This document shows positions 1 through 45,116 of a DNA stretch of 45,116 nt, piece by piece. The notes beneath the pieces were generated by a model that saw nothing but the letters and a program-made list of their open reading frames with translations, had not been told where the DNA came from and did no database searches. The translations under genes were made by a program, and so were the position numbers. Origin of the DNA: Prochlorococcus sp. AG-402-M15. GTDB lineage: Bacteria; Cyanobacteriota; Cyanobacteriia; PCC-6307; Cyanobiaceae. Each line of letters begins with the position of its first letter. Within the stretch, counting starts at the first letter, position 1. Where the stretch lies: NCBI GenBank assembly GCA_003216615.1, contig QCIP01000013.1, positions 1 through 45,116 of the forward strand, written 5' to 3'.

Positions 1-230
1 ATAACAGTGGTGGCTATGGCGGTGGCTATGGCGGAGGTAATAACAGTAGTGGCTATGGCGGCGGTAATTCTGAAACTAATACCTCTTACACTAATAAATC
101 TTCTGGAGCAGAAGGTTGGGAAGATAGAAGCTATGGCACCTCTCCTGAAAACGCTGAATATGAGAGTGGTAGAAGCAGGAGAAAAAGGGGAGTTTCTAAT
201 GAGAACAATGCCTCAAACGAAGAAAATTAG
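1..230 (+). CDS. Glycine-rich RNA-binding protein, C-terminal part (partial at window start)
   Basis: Reading from base 3 gives a frame open to the TAG at 228-230. It encodes a Gly/Tyr/Asn/Ser-rich tail (GGYGGGYGGG-like repeats), then an acidic/basic low-complexity end finishing SNEEN. This is the usual C-terminal tail of cyanobacterial Rbp-type RRM proteins, which bind RNA and are often cold-responsive. The RRM domain lies upstream of the window, so the family call rests on the tail alone. The stop overlaps the end of convergent dusA by 4 bases. Confidence 0.7.
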   Translation, partial: NSGGYGGGYGGGNNSSGYGGGNSETNTSYTNKSSGAEGWEDRSYGTSPENAEYESGRSRRKRGVSNENNASNEEN

Positions 231-1231
231 TAACCCATTTCTTTAAGTCTAGTAGTTACTTTCAGTAGATATTCAATATCTAATTCTTTTTTTATAGATT
301 TATTTGAAATTTGATTCCTCCAAATTTTTGCTTTTGGAATACCCTCAACTAAATTTATGAGATGTTTACAAATATCCCAAGATCTTCCTCCATTACTTAA
401 ATGCTTTTCTATGTATGGAATTAAGGAGATAATAATATTTGATGCAGATTTGGGCTTCGTATTGATTCCATAAATTCTTTGATCAATTTCGGACCATCGT
501 AAGGGATGTTTATATACTGATCTTCCAATCATGACACCATCAAAATCATTTAAGGCTTGTATTGATTTATCGATATTTGTGAAACCCCCATTTATTTCTA
601 TTAATAATTCTGGATTTAATTTTTTCAATTTTTTTACTATATCGTACCTAAGCGGAGGTATGGTTCTGTTTTGTTTTGGATTTAAACCTTTTAAAATGGC
701 TTTCCTTGCATGAACTGTAAATCTGTCTGCACCTGCATCTGCGATGCATCGTATGAAATTATTCAAATTAATGAAACTATATTCGTCATCTACACCGATT
801 CTGTGTTTAATCGTAACCGGTAAGTTGCAGTTATTTTTTAAGGATTCTATGCATTTTGCTACTGTTTCTGGATCTTTCATTAGTGAAGCGCCAAAATTTC
901 CAGAACAAACTCTTGGACTTGGACAACCAACATTAAAGTTTATCTCGTCATAACCCCAATCCTGTGCCATTTGGGCTGCCTCTTTAAGAATTCTAGGATC
1001 GTCTCCACCAAACTGAATCGATATCGGGTGCTCTTCACTATTAAAATCTAAAAAATTTTCTTTTGTATTTGTATAAACTAAACTTTTGGCCACAATCATT
1101 TCCGTATACAAAAGGGCTTTCGAAGTTATTTTTCTCATTATCATTCTGAAATGTTTATCAGTACAATCCATCATTGGGGCAATACTTAATTTATGAATAT
1201 TTTTAATAGAATTAGCTTGAACTGAACTCAT
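227..1231 (-). CDS. dusA: tRNA-dihydrouridine synthase A
   Basis: The 334-residue protein is an FMN-dependent enzyme reducing uridines in the tRNA D-loop. The N-terminal SIAPMMDCTDKHFR is the DusA-type FMN-binding start of the TIM barrel. NVGCPSPRVCSGNFGASLM holds the catalytic Cys (C103) and the DusA-specific G-FGA-LM element. TIKHRIGVDD and INGGF further on are substrate- and flavin-binding strands. Length matches the family. It converges on the upstream RNA-binding protein gene and diverges from msrB across only 23 bases, so the two share a compact promoter region. No oddities seen. Confidence 0.93.
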   Translation of the reverse strand: MSSVQANSIKNIHKLSIAPMMDCTDKHFRMIMRKITSKALLYTEMIVAKSLVYTNTKENFLDFNSEEHPISIQFGGDDPRILKEAAQMAQDWGYDEINFNVGCPSPRVCSGNFGASLMKDPETVAKCIESLKNNCNLPVTIKHRIGVDDEYSFINLNNFIRCIADAGADRFTVHARKAILKGLNPKQNRTIPPLRYDIVKKLKKLNPELLIEINGGFTNIDKSIQALNDFDGVMIGRSVYKHPLRWSEIDQRIYGINTKPKSASNIIISLIPYIEKHLSNGGRSWDICKHLINLVEGIPKAKIWRNQISNKSIKKELDIEYLLKVTTRLKEMGY

Positions 1232-1254
1232 TATTTTTTATGTGATTTAAGTAT

Positions 1255-1749
1255 ATGAATCAATTTCTATCAAGAAGAACTTTTATTTTAATTCCTACGA
1301 TGTCAATTTTAAAAAAAATCTTTAAGCCTATGCAAGTATTAGCTTCTTCTCCCCCTAATAAACAGGAGTGGAATTTATCAAAAGATGAATGGAAATCTAA
1401 GCTAAGTCCAGAATCCTATTATATTTTGAGGGAGGAAGGTACTGAAAGGGCTTTCAGTAGTCAATTGAATAACGAGAAACGGAAAGGAGTTTTTCACTGT
1501 GCTGGATGTGATATGCCACTTTTTCTTTCAGATAAAAAGTACGATAGTGGCACAGGCTGGCCAAGTTTTTGGGATTCGATTAAAGGATCAGTTGAAACAA
1601 AGGTTGATTTCAAGTTAATTGTTCCAAGAACTGAATATCATTGTTCTAGATGTGGAGGTCATCAAGGTCATGTCTTTAATGATGGTCCACTTCCTACTGG
1701 AAAAAGATATTGTAACAACGGATTAGCATTAAGGTTTGTTCCTGAGTAA
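1255..1749 (+). CDS. msrB: Peptide-methionine (R)-S-oxide reductase
   Basis: The 164-residue protein repairs methionine-R-sulfoxide in oxidised proteins. Zinc ligands are in CAGC (C82, C85) and CSRC (C130, C133). The catalytic Cys is in RYCNN (C153), and GTGWPSF and GGHQGHVFNDGP are family signatures. The first ~30 residues (MNQFLSRRTFILIPTMSILKK) precede the SelR fold and look like a basic-hydrophobic leader containing SRRTF, so the protein may be exported or membrane-associated. That is an inference, and a later start at the ATG encoding M16 would remove it. Confidence 0.92.
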   Translation: MNQFLSRRTFILIPTMSILKKIFKPMQVLASSPPNKQEWNLSKDEWKSKLSPESYYILREEGTERAFSSQLNNEKRKGVFHCAGCDMPLFLSDKKYDSGTGWPSFWDSIKGSVETKVDFKLIVPRTEYHCSRCGGHQGHVFNDGPLPTGKRYCNNGLALRFVPE

Positions 1750-1756
1750 AAACTTG

Positions 1757-1770
1757 TGCGGCCTTCCGCA
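1757..1770 (+). terminator. Small GC-rich hairpin after msrB
   Basis: TGCGG and CCGCA flank a CCTT loop and form a perfect 5-bp stem 8 bases after the msrB stop, in otherwise AT-rich sequence. A loosely T-rich run follows. It could end the msrB transcript before grpE. The stem is short, so this is tentative. Confidence 0.4.
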
Positions 1771-1824
1771 ACTTGTTTTGTGCATCAATTTATTGGAAAA
1801 TAATGTTATTAAATTTTTAGAAAA

Positions 1825-2544
1825 ATGATTGAAAATCAATCAGACAATATTGATACTAAAGAAAATGATGTTTCTAATCAGGATAAAATTCCTGAGGATA
1901 CTTCATCTACTGAAGATATAATAATCGAAAATGATCAATTATCTCCACAAAAAACAGAAGAAATAAATACCGAAGAATTAAAAAATACTATCTCCAATAA
2001 TGATGCAAGGTTAGAACAGTTAGAAAAAGAGCACGAAACATTAAAAAATCAATATGTAAGAATTTCAGCAGATTTTGATAATTTTAGAAAAAGGCAGTCT
2101 AGAGACCAAGACGATTTAAAAGTCCAACTTGTTTCTAAAACTTTAACTGCAATCCTCCCTATTGTTGATAATTTTGAGAGAGCGAGACAGCAACTTAAAC
2201 CAGAAAGTGAAGAAGCTCAAGCACTTCATAGAAGTTATCAAGGATTGTATAAACAATTGGTAGAAGTTTTAAAACAACAAGGAGTTGCACCGATGAGAGT
2301 TGTTGGCCAACAATTTGATCCAAATTTACATGAAGCAGTATTAAGAGAGCCTAGTGAAGAGTTTAAAGAAGATTTTATTGTAGAAGAATTGCAGAGAGGA
2401 TATCATTTAGAGGGAAAGGTTTTGAGACATGCTTTGGTTAAAGTTTCTATGGGACCTGGTAAACAAAATTCACAAGAGGAAGTAGAAAAGGATACAGTTG
2501 AAGAGGATATTGATTCAGAGGAAAATACTTCTGAAGATGTATAA
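1825..2544 (+). CDS. grpE: Nucleotide exchange factor GrpE
   Basis: The 239-residue protein releases ADP from DnaK. It has a long acidic, disordered N-terminus (about residues 1-60) and a heptad-type coiled coil ([28 protein letters not shown]). The C-terminal beta domain has the GrpE pattern [20 protein letters not shown]...LRHALVKVS. It sits 29 bases upstream of dnaJ, the usual co-chaperone pairing. An extra acidic C-terminal tail (about residues 213-239) extends beyond the domain, as is common in picocyanobacteria. Confidence 0.95.
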
Positions 2545-2573
2545 ATGCCAAATTTTTACTTGAGTATTGTCTA

Positions 2574-3698
2574 ATGGCTGATTTTTATCAAATACTTGGA
2601 GTTTCACGAGATGCTGATGCGGATACCTTAAAAAGGGCGTATAGAAAATTAGCAAGACAATATCATCCTGATGTTAATAAAGAACCTGGTGCTGAAGATA
2701 AATTTAAAGAAATTGGCAAGGCATATGAAGCATTAGCTGATCCTGAAACTAGAAATAGATATGATCAGTTTGGAGAGGCTGGCCTTGGAGGTGCAGCTGG
2801 AATGCCTGATATGGGCGATATGGGTGGGTTTGCAGATTTATTTGAAACTTTTTTTAATGGCTTTGGAGGACAAACTCCACAGGGTGGAAGAACTCAAAGA
2901 AGAGGTCCTCAACAAGGAGATGATTTAAGATATGATCTTAATATTGATTTTAAAGATGCAATATTTGGCCAACAAAGAGAAATTACAATTCCTCATCTTG
3001 AGACATGTGAAGTCTGTAGGGGTACAGGTGCTAAACCAGGAACCGGACCAAAAACTTGCACAACTTGCGGAGGAAGTGGACAAGTTAGAAGAGCTACTAG
3101 AACACCATTTGGTAATTTCACACAAGTAGCTGAATGTCCTTCATGTAATGGAACTGGTCAAATTATCTCAGATCCATGTACAAGTTGCGGTGGTAATGGA
3201 GTAAAGCAAGTCAGAAAAAAATTACGAATTAATATTCCTGCAGGAGTTGATACTGGTACTAAATTAAGAGTTTCTGGAGAGGGAAATGTTGGTTTAAAAG
3301 GAGGCCCACCTGGAGATCTTTATGTTTTTATCAAGGTGAAGAATGATTCAAAATTAAAAAGAGATGGTGTGACTATTTACTCAGAAATAGCTGTGAGTTA
3401 TTTACAGGCTATTTTAGGAGATACTGTTGAAATTACTACAGTTGATGGCAAAGTTAATTTAAAAATTCCCAGTGGTACGCAACCAAATACAACTCTTTCA
3501 CTTGAGAATAAAGGAGTACCCAGACTTGGTAATCCTGTTGCAAGAGGAAATCATGAAGTCTTAGTAAAGGTAAAATTGCCAACTCGTATAACTGATGAAG
3601 AACGAGAGCTTTTAGAGGGTTTAGCTTCTCAATATTCAGATAAAAATATCAATTCGAGTAGTGGACTATTTAGCAAATTATTTGGTAAAGATTCCTAA
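2574..3698 (+). CDS. dnaJ: Chaperone DnaJ (Hsp40)
   Basis: The 374-residue protein is a DnaK co-chaperone. It has a J domain (residues 1-70, with HPD in YHPDVN), a Gly/Phe-rich linker ([16 protein letters not shown]), then four CxxCxGxG zinc modules: [24 protein letters not shown] and CTSCGGNG. Two C-terminal substrate-binding beta domains follow. It is full length and type I. It follows grpE in the same direction, and its stop overlaps the start of the next gene by one base (TAATG), so translation is probably coupled. Confidence 0.96.
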
Positions 3699-3928
3699 TG
3701 ACTTTATTAAAGCATTTGGATCTTAAATCTGTTCCATGTCCTTTAAATGTCGTCAAAATTAAATTAGCTTTAGAGAAGTTATCCAAAAATGAACAACTTA
3801 TAGTTGAACTAGATAAAGGTGAGCCAGAAGAAATGGTATTAAATAATTTAAAAGAGATGGGATGTTTCTTTAAACAAATTAAAGAAAATGAAAAATTTAT
3901 AAAAATAAAAATATTTAATGAAAACTGA
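3698..3928 (+). CDS. TusA/SirA-family sulfur-carrier-like protein
   Basis: The 76-residue protein has the TusA fold pattern: a hydrophobic strand, then LDLKSVPCPLNVVKIKLALEKL. The single Cys (C14) would carry the persulfide in TusA. The usual CPxP motif is CPLN here, so the second proline is missing. It overlaps dnaJ by one base and rsgA by 11 bases, so the three are one transcript. The sulfur-relay partner is unknown; Cys-mediated sulfur transfer is inferred from the family. Confidence 0.75.
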   Translation: MTLLKHLDLKSVPCPLNVVKIKLALEKLSKNEQLIVELDKGEPEEMVLNNLKEMGCFFKQIKENEKFIKIKIFNEN

Positions 3929-4835
3929 TAGTAAATATTTAGGTTTAGTTACGAAAAAATTTAATGATTTTTTTTTAGTTGACTTAAAAAATAAACTAAA
4001 CTTTGAAGATAGTGAGAGATTTTTATGTAAGGTGAAGAAGTCTATAAATTTCAAAGATCAATTAATTCATGTTGGAGACGAAGTAGTAATTGGCAATATT
4101 GATTTAAAAAGCAAACGTGCAGTAATAACAAGTCTAAAAAAAAGAAAAAATTTCTTAGCTAGACCCTCAGTTGCAAATATTTCCAACATATATATTACTT
4201 TTTCTGTTGAAGAGCCAGAGTTAAATTTATCTCAAGTGAATAGGTTTTTGATATCAGCAGAATCGATGGGCGTTGAAGTCTCATTAGTTTTGACAAAGTG
4301 TGATTTAATTTCAGATAAAAGAAGATCTTTTTTACTTGATAAATTTGAGAAATGGGGTTACCAAGCAATAACTTTAAATTTAAATAAATCTGATAACTTT
4401 AAAAATTTATTAGCTGAGTTAGGCCAAAAAGAGTCTTCAATTTTTATGGGCCCATCGGGTGTTGGCAAAACTACTTTGCTTAATATGATAATTCCAGGTC
4501 TTCAAAATAGTACTGCTCCAGTTTCCAATAAAATTAAAAGAGGTAAAAACACCACTCGAAATGTTGAGTTATTTTCTATATCAAATCAAAGTTACATTGT
4601 GGACACCCCTGGTTTTAATATGCAAATTCCAGAAATTGATATTAAATTATTGCCAAATCTTTATTCGGAAATATATAAACAAGTCATTGAGGAAGGAATT
4701 AGGTGTAAATTTCGTAACTGCTTACATTTGAATGATGAAGGCTGTAATTTAAACAAATCCTTCGAAAGATATTCTTTTTATAAAGAAATGATTGAGTCTT
4801 CTAAGAGTCAGTATTATCGAAACCAGGAAGATTAA
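3918..4835 (+). CDS. rsgA: Ribosome small-subunit-dependent GTPase A (RsgA/EngC)
   Basis: The 305-residue late 30S assembly GTPase has an N-terminal OB fold followed by a circularly permuted G domain. The G4 motif (TKCD, residues ~126-129) comes before G1 (GPSGVGKTT, from residue 178) and G3 (DTPGF). The C-terminal zinc finger is C-K-F-R-N-C-L-H...C. The order G4-G1-G3 is diagnostic. It overlaps the TusA-like gene by 11 bases upstream, and its 3' end overlaps convergent ybaB by 35 bases. Confidence 0.94.
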
Positions 4836-5151
4836 GATTCAATCCACCAGTCAAATCATTCATTCTTTCTTTCATAGTTTTAGTTGATAATTCATGAGCT
4901 TTTTGAATTGCTTGTAAAATATTTTGCTCTATTTTCTCTTTATCCGAATTTACAATATTTTCTTGCACTTCTACTCTTAAAGGCATTTGGTTACCACTTA
5001 TCCAAACTTTTACCATTTCATCATCACTTTTTCCTTCAATCTCCATATTTTCAAGTTCATCTTGTAATTTTTGAGCATCTTGCTGAATTTGTTTAGCTTT
5101 TTTAAAAGCTTCTGTAAGTTGTCCAAAGTTAGGAAGTCCAAAACCCGCCAT
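4801..5151 (-). CDS. YbaB/EbfC-family nucleoid-associated protein
   Basis: The 116-residue protein starts [33 protein letters not shown] and contains an amphipathic helix and the family beta region ([19 protein letters not shown]). YbaB/EbfC proteins form tweezer-like dimers that bind DNA without strong specificity. It is first in the leftward string ybaB-murB-murC by position but last in transcription, 17 bases after murB. Its 3' end overlaps rsgA on the opposite strand. Confidence 0.88.
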
Positions 5152-5168
5152 TTTTGTAAAAAGTTTCT

Positions 5169-6062
5169 TTAAATAGGATAGTCAAAACCGATCATTCTTA
5201 CTTCCGGTTGCAAAAAAATTCCTTTTTTTTGTAGTACTTTTTGTTGGATTACTGTTATTAATTCATAAATATCTTGTGAACTTGCTGAATAATTGTTAAT
5301 TATAAAATTTGAATGCATTGTTGAAATTTCTGCACCGCCAATTTTAAATCCCTTTAACCCCATATCATCAATTAATTTTGCAGCATAACTATTTTCAGGA
5401 TTTTTAAAAACACTACCAAAACTTGGTAGATGATATGGCTGTGTTTCTGTTTTTAATTTCAGATTATGTTTGGTTGTTTGAATCAATTCTTCTAGATTTC
5501 CATTAGGTTCAAAATGTAGTTTTGCTCCAATAATCGCAAAATCATTATTTTGAAAAGAGCTAAATCTATACTCAAAATTGATATCTTTTTTTTCAATCTC
5601 AAGTTTTTCTTGGGTTTTATTATTAATAACTTTCACAGAAATAAGATTTTTTGCTAGCGATAAATTTCCTGTGCCAGCATTCATATAAATTGCTCCCCCT
5701 ACAGTTCCTGGAATTCCAACAGTCCATTCTCCTCCTTGTAATCCATGTTTAGCGAGGGAATTAGATAACGCTGGGAGCATTACACCTGCCTCTGCTTCAA
5801 CAATGCCTGAATATGGTTCTATCTTTAATGACTTCATTTTTTTTGTACATATAACTAAACCTTTTATAAAAATATTATTTATTAATAGATTTGAACCTGC
5901 GCCAATTATTTGACATCTTTGATTATTTAAATTAGACCATTTCATTAGATAAGAAAATTCGTCAATACTTCTTGGCTCAGCAAAATATTCAGCTACTCCT
6001 CCAACTTTTATAGTTGTATAAGGACTTAGATTGCAGTTCTCATAAAAAATTTTCTTATTCAT
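5169..6062 (-). CDS. murB: UDP-N-acetylenolpyruvoylglucosamine reductase
   Basis: The 297-residue FAD enzyme catalyses the second committed step to UDP-MurNAc. FAD-binding [23 protein letters not shown] and the catalytic-Ser region SFGSVFKNP are visible, and the C-terminal LQPEVRMIG carries the active-site Glu. The short length and lack of the extra loop fit type II MurB. It overlaps murC by 4 bases (ATGA), so the pair is co-translated. Confidence 0.95.
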
Positions 6063-7474
6063 TCATTTAGTTGTTTATCATTTAGCATTGACCAGAAATT
6101 ATGACAATCACCAGCTCCCATATTCAAAATTAAATCCCCTTCTTTAGTTAATTCGTAAAATTTCTTTGTTATTTCATGATAATTATTTATGTAACTAACA
6201 TTTTTGTTTTGTTTATAAATCAGATCAGTTATAATTTTTGAATTAATTTTATCTTCGTTTCCTTCTCCTGCTCCATAAATACTTGTTAAGTAAATAATAT
6301 CTGCTTTTGACAACTCTTCAGCAAATTCTTTTGCAAATTGTTTAACTCTAGAGTACCTGTGAGGTTGAAATATTACTATTAATCTACTTTTTTGAGATTC
6401 ATTATTACGTTTTTTCTTGATAAATAATCTTCCTAATTTAATCGTTTCTTTTATTTCGCTTGGGTGATGTGCATAATCATCATATAAATTTCTTTGATGT
6501 ATTTGGCCTCTGAATTCAAATCTTTTTTTTGGCAGTTTAAGGAATTTAATATTTTTCTTAATTTCTATGAAATCTACTCCTACCATTCTTGATGCTGCTA
6601 TTGCAGCGGTGATGTTAGATAAGTTGTGGAGTCCTGGAATTGGAATATTTAAACTACTAATGAAATTACCATTTTCATAATATTTCCCAATTGTATGACT
6701 TGCATTAATTTCTGATGGGATTATTGCATAGGCTACGCTATCTGCTTTAGTGTTTGACCACTTACTATCAGAATCAAAATTATTTCTCGTTGTTTCACAA
6801 TCAAAATTAATTAATAATTTTTTAGAGTTTGCAGCGAAATCTTTAAAAGAAGATATAACTTCACTTAAATTAGAAAAATGATCACAATGATCAAAATCAA
6901 TGTTATTAATTATTCCAATATCAGATTTATATGTATTAATTGTCCCATCAGATTCATCAACTTCGGCTACTAAGAATTTTGTATTTTCTAAATGACAATT
7001 AGAGTTGTAGATAGGAATTATTCCTCCAGTTATTGAAGAAGAGTTATGCGTACATAATTCAAGAATTGTCGAGAGAAATGTACTGGTTGATGTTTTTCCA
7101 TGGCTGCCTGCTACGGCCAATGCAGTGTATGTTTGCATTAACATTGCAAGTATTTCTGAGCGATGTTTTATTGTTAAATTTTTTTCCCTACAGTACGATA
7201 ATTCTTCATTTTTAGGTTTGATTGCTGAGCTTACAACAAAATTAATCAATTTGTTTTTAAATTTTGAAGTTATAAATTCAATATTTTCTCGAATTTGAGA
7301 AGTAAAGATTTCTGCACCTAATTGCTCTAATTTATTAGTTTCATTGTTTTTAACTAAATCAGACCCTGAAACTGAATAACCTTTTTTTAGCAAACCCATT
7401 GCAATTGCTGACATTCCAATACCTCCAATTCCAATAAAATGAAAATGACTTTTCAACAGTAATTCTTTATCCAA
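6059..7474 (-). CDS. murC: UDP-N-acetylmuramate--L-alanine ligase
   Basis: The 471-residue protein adds L-Ala to UDP-MurNAc. The N-terminal Rossmann domain has HFIGIGGIGMSAIA, the central ATPase domain has AGSHGKTSTS, and FDHCDHF, YDDYAHHPSE and IFQPHRYSR are Mur ligase signatures. It is transcribed away from gap2 across 192 bases, which must hold both promoters. Confidence 0.95.
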   Translation of the reverse strand: MDKELLLKSHFHFIGIGGIGMSAIAMGLLKKGYSVSGSDLVKNNETNKLEQLGAEIFTSQIRENIEFITSKFKNKLINFVVSSAIKPKNEELSYCREKNLTIKHRSEILAMLMQTYTALAVAGSHGKTSTSTFLSTILELCTHNSSSITGGIIPIYNSNCHLENTKFLVAEVDESDGTINTYKSDIGIINNIDFDHCDHFSNLSEVISSFKDFAANSKKLLINFDCETTRNNFDSDSKWSNTKADSVAYAIIPSEINASHTIGKYYENGNFISSLNIPIPGLHNLSNITAAIAASRMVGVDFIEIKKNIKFLKLPKKRFEFRGQIHQRNLYDDYAHHPSEIKETIKLGRLFIKKKRNNESQKSRLIVIFQPHRYSRVKQFAKEFAEELSKADIIYLTSIYGAGEGNEDKINSKIITDLIYKQNKNVSYINNYHEITKKFYELTKEGDLILNMGAGDCHNFWSMLNDKQLNE

Positions 7475-7666
7475 TTTTTATCTTTTACTAAAATTAAAAT
7501 AACTTCTAACCAAAATTTTTGGTATTTTTTCTTAAAAAAAATGTTTTTTTTCCTTGAATTAATACAAAACTATACTTATTTGCTTAATAAATCAAAAAAA
7601 CCTTACGTTATTGCACAAAATTCAGTATGATCGGCAACTTAGGTTAATCATTCAGAAATTTTAGTT

Positions 7667-8689
7667 ATGACTTTGCGTGTTGCAATTAACGGCTTTGGCA
7701 GAATTGGTAGAAACTTTATGCGTTGCTGGCTTAGTAGAGGTGCTTACACCAATATTGAAGTTGTTGGTATCAATGTTACTTCTGATCCAAAGACAAATGC
7801 TCATCTTCTAAAATATGATTCCGTTCTAGGCCAATTAGATGGAGTTGATATTCAATATACCGATGACACTTTTGTAATTAATAACAAAACAATTAAGTGT
7901 TTTTCTGATAGAAACCCAATGAATCTTCCTTGGAAAGACTGGGGAGTTGACTTAGTAATTGAATCAACTGGTGTTTTTAATACAGATGTTGGAGCAAGTA
8001 AACACTTAGAAGTAGGAGCAAAAAAAGTTATTTTAACTGCGCCGGGTAAAGGTGCTGGAGTTGGTACCTATGTAGTTGGAGTTAATGCTGATACATATAA
8101 ACATAAAGATTATGATATTTTGAGCAATGCTAGTTGTACTACAAACTGCTTAGCTCCAGTAGTTAAAGTTTTAGACCAAACTTTTGGGATTAATAAGGGT
8201 TTGATGACTACAATTCATAGTTATACGGGTGATCAAAGAATTCTAGATAATAGTCATAGAGATTTAAGAAGAGCCAGGGCTGCCGCTACCAATATTGTTC
8301 CAACCTCTACAGGAGCTGCAAAAGCAGTAGCGCTAGTTTATCCAGAAATGAAGGGAAAATTGACAGGAATTGCAATGAGGGTTCCTACACCTAATGTTTC
8401 AGCAGTGGATTTCGTTTTCGAATCATCTAGATCTGTTACAAGCGAAGAAGTAAATCATGCTCTTAAGGAAGCATCTTTAGGTTCTATGAAGGGAATTATT
8501 AAATACGGAGATGAGCCATTAGTGTCAAGCGATTATGCAGGGACCAATGAATCATCCATTGTAGATAGTGATCTCACAATGTGTATCGGAGATAATCTTG
8601 TTAAGGTACTTGCTTGGTATGATAATGAGTGGGGTTACAGCCAAAGGGTTGTAGATTTAGCAGAGATTGTTGCTAAAAATTGGGAATAA
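7667..8689 (+). CDS. gap2: Glyceraldehyde-3-phosphate dehydrogenase (photosynthetic, Gap2 type)
   Basis: The 340-residue protein serves the Calvin cycle. It has an N-terminal NAD(P)-binding Rossmann fold ([10 protein letters not shown]), catalytic Cys157 in [12 protein letters not shown], and the C-terminal [15 protein letters not shown]. Gap2 enzymes of cyanobacteria use NADPH as well as NADH and are required for CO2 fixation. It stands alone with a long upstream region and its stop abuts the end of convergent thiL. Confidence 0.95.
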
Positions 8690-9676
8690 TTAAAAGTGAT
8701 TGAAAGGTGTGTTTTGTAATAATTTATTTTTTTTATCTTCTTTAAATTCTACCGAAGGTTCACCATAAGCGAAATAACCAATTTCATTTATATTTTTATC
8801 TAGTTTAGATAAATTATTTGCCCATTTTTTGGGCAATGAGAAAACTAATTCGTAATCTTCACCTCCAAAAAAATAATATTCATCCCATATATCCCCTTTT
8901 GGCCAATCCTTATCTTTGGGTATTTTTTCATAATTTATGATTGCTTTACAGTTGCTAGCTATTGCTAAATCTTTTAAGGCTTGAAATAGGCCATCGCTGC
9001 TATCAGTACATCCTATTCTTTTTATTTTTTTATTGGAGCGAGTTTTAAGGAGATTTTTTAGAAAATTTGAGTAAACTTGAGGGCGACAAAAATGTTTAAT
9101 GGACTTACTGATTAATCTTTCATGAAGAAAAACATTATTATCGAAATTAATTTTATTTTGTATCATAAATCCTAGTTTGCTAAGACCATGAATTCCTGTA
9201 GTTAAGATAATATCTCCTGGTTTACATGCATTTCTGCGTAATTCAAGTTCACCTTGAATCCCAAAGGCTGTAATTGAGATGATTTTTTCATTCCCCTTTG
9301 AGCAATCTCCTCCAAGAATTTTCCCGCCATATTCTTTTAAAGCTTTATTCATTCCTGTATATAATTCTTCAACCCAAACCCACTCAGTTTTCGCAGGTAG
9401 AATTAAACTTATTGTAATTCCTATAGTTTTCTTACTTCCACTCGATAATAAGTCAGAAATGTTGCTGACAACTGCTTTCCATCCAAGGTCTTGAGGGCAA
9501 ATAGAAATGTCATTGAAATGAACATTTTCTACCAATGAATCATTATTAATAAGTAAGTTTTCATTTTTTGTTTTGATTAAAGCGCAATCATCTGAAACTG
9601 GATTTTTGGGCATAAATCTTGCAACCCTATTTATTAATTCTTTTTCTCCTATATTTTTTAATATTTCTTTATGCAT
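8690..9676 (-). CDS. thiL: Thiamine-monophosphate kinase
   Basis: The 328-residue protein phosphorylates thiamine monophosphate to the coenzyme. PVSDDCALI, the Asp-rich INNDSLVENVHF and GDCSKGN are Mg-ATP-binding motifs of the PurM-like N-domain. GCTDSSDGLFQAL and FFGGEDYELVFSLP mark the C-domain. The start ATG at 9674-9676 overlaps the end of the upstream cyclophilin gene by 8 bases, so both are on one transcript. Confidence 0.9.
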   Translation of the reverse strand: MHKEILKNIGEKELINRVARFMPKNPVSDDCALIKTKNENLLINNDSLVENVHFNDISICPQDLGWKAVVSNISDLLSSGSKKTIGITISLILPAKTEWVWVEELYTGMNKALKEYGGKILGGDCSKGNEKIISITAFGIQGELELRRNACKPGDIILTTGIHGLSKLGFMIQNKINFDNNVFLHERLISKSIKHFCRPQVYSNFLKNLLKTRSNKKIKRIGCTDSSDGLFQALKDLAIASNCKAIINYEKIPKDKDWPKGDIWDEYYFFGGEDYELVFSLPKKWANNLSKLDKNINEIGYFAYGEPSVEFKEDKKNKLLQNTPFNHF

Positions 9677-10760
9677 TTAATTTGAGGTTTTCAATACCAT
9701 CTAAAACATCAATTGAGATTATTGTGTCATCTTTAGTTAGATCTTCTAGTACATCAAAACCATCTACAACATAACCAAAGGCAGCATTTCTTCCATCAAT
9801 TAAATTGCGACCTGCTGGATTTAATTCTGCTTCGTATAAAAAGAAGAAAAATTGTGAGGAGCCATCATCAACTGAGGTATTTGAATGGGACCATCCTAGA
9901 GTTCCAAGTGTTGCGAAAGGTAATGTTGGTGTTTCTGTGTAAAGACCTAAATCTTCAAAAGTTTGATTATAAAAGGTATCCTTTTCATCAGTAATTCTAA
10001 TTTCGAGAGGAACGTGACGTTCTTCATTTGTTTCAGGATCCAAATAACCTATTTCTTCTCCAATTGGATCACCTGTCTGCAGAACAAAAAATTCTTCTGC
10101 TCTATTAATAGGTAAATCTTTATAGAAATTTTTTGAAGACAAATCTATAAATGCTCCTGCTGTAAGCGGAGCGTTAAATCCATCTACAATTGCTTTCATA
10201 TCTCCTTTGGAAGTCTTTATATTAACTTTTGCTCTTCCTAGTAACCTTGGCAAATTATCAAATTCTTCTGGAATAGAGTAAGGAAATTGATTTGGTAGAA
10301 AATATTCTTCTAATCCTCCTATTTTGTCTAAGGCTGCTTTTCGTGTCGCCACAAATGAATACTTATCTTTAGATTTAGCGTGATCTTGAAGGTTATCAAA
10401 ATTATCTTTGAGTTCTAAAAATGTTTTTTCAGCAATTTCATGCTTGTCATTTGGTAATTCTTGAATGATTCGACTTTGGTATTTTTTTAGTAAAGATTGA
10501 CATTTTGTAACAGTTTTAGTAAGAGCAGGCCATCTACCTCCTCTTACAAGGTCACTAGTTTCTTCCAATTTGTGTTGAATTTCTTGTAATTCAACTTGCT
10601 TGATGGGGAGAGCGTTTCTGAGGATTGCATTAGGGTCTTTTACTGCATTTCCAGTAGGTAAATCAGCAAGAACTTGAATCGGTTTAAATAGAAAAACTTG
10701 AAATATTATTATTGATAGTATCAAGAAAAGTTTGTTCTGATTTGATAAGAATTTTTGCAT
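9669..10760 (-). CDS. Exported cyclophilin-type peptidyl-prolyl isomerase, TLP40-like
   Basis: The 363-residue protein has a signal sequence (about residues 1-32, hydrophobic then VLADLP). A helical domain (~40-170) resembles the N-domain of thylakoid-lumen TLP40. A diverged cyclophilin domain follows, with [42 protein letters not shown] and [14 protein letters not shown]. It probably acts in the thylakoid lumen or periplasm. It diverges from efp with few bases between them. The catalytic Arg region is altered, so isomerase activity is uncertain. Confidence 0.82.
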
Positions 10761-10803
10761 AAGACTCTTGCAGGTTTATGATCCTTGGGGATGTAATACA
10801 GGA

Positions 10804-11364
10804 ATGATTTCCAGTAACGATTTTCGCACAGGTACCACTATCGAATTGGATGGACAAGTTTGGCGTGTTGTAGAATTTCTACATGTCAAGCCTGGCAAAG
10901 GTTCTGCTTTCGTGCGAACAAAATTAAAATCAGTTCAAAGCGGCAACGTGGTTGAAAAAACTTTTCGAGCCGGAGAATCAGTACAACAGGCTATCCTTGA
11001 GAAGTCTAACCTGCAACACACATATGTGGAGTCTGGGGATTATGTTTTTATGGATATGACAAGTTTTGAAGAGACGAGACTTTCCTCTGAACAAATTGGT
11101 AAAGGTTCAAAGTATTTGAAAGAAGGAATGGAAGTTAATGTTATTTTCCATAATGGTAAAGTGTTAGAAGTAGAACTTCCAATATCTATTACCTTAAAAG
11201 TTACTCAGACTGATCCTGGAGTAAAAGGTGATACTGCTAGTGGGGGTACGAAACCAGCTATTCTAGAAACAGGTGCTCAGGTTATGGTTCCTTTATTTAT
11301 TTCTGTAGGAGAAATGATTAAAGTAGATACTCGTAACGATAGTTATCTTGGACGCGAAAATTAA
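10804..11364 (+). CDS. efp: Translation elongation factor P
   Basis: The 186-residue protein [20 protein letters not shown]... relieves ribosome stalling at polyproline. It has a KOW-like domain I with the loop [12 protein letters not shown], whose tip Lys is the usual modification site, and two OB domains ending [10 protein letters not shown] start it at ATG 10804: this gives the family's exact N-terminus and length, whereas an upstream in-frame TTG (10768) would add twelve non-family residues. accB follows after 5 bases. Confidence 0.95.
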
Positions 11365-11369
11365 AGGCT

Positions 11370-11870
11370 ATGAAATTAGATCGTGAAGACTTAAATCGTT
11401 TAATAGAGAAAATCTCAACAAGCGATATTCAAGAATTCTCATTAGAGGGAGAGGATTTTAAACTCGAAATAAAGAGGAATTTATTTGATCAGAGCCAACC
11501 TACAAATAATTTAATTTCGAATAATTCATTTGATAGGCAAACAACTGTTAATCAAAAATCTCTTAATGATAGCGTCTCGATAGTTAATGAGCCTGAAGCG
11601 CCTCAAGTAGCCCCTCCTGGACGTTCTGATCTTACTGATATTACATCTCCCATGGTTGGCACCTTCTATAGGGCTGCAGCGCCTGAGGAGGACCCCTTCG
11701 TTGAAGTAGGAAATATTGTTAAGGTTGGTCAAACCATTTGTATTTTGGAAGCTATGAAATTAATGAATGAAATTGAATCTGAATTTAACGCTGAAATAGT
11801 AGAGATTCTCGTTGAAAATGGAACACCAGTTGAATTTGGTCAAGTTTTAATGCGTGTTAAGCAGTCTTGA
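11370..11870 (+). CDS. accB: Biotin carboxyl carrier protein of acetyl-CoA carboxylase
   Basis: The 166-residue protein has an N-terminal segment, then a Pro-rich linker (EPEAPQVAPPG, ~73-84). The biotinyl domain starts ITSPMVGTFYRAAAPEEDPFVEVG, with the biotinylated lysine K130 in EAMKLMN. It carries CO2 in fatty acid synthesis. The efp-accB order with a short gap suggests one transcript. The stop overlaps the end of convergent pdxA by 14 bases. Confidence 0.96.
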   Translation: MKLDREDLNRLIEKISTSDIQEFSLEGEDFKLEIKRNLFDQSQPTNNLISNNSFDRQTTVNQKSLNDSVSIVNEPEAPQVAPPGRSDLTDITSPMVGTFYRAAAPEEDPFVEVGNIVKVGQTICILEAMKLMNEIESEFNAEIVEILVENGTPVEFGQVLMRVKQS

Positions 11871-12879
11871 CTTTTATCATTTCTATCGCAGCCTTTATAG
11901 CCTCAATCATACTTTGAGATTGAGCTATTCCTTTTCCAGCGATATCAAATCCCGTTCCATGATCAGGAGATGTTCTGATAAAAGGTAAACCTATTGTTGT
12001 GTTTACTGAGTAATTAAGAGCTATAATCTTCATTGGTATTAGACCTTGATCATGATACATAGCAAGAATGCCGTCATGTTTTTCAGCATCTTTTTGATTC
12101 CAAGCTTTGGCGGAGGAATTCCAGCAACTATCTGGTGATGAAGGGCCTATTAATTTAATATTTCTATTTTTTTCATTCCAAGCAATTAATGCATCATTCA
12201 GCCACTCTCTTTCTTCATTACCCAAAATTCCCTCTTCACCTGCATGAGGGTTTAATCCCGCAACTTTTAAAGTAGGGTTTTTAGTGTAAGTAATACAATA
12301 CTCTCTTAAAAGATCTAATTTAGCGTGGATTAGTTTTTTATTTAGCCTCTTTGGTACCTCACAAAGTGCAATGTGGGTTGTAGCTAGTAAGGTATTGAAT
12401 CTCCAACCCGTAATTGGTGATTTAGCTGTGAATAACATTCCAAAATTTTTTACTCCACATGATTTTGCTAATACTTCAGTTTGACCGGAGAATTTATGAC
12501 CTGCTAGAGACCATGATTTCTTGCAAATTGGACCAGTTACTAGTGCTGAATTAGGATATTGTTTTACAATTTCAATTGCTTTTGTTAGGTAATTGAAACT
12601 TGATTCGCCGTAACTTGATTTAGATTCATTATCAGACAAAGACATTTTGAGATCATGAATTTGTAAATTTTTAGGATTTGCGAGGTTTTTCAATCCTAAA
12701 CTTTTAAGATGTGTATAAGTATTATGTAGATTCTTTTTTGAACCAACTAATATAAAGTCAACATTTTTTGGTATCTGATGAGAACAAAGAGCTTTTAAAA
12801 TTATTTCAGGTCCTACACCAGACTCATCTCCGACGCTTAATACAATTTTAAATGTATTGTTAGAATTTTTATTATTCAT
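11857..12879 (-). CDS. pdxA: 4-hydroxythreonine-4-phosphate dehydrogenase
   Basis: The 340-residue enzyme acts in DXP-dependent pyridoxal phosphate synthesis. SVGDESGVGPEIILKAL at the N-terminus, the metal-binding HxxxxxxH region (TGPICKKSW...GHKFSGQTEVLA), AGLNPHAGEEG and the C-terminal YHDQGLIPMKI...SPDHGTGFDIAG are PdxA signatures. It follows the epimerase gene by 15 bases in the same direction. Confidence 0.93.
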   Translation of the reverse strand: MNNKNSNNTFKIVLSVGDESGVGPEIILKALCSHQIPKNVDFILVGSKKNLHNTYTHLKSLGLKNLANPKNLQIHDLKMSLSDNESKSSYGESSFNYLTKAIEIVKQYPNSALVTGPICKKSWSLAGHKFSGQTEVLAKSCGVKNFGMLFTAKSPITGWRFNTLLATTHIALCEVPKRLNKKLIHAKLDLLREYCITYTKNPTLKVAGLNPHAGEEGILGNEEREWLNDALIAWNEKNRNIKLIGPSSPDSCWNSSAKAWNQKDAEKHDGILAMYHDQGLIPMKIIALNYSVNTTIGLPFIRTSPDHGTGFDIAGKGIAQSQSMIEAIKAAIEMIKVKTA

Positions 12880-12894
12880 AAAAAGCTTTAAAAT

Positions 12895-13779
12895 TTATTT
12901 TGAACTATTTAAATAGCAGTTTTTTAAGCCTAGTTTATAGTTTTTATAAATTAGTTTATATCCAAGTGTTTCGCATAATAGTTTATTAGAAACTCTTCTA
13001 TTTTCCATCCAAAAAGATTTAGCTATAGGAGACAAATCCTTTTCTGCATCCTCAAATAATATTGGCTTTGGCATTTTGATGCCAAGTAGATCGTAACAGT
13101 ATTGAATAACCTCAATTTGAGAACAAGGTTCATCATCTGCGATATTAATAATTTGGTGAAACTTTAAAGAGTCTTTATTATTTAATAGATAGATAATTGC
13201 ATTTGTAATATCAGCAATATGAATTCTTGAAAATACTTGATCTTTTTTAGAGATAACGCGAATTTTTTGATTTCTGATTGCTTCAAAAGTGGATCTTCCA
13301 GGTCCATAAATACCGGGTAGCCTAAAAATTTGTACGGGCAAACCGGATTTGATCCATTTTTTTTCGCAATTTAATCTATTGTGACTTCTTTTTTGACAAG
13401 GATTAGGGTTATCAATCTCAGAGACCCAATCACCTTCGGCATCCCCATAAACTCCTGTGGTAGATAAATATCCAATCCATTCAAGGGATAAACTTTGTAG
13501 TTTACTTTGAAGGCATCCTAATACTGGATCATTACCATTTTTGTCTGGAGGTATGCAACTAAGAATATGTGTAACACCATCAAAAATTCTTTCATTAGGA
13601 ACTGTATCGTTTTCACTGTTAAAAATAAAACTATTTGGATCTTTGTTTTCAGATCTTGAACTTGTCAAAGCAGTACAACCAAATTGTCTTATGGTTCTTG
13701 CAAAAAAACTACCGCTAAAACCACATCCTAAGATCAAAAATTTATTTTTATTTCCTAGTAAACTTGCAAAATTCTTCAT
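12895..13779 (-). CDS. NAD(P)-dependent epimerase/dehydratase-like protein
   Basis: The 294-residue protein has a Rossmann start (FLILGCGFSGSFFARTI), a mid-domain LSTTGVYGD that resembles the SDR catalytic region, FRLPGIYGPGRS, and IHIADI typical of extended SDRs. The canonical YxxxK is not obvious, so it may bind nucleotide or be an atypical reductase (YeeZ-like). It lies 15 bases upstream of pdxA, probably on the same transcript. Substrate not recognised. Confidence 0.75.
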   Translation of the reverse strand: MKNFASLLGNKNKFLILGCGFSGSFFARTIRQFGCTALTSSRSENKDPNSFIFNSENDTVPNERIFDGVTHILSCIPPDKNGNDPVLGCLQSKLQSLSLEWIGYLSTTGVYGDAEGDWVSEIDNPNPCQKRSHNRLNCEKKWIKSGLPVQIFRLPGIYGPGRSTFEAIRNQKIRVISKKDQVFSRIHIADITNAIIYLLNNKDSLKFHQIINIADDEPCSQIEVIQYCYDLLGIKMPKPILFEDAEKDLSPIAKSFWMENRRVSNKLLCETLGYKLIYKNYKLGLKNCYLNSSK

Positions 13780-13799
13780 AAACTATTAAAGTAGTACAT

Positions 13800-14042
13800 A
13801 TGTATTATAAAATGATGAAGACAGCTGTTAAGCCTACTTTAAAATCAAAAAATCTCCTCAGCAGCAAAATTTATACTCATCTGAAAGAAAAAGACATAGG
13901 TTTAGTTGACTTCAAATTCTATCAAAAAATATTTGTTATTTTCCTTTCATTGTCTACAATTTTAATATTCCCAGAATTGCCAAGAGAATTGGAAAATATT
14001 TGTGAGAGTTATAACTCTAGAAAATTATGTCATGTATGGTAG
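13800..14042 (+). CDS. Small conserved-type protein with one hydrophobic segment
   Basis: This 80-residue protein (starts at ATG 13800; ATGs at 13812 and 13815 are alternatives) has a basic N-half and a hydrophobic segment FYQKIFVIFLSLSTILIFPELP (~40-60). It ends with NICESYNSRKLCHVW. It is divergent from the epimerase gene and directly abuts the HNH gene end. One membrane pass is likely. Function not recognised. Confidence 0.55.
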   Translation: MYYKMMKTAVKPTLKSKNLLSSKIYTHLKEKDIGLVDFKFYQKIFVIFLSLSTILIFPELPRELENICESYNSRKLCHVW

Positions 14043-14444
14043 TCAAGCTGCTTTATAGTTTGATTCATCTGTTGCAAAATTTTTCTTGTTCACTTTAAAG
14101 TTAGGGTTAGCCCATTGCAATAATCTTATAGCTAATCTCAAATCTCCTTCTAACCATGCTCTTATAGCCATAGCTCTTCTTGGATCATAAAATTTTTGTC
14201 TTCTATACCAATATAAAGCATTTTCATCTGATTTATCTCCATTACAAGAAAGACATGCCGGAACACAGTTTTCCGTAGTACTTAAGCCACCTTGGCTACG
14301 CGGTAAAACATGATCAATTGATTCAGATGGTTTTCCGCAATATATACAACTTTTTCCTGTAAATCTATGAATTGACTTTCGCCATTGTCTAAATCTAAAC
14401 TTAGGACATAAATCCTCTAAAAACACCGCATCATTAATATGCAT
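14043..14444 (-). CDS. HNH endonuclease-family protein
   Basis: This 133-residue protein has the HNH fold: zinc ligands CIYC and CLSC, the HNH core SIDHVLPRSQGGLSTTENCVPACLSCN, and a basic C-terminal region (WYRRQKFYDPRRAMAIRAW). It is a stand-alone member of the type found throughout cyanobacteria. There is no intron, methylase or phage gene nearby, so it is probably a housekeeping nuclease rather than a homing enzyme. DNA or RNA target unknown. Confidence 0.85.
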   Translation of the reverse strand: MHINDAVFLEDLCPKFRFRQWRKSIHRFTGKSCIYCGKPSESIDHVLPRSQGGLSTTENCVPACLSCNGDKSDENALYWYRRQKFYDPRRAMAIRAWLEGDLRLAIRLLQWANPNFKVNKKNFATDESNYKAA

Positions 14445-14604
14445 TCAGACTATTTAATTAAATAAATATTGGCTTGAATATATCAAAAGTCAATATTTAT
14501 TTATTATTTTTAGTCCGAAATTTGCCAGTAGAATATAAAATTAGTGCTTTTAGATACAAAATAAAATAGACGAAATATCTAAATAAAAAAATTTAAAGCT
14601 TTAT

Positions 14605-15054
14605 TCAATAACTATATCTTTCAATTGTCTCTTCTGAAAAATCATCATTAACTTCTTCTAATTCTTTCTCTAATCTTTTTCTATTTTTTTCTTTATCTTT
14701 AAATTTTTTTTCTTTTAGTTCTTTTTCTTTTTGTAAATCTCTTATTAGTTTTCTGTTTGGATGAAGTTTTTCTAGATATTCAACACAATAGCTAAAGTTT
14801 TCTCCGTCTCTTATGACTGATTCAGTAATTTGTGCTGCTGCTTGTTTAGGTGATACTTTGAAAATCCCACCTTTTTGTTTCTTTATATAAGAATATGCTG
14901 CCTCCCAACTACTTTCATGGTCATTTCCTCCATCTCTCATAGTGCAGAAAATTTCTGCTCCAAACGAGCCGGCTTTAACTTTTGATGTTTGAAGTGAAAA
15001 AGGAAGAGTTATCCCTAGAGTTAAAAAAATTAATTTTTTTTTAAATCCTTGCAT
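14605..15054 (-). CDS. Secreted small protein with charged coiled-coil tail
   Basis: The 149 residues start with a signal peptide (MQGFKKKLIFLTLGITLPFSLQTSKVKA, cleavage after KVKA near residue 28). A folded part follows with two Cys (IFCTMRDGGNDHESSWEAAYSYI; YCVEYL). A Lys/Glu-rich helix (~108-142) runs to the end. It is probably periplasmic. The core resembles small picocyanobacterial hypotheticals; no function recognised. About 160 bases with no gene precede it on the HNH side. Confidence 0.7.
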   Translation of the reverse strand: MQGFKKKLIFLTLGITLPFSLQTSKVKAGSFGAEIFCTMRDGGNDHESSWEAAYSYIKKQKGGIFKVSPKQAAAQITESVIRDGENFSYCVEYLEKLHPNRKLIRDLQKEKELKEKKFKDKEKNRKRLEKELEEVNDDFSEETIERYSY

Positions 15055-15109
15055 TTACTTTTTATCTCCTATTTAAAATATCTTTTTTTCAAAATATGTC
15101 TAGAGTTTT

Positions 15110-15622
15110 TTAAGATTTTATTATTCCAAATAAGTTCAAGCCTTTCACAACTAATGGAAGAATGAGAAGCACGGTGATTAACCTTACTGCATGAAGAGTT
15201 GCTACTGCAGCACCGACTCCATATTCAGATCCTACAAGACTCATACCGCTAATACCTCCCGGCGCAGCACCTAGAATTGTTGTTATCACATCTATATTGA
15301 GTAATCTGCTAGTCCATAATCCAATAGCTAATCCTGTAATAACTAAAGTGAAAGTTATTAAAATGGCAGGCCTCCATAAACTTTGAAGCTCAACTAATGA
15401 GTCTTTAGTTAAAGATGTACCAATAACTGTTCCAATTCCAATTTCTAATATTGTTCTTGTGCCAATTGGCCACTCTGCTAAATCAACTTTGCCACTGATA
15501 CTAAGTATGCTTGCGCCTATTAAAGCGCCTGCAAGAGGAGCTGCTGGGATACCCGTTTTTAGAGCTAAAGCTCCAAAAATTCCACCTGCAATTAGGTAAT
15601 AGATTAGATTTATGTTTGGCAT
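15110..15622 (-). CDS. AbrB-type (COG3180-like) membrane protein, half-length
   Basis: The 170-residue, highly hydrophobic protein has about five membrane segments. It carries the Gly-rich signature TTILGAAPGGISGMSLVGSEYGVGAAVATLHAVRLITVLLILPL typical of the AbrB duplication domain in putative membrane regulators/transporters. Family members usually have two such domains (~350 aa); this is one domain, as in several cyanobacteria. Function unknown. Confidence 0.75.
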   Translation of the reverse strand: MPNINLIYYLIAGGIFGALALKTGIPAAPLAGALIGASILSISGKVDLAEWPIGTRTILEIGIGTVIGTSLTKDSLVELQSLWRPAILITFTLVITGLAIGLWTSRLLNIDVITTILGAAPGGISGMSLVGSEYGVGAAVATLHAVRLITVLLILPLVVKGLNLFGIIKS

Positions 15623-15754
15623 AATTTTGAAAGATGTTTGGACATAATATTAGAAAAATATTTTTTTGCTTGGGTTTATAGTCAAATTATATTTTGTTTT
15701 CCTCTCGTAATGTCCCCTTTTATTGGCATAATATTACCTAAAGCATGAATTTTT

Positions 15755-15952
15755 ATGTCTTCACAAATTTCATATAAAGTTGACAAAAGCCGCATCAAGA
15801 AAAAATTATCTTTTTTTGAGGGTGGTCATCAGCTCGAAAAATTAGAGTTTGCTCTCGCAATAGCTCAAACTAAAGGAGATGAAAAAAAATCAATGATTCT
15901 TAAAAAAAAGATTGTTGAATTAGGTGGAAATGTTGAAGAACCAGGTACTTAA
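15755..15952 (+). CDS. Small conserved picocyanobacterial protein
   Basis: The 65-residue soluble protein is predicted helical (FFEGGHQLEKLEFALAIAQTKGDEKKSMILKKKIVELGG), basic at the start and ending EEPGT. It lies alone between divergent and convergent genes, and its stop is one base from the end of the aminotransferase gene. I recognise the type as a cyanobacterial hypothetical but no function. Confidence 0.65.
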   Translation: MSSQISYKVDKSRIKKKLSFFEGGHQLEKLEFALAIAQTKGDEKKSMILKKKIVELGGNVEEPGT

Positions 15953-15953
15953 T

Positions 15954-17117
15954 TCAATTTGCCTCAAGATATTTAGATGCTACTACCAATGCTTCACCAA
16001 CGTCCTGAGCGGTTATTTTTCCTAGTTCAAGAAGTGTATTACCGATAGCAGAAATTACTGTGATAATGTCTCTATCATTTACATATCCTAAGTGACCAAC
16101 TCTAAATATTTTCCCCTTCAAGTGATCTTGACCACCAGCAAGTAGGATATCAAACTTATTTTTTATTGTTTTTCTCAGTTCTTCTGCATTTATATCATTT
16201 GTTTCTATTGCAGTAATTGAAGGGCTTAAATATTTTTCATTAGCAAATAATTTTAGATTTAAAACTTTTACTGCATTGCTCATAGCTAATTTATGTTTTT
16301 TATGCCTAAGGAAAATTTTGTCTAAGCCTTCTTCTCTCATCATTTTTAAAGCTTCATCTAAAGCAAAAATCAAATTAACTGCAGGGGTATATGGATTACT
16401 ATTACTTAAAAGACTCTTTTTATAGGATTTTAAGTTTAAATAAAATTTTGGTAGATTAGATTTCTCTGCAGCTTCCCATGCTTTTTGGCTCATTGCTATA
16501 AAACTAAGACCTGGCGGAATCATATATCCCTTTTGCGAGCCTGAAGCAACTACATCTAATTTCCATTCATCTATTGGTACATTGCACGCCCCGAGACTTG
16601 TGACGCAGTCAACTATAGATAGAGCTGTGTTATGTTCTCGGATATATGAGCTTATAGTTTCTAGATCGTTAATTACACCTGTTGAAGTTTCAGAGTGTGT
16701 TAAGATAACTGCTTTTATTTTTTTATCTTTATCTTCTTCTAATACTTTTTTGAATTCTTCTGGATTCAGTGGATCGCCCCATTCGGAATCAATTTTTATT
16801 ATTTCTAAACCAAATTCCTCTGCTACTTTTACCCATCTTTCCCCAAATTTTCCATTTTCTCCACAGATTACTTTATCCCCTTTACTTAAGGTATTAATTA
16901 TTCCAGCTTCCATTGCGGCAGTACCACTACCAGTAATCGTGAGAACATCGTTTTGAGTTTGATGAAGCCACTGTAAATTTTTTGTAGTACTTTCTACAAG
17001 CTGCTGGAATTCTTTACTGCGATGGCCTATTGGATGCTTACCTAATGCTTGTAAAACTTTTTCTGGAACTGGTGTGGGTCCAGGAATCATCAATGATAAT
17101 TTTTGTTGTATGGCCAC
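15954..17117 (-). CDS. Class V aminotransferase (serine--pyruvate / alanine--glyoxylate type)
   Basis: The 387-residue PLP enzyme of fold type I starts with MIPGPTPVPEKVLQALGKHPIGHRS. GSGTAAMEAGI binds phosphate, VDCVTSLGA holds the Asp contacting the pyridine N, and the Schiff-base lysine is K196 in SGSQKGYMIPPG. Such enzymes transaminate glyoxylate in photorespiration. Cyanobacterial members have also been labelled soluble hydrogenase small subunit historically. It diverges from cbiD over 60 bases. Confidence 0.88.
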   Translation of the reverse strand: MAIQQKLSLMIPGPTPVPEKVLQALGKHPIGHRSKEFQQLVESTTKNLQWLHQTQNDVLTITGSGTAAMEAGIINTLSKGDKVICGENGKFGERWVKVAEEFGLEIIKIDSEWGDPLNPEEFKKVLEEDKDKKIKAVILTHSETSTGVINDLETISSYIREHNTALSIVDCVTSLGACNVPIDEWKLDVVASGSQKGYMIPPGLSFIAMSQKAWEAAEKSNLPKFYLNLKSYKKSLLSNSNPYTPAVNLIFALDEALKMMREEGLDKIFLRHKKHKLAMSNAVKVLNLKLFANEKYLSPSITAIETNDINAEELRKTIKNKFDILLAGGQDHLKGKIFRVGHLGYVNDRDIITVISAIGNTLLELGKITAQDVGEALVVASKYLEAN

Positions 17118-17177
17118 TTTTTGTTAAATAGGTCATTCTTAGATTAGTTCTCATTATATATTTTTCAATTACTTGAT

Positions 17178-18290
17178 TTGAAAAAAGGATTTTCTTTACC
17201 TTTGTGGGTTGCTGGAGCTGCTAGGTCAGCATTAAAAAAATTAGTAGGGTTACCATTCGAGAATTATGAACTAATAAAAATTCCTGATGAAAAAAAAGAA
17301 ATAAAAATAGAGATTCATTCTGTTGGTTTTATTAAAGGAGACTCGCATGCATTAGGCATTTCCTTTGCAAAGTCTGGATTAGATCTCGACATTACACAAA
17401 ACTTAGAAATATGGTCAATAGCGTCTTTAGAAAAAATTTCTTTCAATAATCCTTTTCAAACAAATTCAATAAATATTATTGCAGGATCTGGTGTGGGTAT
17501 AAATGAGAATTCATCAGAAATATGTATTTCTGATTTTGCTAAAGATGTTTTATATAAAAATTTATTGGATATTATTCCAGAGGGTTTTAAATTAAATTTA
17601 GAAATTATTTTCCCAGATGGGGAGTTTTTAGCAGAGAGAACTAGTAATAAGTCATTTGGTATTGTGAATGGCTTATCTATTATTGGAACTTCTGCTGAGA
17701 CGTATTCTAGTGCTTCACCTCAACAATTAGAAGAAGCTAAAACAAATTTAGCACAGTTAACTAAAAATGATTTTAAAGGGAAAGTTGTTTTTGTTATTGG
17801 TGAAAATGGCTTAAATTTAGCAAAAATTTGTAATGTCAAGTTGCCAATTATAAAAGTTGGTAATTGGATAGGACCACTGTTAGTTGATGCTGCAATAAAA
17901 AATGTTAATACTGTAATTCTTTTTGGATATCATGGAAAATTAATTAAATTAGCAGGTGGTATTTTTCATACACATAATCATTTAGCTGATGGCAGAATAG
18001 AGATTCTTGTTTATTTAGCTGTTCAAGAAAAAGTACCAACTGAAATAATAGTCAAATTATCTCAACTAAATACTCTTGAAGATGCCTTATTATTGCTTGA
18101 AAAATTTAGTAAATCCATAGCTGAAAAATTATTCCAAAATTTAGCAAATACTATTGAAAAACGTTCTTTCGGATATGTTAATAGATATCTAAAAACAGAT
18201 ATTGAAATTGCATCAATTATTTTTGATAGAAAAAGAAAAATAAGGTGGTCGGGATCTAACGGTAAAAATTATATTTCTTTATTTCAATGA
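17178..18290 (+). CDS. cbiD: Cobalt-precorrin-5B (C1)-methyltransferase
   Basis: The 370-residue protein of anaerobic cobalamin synthesis methylates C1. It has the N-terminal LPLWVAGAARSALKKLVG, nucleotide-binding-like VVFVIGENGL, KVGNWIGPLLVDAA and the signature GYHGKLIKLAGGIFHTHNHLADGR. The start is a TTG at 17178; no in-frame ATG lies near, and the family N-terminus begins just after it. guaA follows after 54 bases in the same direction. Prochlorococcus makes pseudocobalamin, which fits. Confidence 0.9.
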   Translation: MKKGFSLPLWVAGAARSALKKLVGLPFENYELIKIPDEKKEIKIEIHSVGFIKGDSHALGISFAKSGLDLDITQNLEIWSIASLEKISFNNPFQTNSINIIAGSGVGINENSSEICISDFAKDVLYKNLLDIIPEGFKLNLEIIFPDGEFLAERTSNKSFGIVNGLSIIGTSAETYSSASPQQLEEAKTNLAQLTKNDFKGKVVFVIGENGLNLAKICNVKLPIIKVGNWIGPLLVDAAIKNVNTVILFGYHGKLIKLAGGIFHTHNHLADGRIEILVYLAVQEKVPTEIIVKLSQLNTLEDALLLLEKFSKSIAEKLFQNLANTIEKRSFGYVNRYLKTDIEIASIIFDRKRKIRWSGSNGKNYISLFQ

Positions 18291-18344
18291 GAGTAATTTT
18301 TGATTGATTATGCTTTTGTAAATAAATTGAGCTAACTTTTATAC

Positions 18345-19931
18345 ATGAGTCAAACATCTTTAAAAAAAGAACGGGATCCTTCAATATTAATTTTAGATTT
18401 TGGATCACAATATTCTGAATTGATTGCAAGAAGAATTCGAGAAACTAATGTTTTTTCTCTTGTAGTAAGTAACTGTATTTCAATTGAGGATATAAAGGAT
18501 ATTAATCCTCAAGGGATAATTTTTAGTGGAGGGCCTAATTCTGTATATGATCAAAATGCGCCTAAATGTGATAAAAAAATTTTTGATTTAGGAATTCCTA
18601 TTCTTGGAATATGTTATGGAATGCAATTAATGGTCAAAGAACTAGGAGGATCCGTCACTTCAGCCATAAAAAAAGCTGAGTATGGGAGAGCACCAATTGC
18701 TATTGATTTAGAATGTGATCTCTTTTCTGATGTAGGAGATAAATCAATAATGTGGATGAGTCATGGTGATTCAATTAATTTTTTGCCTGATGGATTTAAT
18801 AAAATTGCTCATACCGAGAACACAATCCATGCAGCAATTTCAAATGATAAAAAGAAATTATTTGGCGTACAATTTCATCCAGAAGTTATTCATTCAGAAT
18901 TTGGGATGACGGTAATTAAAAATTTCGTTTATAAAATCTGTAGCTGTAAGGCTGATTGGACAACCGAGACCTTTTTAGAGGAAACAATTCCCAGGATAAA
19001 AGAGCAAGTTGGCAATAAGAAAGTTTTGCTTGCTTTGTCAGGAGGAGTGGATTCATCAACTCTAGCTTTTCTACTTAATAAAGCTATTGGAAATCAGCTT
19101 ACATGCATGTTTATAGACCAAGGTTTCATGAGAAAAGGTGAACCGGAATTTTTAATGAATTTTTTTGACAAGAAATTTCATATACACGTTGAATATATTA
19201 ATGCCAGAGAAAGATTTATTGCAAAATTAAAAGGAATTACTGATCCAGAACAAAAAAGGAAAATTATTGGTGAAGAATTTATTAGAGTATTTGAAGAAGA
19301 AAGTAATAGATTAGGACCTTTTCAGTACTTAGCCCAAGGAACTCTTTATCCTGATGTTATTGAAAGTGCTGGTACTAATATTGATCCCAAGACCGGTGAA
19401 AGAATAGCTGTAAAAATAAAGAGTCATCATAATGTGGGAGGATTACCAAAAGATTTACAATTTAAATTAGTTGAGCCATTGAGAAGACTTTTTAAGGATG
19501 AAGTCCGAAAATTGGGGGCTTCTTTAGGTCTACCAGATGAAATTATAAAAAGGCATCCATTCCCAGGTCCAGGCCTAGCGATAAGGATTCTGGGAGAAGT
19601 GACCAATGAAAAACTCGATTGTTTAAGAGATGCAGACTGGATAGTGAGAGACGAAATTAAGAAAGCAGGTCTTTACAATCATATTTGGCAAGCTTTTGCA
19701 GTATTGTTACCTGTTAAAACTGTAGGAGTTATGGGTGATAAAAGGACTTATGCATGGCCAATAGTTTTACGTTGTGTATCTAGTGAAGATGGTATGACCG
19801 CAGACTGGTCAAAAATTCCTTTTCAGATTTTGGAGAGAATTTCAAATAGAATCGTAAATGAAGTAGTTTCAGTTAATAGAGTCGTTTATGATATTACAAG
19901 CAAACCTCCTGGAACTATTGAGTGGGAATAA
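18345..19931 (+). CDS. guaA: GMP synthase (glutamine-hydrolysing)
   Basis: The 528-residue enzyme converts XMP to GMP. The class I glutamine amidotransferase domain has GGPNSVYD, catalytic Cys in GICYGMQL and HPEV. The ATP-pyrophosphatase domain has LSGGVDSS, and the dimerisation domain ends KPPGTIEWE-stop. The gene is intact. Its last 17 bases, including the stop, are the core sequence repeated six more times downstream, so integration at this point rebuilds the coding end. guaA 3' ends are a known integration target in other bacteria. Confidence 0.97.
19915..19931 (+). repeat. Core 1 (attL): guaA 3' end
   Basis: CTATTGAGTGGGAATAA encodes the end of guaA (T-I-E-W-E-stop). It is identical to 27528-27544 and recurs with 1-4 mismatches at 29262, 30203, 31467, 34036 and 36766. 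It is the presumed crossover core for the tyrosine integrase. Confidence 0.9.
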
Positions 19932-19970
19932 AACTATTGGGTAAAGTGTAGTCATATCCTCATTCTTGCG

Positions 19971-19992
19971 GTTTGTTGCGAGTTTGTTGTGG
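19971..19992 (+). repeat. Left arm-type repeats of element 1
   Basis: Two tandem copies of GTTTGTTGYGR with an 11-bp period begin exactly 39 bases after the core. A further copy is at 20042. The same pair occurs near the right end (27444). Position and repetition fit integrase arm-binding sites. Confidence 0.65.
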
Positions 19993-20133
19993 TAAAATTA
20001 TAAAGACAAGATGACAATATAACTACGATTTAATTTCGTTAGTTTGTTGCGGGTTTTATTTGTCACCTTGTCATCGTCTATATGAAGAAATCAAATTCAA
20101 ATTACTTTCTTCACAATAAACAATTCAAAATTT

Positions 20134-21507
20134 ATGGGTTCAAAAGGTATAAACAATAAGTCATTTACTCTTTGGGAAGAGTTAGAACTTCGTGTTTCTA
20201 CTGATAGTGGGAAGGTCGCAATTTATAAGAAAACTTATAACGATAAAAGACAAGGTAGAACTCCATTACCAATAGAAGATAGGTCTTATTTCGTTCATAT
20301 TCCTGTTCCAAATACCAAAGGTGGAATTAGAAAATCATTACTCACAAAAGATAGAACAACCGCAATTACAAAAGTGAATGAAATGGTTGTAAATGTGATG
20401 GTTGATTTAAGGTCTGGTAATAGTATTATTCCTGTTCCTGTTGAAGATGTTGTAGAGAAATTCTTGAAACATAAAAAGTCACGAACAAGAGGTAGGTGGG
20501 AAAGTAAAAGAGACAGGGGTAAGAAAAGTATCACAAGTGAGAGATATACCTTAATAGAAGGAAAACTTCGTAATTACTTGATTGGATTTCTTGGTAAGAA
20601 AACTGATGTAAGAACTATTCCATTTAAGAGATGGAGTAAGTGGGAGGAATGGAGAATTGAAAATAATGTAAGAAAAGAAATGGGAAAACCAAAATCAGTC
20701 ACCATACAAAATGAGATGGGATTGATTAGAGAATGTTGGAAGTGGGGAATGGTTGAAGGGTATATTCCTACATCACTCAAACTACCTTTTCACGATGAAG
20801 ATTTAATAAGTGACGATAAAGTTAGTCGTGATACTTGGAACGCAAATGAATGGAGAAGTTTCTCACGAAGATTAAGAGATTGGTTAAAAGAAACTGAAAG
20901 TAATCCTGATGAAAATTATGTATGGGATGCGTATGTTTCTTATCAAATGGTTTTCTTCATTTCTAATTGTGGAATGAGAACTGGTGAAGTGGTGAAGGTT
21001 AAACGAAAAGATATTGAATTCGTTCAATTAAATGATGAATATAAGAACTTGATTTGTTTGGTTCAAGTTCATCCATCAACTAAAACTGGTGAAAGAGAAG
21101 TAAATGCGATGGGTGGAAAATTCGCAAGAAGAGTATATGAAAAATCACCACATAGAAAGAAGGATGACTTCTTATTTTGTCATTTAGATGGGAGTGAATT
21201 TACCACTAAACAATTTAGAACTTGGTTCTATCGTATGACTAAATTTACTGATGAAAATAAACGATGGGGTAAAACCTTCCAACCCTATGGTCTCCGTCAT
21301 TATTACGCAACTACCAGACTTCAAAACGGAACATCTCAATACGCACTCTGTAAAAATATGGGTGTTACTGAACCATATTTAAGAAAACATTATTCCAAAT
21401 ACTTAAACAGACTTGCGACAAAAGAACTAATGAAATTTAGTAAAGAAGTTGGTTTGGGTGGAAGAATAATTCCCAAAGGTGAAGACTTCTTAATTGATGA
21501 AATCTAA
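20134..21507 (+). CDS. Tyrosine recombinase / integrase
   Basis: The 457-residue integrase has an N-terminal arm-binding region and a SAM-like core-binding domain (~100-220). The catalytic domain has Arg I R282 (NCGMRTGEVV), beta-hairpin Lys ~K317 (STKTGE), the LRH box R388-H389 (PYGLRHYYATTRL) and nucleophile Y420 in LRKHYSKY. The first His of the usual HxxR box is replaced by Tyr (PYGLR). It lies just inside the left end, as expected for an integrase using the adjacent guaA core. Its stop overlaps the start of the next gene by one base (TAATG). Alanine codons are only GCA after C or GCG after T. Confidence 0.92.
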   Translation: MGSKGINNKSFTLWEELELRVSTDSGKVAIYKKTYNDKRQGRTPLPIEDRSYFVHIPVPNTKGGIRKSLLTKDRTTAITKVNEMVVNVMVDLRSGNSIIPVPVEDVVEKFLKHKKSRTRGRWESKRDRGKKSITSERYTLIEGKLRNYLIGFLGKKTDVRTIPFKRWSKWEEWRIENNVRKEMGKPKSVTIQNEMGLIRECWKWGMVEGYIPTSLKLPFHDEDLISDDKVSRDTWNANEWRSFSRRLRDWLKETESNPDENYVWDAYVSYQMVFFISNCGMRTGEVVKVKRKDIEFVQLNDEYKNLICLVQVHPSTKTGEREVNAMGGKFARRVYEKSPHRKKDDFLFCHLDGSEFTTKQFRTWFYRMTKFTDENKRWGKTFQPYGLRHYYATTRLQNGTSQYALCKNMGVTEPYLRKHYSKYLNRLATKELMKFSKEVGLGGRIIPKGEDFLIDEI

Positions 21508-21743
21508 TGAGTAGAAAATCAAAATATACAGGTGGTTTTAGACCAAGAAAATATGAAAGTAGAATACCTTTTCCTTATGTTGTGTTTGATGAAAAGAAAG
21601 AAGTCTATTTTAGAATTGTCTCTGGATTTCCCTCTACACTTGCGGTTACTCCCATAATGAAAGAACACTTTCCTGATGATTACAAAGGATATATTGCGTC
21701 ACCAAAATGTTGGGAAGAGATTAAACATTTACAAAAAAAATAA
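21507..21743 (+). CDS. Small protein coupled to the integrase
   Basis: The 78-residue protein begins MSRKSKYTGGFRPRKYESRIPFPYVVFDEKKEVYFRIV and is basic at the N-terminus with a likely beta-rich centre. It starts on the last base of the integrase stop, so it is translationally coupled to it. An excisionase or directionality role would fit the location, but the sequence shows no recognisable winged helix. Function unknown. An iteron-like motif starts 2 bases after its stop; the next 170 bases hold no gene I can support. Confidence 0.6.
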   Translation: MSRKSKYTGGFRPRKYESRIPFPYVVFDEKKEVYFRIVSGFPSTLAVTPIMKEHFPDDYKGYIASPKCWEEIKHLQKK

Positions 21744-21914
21744 AGACAAGGTGACAAACCTTTTCACTCAAATTTTCTACCCGAAAATTTTTAAATGGAG
21801 AATGAAAAAAGAGTGGATTTAATATAAGTCGCACTCTTATGGTTCGTTATAGATTGATAGTATCTATCGTTTTTAGTTTAGGGTCGTGTTCTTTTAGTAA
21901 AACTGGTTCTGGTG

Positions 21915-22049
21915 TTACTTGATAGTGTTGTATCTGTCTTTGATGAGTTGTTCTAATAACAACTCTGGTTTCTGTTGTGGTCGTGACTTCTTGGAAAGTT
22001 CCATCAACATTTCATATACAAGATTGGTTACTTTGATGTTCTTAAACAT
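21915..22049 (-). CDS. 44-aa ribbon-helix-helix-like protein
   Basis: ATG at 22049, TAA at 21915-21917. The predicted product begins MFKNIKVTNLVYEMLMELSK and continues KSRPQQKPELLLEQLIKDRY. A short beta strand, a helix, a turn and a second helix match the Arc/CopG ribbon-helix-helix plan used by small plasmid repressors. It is last in a leftward string after Rep and two other tiny genes, 2 bases after the previous stop. It could be the element's copy-number or transcription repressor. Assignment is from pattern only. Confidence 0.5.
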   Translation of the reverse strand: MFKNIKVTNLVYEMLMELSKKSRPQQKPELLLEQLIKDRYNTIK

Positions 22050-22051
22050 AA

Positions 22052-22216
22052 TTAAACTGATACTAATTTTGACTTGTTTCTGTCTTCTCTAATTTTGTTT
22101 TTTAGATAAGACGAATGACTAATGTTTTGTTCCTTACAATATCCAACAAACCACTCATAGAGTTCTTCTTCATTCATCCCGAATGACATACATTTTTGAA
22201 TGTTAGTTCGTGACAT
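22052..22216 (-). CDS. 54-aa small protein in the Rep string
   Basis: ATG at 22216, TAA at 22052-22054. The predicted product begins MSRTNIQKCMSFGMNEEELY and continues EWFVGYCKEQNISHSSYLKNKIREDRNK: an acidic helix followed by a basic helix. It may be DNA-binding or a partner of the adjacent 44-aa protein. It lies between two other tiny leftward ORFs with short gaps and has the element's codon bias (no GCT/AGC), supporting it as real. Function unknown. Confidence 0.45.
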   Translation of the reverse strand: MSRTNIQKCMSFGMNEEELYEWFVGYCKEQNISHSSYLKNKIREDRNKSKLVSV

Positions 22217-22264
22217 AATTTCTACTTAATTGGTTACTACTATTTAGATGTAAATCATCTACTT

Positions 22265-22444
22265 TTACGAAAGTCTTCTCTTGATTATCAAATCAAAGTC
22301 TTCGTTTTCTGTGAGAAGTTGAAGGTAATGTTGTTCTTCAAGTTCCCTTTGTTTCTTCAATCCAAGTTCTTGTAAGAACTGGTTCATTTTCTTATTAAAT
22401 TGAGACCAAGTAATTGGTCTCTTTCTTCTGTGTTTGTTTTTCAT
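22265..22444 (-). CDS. 59-aa basic small protein coupled to Rep
   Basis: ATG at 22444 overlaps the Rep stop (ATGA), so translation is coupled. TAA is at 22265-22267. The product starts MKNKHRRKRPITWSQFNKKM, strongly basic, followed by an amphipathic helix (NQFLQELGLKKQRELEEQHY). It probably binds DNA or helps Rep. No family recognised. Confidence 0.5.
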   Translation of the reverse strand: MKNKHRRKRPITWSQFNKKMNQFLQELGLKKQRELEEQHYLQLLTENEDFDLIIKRRLS

Positions 22445-23091
22445 AGGTCACTATTTTGGATGTCTATATGTTCCCAACAATCAAAATCAATCTTGTCAAA
22501 AGACTTATTTACATAACGAAGTCGTGTTGTGAAATCTCCTATCTTTTTATGGTTGGTTGATTTCTTACCTAATCCCAATTTCTTGATATGTGTCTTCAAG
22601 TGATTGGTTAAACATTCACTCATAACATCATCCAAGTGGTAATCGTCATCCGCAATTATTTGGAATAATGTGTCTTTGGATAGGGTAATCTTTCTGTTCT
22701 TACTCATTAACCAAGAAATACCATCTGGTCTTTCCATAAGGATGTGGAGGTGTAACTTTCTACTTTCGTAATGTCGTTCTACAAAGAACCAAAGTCTTAA
22801 TCTGTCTTTGGGTTTCTTACCACTTGGATAAAAGAAATCCAGAATTACTTTCTTGATATGTTTATTATCACCATATTGATTGATAGGTGATTTAGAACCT
22901 TTGAAGAATGAGAGTGTAAGAAAATAAGTAGGATTAAAATACATACTCTCACTCTTCCTCTGTAACCACTTTTGAGTTACGCATCGTGCGGATATTTTTG
23001 CGGAATTACTTTCATCCAAATCGTAATGACAAGGTGACAAATCTCCATTCTTATTCTTTACACTTAAAGACACGAAATCCTCTTCTTTCAT
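22441..23091 (-). CDS. HUH-type replication initiator (Rep) / single-strand endonuclease
   Basis: The 216-residue protein has the three Rep motifs in order. Motif I is YFLTLSF (~56-62), motif II is KLHLHILME with the metal-binding H114-L-H116, and motif III is LRYVNKSF with catalytic Tyr candidate Y203 and K206 (YxxK). Such proteins nick one strand at an origin and join covalently to DNA to start rolling-circle replication. There is no helicase domain here; a separate SF3 helicase is encoded at 24376. A copy of the iteron-like motif lies inside the 5' part. The start ATG at 23091 follows a 194-bp non-coding stretch that could hold the origin and promoter. Confidence 0.72.
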   Translation of the reverse strand: MKEEDFVSLSVKNKNGDLSPCHYDLDESNSAKISARCVTQKWLQRKSESMYFNPTYFLTLSFFKGSKSPINQYGDNKHIKKVILDFFYPSGKKPKDRLRLWFFVERHYESRKLHLHILMERPDGISWLMSKNRKITLSKDTLFQIIADDDYHLDDVMSECLTNHLKTHIKKLGLGKKSTNHKKIGDFTTRLRYVNKSFDKIDFDCWEHIDIQNSDL

Positions 23092-23285
23092 AGTTAATAA
23101 CCTACTTGATATTTAATTAGTGATGTCTTCTTCCGTTACATCTAATTTATATAGGTAAGTTATATGTTTGATATATGTAATTGTTAAGGTTCAGTAACAT
23201 TTAACGATACAACGACAGGTAAGACCAACTCCTTGTCACCTTGTCACGAACGATATACAAAACAAAACTATATTTAAAAAGACAT
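23092..23285. promoter_or_regulatory. Non-coding stretch upstream of Rep; candidate origin/promoter
   Basis: 194 bases without a supportable gene, AT-rich, with an iteron-like motif at 23234-23247. It lies between the Rep gene and the 314-aa gene, both leftward. It could hold the Rep promoter and nick site; no clear stem-loop with a nonanucleotide was recognised, so the origin call is speculative. Confidence 0.3.
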
Positions 23286-24230
23286 TTATAAATGTTTTGA
23301 AATTTCGTTATACCAAATCAATAATTCCCGTTTGTCACCTAATTTCTTATCTCTCGCAATTTTTAATGAGTATCGGGTCGCATTATTATCTGTCGTTTCC
23401 ATCAACATATTCAACTTTGCGACATACGATTTACCATACTCCGTGTAGAAGTTTCTCTTACCACAATCACTTCTCATAATGAAACCCGTGAAAGTGCGGA
23501 GTGGTGCGTCTATCAGTTCATCAATAGTTTTGAGATTAAACATCTTCTTCCACTTATCATCTTTTTCTATAAACCATATAGGTGGTAGTTCTTTCTCAAT
23601 CACTTGTCTCCAATAAAGACTTCTTTCCCTTCGTTCCTGATGTCTAATTGATTTAATTGATATTGATTGATTTGGTTTCCTAAATGTCAAACCATAATTC
23701 TTACATAATCTTCTTAAATCTTCTTCAAATGAGTAAGTTCTTTCTCCTCCCAAATAAACATCAGTAGAACGAAATATTGAATATAAATGTTCTTGTTTTT
23801 TACTCCATCTACCCTTGTCAGTTTCGGTTACTAATTTACTTGGAAATCTAATTTGTTTTACCAAATATTCACTTTCTCTATATGACATATCTTTCGTTAT
23901 TGATTTCTTCTTAACTGCGATTTGTATCTCATCTGGTCTTAAAGAACAGAGACTATAAATGGTTCTGTAATGCGGTGGAAATGACCTACAAACCTCCTCT
24001 CTTGCGTCTATGGGTAAATCATCCATAGTGTCTCCAATCTTCTTCAAATTGGAATATATCTTGGGGTTTATATTTGATTTCTCTGTGAAGATTTTATAGA
24101 TGGATTTATCAAATACTTTTTTACTTCTTGATATTGTTAATGACAAGGTGACAATATCATCAATACTACCTTCGTATGAATGTTTTCTTGTAATATCCAA
24201 CGCAGTATCAAGGGTTAGTGTCTTTGTCAT
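23286..24230 (-). CDS. Unrecognised 314-aa protein, possibly DNA-binding
   Basis: The N-half is helical (LTLDTALDITRKHSYEGSIDDIVTLSLTISRSKKVFDKSIYKIFTE). It has a segment HYRTIYSLCSLRPDEIQIAVKKKSITKDMSYRES that loosely resembles the helix-rich DNA-binding part of ParB/phage replication-control proteins. The C-half is basic. It diverges from the helicase gene across 145 bases. Its start codon sits inside a copy of the iteron-like motif (24224-24236), and another copy lies within the gene, suggesting self-control or that this protein binds the motif. Function not recognised. Confidence 0.6.
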   Translation of the reverse strand: MTKTLTLDTALDITRKHSYEGSIDDIVTLSLTISRSKKVFDKSIYKIFTEKSNINPKIYSNLKKIGDTMDDLPIDAREEVCRSFPPHYRTIYSLCSLRPDEIQIAVKKKSITKDMSYRESEYLVKQIRFPSKLVTETDKGRWSKKQEHLYSIFRSTDVYLGGERTYSFEEDLRRLCKNYGLTFRKPNQSISIKSIRHQERRERSLYWRQVIEKELPPIWFIEKDDKWKKMFNLKTIDELIDAPLRTFTGFIMRSDCGKRNFYTEYGKSYVAKLNMLMETTDNNATRYSLKIARDKKLGDKRELLIWYNEISKHL

Positions 24231-24375
24231 CTTGTCTTCACCGATTTAATGAAATCTTACTATGCCGTGAAGAAATCGTGAAGAAAAAGTATCTAAACAA
24301 ACATATACATTACGACAACTATCCGTGAAGAAGTCAAATTACAATTAAAGAGTAGTTTATACAATACTTAAAATT

Positions 24376-26367
24376 ATGACCTCTATACTTTGGGATAGTC
24401 GGTTCTTAAACGAATTCAAACAAGAACTACACCACAACCCTTCTATTCAATTTTGGGAAGAAGATGTTAATGGTGATGTAATGGATTTCAAATCAACCCA
24501 TTACAAAAAAATGTTGATGAAGTTCTTCCCTGCGTTAGGTGTGAAGAACCTTCAATTAGGAACTACCGATAAAGGGAGACCAACTTCAACTTTGGTATTC
24601 ACTCGTGGAAATCGTGTAGAACAAATTGACCCACAAACTCTTAAACAAGTCTGTTTTAGATTATTTAATTTGATGGGTGAGAAAGGAACTCAAATTAGAA
24701 ATAACTTCTATAAAGAGAAGGTATTCAACAAAGACGAACTTTCCTTAATACCTGATTTAGAAGGTAAAAAAGTCTTCAAGGATAATGTATTAAGTGCGTA
24801 TCGTTTCTTTCAAAATGGATTTGTTGAGATTACCCGTAATGGTGTTTCACCTCTTAAATCCTATGACGAAATTCCAGAAGATTATGTGATTTGGAACTCT
24901 TCGGTCATTCCAAAAGACTATGAAGACACCATCACCAAAGAAGTTCTGGAACATAAACTCTCTAACATAATCGCAAATGGTATTCATCCCGAAACTGGTG
25001 ATTTGATTTACCAAAAGAATGACAGAGTAAAACTTTATCAAGAGTTCAAGGATAAAGTAGAAAGTTTTGAAGGAGAAAATCCAGACACTCATTTCAAAGA
25101 CTTTGTTGAAAATTTAAGTCGTGATGAAGAAGGAGATATTGATAAAAATTGTCTTGAACGATTGGAAATTGCGATTGGTTATTTGTGTCATAGATACAAC
25201 ACCGCAAACAAGAGACAATATGTTCTTCTGGTGGATAGATTTTATGACGGGGTAGAAAAGGATGTTGCGAATGGTGGTAATGGTAAGTCTCTACTTATCA
25301 ATACTCTTGGAACACTTATGAACCTAACCATATTGAATGGTAAGGAGATTAAGAAGAATTCAAGTTCCTTCAAACTCGCAGAAGTCACAACTGCGACTGA
25401 AATCGTTCATTTTGATGACGCACATTCCAAGTTTGATGGGGATAGATTAAATCCTCTTGTTACTGGAAACTTTCATATTGAACGAAAGTATGAGAACCCA
25501 TTCTCTATACCTTCACAAGACGCACCTAAAATTGCGATTACTTCTAATTTTCCTATTGAAGGAAAAGGTAATACTTATAAGAGAAGACAATTCATTTGTG
25601 AAGTAGGTCATTATTATCGTCTTCAAGATGAAAACTTTGGTTTAACTCCAAGAGAACTTCACGGGTGTAAAGACTTTCCATTACCTAACCAAATCAATAC
25701 CGAAGGAGAACCTTTCTCTTGGAGTAAGAGTGATTGGAATGAATTCTATCGTTATGTATTTCGTTGTATTCAAAAGTATCTCAAAGATGGATTACCTTCT
25801 GGTGGTGAGAGTTACTACTACAATCGTGCGAAAATCGTTCAAGAGATTGGTAGTGAAGAGGTTACTACTTATCTAATTGATAAAATTCAAACTCTTGATA
25901 TTGGTAAAGAATACTTCAACGAAGAAATCTATAAAGACCTTCAAGAGACTTTCCCAAACCATCTTGAAAATGTTTCAACGATGAGTATGTATGGATGGTT
26001 AGTTTCTATCGGGAAACTTTGTAAGTTGTTTGTCAATCAACATCGTGGTGGAAGACAAGACAACCAAAGATTAAATGAAGAGAGATGGGAACGATATGTT
26101 TCTGTCGGTTTAGAAGATTGGATTAACAAAGAAGGTAGAACCAGAAAAAATCCAAAGGGTATTCCATCTGGGGAACAAGACCGAGTAGGTGTATTCAAGA
26201 TTTCTTCTATGAAAGTTCCAACCAGTATGGTTTCTAAACCAGACTTTTCATCAAATACCGATGACAAGGTGACAAGTGAAGAACCTGTTAAGAAGGTGAA
26301 GAAAAAGATGACGAAGAAGAAGGTCAAAGAAGAACCTACCAAAGTCAATCTTGAAGACTTCTCTTAA
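24376..26367 (+). CDS. SF3-type replicative helicase (phage/plasmid primase-helicase C-domain type)
   Basis: The 663-residue ATPase has an N-terminal region (~1-250) of unknown fold and an SF3/D5-like helicase domain. Walker A is GGNGKS (K304-S305), Walker B is EIVHFDDAH (D347, D348), and motif C (sensor) is IAITSN (to N381). The C-terminal tail is Lys-rich (about 640-660) with an iteron-like motif in its DNA. D5/P4-type helicases unwind origins of satellites, phages and plasmids. No primase motif was recognised at the N-terminus. It is followed by a strong intrinsic terminator. Confidence 0.83.
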   Translation: MTSILWDSRFLNEFKQELHHNPSIQFWEEDVNGDVMDFKSTHYKKMLMKFFPALGVKNLQLGTTDKGRPTSTLVFTRGNRVEQIDPQTLKQVCFRLFNLMGEKGTQIRNNFYKEKVFNKDELSLIPDLEGKKVFKDNVLSAYRFFQNGFVEITRNGVSPLKSYDEIPEDYVIWNSSVIPKDYEDTITKEVLEHKLSNIIANGIHPETGDLIYQKNDRVKLYQEFKDKVESFEGENPDTHFKDFVENLSRDEEGDIDKNCLERLEIAIGYLCHRYNTANKRQYVLLVDRFYDGVEKDVANGGNGKSLLINTLGTLMNLTILNGKEIKKNSSSFKLAEVTTATEIVHFDDAHSKFDGDRLNPLVTGNFHIERKYENPFSIPSQDAPKIAITSNFPIEGKGNTYKRRQFICEVGHYYRLQDENFGLTPRELHGCKDFPLPNQINTEGEPFSWSKSDWNEFYRYVFRCIQKYLKDGLPSGGESYYYNRAKIVQEIGSEEVTTYLIDKIQTLDIGKEYFNEEIYKDLQETFPNHLENVSTMSMYGWLVSIGKLCKLFVNQHRGGRQDNQRLNEERWERYVSVGLEDWINKEGRTRKNPKGIPSGEQDRVGVFKISSMKVPTSMVSKPDFSSNTDDKVTSEEPVKKVKKKMTKKKVKEEPTKVNLEDFS

Positions 26368-26376
26368 AAACAAAAA

Positions 26377-26406
26377 GACTTAAAGGTAATCCAAAACCTT
26401 TAAGTC
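26377..26406. other. 11-bp perfect hairpin after the helicase gene
   Basis: GACTTAAAGGT and its exact complement ACCTTTAAGTC flank an 8-base loop, 9 bases after the helicase stop. No U-run follows, so it may protect the mRNA end or block read-through together with the terminator at 26454. Confidence 0.5.
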
Positions 26407-26453
26407 TCTATTATCAAAAGAGATGTTTCTACTCATCCAAAATTATTTAGGAT

Positions 26454-26481
26454 AAGACCACTCAAAGTGGTCTTTTTATTT
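26454..26481 (+). terminator. Intrinsic terminator of the helicase transcript
   Basis: AAGACCACT and AGTGGTCTT form a 9-bp stem with a 3-base loop, followed by TTTATTT. This is a textbook rho-independent terminator. An iteron-like motif begins at its end (26480). Confidence 0.8.
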
Positions 26482-26493
26482 GTCATCTTGTCA

Positions 26494-26634
26494 TTAAAAT
26501 TTTGCGGTAATACTTACCACTCTTGCGGTTGGATTTCTTGATAATGCGGTTAGTTTCGCATCTTGATAATCTTTTGCGATTACATTCTCATAGAATATCT
26601 TTCCAGAAATGTATAGAGTTACTTCCCAATTCAT
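26494..26634 (-). CDS. 46-aa small protein coupled to the serine recombinase
   Basis: ATG at 26634 overlaps the recombinase stop (ATGA). GGGAGG at 26641-26646, on the minus strand, is a good ribosome binding site 6 bases upstream. The product begins MNWEVTLYISGKIFYENVIA, continues KDYQDAKLTALSRNPTARVV and ends in SITAKF. It is a beta-alpha-beta-like mini-protein of a kind common in phages. The strong RBS and coupling support expression; function unknown. Confidence 0.6.
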   Translation of the reverse strand: MNWEVTLYISGKIFYENVIAKDYQDAKLTALSRNPTARVVSITAKF

Positions 26635-27191
26635 TTTTCACCTCCCTTTTTAAGAAGACGATAAACACTATCACGATGGATATTTAATTCTCTTGCGATT
26701 TGGGTCGCACCATATCCTTCTTCTTTCAATTTTTTAATCTGTTCTACATCAATATTTTGTTTTCTACCTTTATAAACACCTTTCTCTTTTGCGTTTTTAA
26801 TACCTTCTAATTGTCTTTCTCTTCGTAAGTTAGTTTCAAACTCACTAAACACACTCAACATATCAAGAAAACATTTACCTGATGCGGTTTTAGTGTCTAT
26901 TGGTTGTTCTGTTGCGGTTAGAGTTACACCTTTTTCATTTAATTGTTTAACTATCGTTTGTAAGTCAAGAACACTCCTCGCAAGTCGGTCAATTCTGGTG
27001 ATTACAAGTTCATCTCCTTCACGAACAAAATCAAGACACTCTTTTAACTTGTCTCTACCTTTGGTAGTTGTTCCAGAACCAGTCTCCACGAACATCTTAT
27101 CCACACCAAACTTTTCAAGGATGTCTATTTGAGTTTCCATTCCTGTCTCTTGACCTTTGTGACTGGATACTCTTGAATACGCAACTTTCAT
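26631..27191 (-). CDS. Serine recombinase (resolvase/invertase family)
   Basis: The 186-residue small serine recombinase has catalytic Ser9 in YSRVSSHKGQ. The catalytic-domain Arg residues lie in VITRIDRLARSVLDL, and the long E-helix is around SEFETNLRRERQLEGI. The C-terminal helix-turn-helix is GYGATQIARELNIHRDSVYRLLK. Size matches Tn3-type resolvases. A 33-bp dyad and further copies of its half-site lie immediately upstream of the gene, as expected for a res site. It could resolve multimers made by rolling-circle replication or tandem integration. Confidence 0.92.
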   Translation of the reverse strand: MKVAYSRVSSHKGQETGMETQIDILEKFGVDKMFVETGSGTTTKGRDKLKECLDFVREGDELVITRIDRLARSVLDLQTIVKQLNEKGVTLTATEQPIDTKTASGKCFLDMLSVFSEFETNLRRERQLEGIKNAKEKGVYKGRKQNIDVEQIKKLKEEGYGATQIARELNIHRDSVYRLLKKGGEK

Positions 27192-27197
27192 AATAAT

Positions 27198-27297
27198 GTG
27201 TCGTTTTTAACTCATAGACCCATAATAGTATGGTGTCGTTTAATTGGCAACCATTTATAAACGACATAATATATGGGTTAAAGTGTCGTGTCGTTTT
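27198..27297. promoter_or_regulatory. Candidate res site for the serine recombinase
   Basis: TGTCGTTTA (27234-27242) and TAAACGACA (27258-27266) form a perfect 9-bp inverted pair, a 33-bp dyad centred near 27250. Extra TGTCGTTTT copies are at 27198 and 27289, with ACGACA-type half-sites at 27323 and 27379. Multiple short dyads next to a resolvase gene are typical of res sites that also repress the resolvase promoter. Confidence 0.65.
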
Positions 27298-27443
27298 TGT
27301 TTGTTTTGTTTCTACCCAATTACGACATCGTTGATTGTTAATTAGTTTTGATAATGACAAGATGACAAGTTGAATTATTCACGACATTCTTTACACTTAA
27401 ATCAATAAGTATCGTTCAAAAGTATAAAGAATTATGGGTTTAA

Positions 27444-27464
27444 GTTTGTTGCGGGTTTGTTGCG
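27444..27464 (+). repeat. Right arm-type repeats of element 1
   Basis: Two copies of GTTTGTTGCG with an 11-bp period lie 63 bases before the right core. They match the left-end pair at 19971. A degenerate homologous pair lies at 31383-31403 in element 4, also 63 bases before its core. Confidence 0.65.
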
Positions 27465-27527
27465 AAAGTATCAACTTTATAGATGTCAATCATACCAATA
27501 GAAGTGAAGGGGTCTTTTATGATGGTT

Positions 27528-27544
27528 CTATTGAGTGGGAATAA
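27528..27544 (+). repeat. Core 2: attR of element 1 / attL of element 2
   Basis: CTATTGAGTGGGAATAA is identical over all 17 bases to the end of guaA. It lies between the right end of element 1 and a left-end-type sequence that again starts 40 bases before an arm pair. Confidence 0.9.
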
Positions 27545-27679
27545 GTTATAGGGTCAGATTGTAGTTATATCCTCATTTTTGCTGTTTGTCACGGGTTTGT
27601 CACGTATGACATGGCAACGTAAATACTGGGATTTCACCCCCTCTGTTTGTCATGCGTTTGTCACGAACCTAATTGACCG

Positions 27680-27749
27680 TCTCTTAAGAGAAATCGTATA
27701 AAGTCTCTTTTCTCTACAGTTGGTATATTTATTGAAAGATGATTTTTAG
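27680..27749 (+). promoter_or_regulatory. Shared leader block, copy 1
   Basis: It starts with the perfect palindrome TCTCTTAAGAGA, then AATCGTATAAAG, a TTTTCTCT half-repeat, and TTGGTATATTTATT just before the start codon. The same block precedes all eight secreted-protein genes, so it probably holds promoter, operator or a regulated 5' UTR. AGAGAAA and TTTTCTCT can form an alternative hairpin. Confidence 0.65.
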
Positions 27750-28154
27750 ATGAAAAAACGAACTGCTTTAATTTTTCATTCACAAAAGGTTTTACCTATT
27801 TGTAAAACGATTTTGAAAGTTACGGGTACTTTTTTGACAACTTTAATACTAACTATTCCATTTCCTCAAAATGCAAAAGCAGAGACTTGGTCGTGTAAAT
27901 ACGAATTTGCAGGGAAAACTCAAAAATTTATTACATATAGACAAGGTAAAATATTCAATAGTCCGGATACAGGTATTTATCAAATTATTGATGAAAATAA
28001 TAGGAAAATACATTTGTATCATTCTTATTTGCCAGATATGGAAAATTATTACGCAATTTCTTATGATAAAAATAAAAAAATCTTTTCAATGGTTGCTCTA
28101 AGTCCAGGTAATGACAGCGCAATAATTTCTGGTCCTTGTAAAGTAAGTTATTGA
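27750..28154 (+). CDS. Small secreted protein with MKKRTA leader, non-TPR
   Basis: The 134-residue protein begins MKKRTALIFHSQKVLP and has a second hydrophobic stretch. It has a cleavage-like NAKA-ET near residue 45. The mature ~90 residues look beta-rich (SCKYEFAGKTQKFITYRQGKIF...) with two Cys (one near the start, one in GPCKVSY) that could pair. It resembles the protein at 32752 in plan. It shares only the leader and first codons with the neighbouring TPR genes. Probably periplasmic or surface; function unknown. Confidence 0.65.
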   Translation: MKKRTALIFHSQKVLPICKTILKVTGTFLTTLILTIPFPQNAKAETWSCKYEFAGKTQKFITYRQGKIFNSPDTGIYQIIDENNRKIHLYHSYLPDMENYYAISYDKNKKIFSMVALSPGNDSAIISGPCKVSY

Positions 28155-28358
28155 AATTAGTTTCAAAGTTGGTTATTAAATTGTTTGTAAATTAAGTTTG
28201 GATTTATTCTTTTTAATCAAATACGTATTCTCTACAATCAGTTCATCTAATTACAATGAAAAATATAAATAATGGAAGTCTTCGGTTTGTCACGTATTAT
28301 ATATTAAAGGAATTACTGGGATTTTAATCCCTCTGTTTATCATAGACCTAATTGAGCG

Positions 28359-28427
28359 TCTCTTAAGAGAAATCCTATGAAGGCTGTTTGATCTACATTT
28401 GATATATTATTTAAAAGTATTTTTGAT
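28359..28427 (+). promoter_or_regulatory. Shared leader block, copy 2
   Basis: TCTCTTAAGAGAAATCCTAT opens the block as in copy 1. About 40 bases upstream are also shared with copy 1 (CTGGGATTT..., CCCTCTGTTT), so the duplicated unit is longer than the leader. The second half is more diverged. Confidence 0.6.
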
Positions 28428-29129
28428 ATGCAAAAACGAACTGCTTTTATTGGTGCAATATTATCTTTAATTCCATTAGGTCATCCATTAATGATTAAAA
28501 CTGGTGTAGTTTTATCTACGACAGGATTGATACTTTCTATTCCTGAAAAAGTAAATGCAGAGAGCGCTAATTTTTATTTTGATCGTGGTTATAAGAAGTA
28601 TGTCAAAGGTGATTATTACGGATCAATATCTGACTTTACAAAAGCGATAGAAATTGATCCAAAAGATTCAGGTGCTTATTATAATCGAGCGATAGTAAAG
28701 CATGATTTAGAAGATTATTACAGAGCAATATCTGACTATACAAAAGCGATAGAAATAGACCCAAATTATAAGGAAGCGTATTACAATCGGGGTCTTGTAA
28801 AAGAAGATTTAAATGATAACTACGGAGCAATATCTGACTATACAAAAGCGATAGAAATTGATCCAAATTATGCTAAATCATATAATAATAGAGGAAGATT
28901 AAAGCATAGTTTAGAAGATTATTACGGAGCAATATCTGATTTTATAAAAGCGATAGAAATTGATCCAAATTATGCTCTAGCATACTCAAATCTTGCGGTA
29001 ACCAAAGGAGAAGGATTTGAGGATGATGAAGGTGCTTGTAGTGATATAAAAAAAGCAGCATTATTAGGAGATAAATATCGAATAGATTGGTTAGAAACTT
29101 CTGAAGGTAAATGGTGTCAGGATATGTAA
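28428..29129 (+). CDS. Secreted TPR-repeat protein
   Basis: The 233-residue protein has the family leader MQKRTAFIGAILSLIPLGHP...VLSTTGLILSIPEKVNA, about 45 residues with two hydrophobic stretches and cleavage likely after VNA. About five 34-residue TPR units follow, with consensus DYYGAISDYTKAIEIDPNYKEAYYNRG. A shorter capping unit (GACSDIKKAALLGDK) and a C-terminal Trp/Cys (KWCQDM) end it. TPRs are protein-binding scaffolds. Function in the periplasm or at the surface is unknown. Repeat units are nearly identical at DNA level. Confidence 0.82.
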   Translation: MQKRTAFIGAILSLIPLGHPLMIKTGVVLSTTGLILSIPEKVNAESANFYFDRGYKKYVKGDYYGSISDFTKAIEIDPKDSGAYYNRAIVKHDLEDYYRAISDYTKAIEIDPNYKEAYYNRGLVKEDLNDNYGAISDYTKAIEIDPNYAKSYNNRGRLKHSLEDYYGAISDFIKAIEIDPNYALAYSNLAVTKGEGFEDDEGACSDIKKAALLGDKYRIDWLETSEGKWCQDM

Positions 29130-29261
29130 GATTCTCTAAAATTAGTTTATATAGTTACAAAGAAAAGTATAAAAGAATTGGTCATTTCGGTTTTAAGTTA
29201 GTTTTACATGGAATATATTTCTCTGAAAACTCAGTTATAGATTAAATTATTTTTTTAGGTT

Positions 29262-29278
29262 TTATTGAGTGGGAGTGA
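29262..29278 (+). repeat. Core 3 (variant)
   Basis: TTATTGAGTGGGAGTGA matches the guaA end at 14 of 17 bases. It separates element 2 from element 3 and is followed, 39 bases later, by the element 3 arm pair. Confidence 0.75.
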
Positions 29279-29317
29279 AGAATAGAGTATAAATCCAGTT
29301 ATAGAATCAAAAACTTG

Positions 29318-29339
29318 GTTTCCCTTAGGTTTCCCTTAG
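29318..29339 (+). repeat. Left arm-type repeats of element 3
   Basis: Two perfect tandem copies of GTTTCCCTTAG begin 39 bases after the core, the same offset as in elements 1, 2 and 4 but with a different sequence after GTTT. Confidence 0.6.
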
Positions 29340-29352
29340 ACTTAAATTCTTG

Positions 29353-29395
29353 TCTCTATAGAGAAATCGTAGAGTTTTAAATTTCTCTACGCCTT
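29353..29395 (+). promoter_or_regulatory. Orphan leader block in element 3
   Basis: TCTCTATAGAGAAATCGTAG followed by ATTTCTCTAC matches the first half of the shared leader, but no signal-peptide gene follows; a leftward gene ends at 29402. Either the gene was lost or the block belongs to the element end rather than to the gene. Confidence 0.5.
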
Positions 29396-29401
29396 AATAA
29401 A

Positions 29402-29719
29402 TTAGTTTTTTAGTTTTTTAATTTTTTCTAAATTCCATTTGTCAAATATTAATTTCATTTCTCTTTCGTAGTATCTCACTTTCTTTGAGAAAGGTAGTTT
29501 TTGAATAATTATCCCAAAGGGAATTTTAAAGAAAGAAGAAACATAAACAATATAAAACTCGATGAAGGAAGGTTTTTCAGGAAGAGGTAAATTTTTTAAA
29601 TATGCCCAATCAATGCACGGTTTTAGTTGCTTATCACTAGCAGAAATATTTTTTTTACATCTCCAGTAAGAGAATAGATAAATGCCAATAAAAATCGGTA
29701 AAGGAAGAAGTCGCAACAT
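29402..29719 (-). CDS. Small membrane-anchored protein
   Basis: The 105-residue protein has an N-terminal hydrophobic segment (MLRLLPLPIFIGIYLFSYW, one membrane pass). A second hydrophobic stretch (SFIEFYIVYVSSFFKIPFGIII) lies near residues 50-72, and the end is a basic helix (KWNLEKIKKLKN). It lies alone inside mini-element 3 and is its main cargo. No family recognised. Confidence 0.5.
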   Translation of the reverse strand: MLRLLPLPIFIGIYLFSYWRCKKNISASDKQLKPCIDWAYLKNLPLPEKPSFIEFYIVYVSSFFKIPFGIIIQKLPFSKKVRYYEREMKLIFDKWNLEKIKKLKN

Positions 29720-29881
29720 TAAATATCAAGGATTATTTTTCTTTTCATTAATTCTATAAGTGATAGTTTAGTTTTTATGAAAATTCTTGATGATACTCCA
29801 AAGTACTTCTACTAGGGTAATAATACTCTATGAATTTTAAGTTAATAGGAGGACAATATAGATATAGATCTAGGAGGTCTT

Positions 29882-30064
29882 ATGAAACTATTCAATCAAT
29901 TCAATGTCCTTCCAAGATACCTAACTGCATTTCATTATGCAGGGTTAAACTTGAATGAGACTCCACAAGAACTAGAAAAATGTACTCCTGAGTTTCAAAA
30001 CTTTTGGGAGAAAGAATGTAAAGAACATCCAACAAATCAAAATTGTTTAATTTACTGTGACTAA
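29882..30064 (+). CDS. Small Cys-containing protein with perfect ribosome binding site
   Basis: The 60-residue protein begins MKLFNQFNVLPRYLTAFHYA and has four Cys, the last three in KECKEHPTNQNCLIYCD. AGGAGG at 29872-29877, 4 bases before the ATG, is a perfect Shine-Dalgarno sequence, and a second AGGAGG lies at 29847. Such strong sites are rare in this window, so high translation is likely. It looks like a small picocyanobacterial stress-type protein; function not known. Confidence 0.65.
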   Translation: MKLFNQFNVLPRYLTAFHYAGLNLNETPQELEKCTPEFQNFWEKECKEHPTNQNCLIYCD

Positions 30065-30110
30065 GTATTTAATTTTGAGTTTTTATTAAATAAAATCTGC
30101 CTAAAAAGAG

Positions 30111-30132
30111 GTTTTCCTCAGGTTTCCCTCAG
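30111..30132 (+). repeat. Right arm-type repeats of element 3
   Basis: GTTTTCCTCAG then GTTTCCCTCAG, an 11-bp tandem, 70 bases before the next core. It is near-identical to the left pair at 29318. Confidence 0.6.
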
Positions 30133-30202
30133 GAAAATGGACGTTATTATGGGTTCAAACATGTTGGTATCACAGCGTTTATGACTACCTTTTATCTTGG
30201 TA

Positions 30203-30219
30203 CTATAGAGTGGGAATAA
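30203..30219 (+). repeat. Core 4
   Basis: CTATAGAGTGGGAATAA, 16 of 17 identical to the guaA end. It is followed by a close copy of the element 1 left end (30220-30290), including GTTTGTTGCG 39 bases on and a trace of the iteron-like motif at 30278. Confidence 0.85.
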
Positions 30220-30404
30220 ACTAAAGGGTAAAAGTGCAGTCATATCTTCATTCTTGCGGTTTGTTGCGAATTTAATTTTTCACCTTGTCATCTTCTATAT
30301 CAAGAAATCAATCTTCAATGATTTTCTTCACAAAATCTACATTGAATTAATATTAAAATATTATATGAAGTGAAAAATTAAAAAAATATTCTTCTGCTAT
30401 TGAT

Positions 30405-30821
30405 ATGCGAGGGTTAAAAATAATTGCTGGTTTTATTTTTTTAATTTTTGGATCTTTTCTTTATTTGAAATTTCGATCGCAAACTTTGCTGATGTTTAAG
30501 TGGGCAGAAACTCTTGGTCTTAATTACATTATAAGTTCAATTCGTGGATCATCCTCAGTCTTGAATTCGCATCAAATGAAATATGTTGTATTTTCTGCTC
30601 CATTTGGAATGTGGGTAATATCTTTTTGCTGCTTTATTGGTGCTATTTGGCATAAAGATAGTTCTGTTGCGGCGATTATTTGGCGTCTTTTTGTACCTGC
30701 TATTGCTATTAGTTCTGAGTTGCTTCAATTTTTAGGATTATTACCAGGGACTTATGATACAAATGATTTGTTACTTCTTATCGTTTCTACTATTATTGGT
30801 GTTACTATTTCCATTTTATAA
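30405..30821 (+). CDS. VanZ-like membrane protein
   Basis: The 138-residue protein has about four membrane segments. The conserved block AISSELLQFLGLLPGTYDTNDLLLLIVSTIIG resembles the VanZ family signature (E-x-x-Q ... D-x-x-D/N ... G). VanZ-like proteins are linked to envelope stress and low-level glycopeptide resistance, but most have unknown roles. Its stop overlaps the start of the next gene by one base (TAATG), so the two are coupled cargo of element 4. Confidence 0.68.
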   Translation: MRGLKIIAGFIFLIFGSFLYLKFRSQTLLMFKWAETLGLNYIISSIRGSSSVLNSHQMKYVVFSAPFGMWVISFCCFIGAIWHKDSSVAAIIWRLFVPAIAISSELLQFLGLLPGTYDTNDLLLLIVSTIIGVTISIL

Positions 30822-31255
30822 TGAAGATAAATAAGATATTAAAAAATATTCTTTCCGCAGGAGCACTGACCATTTTTATTATTCTTGGTGGGGGGAGTCT
30901 GGATACTGATGAAGGCGCTGAAAAAATTTCTGTCGCAACTCCCGATTATGTTTTATCAGCAAATACACTGTTTAAGGAATACGATACAAACTCTGTTGCT
31001 GCTGATGCTAAATACGAAGATAAGATTGTAGTAGTTTCAGGCACTATTCAAAGTATTGGTAAAGATATTATGGATACTGCTTATTTAGTTATTGGAGGGA
31101 GCGGTTTTCTTGATGGTGTTCAATGTATGCTGCCGAGGGGGCAAGAAGGTTTAGTTGCGAGAGTTGGTAAGGGACAATATGTCACTCTCAAAGGCAAGGT
31201 TTCTGGTCAGATAATGGGTAATGTAATCGTTAACAATTGCTCCTTTTCTAATTAA
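30821..31255 (+). CDS. Exported OB-fold protein (tRNA_anti-like family)
   Basis: The 144-residue protein has a signal-type start (MKINKILKNILSAGALTIFIILGGG). The rest has the OB-fold pattern of the tRNA_anti-like family: ANTLFKEYDTNSVAADAKYEDKIVVVSGTIQSIGKD...VQCMLPRG...VGKGQYVTLKGKVSGQ...NVIVNNCSF. Such small exported OB proteins have unknown ligands. Translationally coupled to the VanZ-like gene, suggesting an envelope function for the pair. Confidence 0.72.
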   Translation: MKINKILKNILSAGALTIFIILGGGSLDTDEGAEKISVATPDYVLSANTLFKEYDTNSVAADAKYEDKIVVVSGTIQSIGKDIMDTAYLVIGGSGFLDGVQCMLPRGQEGLVARVGKGQYVTLKGKVSGQIMGNVIVNNCSFSN

Positions 31256-31466
31256 TAACCGATAAATTCTTGTCTGAGTTTCTTCTGATTAAAAAAACTA
31301 ATGTCAAATTGAATTCTTATTGACATTATTTACACTTATATCAAAAAGTATCTTTCAAAAGCATAAAGAATTATGGGTTTAACTTTGTTGAGGGTTTTTT
31401 ACGAAAGTATCAACTTTATAGGTGTCAATCATACCAATAGAAGCGTATGAGTCTTTTAAGGTGGTT

Positions 31467-31483
31467 CTATTGAGTGAGAATAA
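31467..31483 (+). repeat. Core 5
   Basis: CTATTGAGTGAGAATAA, 16 of 17 identical to the guaA end. It is followed by a second type of left end (AGTTATAAATTCAATTAATC) shared with the site at 34036, and GTTTTACG 37 bases on. Confidence 0.82.
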
Positions 31484-31591
31484 AACGATTTTAAGAATCT
31501 AGTTATAAATTCAATTAATCGTTTTACGTGAGATATATGCAAAATAATGGTTAATTAATAGCAGTGCTTTTGGGCGATAAAATCTAGTGCG

Positions 31592-31696
31592 GTTTTACGT
31601 GGTTTTTACTTAGCATTTTTTCTCTGTCTTTTTAGAGAAATTGTAGAAAGTCTATTTTCTCTTCAGTTGGTATATTAATTAAAAGTAAATTTTGAT
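31592..31696 (+). promoter_or_regulatory. Shared leader block, copy 3
   Basis: GTTTTACGTGG plus a second GTTTTTACTTAG arm-like repeat come first, then TTTCTCT/AGAGAAA dyad, TTTTCTCTTCAG and TTGGTATATTAATTAAAAG. It aligns without gaps to 32647-32751 with a single difference, and the identity continues into the coding start. Confidence 0.65.
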
Positions 31697-32578
31697 ATGA
31701 AAAAACGAACTGCTTTTATTGGTGCAATATTATCTTTAATTTCAATCGGGCATCCTTTACTTATTAAAAAAAGTGTAGTTTTATCATCTGCAAGTTTGAT
31801 GATTTCTTCTACTGAAAAAGTATATGCGGGAGATAATTCTTATTACTTTAATAGTGCTTTTGATAAGGGAGAAAAAGGTGATTATTACGGAGCGATATCT
31901 GACTACACAAAGGCGATAGAAATTAATCCAAATGATGGTATGGCATATTACAATCGTGGGTGGAATAAGGTTCAAATCAACGATTATTACGGAGCGATAT
32001 CTGACTACACAAAAGCGATAGAAATCAATCCTCAATATGCAGATGCATACTACAACCGTGGGAATGTAAAGAGAGAGTCAGGAGATTATTACGGAGCAAT
32101 ATCTGACTACATAAAAGCAATCGAGATCAATCCAAAGTATGCAGATGCCTATCATAATCGCGGCGTTGCAAAGGAGTTGTTGAAGGATTACAAAGGTGCT
32201 CTTAAAGATTATGAAAAAGCGCTTTTACTGGATCCTGATGATTATTTAACTTGGCAAGGGGTAGGAGTGACAAAGAAAAACCTCGGTGACCATTACGGAG
32301 CAATAACTGCATATAACAAATCAATCGAGATCAATCCAAGGAATGAATACGCGTATAACAACCGTGGGAATGCTAAAAAAGAAATAAAAGATTATCAAGG
32401 AGCAATATCTGACTATACAAAAGCGATAGCAATCAATCCAAAGTATGCAATGGTATATAAAAACCGTGGTATTTCAAAGGAACTGATAGAAGATATAAAA
32501 GGTGCTTGTTCTGATTGGAAAAAGGCATCTTCCTTAGGAGATAAAGATGCTGCAGAATGGGTAAGAGAACAATGTTAA
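31697..32578 (+). CDS. Secreted TPR-repeat protein (seven units)
   Basis: The 293-residue protein, longest of the family, has the leader MKKRTAFIGAILSLISIGHP...STEKVYA, with cleavage likely near residue 45. About seven TPR units follow, most reading DYYGAISDYTKAIEINP..ADAYYNRG. The fourth (ALKDYEKALLLDPDD) and fifth units are diverged. It ends with the capping unit IKGACSDWKKASSLGDKDAAEWV, also seen in the 33307 protein. Likely periplasmic or surface-exposed protein-binding scaffold; partner unknown. Confidence 0.82.
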   Translation: MKKRTAFIGAILSLISIGHPLLIKKSVVLSSASLMISSTEKVYAGDNSYYFNSAFDKGEKGDYYGAISDYTKAIEINPNDGMAYYNRGWNKVQINDYYGAISDYTKAIEINPQYADAYYNRGNVKRESGDYYGAISDYIKAIEINPKYADAYHNRGVAKELLKDYKGALKDYEKALLLDPDDYLTWQGVGVTKKNLGDHYGAITAYNKSIEINPRNEYAYNNRGNAKKEIKDYQGAISDYTKAIAINPKYAMVYKNRGISKELIEDIKGACSDWKKASSLGDKDAAEWVREQC

Positions 32579-32646
32579 AAATAAAATGTATTCTCTATAA
32601 ATAGTTCATATAGTCACGATGAAAAGCGTAAAGATAAGTCATTTCA

Positions 32647-32751
32647 GTTTTACGCGGTTTTTACTTAGCATTTTTTCTCTGTCTTTTTAGAGAAATTGTA
32701 GAAAGTCTATTTTCTCTTCAGTTGGTATATTAATTAAAAGTAAATTTTGAT
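32647..32751 (+). promoter_or_regulatory. Shared leader block, copy 4
   Basis: Same block as 31592-31696 with one base difference, directly upstream of a gene whose mature part is unrelated to TPR proteins. Confidence 0.65.
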
Positions 32752-33132
32752 ATGAAAAAACGAACTGTAATTTTTAGTTTTCTATTATTTACCGGTGCTA
32801 ATGCTTTATTTCCATTTATAGGGAATGCAAATGCTGAAGATTATATTTGTTCTACTGTTGATGGGGAAGAGAGACCAACTTATAAAAGAATTAATAATAA
32901 TAAATTTATTTCTACTATTACTCTGGATGGAGAAAAATCCACCAGTGAATTATCTATAGTAAAAGAAACTAAAAATTTTATAGTTTTAATTCAAACATTT
33001 GACTATCAAGATTCTTGGACGACTGTTTTAGATAAGAAAAACAAAGAGTATTCTGAAACTTATACAATTTGGGATCCTGGGAAGGAACCAGAGGTTGCTC
33101 AAAGTTTTGGATCTTGTTTAGTAGTTGATTAA
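32752..33132 (+). CDS. Small secreted protein with MKKRT leader, non-TPR
   Basis: The 126-residue protein begins MKKRTVIFSFLLFTGANALFPFIGNANA, an ordinary signal peptide with cleavage after NANA (~28). The mature ~98-residue beta-type domain has two Cys (YICSTVDGEERPTYKRINN...FGSCLVVD) that could link the ends. In plan it resembles the 27750 protein (Cys near mature N-terminus and near C-terminus). Identity to the TPR genes ends a few codons in. Function unknown. Confidence 0.65.
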   Translation: MKKRTVIFSFLLFTGANALFPFIGNANAEDYICSTVDGEERPTYKRINNNKFISTITLDGEKSTSELSIVKETKNFIVLIQTFDYQDSWTTVLDKKNKEYSETYTIWDPGKEPEVAQSFGSCLVVD

Positions 33133-33201
33133 ATTTAATAATGTATCTTCCACAATTAGTTCATATAATTCCATCGAAAAGAATAAAAAATGGGTCATTT
33201 C

Positions 33202-33306
33202 GTTTTTATACGGGTTTTACACGAATACTTTTCTCTGTTTCTTAAGAGAAAGCCTATAAAGTTTATTTTCTCTTCAGCTGGTATATTGATTAAAAGTAAA
33301 TTTCAT
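33202..33306 (+). promoter_or_regulatory. Shared leader block, copy 5
   Basis: Arm-like GTTTTTATACGG and GTTTTACACGA, then TTTCTTAAGAGAAAGCCTAT, TTTTCTCTTCAG and GGTATATTGATTAAAAG. The in-frame TGA within GGTATATTGA shows the leader is not translated into the gene. Confidence 0.6.
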
Positions 33307-33885
33307 ATGAAAAAACGAACTGCTTTGATTGCTGGAATATTATCTTTAATTCCTCTTGGGCAACCATTATTAATTAAAACTGGTTTCGTTTTATCTTCTA
33401 CAGGATTGATACTTTCTTTTCCTAAGAAAATTTATGCAGAAAGTGTAGATTATTATTTAAAAAAATTAGATGAGATTTATCTTGTAAACGGAGAAGAAAA
33501 TACAACTATATTTTATGCTAATAAGTTGCTACAAATAGATCCATCTAATTCGGATGCATATTGGTATCGCGCTTATTCCAAAGTTGAATTAGGTCTATAT
33601 GAAGATGGAATAAATGATTATAAAAAATCTATTGAACTTGGGGATAAAGATCCAATGACATACACAAATATTGGTTATGCTTTTTATGAATTAGGAGATA
33701 ACTATAAAGCAATATCTTACTATAATAAATCTCTTCAAATGGATTCAAAAAATATTAGAGCATACTTAAATCGAGGTATTGCTAAAGAAAAAATAAATGA
33801 TCAAAAAGGTGCATGTGCTGATTGGCGAAAAGCATCACAATTAGGAAATCAAGAGGCGGCGCAGTGGGTTATAAATGATTGTTGA
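33307..33885 (+). CDS. Secreted TPR-type protein, short and diverged
   Basis: I start at ATG 33307 (192 aa), not at ATG 33190, because the conserved leader MKKRTALIAGILSLIPLGQP begins here and the upstream 39 codons are the shared leader DNA. Signal peptide to about residue 46 (KKIYA). Then about four TPR-like units, more diverged than in the neighbours (SNSDAYWYRAYSKVELGLYEDGINDYKKSIELGD), ending in the shared cap GACADWRKASQLGNQEAAQWV. Confidence 0.78.
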   Translation: MKKRTALIAGILSLIPLGQPLLIKTGFVLSSTGLILSFPKKIYAESVDYYLKKLDEIYLVNGEENTTIFYANKLLQIDPSNSDAYWYRAYSKVELGLYEDGINDYKKSIELGDKDPMTYTNIGYAFYELGDNYKAISYYNKSLQMDSKNIRAYLNRGIAKEKINDQKGACADWRKASQLGNQEAAQWVINDC

Positions 33886-34035
33886 AAATAAAATTTTATT
33901 CTCAAAATGGTTCATACAGTCACGATGAAAATTATAAAGAATGGATTTATTTCTGTTTTAGATGCTTTTATAAAGTATTTATTGCTTATGAAATCAGTGA
34001 TTCCAATATTGTTCAATGTTCAAAATCAAGAGGTC

Positions 34036-34052
34036 CTGCTAAGTTGGAATAA
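34036..34052 (+). repeat. Core 6 (degenerate)
   Basis: CTGCTAAGTTGGAATAA, 13 of 17 identical to the guaA end. Support comes mainly from the following 40 bases, which match those after core 5 (TTTTAAGAAACCAGTTATAA), and a GTTTTATTTCA/GATTTACCTAG pair 38 bases on. Confidence 0.55.
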
Positions 34053-34120
34053 AAGTATTTTAAGAAACCAGTTATAAATTAAATTAATAGGTTTTATTTC
34101 AGATTTACCTAGCACATTTT

Positions 34121-34194
34121 CGCTGTCTTTAAGAGAAATCGTATAAAGTATCTTTTCTCTAAAGTTGGTATATTTATTAAAAGTAAATTTTGAT
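34121..34194 (+). promoter_or_regulatory. Shared leader block, copy 6
   Basis: CTGTCTTTAAGAGAAATCGT, TATAAAG, TCTTTTCTCTAAAG, then TTGGTATATTTATTAAAAG up to GAT-ATG. About 310 bases (33886-34194) before the gene hold only this block, the degenerate core and a cassette 3' flank. Confidence 0.6.
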
Positions 34195-34923
34195 ATGAAA
34201 AAAAGAACTGCTTTTATTGGCGCGATATTATCTTTAATTCCAATAGGTCAACCTTTAATTATTAAAAATGGTGTAATTTTATCAACTATTGGATTAATGC
34301 TTAATGTTCCTGAAAAATCTCATGCAGAGAGTGGTGATATCTATTTTAACCGTGGAATTGATAAATATGATGCTGGTGATTATTACGGAGCAATCTCTGA
34401 TTATACAAAAGCGATAGAGATCAATCCAAGAGATGAAGATGCTTATTTCAACCGAGGACTAGCGAAGAGAAACTTAGAAGATTATTACGGAGCAATCTCT
34501 GATTATACAAAAGCGATAGAGATCAATCCAAATAATGCAGATACTTATCATAATCGTGGCGTAGTAAAGGAGAATTTACAGTATTACGAAGGTGCTCTAA
34601 AAGATTACGAAAAAGCAACTTCAATAGATCGAGATGCTTACCTAGGATGGTCGGGAGTTGGTAATATGAAAATTAAGTTAAAGGACTATTACGGAGCAAT
34701 CTCAGCTTTAAATAAGGCGATTGAACTCAATCCAAGTGCTTTAAAAGTTTATAATAATCGTGGGATCGCTAAGTGGAAAATTGGAGACGAAAAAGGAGGG
34801 TGTGATGATTTTAAAAAAGCAATTTCACTTGGTAATAAAGAAACAGAAAAATGGTTTAAAACCGAAGGTGCTGATTGGTGTCGAAATATGCAGGGTTCTC
34901 AAAAATTAGTTCATAATAATTAA
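34195..34923 (+). CDS. Secreted TPR-repeat protein
   Basis: It starts at ATG 34195 (242 aa). ATG 34165 would add ten residues from the shared leader, whose frame is broken by stops in sister genes. Leader MKKRTAFIGAILSLIPIGQP...PEKSHA, then about six TPR units (DYYGAISDYTKAIEINPRDEDAYFNRG type; one EGALKDYEKATSIDRD unit as in the 31697 protein). The cap GGCDDFKKAISLGNKETEKWF and a Cys/Trp tail end it. Confidence 0.8.
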   Translation: MKKRTAFIGAILSLIPIGQPLIIKNGVILSTIGLMLNVPEKSHAESGDIYFNRGIDKYDAGDYYGAISDYTKAIEINPRDEDAYFNRGLAKRNLEDYYGAISDYTKAIEINPNNADTYHNRGVVKENLQYYEGALKDYEKATSIDRDAYLGWSGVGNMKIKLKDYYGAISALNKAIELNPSALKVYNNRGIAKWKIGDEKGGCDDFKKAISLGNKETEKWFKTEGADWCRNMQGSQKLVHNN

Positions 34924-34975
34924 GAAAAATTATGAATTAATTCACTGTTTGGTTTTCCATGAAGCTTTTTTTTAT

Positions 34976-35046
34976 GTCTCTTAACAGAAATAGTGTTAAG
35001 TTTGTTTTTTCTAAAGTTGGTATATTGATAAGTAGTAAATTTTGAT
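34976..35046 (+). promoter_or_regulatory. Shared leader block, copy 7 (weakened)
   Basis: GTCTCTTAACAGAAATAGTG, then TTTTTTCTAAAG and TTGGTATATTGATAAGTAG. The palindrome has one mismatch and the CTCT half-site is eroded; the last 35 bases before ATG remain conserved. Confidence 0.55.
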
Positions 35047-35736
35047 ATGAAAAAAAGAACTGCTTTTATAGGAGCGATATTATCTTTAATTCCATTTGGG
35101 CAAGCTTTATTTATAAAAACCGGCTTTGTTGTATCAACTGCGGGATTGATGCTTTCTGTTCCTGAAATATTAAATGCAGAAACTTTTACCTTTTTTTTTA
35201 ATACTGCTATTGAAAAGGGAAATAAAGGTAACCATTACGGAGCAATTTCTGACTATACAAAAGTAATAGAAATCAATCCAAAATATGAAAAAGCATATTT
35301 CAATCGTGGATGGCACAAAGCAAAATTGAATGATTATTCTGGAGCAATTTCTGACTATACAAAAGCGATAGAGATCAATCCAAAATATGCAAAGGCATAT
35401 TACAATCGTGGAAATTCTAAAACAAATTTAAACGATAATTATGGAGCGATTGCAGACTATACAAAAGCGATAGAGATCAATCCAAAATATGCAAAGGCAT
35501 ATTACAATCGTGGAATTTCTAAAACAAATTTAAATGATAATTATGGAGCGATTGCAGACTATACAAAAGCGATAGAGATCAATCCAAAATTTATAGACGC
35601 ATATTTTAATAGAAGTATGTCTAAAGAAAATGTAGGAGATATTAAAGGGGCATGTTTTGATGCAAAAAAAGTAGTTTTTTTAGGTGATGAAGATTCTGCT
35701 AATGAAAGTTGGATTAGGAAAAATTGTTCATTATGA
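35047..35736 (+). CDS. Secreted TPR-repeat protein with near-perfect 102-bp repeats
   Basis: The 229-residue protein has leader MKKRTAFIGAILSLIPFGQA...PEILNA, then about five TPR units. Two consecutive units, TNLNDNYGAIADYTKAIEINPKYAKAYYNRG type, are almost identical in DNA (35401-35502 and 35503 on), so the array grew recently. The cap is IKGACFDAKKVVFLGDE and it ends RKNCSL. Confidence 0.8.
   Translation: MKKRTAFIGAILSLIPFGQALFIKTGFVVSTAGLMLSVPEILNAETFTFFFNTAIEKGNKGNHYGAISDYTKVIEINPKYEKAYFNRGWHKAKLNDYSGAISDYTKAIEINPKYAKAYYNRGNSKTNLNDNYGAIADYTKAIEINPKYAKAYYNRGISKTNLNDNYGAIADYTKAIEINPKFIDAYFNRSMSKENVGDIKGACFDAKKVVFLGDEDSANESWIRKNCSL
35401..35592 (+). repeat. 102-bp tandem TPR-coding repeat
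   Basis: Units beginning TACAATCGTGGAA at 35401 and 35503 differ at only a couple of bases over ~90 aligned positions. Period 102 = 34 codons, one TPR. Confidence 0.85.
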
Positions 35737-35899
35737 TTTAATTAAAAAATTTATCCTCTACAATTAGTTAATATAAATAGAACGTAATCCTTCAAGAATT
35801 GTTTATTGCTGTTTTACAAGAACCTTTTGCCTGTCACGATTGAAAAATAATAATAAGTTCATTTCTTTATAAATGGTATATTTATTAAAAAATTTTTTT

Positions 35900-36490
35900 A
35901 TGTATAAAAGAACTGCTTTTATTGGTGCAATATTATCTTTAATTCCATTAGTGCAACCATTATTGATAAAAACTGGTGTCATTTTATCTAGTTCTGTAGT
36001 AATGCTTTCTTTGACTGAAAAAGTTAATTCAGAGAGTGCAAAATTTTATATTGATATAGCAGATGATAAGTTTAACGATAAAGATTACTATGGAGCAATT
36101 TCTGACTACAATCGTGCATTAAAAATAAATCCTGATTCTGTTTATGCATTAACTAGAATTGGCAGAAGTAAATATTACTTGAAAGACTATCAAGGGGCAC
36201 TTCAAATTTTAAATAAAGCAGTCAATATCAATGAAAATTATAAATTTAGTTTTGTAATTCGAGGAGATGTAAAATTTGCTTTAGGAGATTATTATGGAGC
36301 AATTTCTGACTATAATAAATCTATCAAAATAGATTCAAAAGATTTTTTCCCTTATTATTTTCGAGGTCTAGCAAAGCAACAATTAGGAGATACTAATGGT
36401 GTATGTTCCGATATGAGAATGTCACTTGAACTTTCCACAAATAATCAAGCAACAATGATATTAAAAAAATTCATAAAAAATTATTGTTGA
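35900..36490 (+). CDS. Secreted TPR-type protein, most diverged copy
   Basis: It starts at ATG 35900 (196 aa; ATG 35873 lies in the leader). Leader MYKRTAFIGAILSLIPLVQP...LTEKVNS, then four to five TPR-like units (DYYGAISDYNRALKINPDSVYALTRIG; DYQGALQILNKAVNINENYK). The cap GVCSDMRMSLELSTNN has lost the GAC-D-KKA form. The upstream leader (about 35830-35899) keeps only the GGTATATTTATTAAAA end. Confidence 0.75.
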   Translation: MYKRTAFIGAILSLIPLVQPLLIKTGVILSSSVVMLSLTEKVNSESAKFYIDIADDKFNDKDYYGAISDYNRALKINPDSVYALTRIGRSKYYLKDYQGALQILNKAVNINENYKFSFVIRGDVKFALGDYYGAISDYNKSIKIDSKDFFPYYFRGLAKQQLGDTNGVCSDMRMSLELSTNNQATMILKKFIKNYC

Positions 36491-36765
36491 TAGTTAGGTT
36501 TTTTAAAAAATAAATTATCAATAATCCGTTCATACAAAAACGAAAAGTTTTTTTACTGATTTAGATATTAAAGAATTAAGACATATATGGGGTGTTGAAA
36601 AAGAAAATTAATTTTTTATTGAATATGAAAACGTATTCTCTAAAATTAATTCATATAGTTAAAATGATGAAGATTAAGAATCGATCATTATGCTTTTAAA
36701 CGGAAATTGCAACTTCTAAGAAGTCAATGATATTAATTTATTACAATCATCAAAATTGGCTAGAA
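36491..36765. pseudogene. Relic cassette: possible gene tail plus 3' flank repeat
   Basis: No intact gene. Codons 36552-36611 read FTDLDIKELRHIWGVEKEN-stop, possibly the end of a lost gene. They are followed at about 36632 by TATTCTCTAAAATTAATTCA, the 3' flank sequence that follows the other cassette genes. This suggests a deleted cassette. Low certainty. Confidence 0.25.
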
Positions 36766-36782
36766 CCATTGAGTGGGAATAA
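36766..36782 (+). repeat. Core 7: right boundary of the island
   Basis: CCATTGAGTGGGAATAA, 16 of 17 identical to the guaA end. No arm pair follows at 37-39 bases, unlike every other core, so this is probably the original chromosomal side of the integration site. Confidence 0.8.
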
Positions 36783-36851
36783 TTTATCAAATTTTTTAAA
36801 AATTGAAGGTTTAAATTTAATTAAGAAAATTTTTACGAGATTTAAAGTGCA

Positions 36852-37565
36852 ATGAACGAGATTATTAAATTAAGTCGATCTACTGTTGAGAAATATATTA
36901 ATTGTCCAAGATGTTGTGTACTTGATAAAAAATATCAAATAAAACCCCCATCATTGCCATTTACCCTAAATATAGCTGTAGATAATTTATGTAAAAATGA
37001 ATTTGATCACTATAGAAGGATTCAGGAGCCACATCCTTTAATGATTGATCATGGTGTTGATGCTGTTCCTTTTAAACACAAAGATTTAGAAAGTTGGAGA
37101 AGTAATTTTCAAGGGATAAGATATAAGTCAATCGAACATAATTATGATTTTGGTGGAGCTGTAGATGATATTTGGCAGAAAAAAAATGGTGATCTTATCA
37201 TAATTGATGTAAAAGCGACATCTAGAAATAATTTTGATTGGTCTGAGACTTTTAATAAATACGAATATGCAAAAGCTTACAAGAGACAATTGGAAATGTA
37301 TCAGTGGTTATTTAAAAAAAACGGTTTTGAAGTTGCTAATGAAGCTTACCTTTTATACTTTAATGGAAAGAAAAATAAAGAGGTTTTTAATAATACATTA
37401 AATTTTGATGCGCATCTAATTAGACTAGACTGTTCTACATCATGGGTAGAACTAAAGATAATTGATACGGTCAATTTATTACGTTCCGATATTTTTCCTA
37501 AACCTTCATTAAATTGCGAATACTGTAATTATTTAAAAAAGCGTTGGCAGTTATCAAAAAATTAA
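36852..37565 (+). CDS. Cas4/RecB-like PD-(D/E)XK nuclease
   Basis: The 237-residue protein has the nuclease core GAVDDIW...GDLIIIDVKATS (Asp, Asp, Lys) and the QxxxY helix KRQLEMYQWLF. Cysteines near the N-terminus (NCPRCCVLD) and the C-terminus (NCEYCNYLKK) are placed like the four iron-sulfur ligands of Cas4/AddB-type nucleases. There are no CRISPR genes or repeats nearby. It is first after the island, 69 bases from the last core, and could be core or an old cargo gene. Role probably in DNA end processing. Confidence 0.75.
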   Translation: MNEIIKLSRSTVEKYINCPRCCVLDKKYQIKPPSLPFTLNIAVDNLCKNEFDHYRRIQEPHPLMIDHGVDAVPFKHKDLESWRSNFQGIRYKSIEHNYDFGGAVDDIWQKKNGDLIIIDVKATSRNNFDWSETFNKYEYAKAYKRQLEMYQWLFKKNGFEVANEAYLLYFNGKKNKEVFNNTLNFDAHLIRLDCSTSWVELKIIDTVNLLRSDIFPKPSLNCEYCNYLKKRWQLSKN

Positions 37566-37645
37566 CACTTAAATAAAAATTTTTGATATTTCTGGAAAAA
37601 TAGTGAATTAAAGATAATCTTTAATTAGATTAATATTCCAGAATT

Positions 37646-38254
37646 TTGATAAAATCAAAAAACTCAAAAAAAAAGATAACTAATCATCTACAGCAAGATG
37701 TAATAAAATTATCCGGGAAAACAATTTTTATTAATCCCTTTTTATATTGGCGGAGGTTTGACGAAAATACTAATAGATGGCTTCGAGAACCTGGCCAAAT
37801 GTCAGAGGATCAAATTCATCCTAATAGGAATCGTTTTTACCCAGAAATAGAGTGGACTGATTTGAGTCATGAGCAAAAGCTTATAAAAGATGCAACTGTT
37901 GAGATGTTTTTAAAAACTCTTGAATTGATAAACACGTTTCATCCATATCTCAGTTCCGGGCAGCTATTAGAGGTTGAGAGAAAAATGGCCATTATTAAAA
38001 AGATTCCTTTTGAAAAGTGGGTTACAAAAGCTTTTGCTAAAAAAGCAAGATTATTAGAAAATGAAAAAAGAAAATTTCAAAGAGAAAGGTTTTTTAATAG
38101 CTGGAGGGAATGGCTTAGTCTTGAAAATACTAAACAAGCTATTTTGCCATTAATTGTCACTATATTTGTTTCATCATTCATTGGTTGGTCTTTAGGAATC
38201 TCTAAAAATAGTTGTAATCCTTATTTTGAACCAAACTTAGATGAGTTAAATTAA
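37646..38254 (+). CDS. Conserved-type protein with C-terminal membrane anchor
   Basis: The 202-residue protein has a TTG start at 37646. The N-part includes SGKTIFINPFLYWRRFDENTNRWLREPG. A basic helix (WVTKAFAKKARLLENEKRKFQRERFF, ~124-150) precedes one membrane segment (AILPLIVTIFVSSFIGWSLGI). I recognise the style of a picocyanobacterial hypothetical but no function. Its direction matches the following small gene and PBP2. Confidence 0.65.
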   Translation: MIKSKNSKKKITNHLQQDVIKLSGKTIFINPFLYWRRFDENTNRWLREPGQMSEDQIHPNRNRFYPEIEWTDLSHEQKLIKDATVEMFLKTLELINTFHPYLSSGQLLEVERKMAIIKKIPFEKWVTKAFAKKARLLENEKRKFQRERFFNSWREWLSLENTKQAILPLIVTIFVSSFIGWSLGISKNSCNPYFEPNLDELN

Positions 38255-38363
38255 TGTGTTGATGATATTTCTGCAGTACCGAACTTAATATTATTTTGAA
38301 AAAATAAATTTTTTAATTAAAATCAAATTATATAAAAACAATTATTTTTAAAATATAATTTTT

Positions 38364-38513
38364 ATGGATGAAAAATCTATTTTAAATAGTATTGAAAATG
38401 ATGAGTTTACTCTTAATTCTCAAGAAATTGATTATAAAAATTTAACTACTAGACTTAAAGAGATTAGTTCAATCATTGCTTTATTGGAAAAACAATATTT
38501 AGAGAAATTCTAG
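38364..38513 (+). CDS. 49-aa small acidic-helical protein upstream of PBP2
   Basis: ATG at 38364, TAG at 38511-38513. The product begins MDEKSILNSIENDEFTLNSQ and ends with a likely coiled coil (TRLKEISSIIALLEKQYLEKF). It ends 4 bases before the PBP2 start, so the two are probably co-expressed. Function unknown. Confidence 0.5.
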   Translation: MDEKSILNSIENDEFTLNSQEIDYKNLTTRLKEISSIIALLEKQYLEKF

Positions 38514-38517
38514 TTTT

Positions 38518-40308
38518 TTGAAAAAAAGTATTTCTAATAAAAAACTTATTTCATTAAAAAGACAACCTTTAGTCTTGCTCATCTTTTCTTCTATTGCGTT
38601 TTTATTAATTTTATTAAGATTAATTTTTTTACAACTATTAAATTATGAATCTTTTAAGAAAATGTCTGATGAAAATAGAATCAGGCTTATTCCTTCTCAA
38701 CCAATAAGGGGAAGAATACTTGATAATAATGGTAATGTTTTAGCAGATAGTAGAGTTCAATATTCTTTAATAATAAAACCTCAATCTATCAATGTAAGCA
38801 ATTGGGAAAAAGATAAATTATCTCTTTCTAATTTGTTAAATGTTGATAGTAGCGTAATACAAAAGAAATACTCTGATGGATTAAATAGTCAGAAACTTTC
38901 AGTAACTATTCTTGATGATTTAAATATTGATCAATTAATAAAATTTAAAGAAAATGAAGATAATTTATTTAGTTTTGAAATAGCGTCGAAATTAATTAGA
39001 AATTATCCTTATAATTCTCTTGCTGCGCATGTTATTGGTTATACTCAGCCAATTACTGATTTAGAGTATAAAGTTCTATCGAACAAAGGTTATAAATTAA
39101 ATGATCTCATTGGGAGAACAGGAATTGAACATGTCTATGAAGACTTTATAAGAGGCGAATGGGGAGGAGAGATGATTGAAGTAAATTCTTTAGGTAAATT
39201 CAAAAAATCATTGGGGATTAAACCTTCAAGAAAAGGTAATGATATTCAATTAACTATTGATATGAACATTCAATTGGTTGCTGAAGAAGTACTTAAAGAT
39301 AAAAAAGCTGGAGCAATAATAGTTATGGATCCAAGAGATGGTGCAGTCAGAGCGATGGCGAGTAAACCTACATTTGATTTAAACTTTTTCTCAAAGGATT
39401 TTAAGCCTGAGAGAGAATACAATCAACTATTTAATTCACCTGCAAAACCTCTTCTTAATAGAGCATTAAATGCGTATGATCCTGGTAGTGTTTGGAAAAT
39501 CGTAACAGCTTTGGCTGGTTTAGAAAGTGGGAAATTTCCTAGTGATACTATGCTAGAAACAAAATCATGTATTACTTATGGAAGTCAATGTTTTAGAGAG
39601 CACAATGATTTAGGCTTTGGAGTAATAGGTTATGAAGATGCTTTAAGAGTTTCAAGCAATACTTTCTTTTATCAAATTGGATATGAAGTAGGTGTTGATG
39701 AAATTTATGAGGTTTCCAGAAAACTTGGTTTTAATTCTTTATCTGGGATCGAAATTTCTGAGCAAGAAAATATAGGTTTGGTAGCAAATAACCAGTGGGC
39801 AAAAGAAGGTAGAGGATGGGGAGAGCCAGGACAAACCCCGTGGGTGCCGGAAGATATTGCAAGTATGTCTATAGGACAAATGGTTGTTCAAGTAACCCCA
39901 ATGCAAATAGCGATAGCATATGCTGCTATTGCTAATGGAGGTTACTTAGTGACCCCTTATTTAACTAAAAAAGATGGAGATTTTTTGTCTGATCAATCAA
40001 GAATTAAAATTGATATTGATCCGAAACATATTCAGTTAATCAATAGTGGTTTAAGAAGAGTTGTTGAATCTGGAACAGGTGTAGATATTAATACTGGGGT
40101 CACAAATCTACCCCCAGTCTCTGGCAAAACAGGAACTGCTGAAGATTGGAAAACTGGGTTAGACCATGCTTGGTTTGTATGTTTTACTCCTTCAGAGAGA
40201 AGTGAATTACTCGTGGTCGCTTTTGCCCAAAATACACCAGGAGGTGGCTCAGTTCATGCACTTCCTATGGCAAAAGAAATTCTAAAAGTTTGGAATAAAA
40301 ATAAATAA
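38518..40308 (+). CDS. mrdA: Penicillin-binding protein 2 (peptidoglycan transpeptidase)
   Basis: The 596-residue protein has a TTG start, an N-terminal membrane anchor (~15-40), the pedestal domain (RLIPSQPIRGRILDNNG) and the transpeptidase domain. The latter has S324-V-W-K327 (SxxK), SSN in RVSSNTFFY, and SGKTGTAE (KTG). It cross-links lateral-wall peptidoglycan in complex with RodA. Length and motif spacing fit PBP2 rather than FtsI, though separating the two needs an alignment. Confidence 0.85.
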   Translation: MKKSISNKKLISLKRQPLVLLIFSSIAFLLILLRLIFLQLLNYESFKKMSDENRIRLIPSQPIRGRILDNNGNVLADSRVQYSLIIKPQSINVSNWEKDKLSLSNLLNVDSSVIQKKYSDGLNSQKLSVTILDDLNIDQLIKFKENEDNLFSFEIASKLIRNYPYNSLAAHVIGYTQPITDLEYKVLSNKGYKLNDLIGRTGIEHVYEDFIRGEWGGEMIEVNSLGKFKKSLGIKPSRKGNDIQLTIDMNIQLVAEEVLKDKKAGAIIVMDPRDGAVRAMASKPTFDLNFFSKDFKPEREYNQLFNSPAKPLLNRALNAYDPGSVWKIVTALAGLESGKFPSDTMLETKSCITYGSQCFREHNDLGFGVIGYEDALRVSSNTFFYQIGYEVGVDEIYEVSRKLGFNSLSGIEISEQENIGLVANNQWAKEGRGWGEPGQTPWVPEDIASMSIGQMVVQVTPMQIAIAYAAIANGGYLVTPYLTKKDGDFLSDQSRIKIDIDPKHIQLINSGLRRVVESGTGVDINTGVTNLPPVSGKTGTAEDWKTGLDHAWFVCFTPSERSELLVVAFAQNTPGGGSVHALPMAKEILKVWNKNK

Positions 40309-40328
40309 TTCATAATAATTTTTAAATT

Positions 40329-40853
40329 TCATATTTTTAATTTTTTCATTTGTAAAAGTCTTTGAATAATATCTTCAATAGTTTTGGTATCTATTGATTT
40401 ACTATATGAGGATAAAAGTTGTCTACCTAATACTTGACTGCCTAAATGAACTAATTGAATACGCAATGAGGTAAGTAGTTCTAATCCTATGCCACCAGAA
40501 AATGTTGCAATTGCAATTGGTTGACCATTAAATAAATTTCTAAAATCATCTCCCGAAATGGAAAGCCATGCTATGAAGTTGGAGAAAATGGGAGGTATAG
40601 ATCCATTATATTCAGGAGCACAAATTATCCACTTTTCTATTTCGAAAAGCTTTTTTTTGATTGATTTTATTTCAACAGGGATATTGTCTTTGCTGTGAAG
40701 TCTTGGATTAAACAGTGGAATATCAAGAGTGGTAAGATCTAATATCTCAGAACTTATTTTAAGTTCATTACTTTTTTCAAGGAATTTTTTAGCAAGTTCT
40801 AGATTCTTTCCACAACTAGCAGAAATGATTATTAGATCTTTTGATTCAGTCAT
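40329..40853 (-). CDS. NADPH-dependent FMN reductase
   Basis: The 174-residue flavodoxin-like fold begins IIISASCGKNLELAKKFLE, has TTLDIPLFNPRL, then WIICAPEYNGSIPPIFSNFIAWLS, the EYNGS box that binds FMN, and FSGGIGLELL. The family includes ArsH-, chromate- and azo-type reductases. It lies 17 bases after the flavoprotein gene in the same direction, so it may supply reduced flavin or work in the same electron pathway. Confidence 0.8.
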   Translation of the reverse strand: MTESKDLIIISASCGKNLELAKKFLEKSNELKISSEILDLTTLDIPLFNPRLHSKDNIPVEIKSIKKKLFEIEKWIICAPEYNGSIPPIFSNFIAWLSISGDDFRNLFNGQPIAIATFSGGIGLELLTSLRIQLVHLGSQVLGRQLLSSYSKSIDTKTIEDIIQRLLQMKKLKI

Positions 40854-40870
40854 AAATTAGATAAATAAAT

Positions 40871-42652
40871 TTAATAGTTAGCACCAGTTTTACGGTGATG
40901 AACTGCTGTTAGACTATCGGATTGTAATATATTACCGTGTAGAACTTCGGCGTATATTACCCAATGATCTCCACATTCCATTCTTTCTTTTACAGAAGCA
41001 TCTAACCATGCTAAAGATTCAGGAATAATTATCTGCTCATTAGGAGTCAATTTAATATTTAATCCTTCAAATCTATCTTCACCTGGTCTAAAGGGTTTTG
41101 TGAATCTCTTCAAAGGTCCCTTGAAATTTTTTTCACTTAGAATATTTAATGCGAATGAATCTCCAATTTGAAGGAGTGACTCAACTGATCTATCTTTTGC
41201 TACTGCTATACTCAAACCCGGTGGAGAAAAACTAGCTTGACTAACCCAAGATGCAAGCATAGCTCCTTTGATACTATTCTTATCTTTTCCTTTAGAAGCA
41301 GTTAGCACACAAAGCGAACCAATAACTCTTCCTAGTGCTTGTAACTTTGGATCAGTTTTACTTGTAATCATTCCCGTATCTGATTTTCTGGATTTTTTAT
41401 TTTTCTTTTTTATAATTTTTCTTCCAAAGTGAGTTCCTATTTCTTCTAGCTCTTTAATTTTTGGTTTGTTTGGACTGAATTTAATTCTTATGGGTTCAAA
41501 ACAAAACTTAAAACCCCCGTCTTTTAATTTTGATTCAAGTAAATCTATTGCTTCACCGCTCCAGCCAAAACTACCAAAAATTCCTACCGGTTTATCTCTA
41601 TTACCTTCAGATAATAAAGTTCCTAGTGCACTTACTATAGGAGTAGGTGCGTGACCTCCCAGTGTAGGAGATCCGATTAAATATCCATCAGCATTTTGGA
41701 TGGCTTTTACAAGTACATCATTAGTTGTAAATTCACAATTAATACTGTCAACTTCAACTGAAGTTTTATTTATCCCTTTAGCTAATGCATCACCTATGGA
41801 GGCTGTGTTTCCATATGCACTTGCATAAATCAAAGCGATTTTCGGATTATTTTTTGAGAGATTTTCACCCCATCTGATGTAGTCATTTAAAAAGCTTTTT
41901 AAGCTATATTCGATAGCGGGACCGTGAAGCGGTGCAATAGTTTTAATATCGTACGCAGCAATTCTTTCACTTATTGATACCACTTGATTAGACATTGGTG
42001 CCATCAGGCAATCATAAAAGTGTTTCCTATCAATTTCTGTACTGACTCGATTTGTCTCAGACCAATATTCAGAAGCAATGTGTGCAGAAAAAATTTTTTC
42101 ACTTAAAAGTATTTCTTGATTTCGTTCATAAACTATTATGCCTCCCGGCCAACGTGCAGTTGGAATAGGAATCAACTCTAGTGAGATATTTTCTAATTCT
42201 AAATTAAGTTCTTTTTTGATTACCTTTATTTTGGGTAGTTGAGTTTCAACAAAGTGTTCTAATTTAGGATTTCTTTGATTCCAAAGTTCGCTAATAAGTT
42301 TATAGCCAGGATTAGAGCAGGTAATAGTTAAGTCTTCAAATTGAACACTAATATTTTTTATTGTTTCTATGATTTGAGGATTAATATGTCCAGAAATAAT
42401 GTTAATTTTATTTAATTTAAATTGTTCAAAAAAGGTAGAGATTACTTTATTGAATGAATTTAAATATTGTTTTTCAGGTGGATGAATAATAAAGAGATCC
42501 TTATTACTTTTAATTAAAAAAGTGTTAAAAGAGGTTCCTTTTTCGAGATTAAATTCAAGTTCAAATCTTTCTTTATTTTTATCTAAAAAACGAATACAAG
42601 TAAAATTTTCAGTAATTTCAAATTTTGATAAGTTTTTATTAATTTCTGACAT
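40871..42652 (-). CDS. Diflavin flavoprotein (A-type), Flv1-like
   Basis: The 593-residue protein has a metallo-beta-lactamase-like domain (1-265), a flavodoxin domain (~272-410, IALIYASAYGNTASIGDALAKGI) and a C-terminal flavin reductase domain (~425-593). Cyanobacterial pairs of such proteins reduce O2 to water with photosystem I electrons. In the first domain the usual H-x-E-x-D ligand segment is ISGHINPQII, so metal ligands are replaced as in Flv1. It is next to a second diflavin gene, as expected for an Flv1/Flv3 pair. Confidence 0.85.
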   Translation of the reverse strand: MSEINKNLSKFEITENFTCIRFLDKNKERFELEFNLEKGTSFNTFLIKSNKDLFIIHPPEKQYLNSFNKVISTFFEQFKLNKINIISGHINPQIIETIKNISVQFEDLTITCSNPGYKLISELWNQRNPKLEHFVETQLPKIKVIKKELNLELENISLELIPIPTARWPGGIIVYERNQEILLSEKIFSAHIASEYWSETNRVSTEIDRKHFYDCLMAPMSNQVVSISERIAAYDIKTIAPLHGPAIEYSLKSFLNDYIRWGENLSKNNPKIALIYASAYGNTASIGDALAKGINKTSVEVDSINCEFTTNDVLVKAIQNADGYLIGSPTLGGHAPTPIVSALGTLLSEGNRDKPVGIFGSFGWSGEAIDLLESKLKDGGFKFCFEPIRIKFSPNKPKIKELEEIGTHFGRKIIKKKNKKSRKSDTGMITSKTDPKLQALGRVIGSLCVLTASKGKDKNSIKGAMLASWVSQASFSPPGLSIAVAKDRSVESLLQIGDSFALNILSEKNFKGPLKRFTKPFRPGEDRFEGLNIKLTPNEQIIIPESLAWLDASVKERMECGDHWVIYAEVLHGNILQSDSLTAVHHRKTGANY

Positions 42653-42839
42653 TTTTAATGATTTACCTTCTAATAGTGTTTGGTGAATTATTTGTCTATG
42701 ACTGAAGCAATATCAATTCTCAACAAATTTTCAACTATCGACCCGAACATTTAATTCTTGTGAATTGATTTTATATCAGTAAATTATACCTACAAAGGAT
42801 CTAATACGTTTATATTCCTTGTAGAGTATTCAAAATGCA

Positions 42840-42974
42840 TTGCTGATTCTTTATCCTTTTGTTCAAGTATTAATTTTTTGGATTTTTTCAATATCTTTTT
42901 TATATACATTTCTTATAGATATAGTACAGGCGCTAAAAAAACTTCATCGACTTTATTTACAGCGAAATGTATAA
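42840..42974 (+). CDS. Possible 44-aa membrane peptide (or decayed small gene)
   Basis: TTG at 42840, TAA at 42972-42974. The product is a hydrophobic segment (LLILYPFVQVLIFWIFSISF) followed by LYTFLIDIVQALKKLHRLYL. The end resembles the KKLH-start of a small Cys-rich protein family in Prochlorococcus but stops before any Cys, so it may be a truncated copy. Not certain. Confidence 0.3.
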   Translation: MLILYPFVQVLIFWIFSISFLYTFLIDIVQALKKLHRLYLQRNV

Positions 42975-43165
42975 GACTAGGATAGGAAAAAAAGTTTTAA
43001 TTTTGTCTTAATTTTGGTTATTGTTGGCAATAATTTTGCAAAAAACCCACTGATAGCAGTCTTTTTGGGATTTACTTAAACAAGTTTTCCTTTGTTTCTA
43101 CTGTTAAAGTACCTTAAGTCTTTCATACAGAATAAACACTATATATATATTATTTCGGGGAAAGA

Positions 43166-43203
43166 TATAATAGGATGTTGCTCAACTGTCACATGTGACA
43201 GTT
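43166..43203 (+). promoter_or_regulatory. Promoter with perfect 20-bp palindromic operator
   Basis: TATAAT at 43166-43171 is a consensus -10 box. AACTGTCACATGTGACAGTT at 43184-43203 is a perfect 20-bp palindrome where transcription would begin, so a bound repressor would block it. The 642-base gap 42653-43294 otherwise holds only the small ORF at 42840. The regulator is not identified. Confidence 0.6.
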
Positions 43204-43294
43204 TACAAAGAATAATATCTCAACTTTAAATTTTTTTAAAATAATTTATTGTTTGAATGTGTGAGTGAGTTACTGAAATATCTGAACTTTTAAA

Positions 43295-43738
43295 ATGAAA
43301 CTTCTTATCGCAACACTCATAATGGGTAATGCTTTTCCAGTCAATGCTTACGAGGTTATTGGAGATCACATTAACCACCCAGTGTATGAGTCACAAAAAG
43401 GATATGCATACGAAAACAAGTGTTTCCGTTATGAATATAGGGAGCAATATATTCCAGGTAATTCAATGTCTCCAGGTTATGTCAAATCTTATAACGAGAA
43501 AGTTTCTGCTCCATGTTATGGGCATCGCAAAGTATTCAATCACTATCATCACAAGACTAAACCCCAAACTTCATATCTTAAATATAAACCTGCTCAAAAA
43601 TGTACTGGAAGTACAGTTTTAGGTGGATTAATTGGAGGTGGAATTGCTGCATCTCTATCAAAAAGTGATGCATATGCTTGGAGCATTCCTTTAGGAGCAG
43701 TTCTAGGGGCGGGGATTGGAAATAACGAATGTAGATAA
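43295..43738 (+). CDS. Exported glycine-zipper protein
   Basis: The 147-residue protein has a signal peptide MKLLIATLIMGNAFPVNA-YE (cleavage ~18). The mature part is rich in Tyr, His and Lys (YGHRKVFNHYHHKTKPQTSY). A C-terminal glycine zipper TVLGGLIGGGIAASLSKSDAYAWSIPLGAVLGAGIGNN resembles the rickettsial 17-kDa antigen/SlyB type, which inserts in the outer membrane. Its promoter carries the palindrome described at 43166, so expression is probably repressed or induced by one regulator. Confidence 0.75.
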   Translation: MKLLIATLIMGNAFPVNAYEVIGDHINHPVYESQKGYAYENKCFRYEYREQYIPGNSMSPGYVKSYNEKVSAPCYGHRKVFNHYHHKTKPQTSYLKYKPAQKCTGSTVLGGLIGGGIAASLSKSDAYAWSIPLGAVLGAGIGNNECR

Positions 43739-43909
43739 ATTATTGTTTTAATTAAGATAGGGAAAGTTATATTTAAACTAATTTTCAACTATTAATGAAA
43801 AATTTCTTGTTATATCTGAGATACATTTTTTAACCCTTCAAAATAATATCTTTATATACTCTAAGGTATTTATATTAATTGGTTTTAAAACTTTGGGTTT
43901 AAAGTCTAA

Positions 43910-45116
43910 TCAATAGTGATTTGCAACTTTTCTGTGATGAACAGCTGTTTTGCATGATAAGTCAGAGACATTACCATTTTTAACGATTCCGTAAATTATC
44001 CAATGATCTGGAGTCTCTAATCTAGAACTTACTTTACAATCTAAAAATGCGAGAGAATCTGACAGAACAGGCCCTCCTTCTGCGATGTTGCTAATAACAT
44101 CTACATCAGCAAATCTATCAGCTCCAGGAGCAAATCGCTTTAAAAAATGTCTGAACATTTTTTGATAGTTATCTTCTCGTAAGATATTCACAACAAAACT
44201 CTCGCCAACTTGCATATATGATTCAATAGCTCTATCTTTTGCTACTGCAACTGTAATACCTGGTGGAGAAAAACTTGCTTGACTTACCCAACTTGCGACC
44301 ATGGCACTTTGTCTGAATGTTGAACCTTCTCCCTGACTAGCTGTAACTACATATAATCCTCCACTTAATCTACCTAAAGCTTTATCTAAATTTGAATCAA
44401 GGCTCTTCATTGAGGCAATATTCTTCTTTTTGTTAATTAATTGACCTAAGTCAGTTCCAGCCTCTTCGAATTGTTGATATATAATTGGATCTGGAATTTT
44501 TTTTACTCTTAAAGGTGAAAAAGCTTCTTTTTGTCCTAGTGCTCTTAATTTATTTGCTAGAGAATCTATTGGTTCATCATTTCCTCCAAATGCATCGTAT
44601 ACAGCGGTAAATTGTTTTGGTTTTAATGCCGCAAACAAGGTTCCAAGAGATTCTTTTAATTCATTATCCGCATCAACTGGCCATGTGGGGACAACTATTG
44701 CCTTTGATTCAGAAATTAAACCTGTCAATTCCTGAGGATCAGAAGAACGCAAATCAATTAATTGAACTTGAGCATCTGCTTTACTTATTCCATGTGATAT
44801 AGCTTGGCTTAGTCGATCACAATATCCATAGTCGCTTATGTAGCAGACAGATACAAATTCATTTCCTTTACTTTTATTACTACTCCATTCTAGATACTTC
44901 CCTTTCCAAAAATTTACTTGATTATGTAGCAAAGGCCCATGACCAACGGCTATTGTCTTTAATTCAGGAAGCTTGTCTATTCTTTTAATTGCTTGCAGAA
45001 CGCTTCTTGCATTTGGACCCATGAGGCAATCATAATAAAAACGAAAATCATCGTATATTTCTTTTTGATCAGCATCAAAAAATTCTTCAGAACAATAATG
45101 TAGACCAAATGCATCG
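43910..45116 (-). CDS. Diflavin flavoprotein, Flv3-like (partial at window end)
   Basis: The frame stays open past the ATG at 45022 to the window end, reading DAFGLHYCSEEFFDADQKEIYDDFRFYYDCLMGPN, which matches YDCLMAPM of the neighbour. The true start is therefore outside. Visible: end of the metallo-beta-lactamase-like domain with GHGPLLHNQ, flavodoxin domain (CYISDYGYCDRLSQAISHGI) and flavin reductase domain (LGRLSGGLYVVTASQGEGSTFRQSAMVASWVSQASFSPPGITVAVAKDR). Partner of the 40871 protein in O2 photoreduction. The Flv3 label is tentative because the ligand region is outside. Confidence 0.8.
   Translation of the reverse strand, partial: DAFGLHYCSEEFFDADQKEIYDDFRFYYDCLMGPNARSVLQAIKRIDKLPELKTIAVGHGPLLHNQVNFWKGKYLEWSSNKSKGNEFVSVCYISDYGYCDRLSQAISHGISKADAQVQLIDLRSSDPQELTGLISESKAIVVPTWPVDADNELKESLGTLFAALKPKQFTAVYDAFGGNDEPIDSLANKLRALGQKEAFSPLRVKKIPDPIIYQQFEEAGTDLGQLINKKKNIASMKSLDSNLDKALGRLSGGLYVVTASQGEGSTFRQSAMVASWVSQASFSPPGITVAVAKDRAIESYMQVGESFVVNILREDNYQKMFRHFLKRFAPGADRFADVDVISNIAEGGPVLSDSLAFLDCKVSSRLETPDHWIIYGIVKNGNVSDLSCKTAVHHRKVANHY

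Follow-up and report, generated by a model that had tools for sequence, protein, structure and literature searches.

The guaA locus and its tandem array

The window, meaning the whole 45,116-bp stretch of DNA analysed here, is one contig (labelled G000:C13) of a Prochlorococcus host with a genome of ~1.6 Mb. It carries guaA, whose 3′ end is an attachment site that is repeated downstream (Table 1). A search of the window found five copies of the 21-base core at this end, that of guaA itself included, where 0.03 were expected. Behind guaA a tandem array extends from 19932 to 36782, of which element 4, an integrase-less cassette, is the fourth unit. The right core of element 4 (GAGTGAGAATAA) differs by one base from GAGTGGGAATAA, and between the core that ends the array and the chromosomal gene beyond it lie 70 bp, a distance like that at empty sites. 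Elements 2 and 3 are divided by a weaker core-like copy and carry GTTTGTCACG and GTTTCCCTTA, respectively, as their left arm words, the ~11-bp repeats described below. Element 5 is probably made up of several units whose inner cores have eroded. No tRNA genes occur in the window. Three minor observations were made in element 5: its TPR-type proteins have similar upstream regions, an eroded inner core-like site is found, for example, at 34038–34052, and GTTTTACGTG is present close to its left end.

Table 1. Features of the guaA array, in order of position in the window.
Feature	Position	Strand	Basis or remark
guaA (GMP synthase)	18345..19931	+	Pfam GATase, GMP_synt_C
Core 1, guaA 3′ end, left border of element 1	19911..19931	+	core repeat
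Element 1, putative autonomous helper	19932..27544	+	cores; arm word GTTTGTTGCG at both ends
Tyrosine integrase, 457 aa	20134..21507	+	PF00589 E=7.6e-10; relatives behind guaA
78-aa ORF overlapping integrase stop	21507..21743	+	position
Rep-like protein	22441..23091	-	REP_ORF2-G2P E=3.4e-4, below Pfam cut-off
Unassigned protein	23286..24230	-	relatives in most other integrase elements
DUF5906 primase/helicase-like protein	24376..26367	+	PF19263; PHROG 28855/864
Small serine resolvase/invertase	26631..27191	-	PF00239 E=3e-39
Element 1 right arm, tandem GTTTGTTGCG	27444..27465	+	arm repeat
Core 2	27524..27544	+	core repeat
Elements 2 and 3	27545..30219	+	split at core-like repeat 29258-29278
Core 3, left border of element 4	30199..30219	+	core repeat
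Element 4, integrase-less cassette, 1264 bp	30220..31483	+	shared ends, cores
Sole remaining element 4 arm word (<=1 mismatch)	30259..30268	+	five in element 1
Membrane protein, 138 aa, VanZ-like by motif	30405..30821	+	motif
OB-fold protein, 144 aa	30821..31255	+	PF12869 E=8e-21
Element 4 right end	31301..31483	+	87.4% identical to that of element 1; arm repeats mutated
Core 4	31463..31483	+	core repeat
Element 5, several TPR-type genes	31484..36782	+	ORFs, repeats
Core 5, right end of array	36762..36782	+	core repeat

Element 1, the candidate helper, is 7613 bp long and holds five copies of GTTTGTTGCG, one of them a base off. The 78-aa ORF matched no family in Pfam or PHROG; a guess from its position is that it is possibly a directionality factor. 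The Rep-like protein contains an HLHIL stretch, which we take to resemble an HUH motif, and the presence of Rep-like and DUF5906 proteins in one element suggests that element 1 may replicate as a circle once excised. Phage matches of the DUF5906 protein are distant (five records). Among six proteins of the element, Pfam and PHROG revealed no recognisable conjugation genes. The integrase, whether alone or as a five-member alignment, had no match in viral contigs, nor did the core-plus-arm pattern; it had no relative among phage records and a single, distant match, from Rhizobium, among plasmid records.

A sequence-only reading of the window had placed element 4 at 30203–31483; its extent is better given as 30220–31483 plus the left core. 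The proposal that both ends copy those of element 1 held up. On the right, 31301–31483 aligns to 27362–27544 over 183 bp (E=1e-59). On the left, the match falls into two pieces, 30195–30273 with 19907–19985 (87.5%) and 30259–30333 with 20042–20116 (84%), so that ~56 bp of the element 1 left end are absent from element 4. Since the right ends align free of gaps, the equal arm-to-core spacing that had been described is upheld, but the distance of 63 bases is not, the arm repeat of element 1 starting 80 bases before the core. The absence of a recombinase was likewise borne out: two substantial genes lie inside, neither encodes a recombinase, and PF00589 has no match. As to the labels given to these genes, Pfam agrees with the OB-fold, while the VanZ-like assignment is by motif, that protein having no Pfam or PHROG match.

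Element 4 is worn, with a left-arm deletion, mutated right arms and an altered right core. Its cargo is rare. The VanZ-like gene occurs in three of 266 genus genomes, its own included, the OB gene in two, and the pair in one other genome, G213, at 90.7% DNA identity. The G213 copy sits at the end of the guaA array, lacks the left end and has a shortened right arm. A unit in G008 has the VanZ part without the OB gene and keeps both arms well. From these features, element 4 is probably a stranded member of its family that moves rarely or no longer.

Occupancy, arm words and solo units across the genus

The guaA loci of the genus were surveyed at 150 sites, namely 143 from among the listed guaA matches (221 matches in 266 genomes) and seven added for their element or integrase matches (G118, G021, G022, G147, G119, G025 and G009), so that occupancy is somewhat inflated. 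Seven listed loci whose contig ends <1.8 kb past guaA were excluded (G014, G075, G087, G109, G154, G197 and G254), though others just as short stayed in. A core could differ at up to three positions, so that spurious ones may be among them. At 125 of the 150 loci the gene that follows on the chromosome was within reach. It follows guaA by <250 bp at 53 of them: 43 are empty, with a gap of 41–78 bp and no extra core, eight hold one 139–148-bp unit alone, and at the last two the gap is 192 and 235 bp. The 72 other loci are occupied, 58 with extra cores. In 34 of these 58 arrays the last core is 32–76 bp from the same next gene, while in the other 24 the distance is 126–6558 bp, indicating further material past the last recognised core. 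Given the similarity of the empty-site and last-core gaps, insertion falls precisely at the 3′ end of guaA wherever the border is clear.

Ninety-eight segments between cores are at least 250 bp long, and 42 of them passed the requirement for a repeat match of at least 8/10 at both ends at fixed positions. The matching test was run without the remaining 56, to which element 4 belongs; also outside the 42 are the short GTTTGTTGCG units of G025, G103, G102 and G008. In weak segments, the automated search for arms yields false repeats. In the 42 units, tandem repeats of ~11 bp start 36–40 bases past the left core and 80–104 bases ahead of the right one. Within a unit the two words match, with a mean of 9.55/10 compared with 7.19 after shuffling, a mean that none of 10,000 shuffles reached. 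Agreement in at least nine of ten bases is seen in 37 of the 42 units, compared with 8.9 expected and 18 at most in the shuffles. Arms that flank one shared core, and so belong to neighbouring units, have a mean of 7.23 and reach nine or more in four of 13 cases. From a list of eleven words compiled in this analysis, ten are met among the 42 units, including GTTTGTTGCG, GTTTGTCACG, GTTTCCCTCA, GTTTCCCGTG, GTTTCACGTG, GTTACACGTG and GTTTCACACG; the eleventh, GTTTTACGTG, was found at single ends and in solo units. The two ends of six units are nearest to different listed words, and the word score may reward rotated overlap (GTTTCCCGTG with GTTTCACGTG), which lifts the background as well.

Another 24 segments fall short of 250 bp, and 20 of them have the same arm repeat at the left (37–40) and right (79–89) positions; four do not fit. 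These solo units measure 147–148 bp in the word group with its right arm at -88/-89 and 139–140 bp in the -80 group. Some stand alone behind guaA, for example at L121 (G172), L142 (G023) and L082 (G071), and account for the eight occupied short-gap sites above. By analogy with solo LTRs, they would seem to be units that lost their cargo through recombination between left and right arms.

The guaA units span 0.7–8.3 kb, and 38 of the 42 well-kept ones have no tyrosine integrase. A PF00589 scan covered 34 whole genomes, including all 32 that hold the 42 units, and the only integrases it found inside arrays are the first-unit ones of G000, G009, G027 and G119. Some of the 38 units may still hold a serine recombinase, the Pfam scan of 79 cargo proteins having been judged from the best 25 of 63 families.

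Integrase-less units also recur beside different neighbours. One unit of 1.15 kb occupies slot 1 in G176 and slot 2 in G286, the two copies being 92.9% identical over the full length (guaA 93.0%), and also slot 1 in G261, with 97.5% identity to G176 (guaA 90.1%). Slot 1 of G034 and slot 3 of G281 have a common unit at 91.4% (guaA 94.2%). Another unit is common to G147 and G249 at 92.7% with different left neighbours (guaA 79.8%), and one to G264 and G198 at 90.4% with different right neighbours (guaA 87.1%). The neighbours of a unit therefore change, and the identity of some units exceeds that of their hosts' guaA genes, although in G176/G286 and G034/G281 the unit is no more alike than guaA. 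Cargo, too, is found under different words: a 202-aa protein is 95.5% identical between G022 (GTTTCCCGTG) and G211 (GTTTCACACG).

Element 1 ends around other cargo, and the integrases

The sequence-only reading had proposed looking for the ends of element 1 around other short cargo, and such units do exist. A DNA search of 151 genus genomes gave matches in 69, the host's own included, many of them short and near E=1e-3. Nine two-ended units emerged in eight genomes, with four kinds of cargo: an integrase/Rep module, a VanZ-like protein with or without the OB gene, a small secreted protein, and a repeat protein. Element 1 is the one unit of the nine with an integrase. The short units of the seven other genomes are 835–999 bp long, compared with 1264 bp for element 4 and 7613 bp for element 1; those of G025, G118, G103, G062 and G102 encode small secreted proteins, that of G119 a repeat protein and that of G008 the VanZ-like protein. 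Their shared ends align over ~185 bp on the left and ~165 bp on the right, and the inner genes differ. The possibility that the short units form a deletion series of element 1 was rejected, as their inner sequences do not match it. G008 has another unit, which carries an acyltransferase-like gene and has an element-1-type end on the left only. The right end of element 1 is 87.7% identical to that in G118 (guaA 80.5%) and 79.9% to that in G102 (guaA 91.8%). Between the short units of G119 (L047) and G102 (L048), the right ends are 90.5% and the left ends 79.8% identical, and this unequal similarity suggests recombination between ends.

Strong matches to the element 1 integrase occur in five of 266 genus genomes (G000, G119, G009, G027 and G021), where the gene starts 203–1013 bp behind guaA in the first unit. 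Three more genomes, G077, G164 and G134, have distant relatives 9.6–15.7 kb behind guaA, past the gene closing the array. Close relatives in Prochlorococcus AG-409-O23 and Synechococcus AG-679-A04 are directly behind guaA. Across the order, 21 of 299 genomes match the integrase at E<=1e-20; eight of the new relatives were inspected and weaker matches set aside. The integrases of G300, G375, G329, G388, G367 and G295, and a shortened one in G343, are behind guaA. As a side observation, the stretch inspected around another shortened integrase, in G326 (L241), contains no guaA, and a different target site is possible there.

GTTTGTTGCG cassettes occur in seven other genomes. Six of these, 76–100% complete, have no element-1-type integrase; the seventh, G119, has one, in an element that bears the word GTTTCCCGTG. 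The idea of a resident helper for every cassette was thus rejected, and the helper must come and go. Words beside integrases include GTTTCACGTG (G375), GTTTCACACG (L203) and GTTTCCCGTG (G119), and all three also occur in integrase-less units elsewhere among the genomes. For GTTTGTCACG, GTTTTACGTG, GTTTCCCTCA, GTTACACGTG and CATCTCACGT, the guaA loci and the genus and order integrase searches yielded no cognate integrase.

In a comparison of 13 integrases, more similar proteins have more similar arm words, and the two are statistically linked through the N-terminus. With one integrase per cluster (n=10), residues 1–100 correlate with the word at r=0.71 (p=0.0003) and the rest at r=0.29 (p=0.13); within the element 1 clade (n=8) the values are r=0.80 (p=0.003) and r=-0.08. 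These correlations take no account of host relatedness. In blocks of 50 residues, 1–50 and 51–100 stand out, and 351–400 is borderline (r=0.38, p=0.053, n=10). The repeat of G388 is poor; under an alternative reading of it, the clade value for residues 1–50 falls to r=0.36 (p=0.13), and with G388 omitted the correlation for these residues is r=0.64 (n=9) or 0.70 (n=7), with p<=0.01. A structure model of the integrase (mean pLDDT 67, pTM 0.40) predicts, with moderate confidence, four strands and a helix at residues 11–94, as is expected of an arm-binding domain. Solved relatives match residues 262–440 only.

Probable mobilisation in trans and its relation to known systems

The explanation that best accounts for these patterns, and probably the correct one, is that the guaA units include cassettes mobilised in trans and addressed by their arm words. 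Element 4 would be a non-autonomous cassette in which two cargo genes are flanked by the element 1 family's attachment site, made up of the guaA 3′-end core and arm repeats. Element 1 or another autonomous element would supply the matching integrase; the N-terminal domain of this enzyme would recognise the arm word as a binding site, and the cassette would be cut out as a circle and reinserted at the guaA 3′-end core, restoring guaA. Repeated insertion would give rise to the tandem array, and recombination between arms would delete the cargo and leave a solo unit of 139–148 bp. Mobilisation by the element 1 integrase had been suggested in the sequence-only reading. As a probable mechanism it is well supported for the family, in which 38 of 42 units, and eight of nine two-ended units with element 1 ends, lack an integrase; the case is weaker for element 4, given its eroded arms and right core. 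Neither an excised circle nor an empty and an occupied site in one strain was seen.

A rather unlikely alternative is that element 4 is a deletion relic, that is, a formerly full member of the element 1 family from which an internal deletion removed the integrase and replication genes and which is now immobile, in the manner of a CIME formed by decay. The left-arm deletion and the mutated right arm and core fit such a history, as does the VanZ/OB copy of G213, which is also missing its left end, and CIMEs of this origin are on record (PMC5704250, from the part of the source available). A full-length ancestor in a sister strain, named beforehand as the case that would tell against a mobile cassette, did not appear: in none of the 266 genomes are the VanZ/OB genes inside an integrase-bearing unit. 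Short units with unrelated cargos, moreover, keep both ends, and similar integrase-less units recur in different slots. Plain decay may describe the present state of element 4, but it does not explain the family.

Exchange by homologous recombination through guaA, the shared cores and the arms, with no integrase acting on the cassettes, is improbable to a greater degree. Ends and flanks are homologous, the left and right ends of the same units differ in their pattern of similarity, cargo is common to units with different arm words, and changes of neighbour could also proceed through shared cores. Homologous exchange, however, needs neither borders at the core nor a word match within the unit, nor a link between word and N-terminus. 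It is very doubtful that another enzyme moves the cassettes, such as the tyrosine recombinase of ~389 aa encoded elsewhere in most of the scanned genomes. Integrase-family matches occur in 32 of the 34 genomes, 29 of which have a frame of 386–398 aa (grouped by length), and frames of similar length are present also in cassette genomes without an element-1-type integrase. One conserved protein is nonetheless unlikely to read ten or more arm words, and autonomous units with the same end layout have an integrase of their own near the left end. In the host genome of element 4, the 389-aa recombinase is away from guaA, at L244:627-1796 on the minus strand.

The closest tested precedent for mobilisation in trans is GIsul2, whose integrase excises and integrates an integrase-less, att-bounded CR2-sul2 unit on plasmids in recA-deficient E. 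coli (PMC9376610). GIsul2, like the element 1 family, is an island at the guaA 3′ end, and element 4 is likewise integrated at that end with a core repeat. The CR2-sul2 unit, unlike element 4, is the 3′ part of its island, with CR2 and resistance genes, and is several kb long by our estimate from plasmid sizes; matched arm words and solo units are not described for GIsul2 in the accessible part of that source (PMC9376610).

The closest kinds of element are CIMEs and the ssrA islands of Dehalococcoides. CIMEs are decayed ICEs or IMEs that can be transferred with an ICE; as far as the available text goes, they have no integration or transfer genes, keep attL and attR, and accrete in tandem with elements of the same site specificity (PMC5704250). 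Element 4 also lacks integration and transfer genes; its two cores are present, but its arms are eroded. The guaA units differ from CIMEs, as described in that text, in forming a recurring family of 0.7–8.3 kb found in different slots, and no conjugation gene is recognised in the six element 1 proteins. The Dehalococcoides islands similarly stand in tandem behind an essential gene with 3′-end repeats, 15 of them without an integration module, but they use a serine recombinase (CcrB-like) and target the tmRNA gene, according to the portion of the source at hand (PMC3146451).

Other island types were compared by what could be seen of their sources. The additive flexible genomic islands at tRNA-Lys of Methylophilaceae also form an array marked by repeats of the target-gene end; they differ in having a tRNA target, and arm words and a helper integrase are not described in the available text (PMC10872708). 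Tycheposons are likewise Prochlorococcus elements with a tyrosine recombinase, cargo and satellite forms (PMC10872708, PMC11389934). They are set apart by description, with tRNA targets and a size of 4–200 kb (PMC10872708); the site of element 4 is guaA, and the window has no tRNA gene. A picocyanobacterial integrase family, compared by description in the part of the source consulted, resembles the integrase of element 1 in being a tyrosine integrase of islands in Prochlorococcus and Synechococcus and in often having a small serine recombinase close by, and differs in its position beside tRNA-Phe or tRNA-Cys (PMC10187409). Kilobase size, matched words and cargo-free solo units are not described for the analogues compared, so far as these sources could be seen.

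Two earlier analogies proved loose. MITEs have inverted repeats and a DDE transposase, as opposed to direct repeats of the guaA end, a single site and a tyrosine integrase partner. Phage satellites fit poorly as well, since PHROG identified no packaging, capsid-remodelling or phage-induction genes among six element 1 and two element 4 proteins. Integron gene cassettes have attC sites that fold as single strands and an IntI integrase; the appearance of the guaA element sites, with their arm repeats, is that of double-stranded phage-type att sites. Literature on Prochlorococcus guaA integrases or GMP-synthase islands, judged by titles and with subscription papers aside, contained nothing on this array.

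Prochlorococcus genomes are small and have many variable genes, and the entry and exit of single genes is a standing question. Recombinase-less kilobase cassettes that borrow a helper integrase via matched words would, if real, be a simple route for such gene traffic. About as likely as not is a broader proposal, in which the guaA 3′ end of marine picocyanobacteria would be an integron-like docking site made up of phage-type att sites: several families of mostly integrase-less cassettes would share the core and differ in 11-bp words, rare helpers, whose integrases each read a single word through the N-terminal domain, would load and unload the cassettes of their family, and cargo would be swapped between families and solo units left behind. 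This would amount to nearly orthogonal address labels at one single site. The pairing of arm word and integrase N-terminus would be a testable code, and it points to a possible set of integrases with one common target and different donors. The core with matched arm words also offers a search signature for integrase-less elements missed by gene-based island finders.

With respect to cargo, the OB-fold protein of element 4 matches PHROG_8545 ‘Sie-like’, annotated as superinfection exclusion (E=1.4e-14), and from this annotation the cassette may be protective against phage. Among the matches listed for the 79 cargo proteins, seven proteins have TPRs, three have type I methylase domains and three specificity domains. 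Restriction-modification or helicase genes were noted in some integrase-less cassettes, at L140, L151, L196 and L060, so that the guaA site also collects candidate defence genes.
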